From positions 8,975,241 to 9,039,240 of the forward strand of contig NC_049989.1 of NCBI RefSeq assembly GCF_000003815.2: DNA of 64,000 nucleotides, in the 5' to 3' direction. Of this stretch, positions 1 through 64,000 are shown piece after piece. Made by a program: the position numbers and the translations under genes. Under the pieces are notes generated by a model. It had not been told where the DNA came from and did not search any database. It saw only the letters and a program-made list of their open reading frames with translations. Within the stretch, counting starts at the first letter, position 1. Each line of letters begins with the position of its first letter. The stretch is from Branchiostoma floridae. Its lineage: Eukaryota > Chordata > Leptocardii > Amphioxiformes > Branchiostomatidae.

Positions 1-3000
1 TGGCCATACCTTGGTCATACGTTGGTCATACCTTGGCCATACCTTGACTTGGTCATACCTTGGCCATACCTTGGCCATACCTTGGTCATACCATGGTCAT
101 ACCTTGGTCATACTTTGGCCATACCTAGGCCATACCTTGGCAATACCTTGGCCATACCTCACGGGCCATACCTTGGTCATAACATGATCATACCTTGGTC
201 ATACCTTGGTCAAACCTTGGTCATACCTTGGTCTTACCTTGGCCATACCATGGTCATACCTTGGTCTTACCTTGGTCATACCTTGGTCATACCACACATG
301 GCCATACCTTGGTCATGCCGTGGTCATACCTTGGTCATACTTAGGGCAATACCTTACTGGCCATACCTTGGCCATACCTTGGTCATACCTTGGTCATACC
401 TTGGTCATACCACACAGGCCATACCTTGGTCATACCTTGGCCATACCTTGGTCATACTTCGGCCATATTTTACGGGCCATACCTTGGCGATACCTTGGTC
501 ATACGTTGGTCATACCTTGGTCATACTTTGGCCATACCTTGGTCATACCTTGGCCATACCTCACTGGCCATACCTTGGCCATACCTTGGCCATACCTTGG
601 CCATACCTTGGTCATACCTTGGCCATACCTCACGGGCCATACCTTGGCCATACCTTGGTCATACTTCGGACGGTCATACTATGGTATACGTTGGTCATAC
701 CTTGGCCATACCTTGTTCATACCTTGGCCATACCTTGGTCATACCTTGGTCATACCTTGGCCATACCTTGGTCATACCTAGGCCATACCTTGGCAATACC
801 TTGGCCATACCTCACGGGCCATACCTTGGTCATAACATGATCATACCTTGGTCATACCTTGGCCATACCTTGGCCATACGTTGGTCATACCTTGGCCATA
901 CCTTGTTCATACCTTGGCCATACCTTGGTCATACCATGGTCATACCTTGGTCATACTTTGGCCATACCTAGGCCATACCTTGGCAATACCTTGGCCATAC
1001 CTCACGGGCCATACCTTGGTCATAACATGATCATACCTTGGTCATACCTTGGTCATACCTTGGTCATACCTTGGTCTTACCTTGGCCATACCATGGTCAT
1101 ACCTTGGTCTTACCTTGGTCATACCTTGGTCATACCACACAGGCCATACCTTGGTCATGCCGTGGTCATACCTTGGTCATACTTGGGCAATACCTTACGG
1201 GCCATACCTTGGCAATACCTTGGTCATACCTTGGTCATACCTTGGTCATACCACACAGGCCATACCTTGGTCATACCTTGGCCATACCTTGGTCATACTT
1301 CGGCCATATTTTACGGGCCATACCTTGTGATACCTTGGTCATACGTTGGTCATACCTTGGTCATACTTTGGCCATACCTTGGTCATACCTTGGCCATACC
1401 TCACTGGCCATACCTTGGCCATACCTTGGCCATACCTTGGCCATACCTTGGTCATACCTTGGCCATACCTCACGGGCCATACCTTGGCCATACCTTGGTC
1501 ATACCTTGGTCATTCCTTGGTCATACCTTGGCCATACCTTGGCCATACCTTGGTCAAACATTGGCCATACCTTGGTCATACTATGGTCATACGTTGGTCA
1601 TACCTTAGCCATACCTTGGTCATACCTTGGCCATACCTTGGTCATACCTTGATCATACCTTGGCCATACCTTGGCCATACCTTGGTCATACCTTGGTCAT
1701 ACCTCGGTCATACCTCATGGGCCATACCTCACGGGCCATACCTTGATCATACCTTGGCCATACCTTGGTCATACCTTGGCCATACCTTGGTAATACTTTG
1801 GTCATACCTTGGTCATACCTTGGCCATACCATGGTCATACATTTGTCATACCTTGGCCATACCTTGGTCATACCATGGTCATACCTTGGTCATACCTTGG
1901 CCATACCTTGGTCATACCTTGGTCATACCTTGGTCATACCTTGTTTATACCTTTGCCATACCTTGGTCATAGCTTGTTCATACCTTGGTCATACCTTGGT
2001 CATACCTTGGTCATACCTTGGCCATACCTTGGTCATACCTTGGCCATACCTTGGCAATACCTTGGTCATACCTCACGGGCCATACCTTGGTCATAACATG
2101 ATCATACCTTAGTCATATCTTGGTCATACCTTCGTCATACCTTGGCCATACCTTGGCCATAACTTGGTCATATCTTGGTCATACCTTGGTCATACCTTGG
2201 CCATACCTTGGCAATACCTTGGCCATACCTCACGGGCCATACCTTGGTCATAACATGATCATACCTTAGTCATATCTTGGTCATACCTTAGTCACACCTT
2301 GGCCATACCTTGGCCATATCATGGTCATACCTTGGTCTTACCTTGGTCATACCTTGGCCATACCTTGGTCATACCTTAGTCACACCTTGGCCATACCTTG
2401 GTCATACCTTGGTCATACCTTGGCCATACCTTGGTCATACCATGGTCATAACTTGGTCATACCTTGGCCATACCTTGGTCATACCTTAGTCATAGCTTGG
2501 TCATACCTTTGTCATACCTTGGTCATACCTTGGCCATACCTTGGCCATACCTTGGTCATACCTTGGCCATACCTCGTTCATACCTTGGCCATACCTTGGT
2601 CATACCTTGGTCATACCTTGGCCATACTTTGGTCATAAAATGATCATACCTTACTCATATCTTGGTCCTACCTTCGTCATACCTTGACCATACCTTGGTC
2701 ACACCTTGGTCATACCATTGCCATACCTTGGTCATACCTTGGTCATTCCTTGGTCATACCTTGGTCATACCTTGGCCATACGTCACGGGCCATACCTTGG
2801 CAATACCTTGGTCATACCTTGGTCATAGCTTGGCCATAACTTGGTCATACCTTTGTCATACCTTTGTTATACCTTGGTCATAGCTTGGCAATACCTTGGT
2901 CATTCCTTTGCCATACCTTGGTCATACTTTGGCCATACCTTGGTCATACCTTGGCCATACCTTGGTCATACTTTGGCCATACCTTGGCCATACCTGAGTC

Positions 3001-3640
3001 ATGCCTTGGCCATACCTTGGGAATGCCTTGGCCATACGGGAATACCTTGGCCATACCTTGGTCATAATTTGGTCATATCTTGGCCATACATTGGTCATAC
3101 CTTGGCCATACCTTTGTTATATCTTGGCCATACATTGGTTATACCTTGGCCATACCTTGGTTATACCTTGGTCATAACTTTGTCATACTTTGGCCATACC
3201 TTCGTCATACCATGGTTATACCTTGGTCATATCTTGGTCATACCTTGGTCATACCTTGGTCATATCTTGGTCATACCTTGGTCATACCTTGGCCATAACT
3301 TGGTCATACTTTGGTCATACCTTGGTCATACCTTGGCCATACCTTGGTCATACATTGGTCATACCTTGGTCTTACCTTGGTCATACCATGGTCATACCTT
3401 GGTCATTACTTGACCATACCTTGGTCATACCTTGGCCATACCTTCGTCATACATTGGTCATACCTCACGGGTCATGCCTTGGCCATACCTTGGGAATAAG
3501 TTGGCCATACCTTGGTCATAGCTTGGTCATACCTAGGACATAGATCACGGGCCATACCTTGGCCATACCTTGGTCAAACCTTGGTCATACCTTGGTCATA
3601 CCTTAGTCATACCTTGGCCATACCTTGGTTTACCTTGGTC
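1..3640. repeat. 11-bp satellite array, unit CCTTGGTCATA / CCTTGGCCATA
   Basis: The region is tandem 11-bp units, mostly CCTTGGTCATA or CCTTGGCCATA, with scattered variants (CCATGGTCATA, CCTTGGCAATA, TCACGGGCCATA and ATAACATGATCATA junction units). The unit has no stop codon in any forward frame, and 11 is not a multiple of 3. All three forward frames therefore stay open and encode the same 11-residue period (GHTLVIPWSYL), which produces long spurious ORFs. Longer-range copies are visible: the TCACGGGCC/AACATGATC block recurs near 155-200, 810-845, 1000-1035, 2065-2105 and 2225-2265. About 205-645 reappears at about 1047-1485. The array is noisier towards its right end. It is satellite DNA, not a gene. 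Confidence 0.97.
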
Positions 3641-3644
3641 AGTA

Positions 3645-4991
3645 CCGACCAATATACCCTTCAAATCATACCAAGTTTGGCGGCCTTGAAGATAGGTTAG
3701 GGTTAGGGCTATTTTAGGGTTAGGGTTAGGGTTGCGGTTAGGGTTAGGGCTCAGATCTCGACAACTAAGCACGATGTTTCAACACGGTTTGCAGTTTACA
3801 AGTACCCACAAATATACCCTTCAAATTTACCAAGTTTGGCGGCCTTGAACATAGGTTAGGGTTAGGGCTATTTTAGGGTTAGGCTTAGTGTTGCGGTTAG
3901 GGTTAGGGCTCAGATCTCGACAACTAAGCACGATATTTCAAATGGTTTGCAGTTTACAAGTACCCACCAATATACCCTTCAAATCATACCAAGTTTGGCG
4001 GCCTTGAAGATAGGTTAGGGTTAGGGCTATTTTAGGGTTAGGGTTAGGGTTGCGGTTAGGGTTAGGGCTCAGATCTCGACAACTAAGCACGATATTTCAA
4101 AACGGTTTGCAGTTTACAAGTACCCACCAATATACCCTTCAAATCATACCAAGTCTGGACGCCTTGGACATAGGGTAGGGTTAGGGCTATTTTAGGGTTT
4201 AGGTTAGGGTTTCGGTTAGGGTTAGGGCTCAGATCTCGACAACTAAGCACGATCTTTGAAAACGGTTTGCAGTTTACAAGTACCCACCAATATACCCTTC
4301 AAATCATACCAAGTTTGGCGGCCTTGAAGATAGGTTAGGGTTAGGGCTATTTTAGGGTTAGGGTTAGGGTTGCGGTTAGGGTTAGGGCTCAGATCTCGAC
4401 AACTAAGCACGATATTTCAAAACGGTTTGCAGTTTACAAGAACCCACCAATATACCCTTCAAATCATACCAAGTTTGGCGGCCTTGAACATAGGGTAGGG
4501 TTAGGGCTATTTTAGGGTTAGGGTTAGGGTTGCGGTTAGGGTTAGGGCTCAGATCTCGACAACTAAGCACGATCTTTCAAAACGGTTTGCAGTTTACAAG
4601 TACCCACCAATATACCCTTCAAATCATACCAAGTTTGGCGGCCTTGAAGATAGGTTAGGGTTAGGGCTATTTTAGGGTTAGGGTTAGGGTTGCGGTTAGG
4701 GTTAGGGCTCAGATCTCGACAACTAAGCACGATATTTCAAATGGTTTGCAGTTTACAAGTACCCACCAATATACCCTTCAAATCATACCAAGTTTGGCGG
4801 CCTTGAAGATAGGTTAGGGTTAGGGCTATTTTAGGGTTATGGTTAGGGTTGCGGTTAGGGTTAGGGCTCAGATCTCGACAACTATGCACGGTATTTCAAA
4901 TGGTTTGCAGTTTACAAGTACCCACCAATATACCCTTCAAATCATACCAAGTTTGGCGGCCTTGAAGATAGGTTAGGGTTAGGGCTATTTT
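3645..4991. repeat. 160-bp satellite with embedded TTAGGG tracts, about 8.4 copies
   Basis: The marker AATATACCCT recurs at 3651, 3811, 3969, 4129, 4289, 4449, 4609, 4768 and 4927, giving a period of 158-160 bp. Each unit holds a unique part (TTTGGCGGCCTTGAA, CTCAGATCTCGACAACTAAG, CGGTTTGCAGTTTACAAG) and two runs of TTAGGG with a TTGCGG variant. Copies differ by a few substitutions and 1-2 bp indels. The array starts directly where the 11-bp satellite decays and ends abruptly at about 4991 in TATTTTAAGACCG. Telomere-like repeats inside a subtelomeric or interstitial satellite are the natural reading. The TTAGGG strand is the plus strand. Confidence 0.95.
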
Positions 4992-5993
4992 AAGACCGAT
5001 AGGCGAGCACAGACTCGTACGTAAACGTAAATCGGATGGCGAACGCCCGTTAGTCGGGCGACGTTCGGGTGACGTTCACCCGACTTCCGATTGTTTACAA
5101 ATATTGAATTTCTGGGAATGTGAGGGTAATTCTAACATTGCGGCCCCTGTGGCAGTATGTAGGTTGGCTTTGTGAAGCACTTTCCTTTCTTGTGTCATTT
5201 CTATTATGCCCGCGCATTCCATTCATTGGTTAAAAAGATTCCGACAACAAAATAAGCAACATTTATTGATCTCTTGCCTTTTTTGAGGAGCGTTTTGTGT
5301 TCCCTTGTCCGCGTGCAAGAGGTCATGGGAGGTTCATTATCATAGGTTTATTCACAGTCGATCGCACGAGGCTCGCTTTTATGTGAGGGGAACAGGTTTT
5401 GGGCGAAAAATACGCAAGACCAACTTAAGATCTTAAAATCAGCCGACCTTCCTGCGATCGCAAAGTACGTCCGAAGATCGTATATAATGTGAGGCGGGTA
5501 TTAGGGTACCCGACAGAATGAAGAAAAGTTCACCGAAACGGCCGGAAGTAATCTTTGTATTGTATCCGGTTGTAAATATTTGTCTTACAATTTACCTGGA
5601 TATCTAACCTTGAATAACATATGAAAATTCACATTCATATGAATTTTTAAAAAACTTTTATTGGTAGAGTCAGAAATGTCAGGGATCAGCAGACTAATTA
5701 TAATCTGTTATTTTTGGTAAGTTCTAATGACAAAAACGTTAGGTAAATACCACGCTTTCACAACGTTCTTTTTACATAAGAAAAATTCAATATATGATTT
5801 TGACAAGTTTAATTTCTTCTGCTGTGAAATAATATTCTGCAGTTAATTTGAAATTGTCTTTATTTAATTTTGGCTTATTTCTCTTAGTCCTCCACTGTCA
5901 AGACTTGCTTACATCAAAATAATCTTATTTATTCATTTTACTCTGCTGAGGCTATCAACTATTTTATGATTTTTTAGGTTTCTGTAAGTCTGT
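4992..5993. other. Intergenic stretch with eroded inverted-repeat elements
   Basis: No coding exon was recognised. A CpG-rich near-palindrome lies at about 5054-5085 (GTCGGGCGACG ... TCACCCGAC). The sequence AATGTGAGG, matching the terminus of the fold-back element at 10176-10354, occurs near 5119 and 5489, with a related ATGTGAGGGG near 5382. This suggests several truncated copies. The 3' end of the minus-strand dehydrogenase gene begins at the right edge. Confidence 0.5.
5928..5933 (-). promoter_or_regulatory. Candidate polyadenylation signal (AATAAA) of the dehydrogenase gene
   Basis: TTTATT on the plus strand reads AATAAA on the minus strand, about 60 bases downstream of the stop codon at 5994-5996. 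A second AATAAA lies at 5859-5864. Position and sequence fit a poly(A) signal, but there is no transcript evidence and the region is AT-rich, so chance occurrence is possible. Confidence 0.4.
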
Positions 5994-8900
5994 TTATGAA
6001 TCGTCCGCCCAGTTTTTGGCTTCGTCTCCTATACCATGATGAACTACAGCAATGGTGTCACTTTCCACCTGATGAAAATAAAAACAAAATATGAAGAAAA
6101 TAAACATTCAAGTAAATGCTAAGACGAAGAACATGATAGTGATATATGTAAATGATGTCATAAAGCAAACGCCAATACTGACCTTTTTGATACTATAATT
6201 CCAGGTGTCATATCCTTCGGTCCGAAGAGACACTTTAAGATCTTCTTCCAGCATCTTAGGAGGATGTGAGCTTCCTGCATCCCGTCCGTACCTTCAACAA
6301 TGAACACAGAAATATTTAAATCATATTCAAGAACATTTTCTGGCGACGTCTCAAGGGCGGGGCATTTCGTAATTCTACTACTGAATGACCCAATTTTACT
6401 TCCAGGGCTAGAAATATTGGGTGCAAGTGCACCCAGGTGCACCCAAAATTAGAGCTGTGCACCCAATTATTTTCTGTGGGTGCTCAGGGTGAACCCAAAT
6501 ATTTTCTTACGTTTATGTATGTAAAGATATCAAGTATATCAAGTACACATTATATTCTTGACATCTAAGTATTAGAAAGATTATGAAAATGTCTGTCATG
6601 GTACTTGTTTAAGAATTTGATAGCTTGTACCTAAGTTTTATTATTAGTTTATTACTTAAATTTTTAAATTAAAGTAATAAACTAATAATAAAACTAGTGT
6701 GCACCCAAAAATGTTTTGGTGCACTCATTTTTTTAAGCTGGGTGCACCAGTGCACCTTATCCCAAAAATGAATTTCGAGCCCTGACGTCTAATATGCGCG
6801 TTGATTCATAACATTTCTGTTCACCTTTTTTAATAACTGACCGATATTAAGAAAACTTTTTTGAGCATAAAATGAATCCGTCCTTGAGGCGTGTGCAAGA
6901 AAGAGGTGACCAACTAAAAGTTATTTCCTACCTAAACATGGCGCGACGGTAGATCTGTTCCGTCATGCTCAGGAGATCAATCGGCACATCCGTGTCAAAC
7001 GCCAACTTCCGACCAAGGTCAAGGTCCTTGAAAATAAAACAGAAAGGTCAGGTGGTGGCGTCCATGACCCAAGAGAAATAAATGTTTTCTTTGTTTCCCA
7101 AAATCTGTTATAATCACTTGAGTGTATATTTCGTGGAATGGAACCAAATGGTATACACATCCTCAGTGCAAAGATGCTATATAGCTGCTGTAGGTTTTAC
7201 CCAAAACACATGAAGGCGCACGTGCACGTGCGCACTCGGATATTCGTAGTATTGTTGGAAGGCACTACTAGTATTGTTACACAGGAGCCAACTTTGGATT
7301 GCCATTTGTTCGCTTTATGTGCTTTCTTTAAGTTAGGTTCGATGGCATGTGACAGAGAAATCTAATTTGATTCTGCAAGATACTCAAAGGAAGAATATCT
7401 GGATATTCTGTACAAATCTATAAATTTGCCACCAAACTATGCTATGCTATTTTGATGATAGACTTTGATCGATAAACACCAGTTTATGCAAGGAGATCAC
7501 CGAAACGTGCAAAAAGTGCGCACATCCAAAATGTGAAAAAGCAACCAGCAAACAACGTTCAAATGTTATAACGAAGCCGCTGCCCTTATATTTTCACTAC
7601 GCCTCAGGAGTGGAGCCTTTGGAGAATCATTGAAGTTACCTTACAGTGAAGCTTGATGGCAAATCCTGGCTGGTACGTGCCGTTAAACATGAGGGGTGCT
7701 TCGGTCTCGAACACGAAGGAGTTCCCCGCGGATGCACGGATTCCGTTCCAGAAGGCGTTCAGGTTGACGCCATTTCTCTTCGCCATCATGGCGGCCTCAC
7801 CGGTGAGAACCATGTGCGCTCCGGCCAGCATGTTGCTGATCACCTGAAATATTAATACATGTGTAAAATAATCTTCATCACTGAATAGTGTCGGGAGACG
7901 CTATAGGTTATCCGCAGTATTTGATCCACTGCTCACCGAGTCACGTGTCTCATCTGCATCAGATGACGTCATAAAGCTGGTGGATTACTCAACCCATAAC
8001 AAGGACTGGTTCTGTTCTGTTGAAAAATTTGGTAACGTTCAGTATATATTCTATGCTGTGATGAAAACCACGGTATAATCTTGATTGATAAAGTCTTTTA
8101 CCAAGGTTAAGGCAGAAGTCCTTTCAAACTGCATGTTGCTGCATGTTGCTGCATGCTGCTACCCCTAATTCCCATAAAATGCCGATTAATCATGAATTAC
8201 ATCAATGCACTAGCTATAGAAACCTTAATTTATTAAGTTGGCAATCAAGATGCATAATTCCTACTTACAAGAATATTTCAAGGTCTAGTGAAAGTTTACA
8301 GATTGTCTAATGATGGGTAGTATATCCAAGTAAGCTGATAAGTAGTTTACAGAGCATGTAAAAAAGAGGTTTTTGTTGCACCTTGACGATACTGGCATGT
8401 CCCGCCGGGCCCATATACAGAACAGTATCCGTATAACTTCGTATCAGCGGCTCGTACTGGTTCAGAACAGCCTTGTCTCCTCCGACCAACACAGTCATCA
8501 GCCCGGCCTTTAAAAGTTCCATTCCACCTGAACTCACAGAGAGGAGAATCAGTGAATCAGTTGGTATCTTTAACCGTGCACATGGACTGCATATGTGTGT
8601 ATTTCCTTGTGTAAAACAGACAATAGAGCTACACCTGGGTTTTGAAAGGGTCAGCCATTGGACATGAATAATATTGATGAATTTGATTAATTCTAGAAAG
8701 AAGTACTTATAAGATAACACTGAGGAAGCCACACGGCGAAACATGTTTGTTGTGTGTCGGTTCGAATAAAGTTCCTAAACGGGAAACATGCGGCTCCAGC
8801 GTCTTTTCTGAAGATGTGGCGTAAGTGTGAACGGTTGGCTTGAGGTTGTTCTTCCCCACATACTATATAGAAAGAAGTACTTATGATACTTAGAAAGTTG

Positions 8901-9783
8901 TGCGGAAAAGGAGTTAAATTTTATGGTCAAAATATAGCATTTATTGTTTGAAACTAGAAGTGGTAAAGGACTTTGAAGTGATTTTGAATGGGACTTGAAG
9001 ATTTATGTCTTTTTAAATTTGGATGTGATATAATATCAATAAGCCTCAATAGACCGAAACAATGATAAAGTTATATGTGCAATTGAATCCTTTATTTATG
9101 TTTTTCTTCTCATTAGTTTAACAGCAGTACTTAAAAACTTGCTAGATCCAAGATGCCGGTCGGTAGTACAGTCCTTACCAGTAAGGGGGCACTCCAGCAT
9201 GTCCACACCCCTAGCCTGCGATTTGGCGAAAAGTCGCATGGTTTCCTCATGATCCGTGGTAGTGTGGTCAATCCAACAGCTTCCAGGCTTCAACAGGTCC
9301 AACACGCCGTCCTCTTCCATAACCTTGAGACAGAAATGTAGATATCCACACCACAAAATCTCAGGTATCAATACAAAACGTTACGTACTAGTACTCTTCA
9401 CAGGGAAAGAAGTGTTAACGTATCATTGGTCCAAGCCCTTTCATGCAGTTTGTCGTGCGGCATTTTAAGACTTTTTGATATGAAAGTAAAGAACATCTAC
9501 ATAGCGAAAGCTGATGGTTTTATGTTCGATACACCTTTAATACATTGACGGTCAAAGTATAGGTGACTACATTTCCTTGGGGTGGCTCTGTATGTGTATT
9601 GCAGGATTTATTCGTTTTGATACGTATACAGAAACGGCTATAAATTAAAGATCATTTGTACCCACTATCATTATACTGCGGTGCATTTGTGATTTAACTG
9701 TTGCTTTAAATACATTTTTGCTTTTTGTCTGCCCTCGCTCCAGTAGTTATGAAACCATCTGGTATGGTATAGACAGGTTAGAG

Positions 9784-9815
<32 letters not shown>

Positions 9816-11443
9816 TCATCGTGTGTATTTGCAGCCAATGCCATATGGCAATGACAGTTTCAAATGGCTACAACCGTTTGCGCGACAGACAACAGCGCCG
9901 GCTCCGTTACCTGTCTGACTTCAGGCGGGGCCGGCAGGGCCGTGAAGAGAACCTTCTCGGCAGCCCGGCCCGCCTCTACCGACGAGCCTGCCCAGGTGGC
10001 CCCGTGCGACTCCAACTCGCTTTTATTGGACGTATCAGGGTCATACATTGTCACCTGTCAAGTCAAAACAGTGCAGTGAACAGACTAACTATTTAACACA
10101 CTTATTTGGCCCTGAATAGTATTTTAGGACAGAAAACGTGATAGTTGGTTTGTTGATTGTTGGAAATTCTAATACCCCTCACATTAGGCGCGATTCGATC
10201 GGACGACGAGTCTGCGAGCTCTAAATTACGAGGAGGTATGACCCTGACGGGAAGGGGGAACTCTGCCATTTCTTCGTCGGCATCAGGGTCATGCCTCCTC
10301 GTAATTTAGAGCTCGCAGACTCGTCGTCCGATCGAATCGCGCTTAATGTGAGGGAGGATAATGACATGTTTCCGAACGGTTATTTCAATAACTGTCTATC
10401 ACATTTTTCTCTCTTAAACACAAATTTAGGCCAGTTGTGACAACCATTATCACGTGTAAAAGTTAATGCGGTTTTCGACTGGAAAACTTTTTTGAACTAA
10501 AATAATGTGATAAACAGACAGTGTTCAGTAAACCTTTAACAAGTATGCCGATTCAAGAGCGCATTTTCATGAATTTACCTTTTTTTTTATTTGTGAGAGC
10601 TATCAAATTGAAAGACAAACATACTAACTGCTTATGGTATTTCATATTTAGTGTTGTATTCCTACAATATTAATCATTTCTGCCTTCGTAAAACACAAGA
10701 CAATTTGACCTAATGATGATAAGAACTTTGTGTATCCCTGTTTACTAGTGTATATACTGAAAAGCTACCATATATTGGATATTCAAGTATGTTTATTGGA
10801 AATATCTTTCCAGTCGATGTAATGTCTGCAATATTAAGAATGTTCTCCTTACTTTATGGCCGTGTTTAATAAGACCCAGGGCAACTGCTCTCCCAACATT
10901 TCCCCCTCCTATCACTCCGACATGTTGACTTGCGAGATTACCTGTCACTGGACTGAAAACAACAACAACAATAATAATAATATCAACAACAGTAAAGTAA
11001 AACATACTTGTTCTTTAGGAGAGTTGAATTGTTGTAGCTGATAAGACCAGGAACGTTTTGAGCGTATAATTTTGGCAACTTTTTGAAGGCTTCGTTTTAC
11101 TTTTTGTAAAACTTACAAAAGAAAACTCCAAGTAAGAAAATCCCACCAAACAAGCAATCGAATACAAATGCCCCTGCAGTTCTGGAAAAGCCACTAGGGG
11201 GCACAAACCTACACCAATTTTGTCTTTGTCCCAAGTGCTATATACCACTATAAAATTAAAACCATAGCACGAGATATCAAAGCCGGGAGACGAGATATCG
11301 AAGTCGGAAGTTCTACTGCTCTGCCAGAGAAAGCCGTTAGGGGACCATTGTCAAACATAACCTTTGTTCATCCGACCCCACCCACCTGACAAATATCGTG
11401 TTGACCCAGCGACAGCTTCTCGAGTTATGCTGTTTACAGACAG

Positions 11444-11486
<43 letters not shown>

Positions 11487-12128
11487 CACATACACACACA
11501 CACACACACTGACACAGATGGCGTAACGGCACCGAAAATACTTAGTAGCCTCCTTTGCGAAGGTAACAAGAGTGTATGCACGATCGTTAAGGCTTATATG
11601 GCGTCAAGTTTCCAAACGGGTCCCGGCTGGGCAGCTTTAGTGCACATAAATTATGATATCATAAAAAGACGCCAAACTACACAACACGTAAAGATGATAG
11701 TCGTGGGCATTATTTGTGCATATTTGTATACGTTTACATTTTCATTTACCGTTTCCACAAACATCCCGACCGGGCTCCGGTTTTGAAATGTGACGTTATC
11801 CTATAATAAACATGTATGAGGCCTAGGTAACATTTTCTACCCGGGGCCTGGCCGGGCTGTTTGCGGAAACGAAAAAGTTTATGCCAACAAATATGCACAA
11901 TGCATGTTGCTGAATTATTTTCGGTCCGTTTTGTGCTTTTGTTGTATTTTATAGATCATACTTATCGTTCCCGAAAGCTGCCCGGCTGGGCCCCTTTGTG
12001 GTAATGTGACCTTGGCCTTACCTGGTTGAGAAAGTCTTCAAGTTGTATGTAGCGACTTGCTGAACCACTCTGGACTGCTGCAGGGCGTTCCTCAACACAG
12101 AACCCGTACGTAGTATTGCGCTTGCCAT
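5994..12128 (-). CDS. 3-hydroxyisobutyrate dehydrogenase family protein, mitochondrial (9 exons)
   Basis: Exons (minus strand, high to low): 12128-12022, 10952-10853, 10054-9911, 9323-9179, 8527-8382, 7843-7640, 7026-6932, 6291-6183, 6068-5994. All junctions are GT-AG and all phases join, giving 374 residues. Residues 1-36 are Arg/Ser/Ala-rich without acidic residues, a likely mitochondrial presequence. The Rossmann motif is G51-x-G53-x-x-G56. D74 after the second strand suggests NAD rather than NADP. FTALPAP (106-112), DHTTT (136-140), PLTGG in place of the usual PVSGG (163-167), catalytic K214 with N218, SAG (252-254) and KD (282-283) are all in family order. Family members oxidise beta-hydroxyacids such as 3-hydroxyisobutyrate in valine catabolism. 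The tail after YRRAM is about 30 residues longer than I expect for animal HIBADH, so the exact substrate is uncertain. An in-frame upstream ATG at 12236 is possible; 12128 is preferred because the presequence starts there. Confidence 0.88.
6403..6784. mobile_element. MITE-like element with CAGGGCT terminal inverted repeats
   Basis: The left end CAGGGCTAGAAATATTGGG and the inverted right end CAGGGCTCGAAATTCATTTT are related terminal repeats, followed on both sides by GTGCACCC-rich subterminal repeats. The centre holds a near-perfect palindrome at 6634-6695 with arms of about 30 nt. No transposase is present and no clear target-site duplication was found. It lies in the intron between dehydrogenase exons 7 and 8. 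Confidence 0.7.
6634..6695. repeat. AT-rich palindrome inside the CAGGGCT element
   Basis: Arms beginning AGTTTTATTATTAGTTTATT and its reverse complement flank a short A/T loop. The arms are about 30 nt with roughly one indel. The sequence could extrude as a cruciform or hairpin. Confidence 0.85.
8131..8160. repeat. Short tandem repeat, GCATGTTGCT
   Basis: About three copies of GCATGTTGCT, the last diverged to GCATGCTGCT, lie in a dehydrogenase intron. Confidence 0.7.
9786..9815. repeat. (AAT)n microsatellite
   Basis: About ten AAT repeats lie in the intron between dehydrogenase exons 3 and 4. Confidence 0.9.
10176..10354. mobile_element. Fold-back element with 72-bp inverted arms
   Basis: The left arm 10176-10247 (starting CCCTCACATTAGGCGCGATT) and right arm 10283-10354 are reverse complements over 72 bp with about two mismatches, around a 35-bp loop. 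The element is CpG-rich, unlike its surroundings, and has no ORF. Similar CCCTCACATT termini occur around 5.1-5.5 kb, pointing to a family. It lies in dehydrogenase intron 2. Confidence 0.9.
11444..11509. repeat. (CA)n microsatellite
   Basis: A long CA run with two interruptions lies in dehydrogenase intron 1. It generates spurious His/Thr and Cys/Val ORFs. Confidence 0.97.
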
Positions 12129-15100
12129 GATGATCAGCCTGAATATGTGCCCTGGAAGCGAGGAAACAATGCCTAAGTGCACACACGTTAAGCCCTGCCA
12201 CACATTCCGTACTGCGACATTACCCCGGGCCTTCACAAAACGTTGGCGGGTTGGCCTTGGAAACTGGTCCGACTCGTTTCAGACCACGTGAGTCTGTCAC
12301 AGCTGCAGTGAGCATGTCACAACCATTTCCCAACCAGTACACGACAGCACATGCATTGAGTAACTCACGAACTACTAGTACTTCCATCCGAATTGCTTTC
12401 GGACTCGGCCACCAGCCATTCTGAAATTTTGCCCCAGACTGTCAAATTTTTCTTACTGATTTCGAACAAATTGCCAACTAACGAATTTAAATTGACAGAG
12501 ATTCACTCCGTAGAAGGTCTCTCAACGTTCCTGTTTTTTTTTTGTCTTTCTCTTTGCCTCAATGTAAGAAGTTAAACACGTAAAATGCTGGACGACTCAC
12601 GTCCCCCTGCACCTGGCTATTGAGTAATGATTAACGTTAACAGGCCATGGCCTCCTCGTCTGCTGTGATTCAGAGGGGGCGTTCGCTAATGAGTAGGTTG
12701 GGGTGGGGTGGGCTGGCGGTTGGCTGGTGGTTCACTGGTTGCATGGCGGTTCCAACCGACTTTAAAAGTTGCTGCTACGGGTAGAAGAGATTCTGGTGGA
12801 GGTATGTAGTTAGACACAATATGCTGGGGAAAACTATTTATCACCTCCAAACTTGATTCAATACCACGCCACCACCATCGACTACCTCTCAACCATTTCA
12901 CAACCCATCCCGCGTCACCCGACCTTTCAACGATATCCGACAACTTACGAATTTTCACAACATTTTGAACATTCTGCTGAACATCTGAACAGTCAACCTT
13001 AGTCGGTGGTAGATAAGGAGTAGTTAGGACGCCATGTTAGACCAACTGTGACGGGGGCTTTGTATATGGTATACACAAAGAAAAGCCAACATGTCCCAGA
13101 ATGTAGCTGTAAGCAAACATGCAAAATAAGCGCGATTAAGTCATGCGAACCGGTCAAGAGTCCACACATACACATACATCGGACTTTGTCCAAGCGGAGC
13201 TCTAGGACGTCGATTTGACTCACAACGCAGATAAGGTGTACGAACCACCATGACAACTTAACTAGCAAACCGTATCAGTCCCATGCCAAAAAGACTTGGT
13301 AATTGAAATTCTTCGCCCACCACTTACCTTAGATATACCAACATAACAGACTTTTCATTTGACGTCAGCGTATGCCTGTAAATCACACGAAGATTAGTTA
13401 AAGATTCAAAATAAAGGTACGTAAGATGCTACTGCTTAATTCAATTACCCGCCAACATGGTAGTCGAAGGATTTAAATCATAATTAGTACGACGTCAATG
13501 AAAAGCCTGTTACCTATTTCTCTTTTACATTTCACCTGTCTTTTGGTGGCAGATAGACCGTCTCAAGCACTCTTTGAGTATCAAGATGCAAATGCTATGT
13601 ACTACATTCTTATTGGAGGACGCCATTTAGGTAATGTGGCTAGTTTATGCAACTATTTCGCTTCGCAGTGTATCATAAGCAAGTTTTTCATCAAGTATAA
13701 ACCCACATTCAGTGTAAGATATAAGGCGAGCACTGAAAAAAGTACATCACCTGTAACCAAGCCAGCTCGTTCTGCAACGATATCAGTTTCTTTTGACACT
13801 ATGACCTACTTTTCGCCAAGGTAAAAGCGCCGCCATGCGGTTTTCGCAACAATCTCAGAACTAAACGAAAAATATCTCATACATCGTTTGGATATTTAAA
13901 AGGCAAACCAGCAAATAATCCAATCCATCTAAAAAAGCAAGCATTGGCACACGTGTCAGTGCATAAATTCACACGCGACAGCACAGAAAATTTTAGTTAT
14001 TATTTGCTATTTCCAAGAGCTACCGAGTTTCAATGGAGGGACAAACCAAAATTCATTAGCAATAATCCTATTGCTCTAATCTAACCTACTTTTCACTGCA
14101 TGCGGTAGGCGAATCATATTAGTCAGGCCATTTCATGTTGTACAGTTTGTCAATGTTGAAAAAGTCGACCTTGTATTCGTAACTTAAAGTTTAATGTCCC
14201 CATAAAAGAAATGGTTTGTTCTAATCATTTTATCGTAGACTTCAATCATAATCATCACCACTTGCGTTTCACCTGACCGACCCAAACTCGAATCAGCTGG
14301 GTGAAGACAATGCCCGCCACCCGAATCCGACATACAAGCCACCCACCACAAACTCGAGTCAGGAATCCTGAGTTGCTTGTATCATGCACAGTCAGTACAG
14401 TATCATACTTTGTCTAGTCTGGAAGAGTACAAGGGTGGGACCAACTTAGCCATGCGACCTGAGCACTCTCTCGTGCGTATTAGCAAGTCTTGCAAGGTAA
14501 ATTTTCATGGACGTTTTCTCATTATTCTGTTCGCTTGCTATCCGTTGTAAACAAGCAAAAAGAATGAGTCAGTGGCAACTACATAAAAGATGGTGGTACC
14601 CATCCTAGGCATGGAACCAAACAAAGTCCAAGGCTTATTTTCAGCTGCAGTACCGTAAGCAACTGCAACCCCTGGTCGTGTGCTGCAATTAATTTTGTTA
14701 TCTCAGATAACCAATCATACAAGACCAATGACACCAGGTGAATTTTCTAGACTAGACCAATGGTAGACCAGCCCCTGTGGTTACCTGTCTGACGCCCCAA
14801 GTGTCGCGTCTAGTCTGCCAGCCGTCTGAGGTGACAGACTCACCTCGCGACTCCCCCTGCAGTATCAAACGACATCACGGCCGAGTTCTTTGTACTTTTG
14901 ATAAGCCGGATCTTACCCAAGACTACAGGTTAGTAGGGTCGTTTTTCACACAGTGCTTTTATGGATTTTATGCATGTTATCATTGGTCCAACGTAATAGA
15001 AATAATCGGTAACGTTAACGTTGAATTCTTGTACGACCATTGGAGGATACAAAAACGCAAACCTATCGGCACTTACATGTAAGGCCTCCTTAAGTTTGTG

Positions 15101-15480
15101 CAATTTTTTTACAACAAAGCAAGACGACTGTCTCGACTTAATTGGTATAATTCGCTTTGTTGCTTCTAGGATCTTATTGGTGCCATCAAGCCCGGATCAA
15201 CTGCAGCTGCAATGTTCATGATAAATTCGAATAAATGGTACCCAGGCTACGATCAAAGCAGATTCTTCAACAAATAAACTAAACTAGTAAGACATGGCCT
15301 ACTTTCGTAAAATCAAGTCGATAGATATCTTCTCTTGAGGGTGGATGATATTGATTTTATATAACTAAGAGGCAAGATGTTACGATTAGACAAACAACAT
15401 GTCATGCCATTTTGCAGAGCGGCACAATAAAATCACCTCTTCAGGTGATCTGTCATCGTCTACACCAGACACTAATAGTG
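12129..15480. other. Intergenic region, no gene recognised
   Basis: This region lies upstream of the dehydrogenase start. The 12686-12958 (minus), 13498-13824 (plus) and 14777-15082 (plus) open frames show no domain, signal peptide or convincing splice context. Upstream exons of the large plus-strand gene could lie here but none was identified. Confidence 0.4.
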
Positions 15481-15825
15481 ACAGTGAGATCGTGTGGCGG
15501 CGCTTTGGGTTCAGGCCCAAGAGGTTCCGAGTTCGAAACCTGCCATGTTACCGATCTTGTGCCCTTGGGAAAGGCACTTTACACGACTTTCCTCACTTCA
15601 CTCGGGTGAAAAATGAGTGCCTAGCTTCGGCTAGGGTCGTTCCTCGGTTAGAAGTTAAATGGAGGTTCCGGGAGAGTATCGAAAAGAGCAGGGGTCCTTC
15701 CCGGTGTGAGTAGTTCAAACATTACGGCCTGGTCTCCGGGCTGACATCTTGCAAAGGTGATAGTCACCTGTTATGTCAATCCTTCTACAAATGTGGCAAA
15801 ACTGAATAAAGAAATAGACAGTCAG
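15481..15825 (+). mobile_element. tRNA-derived SINE
   Basis: The head contains a B-box-like AGTTCGAAACC (15530-15540) about 40 bases after an A-box-like segment. A body with GTGCCCTTGGGAAAGGCACT and a Ser/Pro-coding CTTTCCTCACTTCACTC stretch follows, then an A-rich tail AATAAAGAAATAGACA. A degenerate copy of the same head and body occurs at 53460-53620. No target-site duplication was identified. The 15399-15713 open frame is an artefact of this element. Confidence 0.75.
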
Positions 15826-17984
15826 AAAACGTGATACCGAGAATATGTGTCCAGAATGCTGTACGGTGTCATGTTACAAAATCTGGTGATAACTGTTATG
15901 CTTCGTTTCTCTTATCCATTGCTTATATCATGTCATAATAAAGTATTCTCCCTAGCAGCTACGATGTAGCAGCTTTGGAAGATCTGGAATACGGTCTGAT
16001 TCCAGGTCCAGAAAGTTGGAAACGTTGTAACTTATATCCTACATTGATTGTTTTCCTCGATATATCTAAAATACAGCAGAATAAGTATGACTATGCCCTT
16101 ATTACAATTCCCTTGGGATAGATATTCATTTAAATGACATGCAGTAAAAGTACAGGAACATCCGTAATGTCTTTTTTCAATTGTAGATGCGATCAAATAT
16201 AATGGTTTTATATACCATAGTAATTACAAGGCATATAAATAGCGTAGCTAGCCTTTACGAGCGAGACCTGAATAAGTCCACTTATGAGAAAAATTATAGA
16301 GGGATGTGGGTAAAAATGGCTGCAGTTTCCTCTATGTACAGGCGACAATTTCTAATTAAGGTTAACACTTTTGTACCATTTGCGGTCAATAATGCGCGGC
16401 CCCGGCACATCTGACATAGTTTACACATGGTGATTTCTGGACGTAAATTTACTCTCTTGGGATTCTAAAAAGCTTGTACGTTTCTTGTGATTGAGTTGGT
16501 CATTAGATTTGTCTGACTGTACAATTTTTGAAAAGCAATGAAAATGGCACCGATGTGGTTATGTTAACACGGGCTTATTAGCAATATCAATACGGTGCAT
16601 CAATGAAATTATCTACGTCAATATGAACAGGGACTTCATTAAGGAACGGGATAATGAAATAAGCGCACAAATTGATAACTCATGCCTAATAACAAATTTT
16701 ATGGCATAGATTTTTGTTCTATGTTGTTTGGTTCCTTACTTCTTTTGCGGTAGAATTGTGCATTTTTGCCGAGACTTTGGATAAAGGAATTGTTTTTAGT
16801 TTTACATAGTTTCTGATGAATAGTATTATTGAAATATTTTCATTTCACAATAAATCATGCGATAGAGAGCAATTATTGCGTGGCCCTGCAATAATTCCTG
16901 AACGTTAGATTTATGGCCTATTCAATTGAACGCTTAAAGTTAAGCGATTTATGTGGGCATTTGTGGCCATCGGAGTGGTCTTTTATGATGATTTTATCGG
17001 GCAAATCGCCGGTTTTTTGTCATGATGCAAAATATCAGGCCATTCATTAATTTACGAATGAGAATAGCCTGAGGATAACTACGAGCAATCCATAGCGAGG
17101 TTATTGACCTTATACAGTGGACAACGTCGTTTCTACTGCTAATCGAGCCTTTAGATTTGTATTTGCATCTGTTACTAGTGTTTGTAGTGTTTATTGTGTT
17201 TATTTACGTATACGCTTCAGTCTTGTTTTATAGGCTAGTCTTTTATGCTTCAGAATTATATATAGACATACGACATGCAGATGACAAGGTTAAAAGAAAA
17301 TTACATAATCATAACCCTAAGTATATAGACAATAAACTATGTAACTTACTTTTGAATAGATAGTGGATTGCCTTTTTAAAGTTTTGATGTTGTAGGCATG
17401 CATATGGCATGGTAGAGGAAGGTTCCCTTTTTGATATTTGTTTTGAGTTACTTGCTATACAGACGTGTAGCACTGCTTGTGTAAGAACTAAGTTTATTTA
17501 GCTTGCTTTTCGTATTTCTGAATTTTCTGCTATTATTTGATCCGCATTTTCTTAATTCTTTTCTGTTGGTAACTAGATTAAAGGATGTAATTGGTCATCC
17601 TTGTACCTAACCGACACAATATGCTTATCCAACTAGATTGATTGATTTATTAATTCATGTTATAGCTTTACAAGAACCACGTATAGTGCCATTCATAACA
17701 TACCTAATGGGTAGAATCTATTTTCCCAACGGACATTATTAACTACTGAGAATATCAATATTGATCAAGATTTAAGTCCTGGAAGACACGTCTATGAAGT
17801 AACATAAACTAGTGTGCCAATTATTTCAATATCACACCATGCTTGCAATTAAAGAAGATTCATCATGTATATGTCGGATGGAAAATGTCATGTCTCTTGT
17901 TAGCGGTTGACCCAAATTAATCTGGGATCGGTAAGGTTTTTTTTGGGTCGGTTGGGTATATCTTTTTTAGCCAAACAATAGCTA
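15826..17984. other. AT-rich non-coding stretch
   Basis: No exon, RNA gene or structured repeat was recognised. The short plus-strand open frames at 16187-16414 and 17157-17363 look like chance. Confidence 0.4.
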
Positions 17985-18176
17985 ATGCCAAAAAGCAATT
18001 ACTCAAGCAGCTGGATATGGTTTCGGAAACGGTCAGACGTTTTAGATAGCATCCACTATCTTTCGTCAGTGACACTGAAGTGATCTGGGAGAAACTGGTC
18101 CTTTATGCCCTATGAATGCAAAAGAGCTGAAGCTAAATCATATCCATTTGTTGAGTAACTGCTTTTTTGGCGTATG
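17985..18176. mobile_element. MITE family A, copy 1
   Basis: The left terminus ATGCCAAAAAGCAATTACTC and the inverted right terminus CATACGCCAAAAAAGCAGTT form roughly 35-bp terminal inverted repeats ending in GGATATG. The interior has CACTATCTTTCGTCAGTGAC. Related copies are at 51689-51880 and about 63805-63889. Confidence 0.8.
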
Positions 18177-19470
18177 TCCGACCTTCATCGACAAACAATA
18201 GTTCTCTTGTCATTTTCCCTCGAGTGGACTGAGAAAATTTACGTAGTGCTTTTGTAAAACGCATAAAATCAAAGCCTACTGATCATTTGAACTGAAGCCA
18301 TGAAGCTCTGAGTCAACCAGCAAGACTGATTCTATCTATCATCTAGTATAAATCGTTAACATGTCTGAGCCCAAACCATGTGCAGAAGTAGCTTATTAGA
18401 TGCCATTTAGAACCACCGAAATCGAGGACGTGACAAGATCTTGTATATCGATTTTGCTACGGGGACATATTACCATAATACCGGTGATTTATCGAATTTG
18501 GCAGAGCATTATATAAAATGCTGTCAACATTAGAAGTACAGTATCATATTTCTATTCTAGTATTCTTTCTCATCTATCCTACCATAATCCTTTCACCCCT
18601 GCTCCCTAGAGCCATGCTCTTCCTAAAGATGCGTATATCCATGCACATGCCTAGATTTTACAACCTAGTAACTTACATTTAGAAGTCTAGAGAATGAATC
18701 ATTTTCAAGAGGGTGGGGATCGTGAAGTATAAAATTGACATAAGTTGGTAAAGAGATGCACCAATGAAAATAGGTCAGGTATGTAAAATCTCATAAGGTG
18801 ATAGTGTTGAGAAATGAGAAACTAGTCACAAATCAAACTTACGGACGATTCCTTTTCGCGCAGTGACGCGAAGGTCACTGGCCGTGTTTCCACCTAAATG
18901 GCCTTTTGAGCTCGCGGACTCGTCGGCTCTACTATTGTCGCTGTGTGATGCTAGCTTTGACAGGAACGTTTTTTCTAAAGCACTGAAGATTACGGTGGTG
19001 GTACATTTTTCGTCATGCCAGTGAGTCTACATAGCAATCTCCGAAAAGATTATCTTAAAAGTATGACTGAGTGGTAGCAATGGAATGATCGCCCAAAAGA
19101 AGATCCCTTGCCGCCTTTACAAACTTTGAGCGATATCCATGACGTCAGTAAGATATCAAAGAATGGAGGCCTATCCATCATACCAAACTCTTTTGAACTG
19201 TGCACCGTTTCAATCCGCTGATATTGGGAGAAATCAGAGCAACATGTCGTATGATAACTACAGAGAATAATGGACGCTGGGGTTGGCTACAGTCATTACT
19301 TATTACGTTGATCCTCAAGCTGATTCCCGAAGCTCCCCTTAACTCTAAGTGGTCCCGCCCTCGGCGATTCTGTGATGCGTTTCTTCCAAATTTACTGTGT
19401 GGCTCAGTCGATAGCGCAGCTGTGTTGGAAGCAGACGAAGTTATCGATAGCTGACTGCTCTATTACTCAG
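18177..19470. other. Non-coding stretch upstream of the first recognised exon of the large plus-strand gene
   Basis: GAGCTCGCGGACTCGTCGG at about 18908 resembles the interior of the 10176-10354 fold-back element (GAGCTCGCAGACTCGTCGTC), so a remnant of that family may be present. A tRNA-like A-box (TGGCTCAGTCGATAGCGC, about 19400) has no partner B box. Confidence 0.35.
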
Positions 19471-19556
19471 TCCCATCAGCTGAAGAAGACCACACAAGCA
19501 TTGTTGAGGACATCAGAGACAATTCTTCATTTACTCTTTCAGATCATGAACGACAG
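19471..19556 (+). CDS. Exon 1 (of those found) of the large plus-strand gene
   Basis: Acceptor TATTACTCAG, donor CGACAG|GTAAGT. The frame starts with 2 nt of a split codon, then 28 codons (PSAEEDHTSI...SDHERQ), and ends in phase 0. The product is acidic and hydrophilic. Confidence 0.6.
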
Positions 19557-22500
19557 GTAAGTTCCAACAATATTCATTGCAAGACAGTCGTGCGATCGTA
19601 ACGTGATAAGGACATTCTGGGAATAGTCGAACTGGGAGAAGACTGTAAGATCCTTGTCGGTGGTTGGTGGTTCCACTCGCCAAAATCGTCACTGTCAGAG
19701 AATCATCCTTGTTATAGCAAGATTTTCATGTCGAATGTTGCGTTTTTCTGAATCACCATTTGTAAGAAGCAATGGGTACCGTTTTGGTTTGATGTTTCTT
19801 GCAAGCGACCGTTTTGAAATCAAGTAAATGAACGTGATGTAGGATATAGACGTACTCTATGCAATATGGTTGTGTCTAGTGTTAGTACCAACAGCCTTGT
19901 AGACGTCGAGATTTAGAGGATAATTTATGGCTTCTTCCTTCAGAACGCATAGTTTTCAATTTCAGCCAACCGTCTAAGCGAATCAACCCAGAAACCACAA
20001 TTCCGTATATATAGATGTGCTCCAAGGTTTTGGGTGTGCCCTGCCCGATCTTGGCTTTAGGCTTTATGATCCTTTAATACATTTCTTGAGGGTTGGGGCC
20101 GTAGTATTTTAACATTATTTGCCTGGCCTATGCTGCATTTGCAAAGGTACGTAACATAAAGTGCTCTCTTTATGTACTCAATCCAACAAGTGGTACCACA
20201 AAGAACGGCCATTCAGCAATCGAAGATTCTGCAGCTCCTTCTGTTTCACATTTTGTGCCCGCATCTCGACCGCCGTGTTGATCTAGAAAATGTATTGATG
20301 CTCGTGTATACATGTAAGTGATCGCAAGCCTGCAGTTCTTGATTAGATTTGCGTTTCGCTTTGCGTAAATCGTCTGCCCTAATGATCTTACTGGTAGGCA
20401 GATGTTCCGGAAGTACATTGTCTAGAAAATACAAGTGTAACATTACGTACTTAGTGTAAGTACATCTCATTTGTTCTGGTGTCTTTGCGCAACCACTTAA
20501 AGCTGCCGACTGAAACAAGACACATTGCATTCATTACTTTCAGTCAGAACTAGCTGTAAGGAAGATTGATATGTTTTCCTCTGTTATATAGCGATCACAT
20601 GCATCAATGTCGCAACAATGAATGGGGTAGCGTTACAGCTATGTTTTCTAGCCGTGTAACATATGACGACTTTCCACAAAAATGACCTCAAGCTTTGCTC
20701 TTTATTGCGTTTGCCAAGAAGGCTTTTTCTAACGGTTTAACGTTTATAATGTTGTTCTTGTTTATTGAACAACTCAACCACGCCAGAGATGATTTTTTAA
20801 ACGAAAATTGGCACGTAGTTAAGTCTCTAAGGTTTTGACTTATCAACGGAATGACTGGACTATGCCTCCGGCTTTCATCGACACTTCAGAAGAATCCATT
20901 TTGTATTTCTTGTTCTAGACATGTTTTCTCTCTCACACTCTCACATGGCAGGGCGTTGTCGACATGTTATGGTCACAATTTTAGTGTTACGTCTTTTGCT
21001 AATGAAAAAGTACCATAAATTTCGGATCTCTAGACACTTCCCCAGGAACTACAGTGATGTTTTAGGTTTATTTCCCCGTGTCATTTTGCAATTCTACGGT
21101 ACAGTTTATCATTTTATGCTTATTGCTCGGTTGAAAATCTGCACTGATAGAACTAACATGAAAGAGTGTTTAAGTGTGGTTTTCGTCAAGTTTTAGCACA
21201 TGTTAGATTACATAAGCAGTATACCTGTAGTGTTATTCATCACGTTTTAGCACATATTAGATTACATAAGCAGTATACATGTAGTGTTATAGCAGCTTGA
21301 TTCCTCAGGTTGATGAAACCGGAAAACCCGGGCAGGCCTAGGGGAAACATGTTGTGGTTCCCGTTGCATTATCGGCCCTAGAAAAAACCTACCAAAACTT
21401 TTTTAGTTGGCCGCTGGCAAAAGATTGAAATTCGAAACAGGCTTCTTGTACAGCACAATGTAAGCGCAAGACACGGAAATAAAATGAAGTCCGTTCGTTC
21501 GTTCACTCATTCATTCATTAACAGATTCGAGCTTTGAACTTTTGATGTAATAATGCGCAGTAAACATTGTACTACTACGTTCATTTTATTATTTTGACCA
21601 ACCAATGTATATGTATACCTGTATGATCACGATATGATGTTATACATAACAGTGTCTGATACATTTTAGTTTAAGATAAAGAAAATGTAACTGTAGGATC
21701 ACTTTGACCAAAATCTTTTAAAAAAATAGAAAAACAAGAGAATCTGTACCAACCGGCCCCGATTTTTTTAAAGACTGTAATCGGAAAAAACGACATTTTT
21801 TTCCAAGTAGTACCTAAAAGCATTATCACGATAACAGCTCTATAATGCTTAAGGAAACGAAAACGTGTATGATGCTATACAGAGAATATAATACATAGAA
21901 TACAATATAATTGCAGATATCACAGAGATCGTCACACATATAAGGACAAATACGTTAGCCACTGATGTTTTCTTACAGTAGGAGTTTGATCAAGCTACGA
22001 CATGGTTGGCCCTGGAAATGCTAGATTGAACAGTTTCGTATATAATGTTCATCATACAGACGTATATAGCGATAACGTGGTTCGGTTCTGATTAGTTGTA
22101 CCTGTTGCAAGATGTGATAAAGTCGGTTCTCCTTATTACCAAGCTTGATATAATATTTACATAACTTCTTTGTTCATAATCGATCAATATTGGTGTATAT
22201 GTAGAGGCCTTTTCCTTTTTATTGATAATCTCCGATATTGACACAATGCTAACACAATGCTTGAAGTCTTTGAAAAGCATAAACCACAGATACCCACCTT
22301 TTTTATTTTGAAATAACAATAATACATCATGCGTACTAGACTGCATTACAATATCATGGATTAATTAAAAAATGATATAAAATTTATACAATAATGGATT
22401 TTACGTCAGACACAGACGAAGCCGTCAATAATTAGATGATTAATGACCGCAATGAAACAGGCCGATTCGTGGGGAATAGGGGATTTTAATTTGTGTAACA

Positions 22501-25500
22501 AGAATTAGTTTGTCGTTTTCAAAGATAAGTCTAAACTTTTAACCGTTCATGTAGATTTCAATACAGTTCTCTTGAGAAACCCTGAGGTATTTTCGATTAG
22601 ACGATGTACATTTTTTCAAATTCTAATTTGAAAAAAAAAAATGCATCCGGAAATCGTAAGAAGAATCTCTCTGGTGCAATCCTTCCTCCAATTTCCGCAC
22701 CAGTCTTAAATTCTCAACTCTTTCCCTGCCGTTTGAAAAATTGGAAATCCGTTAACGAGTCCCCTGGCACTCCCCTATGACGTCACTAACGGTACCTTTG
22801 ATGATTATTGGTCGCCTGGAATGTACGACTGTCAGATATATAACATGACCTGTGGCATCTTTGAAGAGTAGGTCGTCAACCAGTATTTATGAAATCAGGG
22901 AGCTTTCTTGATGATATCGAGATGAAACCACATTCACATAGCATTTGGGTTAAACATGTAACTTAAGCTTGAAAAAACGCTTGTCAGTGTAATATCTATA
23001 TTTTTTAACAATGCGGAAATATTTACAATCGATATATCTGCCCTAAACGTATTTAGTACATGAATTACAAATGTATTTCCTGTTTTAAATGCCCCTTTAT
23101 TTGGAACTATATATTATGGTTGTTATTTAATGCTTGTTGCCTTAAGTCTCTACCATTTGACAGTACAGTGCTTGGGCGAAGTTAGTTAGCTCGTAGTAGC
23201 CCGGCAGTGTATTTGCGTTACATGAACTAACGTTATTTAGACGTACGAAAGAATGATTGCATTTCTTTTTTCTCGAAAGAAACTAAATTGTTGTGGCCTG
23301 ATGCTTGTACTTCTTGATATATATATACTCACTAAATCTGCGCAACCGACCACATGTACAGTAAGCTCATGGCACACACGGTATAAGTTATTATGATTTG
23401 TGAGTTTGGTTCTGGTATTAGTTGTCAATTCTGTATATGGGCTGATTTCTCTCTGGGTAAAGCAGCATATATTTGGGTTAATTGCTAAGGGCATTGTTCC
23501 CACAACACGGATCAACTTAAAGCCTGCAGAAACACTCATAACTCAAAGTATACTAACCTAATGGTACTTGACTAGTGCCTCGTCCCTCGTTGAACATACC
23601 TTTTCATCGGTCTTGTTACACTCGATGGAGACCACTTATAAATTAGTGGTCAACGATTTAAACATTGATGACCCATGGATTTGTAGATTTAATATGATAA
23701 ATGATGTGAAAATTATGATTTCAGAGACAACAAGATACACACAATACTTACGAAATGCCCTTCTTTATCAGCGAAATACTTTCGTATTTATTTAATCAAG
23801 AAACAAAAAAATATTCTCAATCTTATTGTATTCTCTTTTCCATTTTCATCTTGAAACGCTGTAACTACTTTATACAATCAAATTAATTGACGATTTATCT
23901 ATTAAAGAAACAAAATATTTACAATGTTACCAATAGTTCTCATACAACGACACCGTGGCCTTTGGGGTGGGATTTGCAAGTTACAAAAACACATGTCACT
24001 GCTTCTTTAACAGTGGGGACGAGTTCATCTTAGGTTGAGCGAATAATTGTTACAGACCACTTGACTCCCCACTCCCACGTTATTCAGTTTACCGCGTCCG
24101 TGAACAGGCCATGAAAGTCTAACCGACTGCAACTGAATAATTCTATTTCTGCGGAAGAATAAGAGCGGCCACTCACTCAGTCCCCAAAAGCTCCCGAAGG
24201 GAATGTGGTGCCAAGGTCTACAGTAACTGTTCTACAGTTCTGAGCGGTCACTGAGCAAATTTGCCATGGCAGGTTTCTGGTTGTCACTAGAAATCGGGAT
24301 AGTCGTCATCGCGCATACGTCGTACAAAACTCTTGTGGCACTTGTTGCTGCCATAGCCTACAAGCGTACTTGAAAATTCTATATATTCATAATATTATAC
24401 AAAGGTCTATGACGAATGTAATCGCGCCGTTAGTCTACTTCGTTTTGGTTAGCTCCGACAGATTTATGTATTGTGCGTTTTCCATTGTGTCGGGATTCAG
24501 CGCTTGGTAAGGTGACTCCTCGGGTATGGCGTCCGGGATGTTTTCATAGATCGTACCTCGTAGATCTTCGGGAATTGCATAGCTAGAGTCTCTAGGTGCT
24601 TGGAATCCGCCCGCGGTGTTATGATGTCTGTCGTGTCGAGCGTTTGTGCCTTCCGGCTTCTTGGACCTCACTGTAACGTCTACGTCTTGGAGATTTATTG
24701 CAGCGTAGATGTGAGAGTCTCGCGGCTTTGTAGAAGGATCATCATGCACATTGTTATACCGGTTAGCCTCTTCGGCGGCGTGTTCAGGGCTATCAACGTC
24801 TTTTCCTCTCGCCTGCGAACTCCTGTGAATGGGACAGAAATGCAAGGTTTTTAAGGACAAGTTTTTATCATCCTCTCTTGCTAAACCCGCTGCTGCTGCT
24901 TGTGTACGCATTAAACGATCCTGGCGTACCGGCGATCCGTCCTTCTTGCTGCCAGCCAATCACGTCGCTGCCAACGGCCAAGAGGCAACGCTATTGGCAG
25001 TTCACTCTCCCTCCAATGATAGGAGGGGGAGTATCTGATTGGCTAATGACTGGCCCGACTTAACGCAGCAAGAAGGACGGATTGCATGTCGGTACCCCAG
25101 GGCTGTTGCTCGATGCGTGTAACTACAAGCAGTGAGTCTGGCATGTCATGAGAAGATGGATTCTCCTAGACTCTTTAAGAATCTTCAAGTCGCTGGAAAA
25201 GAAATTATACAACTGGGCTGAGCAACTCACATTCAATTGTTAGAGGGGAAAAGTGATTCCTTGCAAAGGTTTACCTGCGAGAAGCAAGTCAAGAAACATT
25301 TTAGTTTTCGGATCTGCAATACATACCTCCTACGCTTATTGAGAAAGAACACTGCTCCTCCACCTATAACACAGAGGACTACAACAGCAGCGACGCCGAC
25401 AGCGATGGGGACTACAGGAGTAGTTTCTGAAAAAAAAGTACCAAAAGGAAGTCATAATGTGTTCTGTGTATTACAAATCAAATAAATATAATCAGTCTGT

Positions 25501-28500
25501 TACTCTGAAAACAAGCATGTTATTATGTTTTCCACAGTTGACCATTAATATTAGCTGTAAAAGCCTTGCCATTGCTAAACTTCCTTGCCCTACGGACATG
25601 TAAATTACTAAATTCCAACGTGTGAACACATGTTAACTAGAGTATAACATTAGCACTTCTTTACTATTTTCAACACTACCTATACCCTTATTAACCTACG
25701 CATATGCATCACTATATAACAAAATATACCAAACTAGAGCCATCATTATAGAATATTTACACCAACACTTACTTACCCTTTTCAACTCAACTCAAGGCTA
25801 CCGTTACTCATTTATCTAGTCACATGCATTAAGGTCTTACCTTTATCGCAGAATAGTTTTTCATCGTCTTCCCCGGGGCAGTCTGGAGTACCATCGCAAA
25901 CTTGCTCGTAATTGATACATTTTGCTCCTCCTTTGCAGCGATACAGGTCCTCTAAGCACTCTAAGAGAACAGTCATTGTAAAATTAACAACTATATTAAT
26001 ATGATTCGAATAATGATAACTTCTGCATTGCAAATTATGGCCTACAGGCTATTTGTAAATAACAATATAAATTTAATTGATGAAACACAATGACAAAATT
26101 GGACCTGTGGTCACTCAAATTTTGATTTAAATCTACATTTTTCAGGTTTGATTCGACCTCCTTTTTCTAAAAAGTGGGTTCTATTATCTTAATTTTGGAT
26201 CGAGGAGTAAGGTTTTCTTTTATTCTGTAAACGTGGAGAAATTAGAATGTATCTATGTGACTTCTTCAAATTGCTCACTTCTTTCGGAATCGTCATGGAA
26301 ACAGAGTTTACAAGAATATTTGTCAACCAAGAGCCATCCTCGTTGTTGTTTTTGTCTTGCTTTATATTTATTTTTCCCAAATAACCTCAACAGGCAGCCA
26401 CAGTTTAGTTCTACATATTAAGAAAAAGGAAGAGATAAACAATACCTCCATTTTCCTTTGTTCCTGAATTCAACGGCGCGGTGCTAGAAGACGGATTCTG
26501 CTGAGAACGCTTCCCTTCAGTTGCTTTGTTGCTTGTTATCACGATATTTGTCAATAGAGTTGCATAGAGGGTGGTTGCCGTGGTAGCTGTGTAACCTGTG
26601 GTAACTGTATCTTCAGATACAGTGGACGGTGTAACTGTTGATGCAGCGGTCGGTATTGTTGTTCCAGGTGCAGTGGTCGACATTGTTGTTTCAGATGTAG
26701 TGAAATGTGTTGTACGAAATGGATCTTGAGTGGTCGGTGCAGTGGTCGACATTGTTGTTTCAGATGTAGTGAAAGGTGTTGTACGAAATGGATCTCGAGT
26801 GGTCGGTATTGTTGTTCCAGGTGCAGTGGTCGACATTGTTGTTTCAGATGTAGTGAAAGGTGTTGTACGAAATGGATCTCGAGTGGTCGGTATTGTTGTT
26901 CCAGGTGTAGTGGTCGACATTGTTGTTTCAGATGTAGTGAAATGTGTTGTACGAAATGGAGCTCGAGTGGTCGGTATTGTTGTTCCAGGTGCAGTGGTCG
27001 ACATTGTTGTTTCAGATGTAGTGATATGTCTTGTGCGAAATGGAGCTCGAGTGGTCGGTATTGTTGTTCCAGGTGCAGTGGTCGACATTATTGTTTCAGA
27101 TGTAGTGAAACGTCTTGTGGTCAGCGCTGTTGTGGACAGTTTTGTTACTACAGTGCTTGGATTCCTGGTCGCCCCTAAAGTTAGGGGCAAGAAAACATAG
27201 GTTGCTGGGAACTCCATGACATATAAGAATGATCATATACTAGTCTTATCTTTTATGACAATATCTAAAATTCCACAGTTGGATGGATGAAAGTAAAGAT
27301 GAGCCTCTGAGTAACAAAGAACATATTTGCTGTTTGATGTGAATCTATCAAAGGATATAAACATGGCAATTCTTTGTTTCAATGGAATTCGTTCCATACA
27401 TATCCGCAAAAGAGAAGAAGATTTTCGTAAAAAAAAGGAAAGATTTTCTGACTGACTTTTTCTTGAATGTTACGTTATGCCTGATTTATTCTGCTGAGTT
27501 GAAACATGAGGAAGCAAACACGTTTACTGCACAGTATGAAAATAGTTTTGTCTTTGAAGGCGAAACAAATAGATATTGTCTGACTTCTAAACTTTCTGAT
27601 TCGCTACATTTCTATCAAAGATACTTATTACTCTTTTACTCTTTACTCTTTAACAACATTATCATGTCAATTGTTTCCTTCATCATTGTACCACACGTGT
27701 ATTTTGAATGAAGAAGTGGGGAGGGGGGCGGAATGATGACGTAGCCAGGTAATTGATTGTGATTAACGTTTTTCACCGTTCTGTCGTTTCCTTGTCGAAG
27801 AGATCTTAACCAGTGTGTTATATATTCTATGTTACGAGTGAGTTTGAGTTATATCTCAATCAATTCTATCTAGTTGGTCGGGGCAACGTTGTATGGTATA
27901 AAATAAATTCCAATCAAATATGAGTAGAATAGGAATATAGCATGTTTACAAGCATTTGCATAATACAACAACATTCAAACGTGACCACAAACAAAGCTTA
28001 ACCTTTTTACTGTGTATCCGCAATTCTTGTACACGATAATGTACGCTTCTAATAATTTTGTCGATATCATAATATGCCTATTTTTCTGGCTTTTCAAAAA
28101 CGAATACTAGTAGTAGATGATCAGATACAGCTTATCGAGATGATACTGACCTGTCTCCAAAGTGTAGAAACACACACAAACCATAATCAGGAACCGCATT
28201 TTCAGTAGTAGTTGTTGTCTATGAACTTGTCCACTTCTTGCCAACACTGAATATTTTGTCCAGAGACCTTTGTCTAAACGTCCTCCGCGTATGGCTTATC
28301 GGAAAAAAACTTCCCTCTATTGGCTCTAACACTTCCCGAACTTGTGAACAGCGTTATCTGCGATCTAATAACACAGCACTACTGGTCGAGCCAGTCTGAT
28401 CATTATTTGCCTTGGATGAAAGCGTACCAAATTATCCTTAGTACATGGGCTATGCAAATACACTTCTTCTTTTTTCAAAGGGTGTACGAAATTTGCGTGT

Positions 28501-31500
28501 ACGTTTGTGTGTCAGCTGACATGACTTGTTGTTCATGCTTTTTCGTGCACACATCCATCGGTATTGTTGTGTGAGTTCTCTTTAAAATAGTTACGTACAC
28601 ACATATACACGTATGTGGAGAGCAGTGCGTCAAGAACAACACACTAAGGCCAGATGTCAGAGGTCATGTTAGTTCATTTAAGGCCGCAGAACACAGTATT
28701 TTTGCGAGTCAATGACGTAGGGGAAAAAGTAGTGAGGCCAAAATCTAGAAGCATCTGTAAATAATGCAACGTGAAAGACAGTCAGCAGGGCATGAACTTT
28801 GCTATATGGTAATGTAGTGAGTCGAATTTTAGTAGATATGCCCAACCGGTGTATATGTTAACAATGCGCGTGACCTTTACAGCTGACTGCCTCGGTGAGT
28901 CGGCTGCAGTTCCGCAAGGCCCCGCACGACCCTATTTGAAAGGGGACATGAAAATCTTTTACTTGGTTTTCAGTGTTATTTTGTAGATTACACCGTGCTT
29001 TAAAACTGCACCTTACTATATATATTAACTTTATCCGCGTCGATGTCAGTCACCTTAATTATACATTGTAGAAATCTCCATAGGCTGATAATAGCTGTGT
29101 TCTGCTTGTGACACGTGTAAGGGGAAATTCAAATAGCAACTCAAGAAAACTGGACATATCTAATGGCGAATAAAGTAAATGTGTCAGTCTTCAGGTTAGC
29201 CCCCTCCCTACAAACAACAATGGCTGCATGTGTGCCAATTGCGATCATATCTGCGCAACCACACAATAAATGATAGTTTAAGTGTTATAAGGTCCTCATA
29301 TCTGACTAGAAACAGTTTACTATCAGCTTTTGCCTACACACCGGCTTCCCTGTGATTAATGTGTTAGCTCTGCAGATGGGCCGTAGCGCCACTTAGGAGT
29401 CAGCGGATTTACCAGGTAATGACAGACAGAGTTGTGGCATTTTCACAAGTCTCTTGCGGCGTTGCACAGAATGTCATTTTTCGGTCCACACGGTCTTTTC
29501 TAAAACATTGCAGTGACGCACAGGTGCAGGCGACAAGAGAGTGAAGCAGTTCTTGTGAGAGGTTAGCATAATAATTTGATCCTCATTTTTTCCCTGTGGC
29601 CGTAATAAGGCATATAAGTGGTTACATATAAACAGGTGTAATGTCTGCACTGTAAGGGCAGCTAAGTCTAAGACATATACTGAACTTCATCACGCTTTAC
29701 TGGAAAAGTCGCTTCACCATGTCATGCCAAGGTATATATTTTGTTAAGCAATAGAAGTACATTATGCTGTATCGTATCGCATGTTGTGTCTTAGACCATG
29801 TTACAAAGTAAGACTTTCCACTAAACTATGTTAAATGTATTATCATTGTTATATACATGTATCTGGTAACTGTTCCGGTGGTTTATAAGGATGTATTGTC
29901 CACCGTTGCTATTTATAGCGTCTAGACCGGAGCAACATTGACGCCATTGTCCCTTGGTCACGATGTTTGGTTTAGGAGGAGATCTGGGTCGTTTGTAGTC
30001 GTCACGAGCGAACAAGGCCGTTCCCAAAGCCCTGTGCGTGCGTGTGAAGGCGGAGTTGAGTGTGGACCCCCCTCACTCTCGAGACAGAGCTTCCCTGTCA
30101 GGATTTAGAAGGTAAGAAAAGAATGTGTCTTGGAATAGCAAGGATTCGGAGACTGAAGACTGCAAGCCAGAGGGATGTAGAAGTACCTAAAAGAGCCATG
30201 CTTATGCGTTATGCTATGCTGCCTTCTGACTGATTTTCCTGGAAGAGCTATATATATATACTATTGTTTAAAATTACAACCCGTTACAACCTATATAGTT
30301 TTCGTTGATCTCGTCACAGACTACGCTAGAAGTTTGCTGTGTTGCGCTGGCCATGATATGGGGTACTATGCTGTCTTTTCCATGGTTGACATATTTAAAA
30401 TAAAAATATATGGGGTTGTGAATTACATGTTCAAGGCGGGGAAGTATTTGCCTTTGATACACTTTACTGACTGTGCGTGACCACTTGACTGCCAAGCATG
30501 ACTTATCAATGTCCAAAATGCAAAAGAAGATTTACATAACACAAAGTAGTGCTGGGCAACAAGTACAACCGCTGCTTCTTACAAAAAATTACGGAACGAA
30601 CGCAGCGGTATGTTTGGTATGCTCATATATGTATGTTTGTATATACATATATACATACATGCATATATGTATATGGGTGTGGGGGTGCATGTCTGTGTGT
30701 CCGCGTGCGTTTGTGCATATGTTAGTCTAAGAGGCTCATACACAGAGAGAAGTAGACAGAGAGGTGATTCAGCAGAAATAGATGGTATGCATTGACACAT
30801 AGCTGTCGTGCGCACTATCGCTTCTATCAAAGAGTTAACATCTATTCTTTTCGGCAGTTACACAGAAAGAGACCTCGTAGCAACTTCTTTTCATCATGTC
30901 TTATAATCTAGTTTGCTAGGTCACTGACCTCGTAGTGTCTTCAGATTGGCCCTAAATCAATGAAGAATCTAAATTGGACATGTCAGCTGTGGCGAGAACG
31001 ACGTTTTGAGGACAAACACATCTTCATTATTCACTTCTTTGGGGACGTACGAAAATAGGTTAAGAATCCCAGTGCTTGGGCTAAAGTTTTAATGGAACTG
31101 TCTGACTACAACAAGAGAGAAAATTGAGGCGAAACTTTGTGACCTTTCAGTCCGGGCCCATCTCGGAGAGGTGTGATGTAGTACCATGTTACTCTCGGAG
31201 CAATTATAAAAGTCTCAGCGAAGCTAAACTCTTGGGAAAACGGTGCCGTCGTAACGACGATTGAATGATCCAGAAGCCAGCTTTTCTAGTAAATAGTCAT
31301 ACTCCAAATGGGACATGTTTGCGGGGATTTTACTTCAGGATAGGGAGAAAATGGAGTACTCGCGGCGGTTTTAATTTCCCATTTTAGAGTACATTTTATT
31401 GTATGACTATTTACTAGAAAGGCGGGTTCTTGTTTATTTGAAATCTGTTTCAACGGCACCGTCTAGCTTTGTTGACACTACCATTGGGTTTACTCTAAAA

Positions 31501-33565
31501 GGGGAAATGTACGCGATGTGCGTGAAAAACGCGAACATAAAACTTTAGCGATTATCTACCCCTTTGTTTGGTTCTTTTGTTTATTAATTTTTATCAGAGG
31601 AAAATATCGCATACATTTTTTTCTCGATGTGTCATGTTCTCAGTTCCTCTCAATGTACAATGGGAGAATGCCCCCCCCCCAAAAAAATATTAACATCAAA
31701 TTAAGTTAAAGATACGAGTATGTTTTACCATATATTTCAAGGCATCCGGAATTTTCAAACTGTGAAAAGACAACGGGCTTACTATAAAGCTGTAAAACTG
31801 TAACGTATCCCACATTTTTCTCAACAATTGTCCTTACAAAATAAATCAATATTTCTAGGCAACGCCCTCTTAAGTCGTAAAGAGTACGGGTACAAGATAG
31901 ACAAGAGGATCCTTATCTAAACTTAAATAGCTTTCAGGAAAACAGTTACTTTATTTTAGCCATAAAGTTGTCTTGTCTTGCGAGCTTTTAAGTGCAAAGT
32001 TTTGAACATACCGATAGAAACAAAAGCAACCGAGTAAGCTAGAATTAATGGGTACTGCTTTGGGCGTTCAGCACACACGAGTCGGATAAGATCCTCTTGC
32101 AGACAAAAGGAAGTCAGACATGACCAAGTCGGGACCGGGAGAGCTCAAGAATCGAACTAAGTCGCCGGGTTGAAAGCCTAATGTACCGGTCTCTGTGCCA
32201 AAACAGCCAAATTCAATTATTTTCAGTGGAATATGATGGATAGCGTAGATATTGCAAATCCTTTGTTAAGCCTTGCTTGAGGTTGCAGGGTTCATTGTGG
32301 GGTGTACCTTCACGTTATATTTCATTTTACATATGCCAATGATAAGTTTCATCATACAAACTTGGCACAGCTACAATAGGTTTTAAACCTAACATGTGTG
32401 ACAAAATTGCTTTTCTCTTCGTCTATAGGAAATTAGATTACAAAAACCTTTAATGAACAAAAATCGGAATGGGTTTAAACCTAACATGTGTGACAAAATT
32501 GCCTTACTCTTTGTCTATAGGAATTTAGGTTACAAAAACCTTTAATGAACAGAAATCGTATTCCGGACCCTAATGCACACTCTGAGTTCAACTCACACAC
32601 TATTAGTTGAGGAGTGAAAATCAAATGTAGTATAGAGATAAGTTAAATTTCGACACCCTGCCATAAATGGGAGCTGGCTTTATTAAAGCACTCTCGTACA
32701 TCTGGTGGGAATGTACACTTTACATCAATTTTGTTCTCTTGATGTATTTTGACATCTTATATCCTGTACGAGTACCACTAGTATGGGTATCAAACTTTAA
32801 TGAAAACAAAGATGACAGAAAAGGGTAAGTGAAAAATATGTTGTTGACAGCACCGTAGTTATATAGGTTCAGAATAAATGAAATAATAGTAAATGTCAGT
32901 GTAAATAAATCCGTTTTCACTATAGTGGTACTCAAGAATAAAAAATCGAAGGGCGTGGGGATACAATGGAGAGAAATGGCTGTCTACGCTCTACGTGTAA
33001 ATGTAAACTTCATAAAACTTACTCATTCGAATATTCCTTGTCAGATAACTGATCTCCTTTTTCCAATGTGGAAATCATAGTGTAATACTGCATTACGAAG
33101 AAAGGCTGCTATTATATTGCAAATGCTCGTGGAATGTGTTACACATGTAGGTACTAAGAAATGTTCCCGTGGACACAGCTTTAATTATAACACATATCCA
33201 CAAAAGTTGAGAGTGATATATTTGATATTTTGTTTTCAAGGCCAGCTACACCGAACACGCTCGTCGGTAGCGTAGCTCTAGGTTATAAGGACTTAAAGAA
33301 ATAGATCCTTACGAAAGCAGGTCTGCAATATTGGTGTAAGATGGCCCGTGAGAGACATGTAGGGGATTTTGACGAATCCGTATGGATTGGAATCTTTGAT
33401 TTATAACCATGATCTACATGAGTGTAATGTTCAGCTAGGTTTTACGCGTAACGTTTCCCCTGTAGCGAGATACTCTGCTTCTCTTTCTTGGCGCTATACC
33501 CATCTGATGTCTACCTTGAAAATCGGAGGGAAGGGGGTATACGCGCTATTGTGTGTGTGTTTGTG

Positions 33566-33606
<41 letters not shown>

Positions 33607-36600
33607 GTGTGTGTGCACTTGTGTGTTTGTGTTTCCGCTTATTTGAGGCCAACTTCTGAATGATCGAATGAATTGTGTATTTGAGCAGGTATTCAGTAGA
33701 ACTTCAGGTTTTTGTATCTTTTGGCCTGGAAAATGCTATGCTCTTGATTTTATGGGGGGTCTATAGATATTTATGTCAGGAAGAAGTGTAGGTTTGTGCC
33801 TCCTATCAGCTCGCCCTTTCTTAACGCTGTACATCACTGAAAATAGCGGAGACCGTTTATTCAAAAGCATTCTCTGGTGCTTGACTCATTGATTCAGCAA
33901 ACGTTATCATCAACACCACACTATATACCCCAGTACCAACTCCAATCCCCTCTTAGTTCCTCTTCCTTACCTTAACACGCCGCATTAAGTATAATCTGTG
34001 CACATTGGATGTTCCGCCACACAAATGTCATTCAAGTTGGCATTCATTATGACACCCATATGGACTATATGCTACCGAGCTGTAAATATCACGCCGTTAA
34101 GCCCAATAACTATGATTGGTAAAGTTTGGGGCAGATTTTTCTTTCATTTATCTCTGGTGGCAACGGTTCAACCGCAGTCACCTCCCAAAGCACACACGGA
34201 TGAAAACAATGACTGCATGCAAATCGATGCATTGATATCATTCATGAAAAAACGTAGGTGATTTTTAAGTAGTCACATAGCTTTCTAGAGGCTCTCGTAG
34301 GGACAGTAGGTTCTTATATATATCCACTATGTCTAGGGCACAGTATTGGAAGGTGGAGCAGGGCACAGTATTGGAAGGTGGAGCAGGGCACAGTATTGGA
34401 AGGTGGAGCAGGGCACAGTATTGGAAGGTGGAGCAGGGCACAGTATTGGAAGGTGGAGCAGGGCACAGTATTGGAAGGTGGAGCAGGGCACAGTATTGGA
34501 AGGTGGAGCAGGGCACAGTATTGGAAGGTGGAGCAGGGCACAGTATTGGAAGGTGGGCAGGGCACAGTTATGGAAAGTGCCTATGCGGAGAGAGGAAAGT
34601 CGTGCCGACAAGGAACACATTGTCTAGCCAGAAACAGCCGGGATCGAACCCATGACCTCTAGATCCCGTACCCACTACGTTTTCATCATTGATATGGTGT
34701 CTTTAATGGGTGTCAGTTATTGATCATTGACCCTTAATCAATTTCAATCCCAGTGAACCATAACACAACAGGCCCTGTGGGTGGGTGGGGGGGGGGTGGT
34801 AAGTTTGCACCATCAGTTTATGCCTGGATACAACGAAATTTCCTTTAAAAATGTTTTTGGATTTGTGGGCTGTTATTCACTGACGCGTGTATTGAGAGGT
34901 GTAGTCTATCTCTCTTTTTATCACCTTCCAACACCCAACTGAAGTCAGATACTCATTTTCACTTGTTTAAAGAGAGAGATGCCGTATAAAGTGCTTTTTC
35001 CTAAAGAAAACAACTGCTAGTCATCAGTAACGTGGGGACAAATACCGTCTGCGCTGACTCGGCAGGTGCCCCAATCGATTTGTTACTAGACGTTAAGTCG
35101 GATGTGTTTCTTGGCCTTCACTGACCGTGTATTTGTGATGACGGTGCCAATAAGTCGCCTTGGGCTGATGATTTATCATTCGGCCTTGCGTTGTCGCGCT
35201 CGATTCTAGACTTAATCCCTTCGCCTTAGCTCGGACAAACTTGCAATATGAAAAGTATTACAGTTAAACCTGGACTCAACCAACCACCTCTTAAGGGACC
35301 AACTTTACTTTTATTGAGATCCAGAATAAGCTGAGGAAAGGGTTGCTCAGAACAGGGTAGAACTGAAAAATTAACGGGACTCCGTAAATAACTTCATCAG
35401 GTGGGTAAATATACTAAATTAGTAGTAAGGTTCTTGAAACACAACCAAAGTAGTTTTTACTTTCAAGTGCTGCAGCACCACCTACATAGGCTATAAGTAG
35501 CAGTGAGAAGTAGATCCAGCCATTTTACACTGATAAAAGTGTCTGATAGACACCGAAGTGTTGGAAGTGAGTACTACTTTGGTTGTGTTCCAAGAACCTT
35601 GCTATATTAATGTACTGGGCGGCCTTAATGTGGCTTGTGTCTGGAGGTGGTTGTGCGATCAGGTGTGACTGGATATCAGTACAGGAGGGAAGTATCGGAG
35701 AAACAATTATCTTATTTCAAGGAGAGGGGGAACGGTCTGGTGTTTTCGCCCTTCATTTTGTACGTAATTCATTTTCCTTACTCAAGAGAAACTTGCTAGA
35801 GGAGCTATTTTCTTAGAAGCCAAAAACATAAAGAAGAAAAATCCTTAACAGTTCAAGCTTGTGGATAAAGGTGCCACTTTAACAACAACAAGATGATGTA
35901 CTTTTATTGATACGGAATGAAGCAGGGAAATAATTTAAGAACTAGATAAAGTCTGTTCAGAGTCAGGCGTCATCCACTATCTTTCATTTTTGACTGAGAA
36001 TAAGAACATCCATGTCTAGTTTTCTGATTTATTTTGTACTGCATAATACATTACCTTGTGTCATCACTTCGTCAATGAAGCAAAGAAATATTCTAATGAA
36101 CTGTTCAACATATTATGTCAATTTTATATGTATATTGACCGGTTTATGTTTGTTATATACATCCTTGATATTTAATTATAAAAGAACTCTTAAAGCTATC
36201 CCTCTCAACATTTTAAATTTTTTAAAGTATATGTTGTAACACACACTTTGTTGGGACACATTGTACGCATGTTATAAAGCATTCATTAGTATAAGATATA
36301 ATGCACTAGTTCAGTTATAAAATACTTCCCAGAATTTGTGGCGCTTTATTTTCCAGGAACCACCAACAGCCTTGAATCACACACATGAATGGGTTCGCTG
36401 GGAGGTTCGATATTCAATGGCTTGAAAAATAGGAACCAAGGAACCCATGAAAAGTCTCCATTTTTCTCGACACAGAATAGCACCATTATGTCATCAAAAT
36501 GTCTAATACGCAATGAATGTTTAAATGATAACTTCCATGTGCATTTCATAAATTCAGAAGAAAGTCAAAGTATTCTGTTTAGTTTGGGCAGCTTTAGCAA

Positions 36601-39600
36601 CAAGAGTTAACAGTATGCAGTAGAAATTAAATGAATTAATTATTCAATTTTGTTATCTAGTTGGTATGGGTTTCGGACGGTACAGTTGATTGGTAATATG
36701 ATCAATTAGATTTTTACTGTCTGGAACTCTCTGGATCCACAAAAAAGTATTGACAGTAATGAGAGAGGATTATCCAGAGAGATTGTCTAGTTTGTCAAAT
36801 TTGAGGAAATTATTCGTATTAAATGATAAAGCCATGTAAGTAAGTTGCTAAATTTAATACCACAACATCCTTTTGACAAACAACATAAAATAGGATGGAA
36901 AGAACAAAGATACTACTATAAAGTTAAATTGGCAAGCAAATACATAATGCTTACCTTCAGATGGTCTAAAGCCTAACAAACTAGGCACTGCTTCGTTTAT
37001 TCTTACTCAAAAACATTCAACAGAACGTTAAATGAAATCTTAAGTTTTATTGACACAACAAAAGCACAGAGACTTTTTAAAGATCTATAACAACTACTTA
37101 CCGTACATGTAGATATACACATATGAATATCTATAGACATGAATAAGTCTTAGTAGTTGTTATTATATCTTCTACATTTAGTTTGTGACTACAGATTCTT
37201 ATCTTTGTGATGTTTCTACGAAGCTCAAACTGTGTACATTCGAAAGATACTTTTCTCGTCATTATCTTTACTTGTGCAGAATGAACGGAATATATAGTGA
37301 GCAGATCTCCTAGTTCTGTCCTAAGACATTTGCTACATCGTGTAAACAAACATCACAGGGAGTCGGCCACTTTCCGAGTAACCATGGTGACAGACGTCTG
37401 GGCCAGGTCATTGACCTTATTCGTTTGTAGCAGATGAAGAAGAGGAAATGGAGAAAAAAACAATATGTTTCCTTCTGTGTTGTTAAACATAACAAGAAAC
37501 TTTAGCCATTTATAAGGAGGCCGGCAACAGGTGTATTTTGAGGGACTAACTAGAATAGATCTTTTGATTTCTAACTCCACAGAGTCATATAATAACTTAA
37601 TGTGCAATATTTGTGGCTGGTGAGCGTTCCATTACGTCTCACTAACAGCTGGTGGTAGTTCGGTCGGCTGATGAAGTAAGACTGGCTGTAAATCTTACTT
37701 TAATACGGATAGCGTTGTCCCAGGCAGGCCATTAAGGTCACATAACAAGCTGAAAGATCTAATATATTCTACACGTGCTCTGTATGCTAATGTTTCAAAC
37801 TATACATTTTCTTTTGCATCACAGTAGATATCGTTAAAATATACTATAAATGTCTTTTGTATCGTATCTTTACACTCAAGCACTTGTGACAATGATTGGA
37901 GATATCTCCAGACGTATACTACGAGATTTATCTATGTCACTCTGACTCACTCAATTTAGCATTACCGAGAAATAAAACACCATTGGGCACTGGATTATAG
38001 ATACCATAGATCTTAGTTTTACTATCTCTTTATACCCCACCAGGTGTGACAGACATTGGAAGTGAAGAAAAACGCATCCCGTGAGATCTGAAGAGGGCAC
38101 TCAACCGTCACCTCCAATGATTGAACCATTGAAGACAGCTTCTTTCAAGACTCTTCTGTCGACGATCGATGAGTGTCACATAGAAATTCTGACAGACAAT
38201 ATCATTTAGGAGGAGGTGTCTGTATAGAAAATGATTCTGCAGTCCAAACGGCGCTCAGAGGCATACTTACACGTTTTTACTGCCATTATGAGTGTCGCTT
38301 TTCATCAGTCAGAACTTATTTCTCGCGCTATTCAAATAGTCTCTTGAGGGACCCCGACATCGATACAGCGATCGAACTGAGCTATTTTAAGCCTACCCAA
38401 AGCACCACTGTGTCTATAACTCTTGGCACTTGCTGGGAATCTGTTGTTTCCAATAGGTGACTGCCGTGTGGCCGACCTGTCAACGCCAGTTCGGTACATC
38501 TCAACGGCAGGCAGAGTCGATGAGGATCAAGCTTGTTGATCATGGGGCAGGACGTCTAATGTGGAGAGGCAACTGTTGATACTATTGAGGAAGCAAGTGT
38601 ACATGTGTGCTGACAGTGTTTCAATGAAGTAACTGTTGATGCTGGTGACCACCATCATAGTATCTGGACAGCACTGGACACAGTCTGTGTTAAAACTACG
38701 GTATTCATCGCCGCCGATAGCAACTTATAGATCTGAATGGTCTTCATTTGAATACAACAACAGCAACGAGAACATTGACTCAACGGTTTTAGAAGACAAC
38801 GTGTGCGATTGAAAGGGACAGTATTGTCGACACTTTCATCACTTCAGGAAAAGGCAAGAACATACCAGGAACGATGAAGCATTGGCAGAGACTTCTAAAC
38901 GCGCACCACAGACAGAAATCGGAACAACAGGAGGCAGCCAAAGCTGAAATCACCAAAGGGTGAGTTGATAGCATTACGTGTTACTAACCACTATAATAAT
39001 GTATTTAGGCCGTCTAATAACTGAAGGGGACATATGTATGTATATTACAGAAAAAAAGATATTGACTACAAATTTTCTCTGTGTCATTGAAAAGGATGTG
39101 ATTTCGCAACTGACGAAATACGGTCTTGACTTTTACAGCAAAATGTCAGTTTGATGCATTAGATTCTTATAAAATTTGAATATCCACATCCAAAGAAACG
39201 TACTTTGCGGCACACAGATGCGTGTGGTTTTACATATTCATCATCATCGTTCGGCTGCAGCGCAGGCGACTGCAAGCCTTCTCCAGTTCCGCCTATCGGC
39301 AGCGAGCTGGCGAAGCTGCCTGGGGGTGATCTGGCCGTGATGGTCTCCCATTAGCCGTTGGACGTACTGTAGATAAAATAAAATCATATTATAAAACATA
39401 TTATAAAAGCAGAGACTGTCAACTTCGTTAAGGATTGTTTAGCCATAGCCGATGCTGTAGGGCTGATGTAAAAAAATGATCATTTTACGATGGTCAGTTG
39501 GCCGACTGAGGCCATGTGTCCGTACACATGTGTCCATATGCCCAATACTGTCTCCTTGTCTATCTTTGTTGGCTGCGTTTTGCTTGACCATTTCCTAGAC

Positions 39601-42600
39601 TAGCCATGAAACATGCCTGCATGACACCGTCCACTACAGACTACTACAGGCTGTCTCCAAGTGTAACTGTTTGTAAAATTACAATCCTCCTCACACTTTC
39701 AGTGTAAAGGGCGATGCCAATCTTCACTCTGATAGTCCTTGTACCACACAGATTTGCAATCACTACAGTATTACTAGTTTAGAGGTGTGTATCGACCATT
39801 ATATTTCTCTTAATTACTGAGAACTAAGCATAGAAGGCATTATGCACTATTTTGAAATTCCTTGGTTCACTGGCTTGTTGACCTCCCGAATGCAAATACT
39901 CTACACATGAACTTGGATAAAGATTATTTACAATGAGGCTTTAACACATTGATTCCCTATCCATATATTCTCGGTATTCTTTGGTCAGCAGAATAGCACC
40001 ACTACAAATGCTCAAGTCCTTGTGTCCTACATGTCCTTGCCGGGATCCTTCCATACATTCGTTTTTACTCCCTGACTTCCAAATTGACGTTACAGGAATC
40101 GTCGCAATGTGGTGTTGCAAATAAAAGCTCATGGCCAAGAAAAATAACCTTTGTCCTTCACTTCCGTCTTCTTTCGCCAGGTGGCGTAGTTCACCAATGT
40201 GCTAGTATTTTTACTTAATTAAAGTAAAACTGTTTGTGCCCTTTGTAGATGTTACCCTGGCGATTCTAGCAGTTCTACTGAACGCAATTATCCGTCGTTG
40301 AAAACAATCCAGGGTTACAATGTGTACCGAAAATAAGAACTTTAAAACATTCTTTTTTTTCTCACTAATTTGTTTAATATACTATAGATTATAAGATATA
40401 GTTTCACTGAAAAGTAAGACCAGTTTCAAATAATCTAAAAAAAATTATGAGCAGCAGTCGGAGATACTCACCAATTCTTGTTTTTCACCAAGTACATTTT
40501 AAGTTAGGTGGTTCCTAAGTGCATTTTCGAAGCAAGTCTTAAAACATGAAATAGCGGCAAAGGTCAGTCTATAGTTGTTGTCTTAAGAGCAGTCTTTTAC
40601 CAAAAGCGATTAAAGCGAGAGAGAGAAAAGTAATTCAACGGCAAATAAACATCACTGAATCCTGTTCCAGATTCTGTCAACGTTTCTGTACAGAGACCGT
40701 GGAAGAAAGTCACAAACATCTAATCAATCATTTACATTTCGGCCAGTCCAGGGAAAGCTGTCCCACTATCAGGCTGGTAAACCGTAGCAGCTTGTAAAAC
40801 CCATCAATTTGAAATCGGCTTCTCCGACGAAAAATGCCCCTTGTATATGTACATAGTTTTATACGTCTGTAATCGCCAGGTTGCTAGCAGGTGTTTTCAA
40901 AGGGTACCATATCAGTATATCAGCTATTAAACCAAGAATACCCAGGTTCTACCATATTTCACTTTTACAGGTTTGTTATGCTGTCACTTTATTACCTCCA
41001 TGAAAACGGAGGTATTGTTTTCTGCCTGGGTGTTCCGCTGTGTTAATAGTGACTTGAATTCTGTAGACTGGGGTGGATGTTGGTGTAACACGATACTGGG
41101 AGGATGGGAAGGTTGGTTTGGCCCGGGTCCAAAGTTGGTCCCGTAGGCGGGCAGGAAAATGCATGAACCGAACTAAGGATGAATCTGATCTTCCATTAAA
41201 AAATACACAAGAGCTGAACAAAGTGAAATATTTCAAGGAGGTTTGAGGTCTCCGATCGATTTCTCGTTGTAAGTGCATATACTTTGCTATTTCTCCAAGC
41301 ATTAACTTTTTATATCTTTTGCTTTTGAAAATTGAACCGAACAAAAATCCACATAAAGAAAGTAAAATCACATATACGTTCAAGTTCACTGCGATTCTAC
41401 TTATAATGCACTGTGCTGAACGTTATCCCTACTATAAGGTCTGGTGCCAATATAGCTCTAAAAGTCATAAACTTGAAATCGTCCTCTAGGACAAAAATTA
41501 CTATCCCTTTTCGCACCCCTATCAAGTTCTACACGTTCGTGATTGTCAACTAGGTAGTACTTATTCTAAAAGCACAACATATCGTTGTGTACGCTTCTAT
41601 CGTCTGCTATAGATCCTAGGAGATCATCATCCAAATGCGGTACTTGGTACAAAAGCCTTGTAGAACGGTCGTAACGGGCCAGAAACGTGGGTAAAATTGA
41701 AATCTGGGTTTAAAGTGCTTGAGTTTACAGTGCCGAAGGGCAAGCAAGGGAGTTGGGAGGATTTAAAAACATGTAGAATCATATGTCTGTATAGTAAATG
41801 TCGAAATGTATCTGTGATGTTTCACAGTAATTCACAAAGTAGGTCTATAAGTGGAGCTTCATTGTTAGCAATTGTCACATGATTAGCTACCAAGAAAAGC
41901 CTGAAATGAATGAAGGACAATAATTCAATTACTGGATGTAATTCCATATCATTCTGTTTTCTTAATGTACGGAACCCTAGCAAAGTTGGCATGCATGTAT
42001 CATTATTCCTGCTATTCTTATCTGTGCGGCTCGAAAGGTCGCAAAGGAGTATGGATAAGGGGGTGAAGTCTTTAATTCTTTAGTCTCTAGAGACTGCCAA
42101 TGATTTGCCACCTGGGCCGCGTGCTTAGCAATTTGAAATCCCTTGAACACGTCCGCTACAAGATATGCGGCAGTGCTTCTGACGAATGATTGAAAATACC
42201 TAGGGATCAATCAGTAATAATCACAGGGGGATCTGACAACATAGCCTACCTCCTAAACATCACTTGCATGGAGAACCATACTCTCTCCTTGATAAATAAT
42301 ACAAGTACTAGACGTATACGTTAAGTTTGAAAGGGGTGAATAACAATCCATAAAAGTCAAGCAAAGAGTTACCTTGTGGGTATTAACGAATCGCCCCCGA
42401 GTTGAGCCCCATTTTGGCGGGCTTCCCTTTCAGACGACACTGTGCGTACAAGCAGGTGTTTCCTTCCGATAACGTATTCCTCGCGACAGTTATCTAATGG
42501 TTTCTCCTTCACAGCGCTCCGTAGCGTGGTAAAATAACGTCTGTGTGCACCGGTGAAGGTCGTGGGTAATGCTTTTAGAAGTTTCTGAGGAAAAGTAAAG

Positions 42601-45600
42601 ATCGGGGTAACGTTAGTGTTTTTGTTAACAACATACCACCGAGAGACCGATAAAACTGTGGAAAGTTATTTCTTCTTCATTTTATTTCTCCTGCTGGCGT
42701 CACTGCCAAAAAGTTATATTTGTGTAGTCATGTAGTTCAAACCAATGTCTAACATGTAAGGCCACAGCACAAAGCGGAAGCACAATCTTTTCTCAAAGAC
42801 AAAATGCTGGGATGCCATCATCTTGTTTTCTGTCACGCTCTAGCTATAGCATTAGATTTGTAGTCTGCAGTTATGTCATCCATACAATGTGCTTGCTGTG
42901 GCCTAAAATGTGAATTTATAGATTATGAAACTGTTATTTTGGTAGTGTTATCATCGATGAGTGTCTCTGTTACGTGAAGCAGTAATGCTAGAAATATTTT
43001 CACAATAGCTAACGTTATATTGCTAGTTAAACTTTCATAACCAAATTATAATTTTGGACCTGGTTTAACTTTGTCAAAATGTTGTGCTTTGGATAACGTT
43101 TGTAACTAACTGTTATTTGTCGTAGTTGGACAACATGACGCTTCCATATGTTATTTTAAATGGTTACGTCTTGACCCATTGAAAAACATTATGAGTTTTT
43201 TCCCCTGGCGACTTTTCCGGGTACCCCAACAGAATTACGTTTTCTGAACAAACAGGTCACATGATCCCCTATACTGATGTTAATCTCCTCTGACCCCATT
43301 TACAGATATGACCCTCCCCCATCTCTTCTGTAGGCCATAAGTAGCTTACCCTAATTGTGTGTGCTTGTTTGTGAAATAGACAGAAAAAATAGTTCTCTTC
43401 GGAGCTTCCAAAGAATTTCCTGTTTTGATATTTTTCTGTCCTTTAAAACTTTTTTTCGTGAGTGGCAGTCTTCCACTTCAGTTCTTACATTTAAGTTCTA
43501 ACGCCGTGAAATTAAAGTCCAGACGGTGAACAATTTGGGCTTTAAATATGCATTGTGTTTGCTCATGAAATATGCAAATTTTGATTTAGGTGCGACGCCA
43601 GAAGTATTGTTTCAATATCATCTCGTGTTCGTTTTGGTGTGTGATCATTTCTGACAAAATGGACAGGAAAGCCAACCTTTTCACAAAGACTGCCAGGATG
43701 GTCAGGAACAAGATGCAATGTGTTTCGGCTCTCAGAGGGAACCAAGAACAACTGTATGTACCCGTACATTCGAACCATAACTCCTTTAATTTGTAACGTT
43801 GGCGGTATTCCTCTTTTAAATATGTACAGTGCGTCACTAGTTAAATCAGCCAGTCTTTCGTATTTCTCTGAGATTTGGATGTTGATTAAAGTACTACATT
43901 TTGCAGTTCTTCTATTAACCAACTACAAGTACTTTGTTAACAAGCGGGTTTGAAAGAATTGTTCTTGCATGTCGTTATCGAAGAAAACGTTAGACGTTGG
44001 CTACCAACTCCTTCTTTAGAGATAAGCAAATTACAAACCTGTTGTCATCTTCGGCTAGAACCATTAGCTTTTCAGGTTCTTTTTAAGAAACTTTTTAAAA
44101 TAGCTTCCTTCTTAACGACTGGAAGTCGACTGGTATGCTTCTCAAGTTCCTTTATCGGTGAGAATTCCCAGCAAAGTTTCACGGTTCGAGTGCACTTTCC
44201 GCTCGGTGCAGTGCTTAACTTGACAGCAACAAAACGCAAGGTGTTTTCTAACGTTCTACAAATTGCTGCAGGTAAAAGGATGATAAATTCTCGACGTGCT
44301 GGAAACGTAGATACTTATAATACTTACGAGACTGATATAGTCGCCCGGGTATGCTTTTGAAATCCTGTTAAAGGGAAAGAAATCCTTAGAGAAATACTAG
44401 GCTAAGGTAGAGGGGATTTTCAAATGTTCTCATTTCTCCCTAAATGTATATTTTCTTCAGCCATGTCGTATGATATAACATTAGAGCAGTTTCAAATGCT
44501 CTGATTTCACGACAAAGTAATATATTTCTTTAGATAACATGTAAAACATAACGCTGACCCTCAGATGGCAATGTAAATTTTTGATGCATTAGCTATGGTG
44601 GCACTCAATGAATACTGTGTAAACATAAAAAGGCGCCCCTTTATATAAAGATTATGAAAGTATGAAAATTACGATAGATATGAAATATCCAATGACAAAA
44701 CTGTGACTGACATGTAAGTTGATACGCCTCCCCAACATGATAATATTCAGGCAAAACTAAAAAAAAGTTACGATATGTTTCCTGTCCCGACTGGTATAAG
44801 GTTCGTGTTGTCGTAGTATTGCTCGTAAAATATGGAGTCCTTAACGGAACTTTATGAGCAATTATATGGGAAATAATGAAAAATGTATGACGGGGATTAT
44901 TTTACTGTCTGCACCTGTAACCTTTATGTTACTACACATCAGAGATTACATCATGGCGATATGTGTGTAACCATGGTGATGTCCTTGTGTTAACATCTTG
45001 ATGTGACGTGAGCAGTAATTTTTATCGGAAGAGCATCAGAGATTATCTGGCATCTGCTTCCATCCATGCCGTAAACTGAGCTGAATTGCAGCGTTATTTT
45101 ATTATCATAAAGTTATATTATTATTATTTTTTTATTTTATTTTTATTTTTTTTTAAATTTTATTATCATTATTTTATCATCATACAGTCAATGGTTGGAT
45201 ACAGTAACTGCTTCCGGGCAGCTTTGTGAAGGCCGCTGAATCTTTCTACCGATGTGTACATGACTACTTTTTGCCACTCTATCTTTACAAGAGCCAGATA
45301 AGGCCGAGAAGGGTGATATTATTGTTACACCTGGTCTGGAGCTGCCCCTATTCTGGCTAAATAAAGAATACAAAACCGATTACAAAATCTCGTTGGGAGT
45401 GACCTTACAAGCCCACTCTCAAAAGCTTAATGTAGCAAGTCTGGCGTTACTCTTAATCTTATCGCCATTCCCACAGCAAAAGCACCGCCGAGGTTCACTC
45501 CCTTGTGCCACCGCTCCGAGCTTTCAAGGACACATCCTCCATATCTCAGGTCAAGGTTTCACTCTAAAAGCTTCTTTACTAGAACTATTTCTTTATGGAA

Positions 45601-48600
45601 CAAGCTTTCTTGTGATTCTTTTTCTCATTGTTGGGTACTAGTATATCATAAGACTTTTCATGACAATGGTGCACCTGTTATCATAGCACAGTTAGTTTAA
45701 CCCAAAACATTTGAGTGTAGATCTTAAAAAGTTATATGCATGGTTAACGTTTGAGGTGGGATGTCTGGAAAATAATGACGGGGTTTCACTAGAATCTATA
45801 TAGTTTGGATGGACATGATAACATTTCAATACTCCAATACCAACCGTTTTAAGTGTCAATGTGTCATAAATTTAAACTTTTTTAAGCTGTTCATAATGTT
45901 AGTATTAACTAAAACTTCTTTTATACAGATTTTGTTCAATATACATTTCTAACTGAAATTTTAAACTACATATACTACTTTATACAGTGTCATACATCGC
46001 GCCATACCTTGGCGAAGAAAACCAAAATGGCGTTGAAGAAAAACAACATTACCCTTGAAAAAAGGAGGGGTACGTTTGTGGCAAAACAGAGCTGTCGGCG
46101 AAGAGAAATGTGTTACTTAAATTAGGAACGCCTAGCCATCTTAAGTTTTATTCACTTAAGGCAATCGTTAAGGAAGAATGTGAATTCTACTGATAGAACA
46201 TTTTCTTCAAGTATTTCACTACATAGTCTTACCGCCATTCTCTAACGACTCGCTTACATATATAACTCGCCAGTGTAGAGAAATAGTAATGGTCGTCGTA
46301 AAGGGCTATTTTCAATTTTAGATTTTTCTCGTTATCAAATCTGTTCCATGTAGGAAATGAGCTGTGCGTCTTCGTTAACCAGGCAATTCTTCTTATTTGA
46401 CAGCTTTTCATTAGGGCTGCGTGTTTACCTGTTGATAGGAAGGATCATTGGGTTTATCAATCACAGAAAATAAAATGATCTTCGATCTACCCCTTTCCCC
46501 CTTTCATGAATCTTCTCAACTGTGTTTGCACGGAACATTCCCGGCCAGAACGATAGCCGATACCATTTGACCTTAATCAATGATATCCCAGCATACCGAT
46601 AAATTACAGTATGGCATGGGTTTCTCCACTTTATGACCCAGTTTCCATCACCAGTTAGATTTTCATGATGCATTTTACTGTCGTCTGCACGCAGCCACTT
46701 TGTGCTCTAAAATTGGTGAGCCAATAGGTTTTAATCTGCAGTTCCGTATACTCAAGATGCCGTGTGATCACTGTGTCTTGGCCACGTTCCATATGTCAAA
46801 GACACCAACATTCATCAAACTAAGAGACCCTTATGGGCGTGACTATTAATGAACTTTACCTTAAAGGTCTGTAGGCGTATCGCCGTTTTCAACCGCAACT
46901 TCGTTTGGACTACGTATACATAAGTAACTGTCCTCATTGCTCGACGGCCAAGAATTACTCCACAAGTCCGTTCAGACAACATTAGCCGGACTGCTGTGAC
47001 CCCATTTGCTTAATCGTGAATTATTGGTTCTCATTTCATCTAGGGTTAAGCTAATTACATCCTGAACGAAAAACATTCTCCCTGATTGAATTGGTCCCCT
47101 TAACGGTGTTCTTGTCCCAGCTGTGTTCTTTATCCATGGTTTCTTTCAATTATTGGGCCGTTTTTCATCTTAATGTCGATAGTATATGCACAGCCCCAGC
47201 TAACGGCACCTATAACCTCGTCTCTTTTCTTCTTCCTTTCCGTTTGTTCTTTGTTTCTTTTAATTCGCACGGCTCAAGCTAAAAGATACACCTGTAATTT
47301 CTACGGGATATTGGTATTGAATATTTTGTACAAAGGCACAAGTTTGGTATATGTCGTGAATTTGACCAAAGAACCTCCATTTAGATTCTAAGTCAACACC
47401 CGTAACGACAATGCCACCATGCCACCAAAATGATATACAAAGTGTATATGAACGTATGTGAACGGTTCCAGACTAACTCTACAGATGACATGTTCTCTCA
47501 AAGCGATAAGCTCAAGCACTAGTACATGTTAGCAGTTTTCTAGACAGTTTATACTTCTCCTATTCCCTGCAAAACTCTACTATCGGTCTCTGGTTCCCCG
47601 TACGTATTTTGAATGCTAACGGTTGCCTTCCCTGTATGTGCCACCTTATCCACGTTTCCTGCACTTCCGACCTGTGGGCATGCTATCGCAGATCCAGGCT
47701 TGTTAGCCCGATGATGTATTCTCCAGCGGTTGCTACAAGAAAGCTGCCGTAATTGGCACACCTGCTGGACACACACTAGTAGCGCCCTCAAAGTTCACTT
47801 CTCCCTCTAATCAACAACGCCCCCTTCCCGTAAATGTATGGTTACGAAATTGTCACTTTTCAAAGCAATAAGAAAATAAGAGACCGAGAAAATTATGTCA
47901 CAATGGTATACATCAGGGAACTGAAAAACTCATCGTGATTTCTTATTGTAATGATGCAGAATCTTTGATGGGCGGAGGCATTTTTAGTAGCCGAACTACT
48001 TTCTGTAATGACCTAGATGGTCGTCTCCCATTTGCATGGCGTGTTAGACTCTGCGCATTCGTATACATTATTTCTTTCATGTTTGCCGTTTTTTTTATGT
48101 ATGTCCTAACCTTTTCTAGATTTTGACTTTGATCTCAGTTGGCTGGGTGGCTCTGTGACAAATTTTCATCAAGAGAGGATGACATTGAATGGATTTAAAG
48201 GGAATTCCCACGGTGTATGTGCGTGATGTATGGATAGTCAGGCCTTTACCTGTTCACTGGAGCAAAGGACTGTCGCGTGTAATACATTCTCGTCTCGTTT
48301 TCTGAGAAAAGAATATTGGTGCATTTCTATGTTGAAGCTCTTGGGAGTTTCTGGCATTTGTAAACAAAAGGTGACTATGTTGTCAGCGACACATCAACAC
48401 GTGTGCTATTTGAAAAGATGTAGTCTTCACACATTCCTCGTATCAAAAATTTGTCAAACACGTGTAAAATAGATTAACGTTAACATGTATACATTTAATG
48501 ATAATAGAGATGTTTATATATTAAACTCTTGAATTGAATAACTGCCACGTCCATCGTCTGTACCGTAAATCTGATTAACTTTGCAATTTTGTTTTCATGT

Positions 48601-51600
48601 TTCAGTTTTTCAAACACCTGTCAGACGTACAACAGAAACTGTTTGCCATTCCAAAATAATCACATGGTATATTCCATAGCATGTCTAAACTATGAGATAT
48701 GGAAACCGGATATCCTCCACAGTTCCATAAAAAAAAACCTGGGGAATACTCGAACATACACTTCCTTCATTCTATCAACATTTCTGCCTTGAAGATCCGT
48801 TGAAAAAGTCTTCTTCGTTACACAGCCTTCTTTAATTCTTCAATAAACGTTTCGATAACTATATAGTCTATGAAATCTACTTACGGATCTTCAAGATCCG
48901 TACAATTATCAGTGGTCTATGTGAAGTAGATCCGCCCTGTTTTATATTCGTACATGTATGTTTGTCACGCCATGTTCGCTTGATGTGTAAAATGGATGGA
49001 GGTAGCCTTGTAGAAATCTGTCTGAATTCACTGCGTTCTTTATCATTCACACCTGCCGACAAGTTTTTGAGCAGCCTCAACTTTTGTTCTGGCAGGGACA
49101 TCCTTCACGTACAGTTCTTTACACGTCACTTCCGCTTCGGTTTGGGCTTGTTTTCTTACCGATCATCTATCAGCTTGTTAAAAAGTGTCTTCTTCTGTTT
49201 TATCCAACTCCTAACAACAGGATAGATATAGATAGAGATGCATCGTTAGACATTGTTAATGGCACCTCATATGAGGATGAACTGAACTGAACTGACTGAA
49301 CTGGAACACTGTAGAGAAGATTCAGAGATGTATGTAAAAGCTCTCCTATGAACTGTTATGACAAAGTTTACTATGTACTAGGCAATTCCTAAGCGATGCA
49401 TGATGCAGTGGATCTTTTATTATGCAAAAGCACGTACATCCATACATGCGTCTATTTGGGTCGGGCTAATTGCCTGTTGTCCACTGAGTATACTGTCATG
49501 ACACCGCTCAGCGAATGCAACGCATGGGGTGTAGCAAATGAATCAATGCCATCGGATGATGAACAGGCCTTCCTAGGTCCGGAGGAATTCTAAGTCAGTA
49601 CAACTTAAGCTTCAAAAGCGCATACGTCAAAATATGTATCATTACTAGAAAGTATCAGTCATTTACGGGTGTTAACTTAATTGCGAATATGTCGTCAGAG
49701 TCTGTGTTTGCTTTCACCAGTCAGCTCCATACCAATATCATCTTTATGATAAAAATAATAAAATAAAACACGAATTTGTCCCCGCCACTGGAGTTACAGT
49801 CGATGCTTTACAGTTAACGCCTTTTCCCCAATAACCAATCAGCATTTATCGGTGTCACGCCACGCTTACGGTTGATTTGTGTTTTCCCGCCGCCCGGGGT
49901 AGGCTACCCCTCGAGTATCTCCCGACGTCCATTCACACCTGCATTCAGTCCTGGTTTGTGACGTTGCAGGATATGTATGAGCCACGTCGTCTGGCAACCG
50001 TAACCGCCGCTGGTTGGCTCACCCCTTCCGCTCTACGAGCCCATCCATTTGTGCAATCAACTGCACGCAGGACGTAGTGGAAGGAGTTCGCTCTTCGTGA
50101 AAGGGAAACGGCGTGTAGTGGCGTTACGCACGTCAATATTTCACGTAGTTTAGGAGGCCCTGCTGATTGACAGGCCTGAGGAGTGTCAAGATGGAATGAG
50201 TGTGCGGTCTCCAACGGCCTCGACGTCTACATAAAAACAAACTAGGACGACAAATTTCTTCCGGCTCACCACTTGGAAGGTTTGCTTCTTGGGAATAGGA
50301 CAATGCAGTCTCATGCTGTTGAGAGCTCTTGTTGTTTGCCTTAGCGGGTTCAAGACGAAATTTTTAGTCAATTCTTCAAGGACTTTAGTTCTGGCATATT
50401 TCTCTTCATCATCATCATGAATCGCTTCCACAATGCCGTCGGTAACCTGTCGACAAGGATTCGACGACTGAAGAGATCTGGAATGTAGGTTGTGTAATAT
50501 TCACTGTTGTGGTTGTGGTATCCGAGTAGTTGCCAGCTGTGCAACATATAGCACAGCATGTCAACCAACAGGTACAGTCTTGTGCACGTACACCTACTGC
50601 GACTTGTATGACTTCAATCAACAGGTTCTTCGTGATGAAATGCGACATTCATTTATAATTGTGATTCAAGATAGTGAAATAATCTTAATCCTTTTTTTAC
50701 AGCCACAATATATTGGTTCATGCGGCATTATGCATCGTTTGCCATTACTTTAATACGGATTGTAAGTGATATAACGTTATTTTAATCTTGTAATGTATGT
50801 CTCTATTCCAGTATTATATCCATACACACATAGGAGGGGATACTGGTTGTAGGAGATATAGTATTTTATGCTGACACACACATATTGTATCTTTCCGCGT
50901 AAACTTTTTGTGTGTGATACAATGAACGATACAAGAAGTATATGAATATTTATTGCATTTTGACAGCATTCGGGCCCTTTTGAATGACAAACGTATGCCC
51001 TAAACAGTATGCATGTTTCTGTGCAGACGGACTTTCGTCCTAAAATAGCGACCATTTAAAACCAAAGTAGCCATGTCGATAAGCATATTCGTTACAGACT
51101 ACAGAGGCAGGGGCTTTGCGATGCAGTAAGGGAAATAGACTTAGAATGAACTGATTCTTATCCTAAACAGCACCTAAGAAACTTCTATGTTTTCCTGTTC
51201 CATTACGTCTTAGGTATTCTCTGCCAGAAGAAAGTGACCCAACGGCCGATCCTGACACACAGAGAAGTCTGTCGCTAGGTGAGTGCGCAAGTCACTTGAG
51301 GAAGAAGTTTCAATATCATCAATATTACTAGCTTTTTACGTGACGTTATCACTGTGTCTGACGCCATGTTGGTGTCCCCTATTTGCATTTTCAATATATC
51401 GTAGAACAGGCGTTTTCATACAAGATCTTCTGACCCTTTTAGACTATAGAATGTCTGCAGCTCAAAGAAGATAATGCTAAGGACCTGGGAGAAATATACT
51501 AAACAAATTCAAACACACACACACACACACAGAAATTCTGTTTGCGTTTGAGCGGCTTGCCTTCTTTATTGTATGAAAAGTTGGTGAAAACGCTCTGTAG

Positions 51601-54600
51601 GGATGTTACAGCTGTGATGTCAATCATATCCAACACCATATTCTCCACCCTGACAACAAAGCAGGAAGCCAGACACATGTTGTAATGTACGCCAGATAGC
51701 AATTACTCAAGCAACTGGATATGACTTCGGTCAGACTTATAAATAGCAGTTACTGCCTTTCATCAATGACACCGAGGAGGTCTTTTTAAGAGCAAGTTTT
51801 CAACCCTAACTATGTATTAAAACGTCTGACCGTTTTCCAAAAGCACATCCAGTTACTTGAGTCATTGCTATTCGGCGTATCTTATTACCTGGATGTGTAG
51901 GTGGTTACATATGTTGTAATTTAATTATGTCAGGAAGTATTCCATCACTATACAAGTGGTTGTTATGATTATCAACGCAGCATAATCAGTCTTTATTACC
52001 GCTTGGAAATAAACAATTATGACCTTAGCATTCCGTGGATAATAAGATTTTTTCCAAGTCGGCTCTATGCCCATGATTATATATGAACACAAAGCACAGC
52101 TTGCAAGCTTGCATTTCCTTTACACGTTAAGATTTTCACATAATGTACTTCGACGTTTGATGTACTGTTAAACAATGCTTCAATTTCCCTAATATAAAAA
52201 TGAAAGACCCAGAACAAGTGGTTCAAAATTTATTACAATAATTCGTAAGACATGTCATCAATCAGACGTTTTAATTGTCTAGCATACCTCTTTACTTCTA
52301 AAGAAATCAATTTCCGAAAAGGGTATCCAATAATTTAGCAATTTGGTTCTCTTGACTTGTTCTACAAGCTCGCTAATTGCAGTCTAGTTCAAGTTAATCA
52401 ATCAATTTGTTTACGATTCCAAAAAAGCACAGAACTATAGATATGTTTAGTATATTCATTTCTATACATAAAGGGAAACATGCAATCTTTGATTGTCATA
52501 TTCTACAGGCTGTACTGGGAAGCTAATCAGAAACCTTTAATCTATTCTTTAATTTGTTGATGCTGAAATGGAAAGATTTGTACCAATTAGACCAGGCAGG
52601 TTCAAAATTGATCGCTCTGGTAACTTGGTACTTCGCCGTATTACTTTCAGCTACTCACAGCCAGCTTATAATAAGCCGGATAATGGTAAAACGTGTTGGC
52701 AGACTCTTATCTATCGAACAGCAGTCTGCAAGAGACTTTTTGCCCAGACACTGATGAACGATAATATGATTATGTCTGAGTCTTCCGTTATTGGTCCATT
52801 TGGGGTTTGGCATGTGAGCGTGTTTGAAATTAGAAAACGATTTTTATGCCTCGGTAGCATTACACATTTCAAATGTTTTAAATGAAAAAATCTACTTCTT
52901 AAAAGGTAACGTTTACAGGCAAATGCAAAATGTTTAGCTTAACATGACATGACGTACAAACTACGGCTCCGTTCATTCTTACTAAACACATTCATATATC
53001 TGGTAACCAGGCCCTCCAGCTCTGTTCTACCACTTGCTACACGATGTAATTGAACACCACATGGTGTCTACTACATGACTAGTAACCATGGTGACAGCCG
53101 TCTGGTCTAGGTCATTGACCTTATTTGTTTACATAAGAGTAGAAAGAAATAGAGCAAAAAACTATGTTGTCCTACTGGCATAAATATGGGTTTGTAAATA
53201 ACTTCATTTTACAAATTCCGCGAATTTAGTAGGTACTACATTACATGATTGTTTTTACCAAATGCCTGACTCTAACAAATAAAAATAAATGTTCTCATGA
53301 GATTACTGTAATAACGTTATCGCTGTTTCAATCGTGTAACATGAAATGATCATGCTGTGGATTGGCGCTAAACTCTGGGCTGCAATTACTGAACATACTG
53401 TTGGTGCAAACAACACAAATTAAAAGAATTTCCGGATGTAGATCCGACAATTTGAGATCATACGATCCGAAATCTAATTGTTCTGTGTTCAAATCCTTGA
53501 CCTAATGATGGGTGCTAGTGCTGTGCCCATTGGGAAGGCAATTTCCACGAATTTCCTCATTCGGCACTTTCCCTCAGTTGAAAATGAGCACCTAGATGTT
53601 GCTAACACGGGGGAGGTCTTACAAAAACGCCACACATGCATATCAATATATAAGCTACTTTTAAGTGTGAGTGACTCAAAACTTTACAGTCTGTTCTTCG
53701 GGCCTCCTTACCATTCAACGTTCGCTATTCTTGGGAAAACTTTAAATTCTACTTACCTTTCACAAGGGAATAACGGCGTTGATGGATTTGAAATTCAATT
53801 TCCAACGGCTTAAAGTATTACAGGTAAAGTAGAGTGGAGTTGCAATCTTTAATACTTAACGGGAAAGTATTGTAGACAAGGCGCAGTCTTCGATCTATAT
53901 ATCACTGGAGCATACCCAAGTGGTTCAACACACCTTAAGTTGGCTGGATGTCTGTACATACGTTTTACTGATGCCGGTCTTTGTTTTCACCATCAGTATG
54001 CTTGAGTAAATGGCTGCATGTCTACTCTTCTTATGTAATCGTGTTAGTTATAAAGGTCATATGTTAATTCAATAGAGAAAATCGCGGCATTTAGTGACAT
54101 AAGGAAACGGGCTGCATATAGTTCCAAAACAAACGTCACAAAAAACAACACATACAAATCACATATCATCCATGCAGTCTTGTATTGTGCTGACCAAAGC
54201 ATGCGGAAGCACAAACAAACAAATAAATAAATGAACAAACACATGCACATGAACACACATACGCAAAGGATACAATACCTCCTTCGCGACGACAAAAAGC
54301 TGTTGTAGATTTGTGATAAATGGGTACAATGTATGTTCGTGTGCGTGGTAGAACATGCAGAAAGGCAACTTAACTTTAACTATAATACATGCCAATCACT
54401 ACTGTACAATATTATCAATAAGGCAAATGAAAGGCAGGTAGGCAGGCAAATGCCACATCTGCTCTGCTGCTAAATACAGATCTTTTCTGTGTGTCGAATC
54501 AACCTTCGCTGTGTTTGGAGCGTCCATAAAAAAGCTGCATGAAAGCGTATGGTACTATGGCAGGTGTTGACGCTTCGGGGTGGGAGAGGGCTGAATGTTG

Positions 54601-57600
54601 ACCCAAGGTCAACCAAGATCTACCGCCTTATGCTGCTAGACTGAAATACTGGTATATTCAGATGTTTTATGACGAACGTTGACATGTGTCCCACCCGATA
54701 AGGTTATGAGAGCCGTTTTCAGCATTGGTCGGTGAGGTTGATATGGGTGCAAGCCGGTCTTCATATACCTTCGCTGTCGAAACTTTATACACAAGGATTT
54801 ATTGTACGTCGTTCCCTTTATGAGCTGTTAGATCAATATGTGAATAGGTATGAAAAGTGCTTCAATAAATCAACATACACTAATATAAACTAGGAATTAT
54901 CGTTGAATTTTCAAACATCTGCTTTGGAAAAGCAGTGTATTGTATTACGGCCTTTCAGAATTGTATGTCGGAAAAGTATTTGACGAATTTGCCAGCTTTG
55001 AATTAGCCCACCCGAGGTCAGTTAAGAAAATAGACCCTATACATCATGAAGCAGTAGAGCGGTCAGTCTGTATCGGAGGGATACATGACGGATTGCTTCT
55101 CTATTTAGTGGAAGAGTGCATGCATTTTAAATGGAGTAAAATTAATTTGATCAAATTTGGGATGTGTGGATGGTTGTATTTTAAAAGAGCACTATTGCAG
55201 TGGAGGCGTAACAAATGTTCTTTTTATTTCATGGTGATGGAAAACAAATATGTAATGGACTTTATTTATCAAAATCCAAATTAAGTGTCAACTAAGAACT
55301 CGTAACATCATTTATCATTAAATCACTTCAAAGGCACTTATGAAAGCAACAGTTGAGGTTATTTCTTCATATGATGAGCCTAATCTACTTAACCTAGTGA
55401 TATCAGTGTGCGACATAATGCCAGGCGTGTTGAATCCTTTCGATTTTTTGTGTTTCTTTTCGTTTTTTTCGCCGTAGAAAAAAATACATTAAATGTGATA
55501 AAAGTAATTCTTAGAAATAAGTTATTTGTCAAAACGCATATTTTGTTTTGGAAAATATTCGACGCAAAAATCATTTAAACTAAAGCATTCTGGCAGAGAC
55601 TGTTGTTTATTACCATCGGCAACTTTACAACCCGTTCCCGTAAGGACGAACCTGTTTGCAGACAGCACTAATAGCAAAGCTTAAAATTGGCCCCGACATT
55701 GTCACTTTCGTTCAAATGAGTCGTAAAGCGCCGCTCAAGGTAACAATGATAGATAAAAGCCGAGAAATCGGCATCGAACGTTGCTGTACGTATTGTCTTT
55801 ACCTAGCTTGCACAGTGTTATTGAATGTTACCATCTTACGGCCATAACCCGTAAAATCTTATCCGCAAAATTGTCGTTCGCTTTAAATGAGAACCTCTAT
55901 ATTGGCATTGATGTAGGTCAAAGAAAAGTCAATGTAAGGGAAAATAGTAGAGGCACTTATTTTGTTATAGCCCTGCTTTCTATTCATAGAGCAATTCGCT
56001 GGGGTTATTCAATCCGCTCGTTCCAAGTTCAAAGTCAAACGTCGTTAAATGGAGCAATTTACAATTGTAATGAATATATCTTCGTGTCGAATACGTCATG
56101 ACTGTAACGCTCATCGCAGCGGATAACTGATTACTCCCAGAGCATAGCTTCGGTTTCCCGAGTCAATCTGAAGACACCCTTCCGTATCTAGTGGACAAAA
56201 ACCTAGTCTCCTCCAGAACGTCTTTTAAGGAGAACATTATTTCAAGTCCAGTGAGCTTAGTGGTCGCTCTTTCAAGGCTCGTAGAATACTGATCGTGTAG
56301 TTCAAGTTCACCTTTGTTTTGTTGGCAGATGCAAAGTTTCATTCACTGTCTGTGTCTGAAGAAGAGTTTGATGATGCGAGAATACGGAGGAGAGAGAAAA
56401 GAGCAGGAGACCGGTGAGTCTTTTCATCTTCCTGTTATTCCCTCTTTTTTGCTAAGCCAGAGACCTACTAAAGCTGTAAAATGTGTTTTTCTTAATCAAT
56501 ACATTATATTACATTATATATACACATTAAAGCATAATTTATTTCCGTGAAATGCTTGCGTTAATAATTTTTTACCTTTTGTTGCATTTTGAAAAGAAAT
56601 TTACGACGTGAAAAGGACACAAATCATAAAATAGATAAATAAATAAAACATATCAAACTGATACAAATATGTATGAAAGGAAAAAGAATCTGAATACATA
56701 TTAAGTATACGTAGAATAAATTAAAACAAAAGCTTTTACCTGACAACAGTTAATATGAGAATAAACAAATGATCTAAAACGAATGCAAAATATAAAGATT
56801 CCTGATCATCAGACAACTACTTTCTATCTATGGAATGCAAACGTTTATCATTAATTCTGTTCTGTTAAGTAAACTAATTACCCTTGAAGCATGAAATCAA
56901 AACGCTGGTAATCGACTGCATCTTGAAATCTTTTGCTGCGAACAGTTCAGAAGTACCGTCTCAAAATCTCGTGGAATCTCCACAAACAGCTTCAGACATG
57001 GTCGCGAGTTTCAACGACATACCTGATAAGCAGGGACTTCTGAATTTATTGGTAATCAGAACTAGGTGACATCTAATTAACCACTTGTCACGGTCTAATC
57101 ATCCTGTCTACCTGACATGCCGCCATGTCTGTACAATCACAAGTTAAATCTTCAATTTGTCTGAAGTGCAATCCCAAGTGGAAAGGTGATTGAGTGTTTT
57201 GACGTTATCTTGAAGATAAGAGAATCTCCCTATCGTGGAAGTGAAGGGCATATAAGATAAGTCGTTCCTTCGTGCATTTTCCGTCTCAAATGATTACGCT
57301 ACTGGCTGCAAAGTAACAGTACATGTTTGCACCAGGTAGGTCTTCATATTTCGTCAGATGAGATGCTTGGTATTATCACAGTAGGTATCCTTACTTGAAC
57401 TAAAACATACAGTTAACAAGAACGACACAGCCCTGCATTGCTAATACATTTGCATTTTCAGACAATCTTGGGTGCTCTTAAAATAGACGGTCGTTTATCT
57501 TATGGAGCAATTAAAATTTGCACTTTTCAGTAAGCTGTTCTTATCTTTCTATAAATAATTAATGTACAAATATACTTCAGTAAATTACTTACGAATCTTA

Positions 57601-58346
57601 AAGTGTAATCAAAACATTTTCCTGTCATGTTTGCTTGTAAATGCCATTCATTAATCTGAAGCCTACATTAAAGTCATCTTGTGCGTTTATCAACTTGCTC
57701 GTTTGAGGGAATAGACCGTCATTAGATATGTATGAAAAACTTTCTTGTCACAGCCATTAATATCTGTGACTGTGACTAATGTACAATCTGAAATAGACAA
57801 TGACCCCTCTTTAGAGCAGGTGGTACATTCTACTGACATTTTCGCCTGCTAAAAGGGGTTATTTAAAGGATAAGGCAGCTTACTATATTGGTAATGCCCA
57901 TAATGATTTTACTATTCCCATGCGTACATTCTTGCACGATGGGTTAGTTTATAATAAACATCCCTTGTGACCACAGGAATGCAACTAAAGCCTAGGAACA
58001 AGTGTTGTGTTTTGGATAAAGGTCCCGAATAATTTAGGGTCGTTAGGAAGGGATTCCCTTCTCTTCTTTTAGGTTTTGACCAAAGTGTTCTAACAAATAC
58101 AATTCAACAAAGTTACCAAAGTATAAAAAGTGAAGTGATACATGTACAACAAAAGTACAATGTTCACAACTCATTCTTACATTAACTATTCTAGGTTCTG
58201 ATCTAACATTAACAATGTGAAATTGAGGAAGTCTGCTTTGACATTTGTCACATTTCTTATTATAGGACTAATAGAATATTGCTATTCAAAACCGCTGGGT
58301 ATTTCCGACAACTTAGAATTAGCTCAGTCACAAGATCATCATTGCT

Positions 58347-58413
<67 letters not shown>

Positions 58414-61400
58414 CAATGGACTTGGTGATGAAAGCTTATGACACATCTCAAACGGAATTAATTTGTGGCAGAGAAGGAAAGCTTTATCTTGTTGGTGGCA
58501 GCTTTAAGTACAAATATTACATATTAGATTTATCTCTTATCATAGTGATGTATTATATCATTTATTTCGTCTGCACTTACTAAATGTAAGCAATGTAAAT
58601 GTATTGCAATGAGTAACTATTTGCCAAACCGTACATCCGCCTAGTGAATAGCTTGACTGAACTTCTGTCAAACTCAGAAGATTTCGAGTTGTGAAGAAGA
58701 CAAAAATTCTCCTCCACACAGCTTATATCAAGAGTTGGTTCTACAAAGTGTCAAGTAAAGAAATTAGTATAGTCGATTTCAAATTCTAAGATCATCCCAA
58801 GATCTGACAAAAGTCACGAAATGACCTTGAAGATTGCGACTTATAGACAGAGACGATCCATAACCTATAAATCTGAATATATAATACTGTATAGGGATAT
58901 TAATATTCATCATCGAGCGTCACGTTCTATCACTGTGCCTCTGTCGACCGTTAAGTCTATATGATTGATCGCAAGTGCAGACAGAAAAATCAATTTCCTC
59001 ATCTAGCTCTGTGATTAGATCTAAATACCAAGAATGAATGACCTCACTTTACCAGGGAAAGCATAGCCTCTAAAAGTATTAATCCAAATGAATTGGTAGC
59101 AATCACTCATTCGTCAAACAAGCTTGAATGGGGGAAAACTAGGCTGTCTAGAAAATAGGGCAATTAATATTGGAACCGAAATCGTCGTGTGGTCACGGTC
59201 GTCGTACGTAGTCGCACAATCCTATGTCGTAGGACTCTCAAGCAGGCTCTAACAGAACCAACCACTGACAAGGATCTTAGCCGTTTTTTAAACAAGACAG
59301 ACCGCACAACCATGATGCGACAATATAGTGTATTCGAATACAATTCAATATCTAAAACATTATAAAAACGGAGATTTACTGTACTGCCAGGCGTTTCGAG
59401 TGACATCCGTCACTCTTCTTCAGCGTCATTCTTCATTAGCGTCACAGCGTCGTTATATAGTGACACTGAAGAAGAGTGATGGATGTCACTTGAAACGTCC
59501 GGAAGTAAAGCTTTGTTGTAAGTAAAGCTTTTTTGTTGAGATTGAACTTTATTTGAATGTTGTTAGCCGCCTGGATGTCCAACTTTCATAAATTTGAAAA
59601 TATAGTGTACTTTAGATTTACATTTTTATGAATTTTGTTGCACTACGTAGGTGTCAGAAATATCAGTGAAAGATAGGTGGAATATCTGTGGACAGTACTA
59701 TCATTATGTAGGTGTCAGGAATATTTGAAAAGGCAGAAAGAACTATTACTGTGGACCTAGATGAGGACTGAAATCTCGTAACCTTTGCTCGATGTTTCTT
59801 CTATGACATACTTCTTGAATTGTTTTGATAGTTTTCTCCCTCATGATACGGAATAATGTATAACAATGTCAATTCTGGACTTGACGGTAGTCCATCTCCA
59901 ACCCCCCAAATGACCTCTTACAAGTGTAGCGACCTGGAACATCGTTTTGGAAGTCAGAAAGGACGGTTGGGAAGTAAGCGTAGGAAACATCGTCTTAATG
60001 CCAGCTTGAGATGGGGTCAGATAAAAGTCGCTTTCTTGACATCGAAGAAGTATTTGTTCAGATACAACCGTGGCGTAACACACCAGCTTCACAGGCACGC
60101 TGCGCGGCAGCAGCTGGCATATTACACTAAACGACTTACCATACCTAAAGCTATGTAATAAGGATGGGTCTACTATGTACTTGATCACAAGGAATTCCAC
60201 CCAGTGATAGTTTTAGGAAAGGAGTATTTAAACACATTATTCATTGGTTGCAAACTTTGGTACTTGAAGGCATTACTATGTCTCGTTCTTGTGTCACTAG
60301 TTGGTACATAGTCTGGATTTCATTTTTTTTCTTTTTTTACTGCCGGCAGCTAAGAATGAAGCCTTATATTAAGATCCGTCGACAACAACGATTCCAATTG
60401 TATGCCTCTTCACCGCAAAGTTGAACTGACAGAAAGGTTGCAACGCCCACGTTTCTTTCCTTCCAGAGGCCAGACGCCGTTGGAATGTGTGGGTGGCCAT
60501 GTTTCTCCTAAAATAGGCTCATTTGGTGGACACTAGTGTGATGTGCGTCAGAGAAAACGTGGGTGGGAAGGTAATACGCGTTGTTGAACTGCAACGTAGT
60601 CCCGACTGAATTCAAATTACACTTACATCATCTATTATCGCTGTACGTGGGTTTAAAAAGGCTCACAAAATATTACCATCAGGAATAGTCAAGGGACGAT
60701 GCATTTGTTGCATACTAGAAAATTACATACAAAAAAGGTAGAATAGCAAAAGCTAATCCCCTCCTAGAGTAAAGCTGTCCACGAACACTTAAATATGCAG
60801 ACAAAAATATAACCTTCCTGGCGAAGGTGGTAAGTAACCTAACACGTCAGTATCATAATCCATTTCAAATAAGGTTAAGATGTATGTAATCTCGGGGGGT
60901 AACGTTAATGAGTCACGTCACAGTAAGATTGCAGTTGTTCCATCATTAAGTACTCATAAGTACTCACACACGTACTTCGTATAAGGGGTATTTCACTGCA
61001 CTTAAAGCACCGGTGCGGCACTGCGGGGTTCGTTCACTTCGGCACTGTTGTGTTATTTTCGTCGTTCTTTAAATAACATAGATATTGCATAATACGTGAC
61101 TTAGAAACAACAGGCAATACGTGTTGTTGAACTGCAACTTAGAAACAACATAAACAAAAAGTAAGAAAAGCTGTTCCTTATCTCTGAAATTCGATGAGTA
61201 TCTTTTGAACCCGCAGTGCCGCACCAGTGCCCCAGGTACAGTGAGATGCCACCTTATCCCATACATATTGCTGTTACAAGATGTGGTGTTCTTATTCCTT
61301 TGGTGTGCATCATATTTCCTTGATAATTTCAAACCAGCCTGCTTGGTACATCCGTTGATAATGACCTCCGCTGCTCGCGAGACATTGTCCATGTGTCGAT

Positions 61401-62813
61401 GTCTCGTTTTAAAAGCATTACAAAGTTCCGGACGCCATTGCGGTCGCACTTATCTACGTCAATGTTCAATTACGAGCCAACTCAGGAAACCACCGATGGG
61501 ACGGCAAATGACGTGCTTCCCGGTTACCATGGCAACCTGACCCTTGAGGAAGACACTATGGCACAGTCATTTAGAGATAATGTGCTATGATGGTCTCACA
61601 TGCGTTTTGAGAGAGATAACTCGCAATTTTTCAGGTAGTTTGAGGTAGTTGTGTGTGCGGTCTTAAAATGAAACAAGAATCATAATTCTGAATATGAAAC
61701 TTTTTCAGAGAAGGCGGCTTTGAATACTAGCCTCGGATTACCTTTTGTGCGCAAAATGCATCTAATAAAAGTTTAACTTAAATGCCAGCAACAATCTACA
61801 TTAAAATAAGTTGTCATATAAAACGTTCGAGATTAAGAAATCTGAAAGATCCTTGGCACCCTCACGACGAGATGATAACGAAAGGATAAGACAACGATTA
61901 CATGACAGAACGTATTTCACGCTTTTAAAGCATTTACAGTTAAAGTATTCTAGTTCTGTTTGGTCATTTTCCTTTGCGAAGTTTTGTTCGCTTAATTTTT
62001 GTCAGTATGTCATAATCGTCACTCAATGCTATTGTACTCTTATAGCCTCCACAACATGCAATTATTGTCACTAGATTATTTCTTTATTCGCCAATAAAAA
62101 AGAAAAGATATCATCAACATAAATTTTACAATCAATGATTCTTTTATGGCTGATTGTGTAAGATTCACTGGTATCAATAGTCTCTTGCATATAACAATAT
62201 GTGTGATAATATCTTATCACATCATCTAAATTGCTAACTAGTATTATGTATTGAAAAATGTTTAAATTTCATGTTTAAGCTACGATTGATTTATCAAAAT
62301 TATGTATATTTTTTTAACAAAGTGGAAGATTCCATCGCATTGATGAGGAAGACGAATTCGGGTAATCCGGTAGCATTATTATCATAACTTCAACTTTACT
62401 TTGATTATCATCATGTCTTTTTCTTTGATTTCTTTTCTTACTTTGTATTCGCACATTTCGTACTTCATATTATGTATATTGTAAATTTACAGATGCGTCT
62501 TGGTTATTCTATGATTTAAATTGCTTTCAATAAACCTTTAAAGCCTAGTTATTTTTTGATAATTTGAATTTGGTTGGCTGCTTTCAAAACTCTTTTAATC
62601 CATCACGTACGCAGTTAGATGTTGCCTAGCTATTGCATGTAGTTTTGATATGTGCCGTTATTACATAGGGATTACATGTACTAATGATGTTGACATATCA
62701 GGGGACTGAAGCGGCAAGCTCGTCAGGAGTCCATGGGGGGTCTCGCCGATGACGACTTCTCCCCTACCTCGTCTCCCTTCGGGTCCAACGATTCCGTGGA
62801 AGGTGTCAGATTC
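19471..62813 (+). CDS. Large multi-exon gene of unrecognised product (partial; 5 exons found)
   Basis: Five plus-strand exons join in phase: 19471-19556, 38793-38959, 51214-51278, 56329-56413 and 62702-62813. Together they give about 171 residues. The first exon begins mid-codon, so the start lies upstream; the last ends at a GTGAGT donor, so the gene continues past the window. Visible protein: an acidic segment (PSAEEDHTSIVEDIRD), a mixed helical segment rich in K/Q/E (GTMKHWQRLLNAHHRQKSEQ), Ser/Asp/Pro-rich linkers, an acidic-to-basic stretch (SEEEFDDARIRRREKR, about 115-130) followed by LKRQARQ resembling a bipartite nuclear signal or phosphoinositide-binding basic patch, and a Ser/Pro-rich end. 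There is no transmembrane helix or catalytic motif. It reads like the linker or tail of a large cytoplasmic scaffold or regulator. Introns are 19.2, 12.3, 5.1 and 6.3 kb; the first holds the LDLa receptor gene in antisense. Cassette exons may have been missed, and the exons could belong to more than one gene. Confidence 0.62.
19557..24434. other. Intron of the large plus-strand gene, proximal part
   Basis: No further exon was recognised. It contains the 54-bp duplication at 21190-21297 and, at about 21300-21530, a sequence ending in GGAAATAAAATGAAGTCC followed by (GTTC)n/(CATT)n, which looks like the 3' end of a retroposon. The rest is AT-rich. Confidence 0.4.
21190..21297. repeat. 54-bp tandem duplication (2 copies)
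   Basis: GTTTTAGCACATGTTAGATT starts a unit at 21190 that recurs at 21244 with two or three substitutions. Confidence 0.85.
24435..28199 (-). CDS. Type I membrane receptor: mucin-like stalk, LDLa domain, TM helix, ITAM-like tail (5 exons)
   Basis: Exons (minus strand): 28199-28151, 27174-26446, 25960-25841, 25426-25327, 24822-24435. All junctions are GT-AG and all phases join, giving 461 residues. Residues 1-17 (MRFLIMVCVCFYTLETG) form a signal peptide. Residues 18-259 are a Thr/Ser/Pro stalk with six 28-residue repeats, probably O-glycosylated. Residues 261-297 are an LDL-receptor class A module with all six cysteines (261, 268, 274, 281, 287, 297) and the calcium-site CDGTPDC...EDDE. Residues 307-328 are a transmembrane helix, followed by NKRRR. 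The 128-residue tail has Y355NNV, Y372AAI, Y414AIP, Y425ENI, Y438QAL and Y451INL. The last three are spaced 13 residues apart, matching the ITAM pattern twice. A cell-surface recognition or adhesion receptor signalling through SH2 proteins is inferred; the motifs could instead be YxxΦ endocytic signals. No named orthologue was recognised. Confidence 0.85.
24934..25083. mobile_element. MITE family B, copy 1 (in the receptor intron)
   Basis: Terminal inverted repeats GATCCGTCCTTCTTGCTGC and GCAGCAAGAAGGACGGATT flank a CCAATCACGTCG/CTGATTGGCTAATG interior, itself partly palindromic. No coding capacity. The second copy is at 62896-63089. Confidence 0.85.
26640..27120 (-). repeat. 84-bp coding repeats of the mucin-like stalk, 6 copies
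   Basis: The plus-strand marker (C/T)AGTGGTCGACATT occurs at 26671, 26740, 26824, 26908, 26992 and 27076. Spacing is 84 bp except for one of 69 bp, an in-frame 15-bp deletion removing GTTIP from one repeat. Each encodes a 28-residue unit (TTAPGTTIPTTR...FTTSETTMS). Near-identity between copies indicates recent expansion or homogenisation. The open frames on the opposite strand, Cys-rich and Val-rich, are shadows of this repeat. Confidence 0.93.
28200..31240. other. Intronic, non-coding stretch with receptor 5' flank
   Basis: It begins just upstream of the receptor's signal-peptide exon, so the promoter or a 5' untranslated exon should lie at its left edge; no TATA box was identified with confidence. 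A short (TA/CATA)n low-complexity run lies at about 30628-30680. No exon was recognised. Confidence 0.4.
31241..31461. mobile_element. Fold-back MITE, CGGTGCCG termini
   Basis: The ends CGGTGCCGTCG and CAACGGCACCG are inverted. A second inverted block, TTCTAGTAAATAGTCATA (31284-31301) and its complement (31401-31420), lies inside, followed by a third (CAAATGGGA / TCCCATTTTAG). The nested inverted blocks give long imperfect arms. No ORF. Confidence 0.75.
32380..32562. repeat. 92-bp tandem duplication (2 copies)
   Basis: TTTAAACCTAACATGTGTGA occurs at 32382 and 32474. The following sequence (TCTATAGGAA...ACAAAAACCTTTAATGAACA) is also repeated, with several substitutions. Confidence 0.9.
33551..33631. 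repeat. (GT)n microsatellite
   Basis: A long interrupted GT run produces a spurious Cys/Val open frame. Confidence 0.97.
34336..34580. repeat. 25-bp minisatellite, about 9.5 copies
   Basis: The unit GGGCACAGTATTGGAAGGTGGAGCA repeats from 34336 every 25 bp with almost no divergence. The last unit is diverged (GGGCACAGTTATGGAAAGTG). Because 25 is not a multiple of 3 and the unit has no stops on either strand in most frames, it creates overlapping spurious ORFs on both strands. It adjoins a minus-strand SINE head. Confidence 0.97.
34570..34690 (-). mobile_element. SINE-like fragment, minus strand
   Basis: On the minus strand, GGTCATGGGTTCGATCCCGG carries a tRNA B box. It is followed by ...GACTTTCCTCTCTCC... 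and ...GGCACTTTCC...CTGTGCCCTGC, words shared with the SINE at 15481-15825. The 25-bp minisatellite repeats the GTGCCC-containing part, so it probably grew out of the SINE body. Confidence 0.55.
35417..35609. mobile_element. Fold-back MITE, AGGTTCTTGAAACACAAC arms
   Basis: The left arm TAAGGTTCTTGAAACACAAC (continuing CAAAGTAGT) and the inverted right arm GCAAGGTTCTTGGAACACAA are about 45-bp imperfect terminal inverted repeats. The interior contains GACACCGAAGTGTTGGAAG. No ORF. Confidence 0.8.
37250..37500. repeat. Dispersed repeat, copy 1 (shared with 52985-53165)
   Basis: GAGTAACCATGGTGACAGAC...GTCTGGGCCAGGTCATTGAC closely matches 53080-53150. Weaker similarity extends to the left (GTTCTGTCCTAAGACA / TTGCTACATCGTGTAA). 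Confidence 0.75.
38793..38959 (+). CDS. Exon 2 of the large plus-strand gene
   Basis: Acceptor AACGGTTTTAG, donor AAAGG|GTGAGT. It starts in phase 0, matching the preceding exon, and has 55 codons plus 2 nt. The sequence KTTCAIERDSIVDTFITSGK is followed by a K/Q/E/H-rich, probably helical, stretch. It contains one Trp within KHWQRLLNAHHRQ. Confidence 0.68.
40985..41160. repeat. Hairpin-bearing interspersed repeat (tentative)
   Basis: TACCTCC (40993-40999) pairs with GGAGGTA (41008-41014) around an 8-base loop. It is followed by TTGTTTTCTGCCTGGGTGTT. From memory, this resembles a 'tacctccatgaaaa...ggaggta' motif recurrent in marine invertebrate genomes; only one copy is present here. The minus-strand 137-codon frame crossing it is probably not a gene. 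Confidence 0.4.
45105..45184. repeat. T/A low-complexity tract
   Basis: TTATTATTATTTTTTTATTT-type sequence without structure. Confidence 0.9.
45470..45650 (+). pseudogene. LINE reverse-transcriptase C-terminal remnant
   Basis: In one plus frame the translation includes HPPYLRSRFHSKSFFTRTIS followed by LWNKLS. This matches the conserved SFF-x-RTI-xx-WN-x-L block at the C-terminal end of many non-LTR retrotransposon RT proteins. The frame is short and nothing similar extends upstream, so it is a fragment. The assignment to a LINE clade is open. Confidence 0.55.
51214..51278 (+). CDS. Exon 3 of the large plus-strand gene
   Basis: Acceptor TTACGTCTTAG, donor GCTAG|GTGAGT. It has 1 nt, 21 codons (YSLPEESDPTADPDTQRSLS then L) and 1 nt. 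The sequence is acidic and proline-containing, and ends with RSLSL, a possible basophilic-kinase site. Confidence 0.62.
51689..51880. mobile_element. MITE family A, copy 2
   Basis: The left end ACGCCAGATAGCAATTACTC and inverted right end ATACGCCGAATAGCAATGAC form about 35-bp terminal repeats. The interior shares CTTTCATCAATGACACCGAGG with copy 1 (CTTTCGTCAGTGACACTGAAG). Confidence 0.8.
52985..53165. repeat. Dispersed repeat, copy 2
   Basis: It matches 37250-37500, including TAGTAACCATGGTGACAGCC and AGGTCATTGACCTTATT, plus a weaker upstream match (CTACACGATGTAA / CTACATCGTGTAA). Both copies are in introns of the large plus-strand gene. Confidence 0.75.
53460..53620 (+). mobile_element. Degenerate SINE copy
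   Basis: A B-box-like GTTCAAATCC (53487-53496) is followed by GTGCTGTGCCCATTGGGAAG and CGAATTTCCTCATTCGGCAC, corresponding in order to the SINE at 15481-15825 but heavily mutated. Confidence 0.65.
54940..55110 (+). pseudogene. Possible LINE ORF2 remnant
   Basis: The translation contains VKKIDPIHHEAVERS. This resembles the L-x-LDPIHHxGLR segment downstream of the RT core in several non-LTR retrotransposons. The resemblance ends within about 50 residues and the rest of the 114-codon frame is not recognisable. It could be coincidence. Confidence 0.4.
56329..56413 (+). CDS. Exon 4 of the large plus-strand gene
   Basis: Acceptor TTTGTTGGCAG, donor ACCG|GTGAGT. It has 2 nt, 27 codons and 2 nt. 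The peptide AKFHSLSVSEEEFDDARIRR continues REKRAGD. A sharp change from acidic to strongly basic is the clearest feature of this protein. Confidence 0.68.
58351..58407. repeat. (AT)n microsatellite
   Basis: About 28 uninterrupted AT dinucleotides. Confidence 0.98.
59392..59497. repeat. Inverted repeat with 37-nt arms (MITE remnant)
   Basis: 59392-59428 (CGTTTCGAGTGACATCCGTC...) and 59461-59497 (...GGATGTCACTTGAAACG) are reverse complements with three or four mismatches around a 32-base spacer. CpG differences suggest decay of once-identical arms. Confidence 0.88.
62702..62813 (+). CDS. Exon 5 of the large plus-strand gene
   Basis: Acceptor GACATATCAG, donor AGATTC|GTGAGT. It has 1 nt and 37 codons (GLKRQARQESMGG, then a Ser/Pro/Asp-rich segment ending DSVEGVRF), ending in phase 0. 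GC content is higher than in the flanking introns, supporting coding status. Confidence 0.66.
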
Positions 62814-62895
62814 GTGAGTACGCCCATACAGATTAAAGATTCAGCTTGGCCCACTTTCAGCATTCTGTCTAGTAGGGCTTGTCATAGCGGCCTGC

Positions 62896-63089
62896 GATCC
62901 GTCCTTCTCGCTACATAAGTGCTGGACAGCCGTCAGCCAATCAGATACTCCCAATGCTGTTTGAGGGAAAGCTGTCAGCCAATTACATAGCCTCTTGACC
63001 GTAAGAGGCGACGTGATTGGCTGGCAAATTCACTGCAAACAACTAGGAGGAGAGTATCCGGGCAATTGACAGTGCGAGAAGGACAGATG
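62896..63089. mobile_element. MITE family B, copy 2
   Basis: The ends GATCCGTCCTTCTCGCT and TGCGAGAAGGACAGATG are inverted. The interior holds CAGCCAATCAGATACTCCC and CGACGTGATTGGCTGGCAAA, also found in copy 1 (24934-25083). It lies in the intron after exon 5 of the large plus-strand gene. Confidence 0.82.
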
Positions 63090-63804
63090 CTTGTATGTCA
63101 AGGTCGGTCGTTGTCAAAACGTACAAGCGGCGGATCTTCCATAAGAGAATAAGGTTAAGATAAGATAAGTTTAAGATTACCCATAGGAAATATCTTTATA
63201 GCTCATAAGATCATGGGATGTTGCAGGTCATAAGTCTAAACAGCTCCCCTTTTGCATCAAATAAGATGGCATTATTAGGTGTGATCTCCACCTATGCAAA
63301 TGGTTATTGACTAATTTTGGGTAGTTTGCTTAGACAGTAGTAAAGTAGCCGTGACCGTAGTATCAGAGATGAAACCTGTTAGATAATTGTAAAAGTGATG
63401 ACAATATGGAAACCATGAGTGTATTTAAGTGATACCAGTATATCAAAAGTGTCCCCTTAACTACACCAGTGTCCTTCTATTTTGAAAATTTAGCCATCTT
63501 GTTTTTTTACACCTACTCTGCTATTTTTGTCCTACCTCACTATGTGTGCAGATGCAGTTATCCATAAACTTAACTTGCTGTGGCCTTTTAGCGAATAGCT
63601 AGTGACGTGCTACTTTGAGACAATCCTCCGAAATGGCCGCATCTCATTCAGCTGGCTTCATTATCACACCTTGATCGTGTAATAGAGAGCATTTGTAATA
63701 GAGAGCTTTCCAGATTTCAAAGTTGAAGTTTGCCACATTGACCTATAAAGATGTAAATCATTATGCATGCGTAATTCCAGTCTCCTACTATATCTAAAAG
63801 TTGA

Positions 63805-63889
63805 CCCGCCTAAAAGCAGATACTCGAGCAATTGGAGATGATTTTGGAAAATCGTATCCAGTTTCCCGAATAACTACTTTTTGGCGTAT
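63805..63889. mobile_element. MITE family A, internally deleted copy 3
   Basis: CGCCTAAAAGCAGATACTCG at the left pairs with ACTACTTTTTGGCGTAT at the right. Most of the interior of copies 1 and 2 is missing, leaving almost only the inverted arms. It is followed by TTACCTGGATGTCTAACCTT, related to the flank of copy 2. Confidence 0.7.
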
Positions 63890-64000
63890 CTTGTTACCTG
63901 GATGTCTAACCTTCATCAACGTAAAAGTTGACCCGGTTTATTTTTACAATGAACATGTCTTCGTAGTCGTCCAGATTCTTAATAATAGGTCGTCGTCTGA

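Follow-up and report, generated by a model that had tools for sequence, protein, structure and literature searches.

What can a single LDLa module, a Thr/Ser-rich repeat region and a tail full of tyrosine motifs be doing together in one predicted membrane protein? The question is raised by a gene of Branchiostoma floridae (RefSeq assembly GCF_000003815.2, contig NC_049989.1) that lies within the 64,000-nucleotide stretch from 8,975,241 to 9,039,240; this whole stretch is referred to below as the window, and its own numbering is used throughout. A preliminary description had seen in this gene a mucin stalk presenting an LDLa head, followed by an immune-receptor-like tail. We favor, with roughly even confidence, a mosaic type I receptor or co-receptor that would have been built from phase-1 exons and whose tail tyrosines would dock SH2 proteins.

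The five exons of the model (minus strand, 24435-28199; Table 1) are joined at GT-AG boundaries and then encode 461 residues without interruption; none of them contains a stop or a frameshift. Taken as a prediction, the clean joins and the coordinates of the preliminary description are right. The intron phases are 1, 1, 1 and 2. Since 1200 of the 60480 splice-site combinations tried (a set that omits one listed exon-2 acceptor, at 27239) leave the frame open, the open frame alone is weak evidence for the model. Scored against a splice consensus, six of the eight chosen sites rank higher than 96% of all GT or AG within the window, and the weaker ones are the exon-2 donor (86.0 percentile) and the exon-3 acceptor (85.3). 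The GC content is 43-51% in the exons, 31-34% in three of the introns and 47% in the fourth. Independent support for the model is provided by the LDLa match, which is above the Pfam cutoff. As a prediction, the five-exon gene stands, and its transcript would be spliced as modeled.

Table 1 Features of the predicted gene and its surroundings, in window coordinates
Feature	Position	Strand	Length (nt)	Remarks
Exon 1	28151..28199	-	49	Carries the start codon and a probable signal peptide (MRFLIMVCVCFYTLET...); donor of phase 1, at the 98.1 percentile
Exon 2	26446..27174	-	729	Thr/Ser-rich 28-residue (84-bp) repeats; presumed distal mucin-like region; phase 1-1
Exon 3	25841..25960	-	120	Six-Cys LDLa module (Pfam match, PDB matches, Cys positions); phase 1-1
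Exon 4	25327..25426	-	100	Predicted transmembrane helix (onset at roughly residue 304), followed by the first part of the basic NKRRR stop-transfer
Exon 5	24435..24822	-	388	Predicted cytoplasmic tail with six tyrosines (YNNV, YAAI, YAIP, YENI, YQAL, YINL); stop codon
Tandem repeat array	26736..27118	-		84-bp unit encoding 28 residues; about 4.6 copies, 96% matches
Candidate polyadenylation signal	23791..23796	-		ATTAAA, about 640 bp beyond the stop; nearest among the four matches listed
Palindromic element	24932..25085			Intron 4, outside the coding sequence; 21-nt arms, 112 nt apart

The two ends of the extracellular part were studied through their hydropathy. The core of exon 1 is hydrophobic (10-mer mean KD of 2.79) and the N-terminus probably is a signal peptide, for which a crude scan proposes cleavage after residues 16, 18, 19 or 27. 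Upstream of this start codon, the frame reaches a stop after 33 codons without passing another ATG. Exon 2 offers an alternative start (MEFPATYVF..., ATG at 27217 by manual count), which is less hydrophobic, with a value of 1.68. The single transmembrane helix claimed by the preliminary description is found again, with a KD peak of 2.71 over 19 residues followed by the basic NKRRR. Together, the signal peptide and this helix make a single-pass type I membrane protein probable.

Between them, one domain is recognizable. The Pfam LDLa profile (PF00057) matches residues 260-294 over positions 2-35 of 37, scoring 26.3 bits where the cutoff is 24.1, and no other family is reached by the 461-residue protein at E values up to 1. 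This Pfam search had been suggested in the preliminary description, and it agrees with the single six-Cys module announced there: the six cysteines extend from residue 261 (Cys1) to residue 297 (Cys6), the last one just outside the matched stretch, and a six-frame LDLa pattern scan of the window revealed no second module. The exon that encodes it is symmetric. In the PDB, the module is matched best by LRP2, VLDLR and LDLR, and its 41 matches also include CD320 and LDLRAD3 (E = 0.059). The acidic calcium-cage positions, assigned with the help of PMC5847621, are kept (CDG..DC....DE), and the module is predicted to be probably Ca2+-binding. The ligand mode is another matter. The criteria described in PMC5847621 for gripping a ligand lysine are an aromatic residue two positions before the fourth cysteine and an amide or an acid two positions after the Asp of CDG; the aromatic packs on the ligand lysine in CR2 and CR3 of LDLR, but CR6 and CR7 do not conserve it. 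When LDLR LA1 (YKWVCDGS) is aligned with the present module (YEQVCDGT), Trp is replaced by Gln and a Thr occupies the second position. An LDLR-type lysine-gripping module was rejected on these two substitutions, and the missing aromatic makes ligand binding by that mode less sure.

The relative position of these elements decides how the extracellular part is to be pictured. The last LDLa cysteine sits 6 residues before the transmembrane helix, which places the LDLa module against the membrane and the Thr/Ser-rich region outermost. The stalk and head of the preliminary description are therefore the wrong way round, as the Thr/Ser-rich region is N-terminal of the LDLa module. Thr and Ser make up 46% of residues 18-262, a stretch that extends 3 residues beyond exon 2 and that, with 245 of the 461 residues, covers roughly half of the protein. 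This region presumably is a distal, mucin-like one, and its composition suggests O-glycosylation. A long open frame in the repeat is no evidence of coding, as further frames are open there on either strand. Pairwise comparison of the four full copies, with two partial ones left out, gives 1-6 nonsynonymous and 0-1 synonymous differences; differences that are mostly nonsynonymous show no sign of purifying selection, as expected from a young repeat without strong constraint. Because the 84-bp units are so similar to each other, their number likely varies between animals, although one copy of the locus was examined.

The tail, of about 129 residues, has six tyrosines, and its motifs carry most of the functional argument. 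YxxPhi occurs at five of the six (shuffle P = 1.4e-4; 100,000 shuffles, 131 residues) and a repeat of the test gave P = 3.5e-4 (20,000 shuffles, 129 residues). Shuffling gave P = 2e-5 for the three YxNPhi motifs and P = 0.0055 for the three YxN motifs, and the tail ORF ranks first for YxNPhi clustering among the 276 stop-to-stop ORFs of at least 60 aa in the window. The tyrosine cluster is thus non-random, with the reservation that the motifs were picked after the tail had been inspected, that twelve motifs were counted in one test and that the P values are uncorrected. This much of the tail announced by the preliminary description stands. The tail has no strict ITAM (YxxL/I-x6-8-YxxL/I), which led us to reject a strict ITAM receptor, and no ITIM with I/V/L at -2 and L/V at +3, while its one S-type ITIM (SPYQAL) is at chance (P = 0.15). 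Two relaxed ITAMs (x6-12 spacing, with nine residues between; P = 4e-4) and one ITSM-like motif (TIYENI; P = 0.03) are present. YxxP is found once, at chance (P = 0.38), and the tail is devoid of NPxY, [DE]xxxL[LI] and PPxY. An immune role is, as in the preliminary description, no more than an inference.

Phosphorylated YxN motifs bind the SH2 domain of Grb2, and the motifs of this tail suggest Grb2-type SH2 docking. YxxPhi also serves as the consensus for AP-2 sorting, and at this motif sequence alone cannot separate the two functions. The main rival to Grb2-type docking is therefore endocytic sorting: the protein would be a trafficking receptor or co-receptor whose YxxPhi motifs are AP-2 signals and whose LDLa binds soluble cargo or a cis partner, with no phosphotyrosine signalling at all. 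We regard this as possible, though somewhat unlikely. The fit of YxxPhi to five tail tyrosines speaks in its favor, many endocytic receptors have LDLa modules, and a juxtamembrane LDLa would be in keeping with a cis co-receptor similar to Neto-like proteins, even if the CUB domain of the latter is absent in the Pfam search. Yet neither NPxY nor [DE]xxxL[LI] accompanies the YxxPhi motifs. Moreover, one sorting signal suffices, and five clustered ones, three of them YxN, would exceed the need. Improbable in our view is a membrane mucin, in which the Thr/Ser-rich region would form a barrier or anti-adhesive coat and the LDLa and tail would be accessory; the size and distal place of that region are what it predicts, but the region is short for a mucin, neither SEA nor any domain other than LDLa appears in the Pfam search, and the motif cluster of the tail is non-random. 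That exons of two genes, or of a pseudogene, have been wrongly joined is more doubtful still, since the many open splice combinations, the two mediocre splice sites and an alternative exon-2 start that would make exon 1 unnecessary have to be set against five intact exons with fitting phases, a sensible order of LDLa, transmembrane helix, basic stop-transfer and tail, and the GC contrast between the exons and three of the four introns.

Under the SH2-docking explanation, the signal peptide would be removed from the precursor, leaving the Thr/Ser/Pro-rich repeats, presumably with their O-glycans, as the outermost part and the single, probably Ca2+-loaded LDLa against the membrane. The tail beyond the transmembrane helix is presumably disordered, and its clustered tyrosines may be phosphorylated by a Src-type kinase. 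YNNV, YENI and YINL would then dock Grb2-type SH2 proteins, and SPYQAL possibly SH2 phosphatases. Because of its juxtamembrane place and its missing aromatic, the LDLa would probably find its partner in cis, or else bind ligands that are small or soluble. A more detailed version is conceivable, but we consider it a long shot: the protein would belong to an invertebrate lineage-specific family, in which a distal head of O-glycosylated repeats contacts the outside, the juxtamembrane LDLa pairs in cis and the YxN tail lends Grb2/SH2 docking to partners that have no tail. A phosphotyrosine co-receptor has been proposed as one possible explanation for FrLRR (PMC10199209).

With the gene's own region masked, tblastn detected no paralogues in the window, and blastn returned three matches of 13-14 bases there that were taken as chance. 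Neither the Rfam nor the tRNA scan of the window had a hit, and none of the 9 + 10 flanking ORFs, from 154 of at least 70 aa, reached a Pfam cutoff. When the tail was compared with PDB sequences, the best 60 of 63 matches (E up to 5) were all NMDA-receptor GluN1-type chains, a likeness that we rejected as chance (best E = 0.096). Relatives of the tail exon were looked for in bacterial and archaeal contigs (40 pattern matches, 0 confirmed) and in viral contigs (3 pattern matches, 0 confirmed), non-animal DNA to which little weight is given.

All in all, the prediction is that of a plausible yet fairly ordinary kind of mosaic receptor. Should its expression and phosphorylation turn out as predicted, the protein would add a further case of exon shuffling coupling an LDLa to SH2-docking tyrosines, and it would be a candidate co-receptor in which the origin of phosphotyrosine immune signalling could be studied. 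Otherwise, it would be one more predicted mosaic membrane protein.

How does this architecture compare with known systems? The LDLa module is common to this protein and to the LDL receptor family (LDLR, VLDLR, LRP2). Nevertheless, the members of that family have clusters of modules, EGF domains and beta-propellers as well as an NPxY motif in the tail, whereas the present protein has one LDLa, no other Pfam domain and no NPxY. The O-linked region of LDLR is C-terminal in the ectodomain (PMC5847621), whereas the Thr/Ser-rich region is distal here. Membership of the LDL receptor family was rejected on the single LDLa and the missing NPxY. CD320/Tva, LDLRAD3 and LDLRAD4/PMEPA1 have few LDLa modules and one transmembrane helix, a small layout like that of our protein, which differs from them by its long tyrosine-motif tail and its distal Thr/Ser repeats. 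LDLRAD4/PMEPA1-like proteins are defined by PPxY motifs in the tail, and that membership was rejected on the absence of PPxY. TIM proteins share a mucin-like region and a tyrosine tail with the predicted receptor, but their globular module, an Ig V domain, stands above the mucin region, whereas the LDLa lies below it here; TIM-like membership was rejected, since Pfam shows no Ig domain at E values up to 1. LAT-type adaptors also have several Grb2-type YxN motifs in one tail, but LAT has no ectodomain of comparable size, and the two are likened by description only. The claim that no standard family has the same order thus holds within Pfam, the PDB sequences and part of the literature, as far as the features of the LDLR, LDLRAD4-like and TIM-like proteins are concerned. 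Likewise, the domain order was not found described in the open-licence literature covered (titles and starts of abstracts, a partial and amphioxus-leaning set).

Precedents that bear on the SH2-docking explanation exist in amphioxus itself. BbLcLRR works through Lck and SH2 phosphatases by way of tail tyrosines that lie in ITIM or ITIM-like motifs (PMC8211107); like the present prediction, it is a membrane receptor with a tyrosine-motif tail, although its ectodomain is made of LRRs and the likeness is one of description only. Another amphioxus receptor, a phagocytic one associated with Grb2, has no cytoplasmic tail of its own (PMC10199209). Finally, since many novel domain combinations are described among amphioxus innate receptors in PMC2575513, the main text of which does not use the term LDL, one more shuffled receptor would be unsurprising.

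The exons predicted on the minus strand at 7604-11014 of the window belong to a 3-hydroxyisobutyrate/2-hydroxy-3-oxopropionate dehydrogenase-like gene. The seven PDB sequences matched by the piece at 7604-7900 are enzymes of this dehydrogenase type and relatives, and a possible leader ORF (12018-12278) is without a match among the NCBIfam models.

Exon pieces of the dehydrogenase-like gene
Piece	Position	Strand	NCBIfam match	Other matches
Exon	7604-7900	minus	far under whole-protein cut-off	PDB
Exon	8307-8774	minus	far under whole-protein cut-off	
Exon	9096-9380	minus	far under whole-protein cut-off	
Exon, perhaps	10793-11014	minus	far under whole-protein cut-off	

The extreme start of the window is occupied by a large satellite (1-3646; 11-bp unit TGGTCATACCT, about 326 copies, 80% matches), and a 160-bp unit repeated in tandem at 3641-4992 (8.5 copies, 95% matches) contains telomere-like GGGTTA units. 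Elsewhere there are a 25-bp minisatellite (34335-34579; 9.8 copies, 98% matches) and two-copy tandem duplications of 92 bp (32382-32558) and 54 bp (21182-21290), both with 92% matches.

Intron 4 of the predicted LDLa receptor gene, between exons 4 and 5, contains a palindromic element (24932-25085) whose 21-nt arms, 95% complementary and spaced by 112 nt, give it a MITE-like look.
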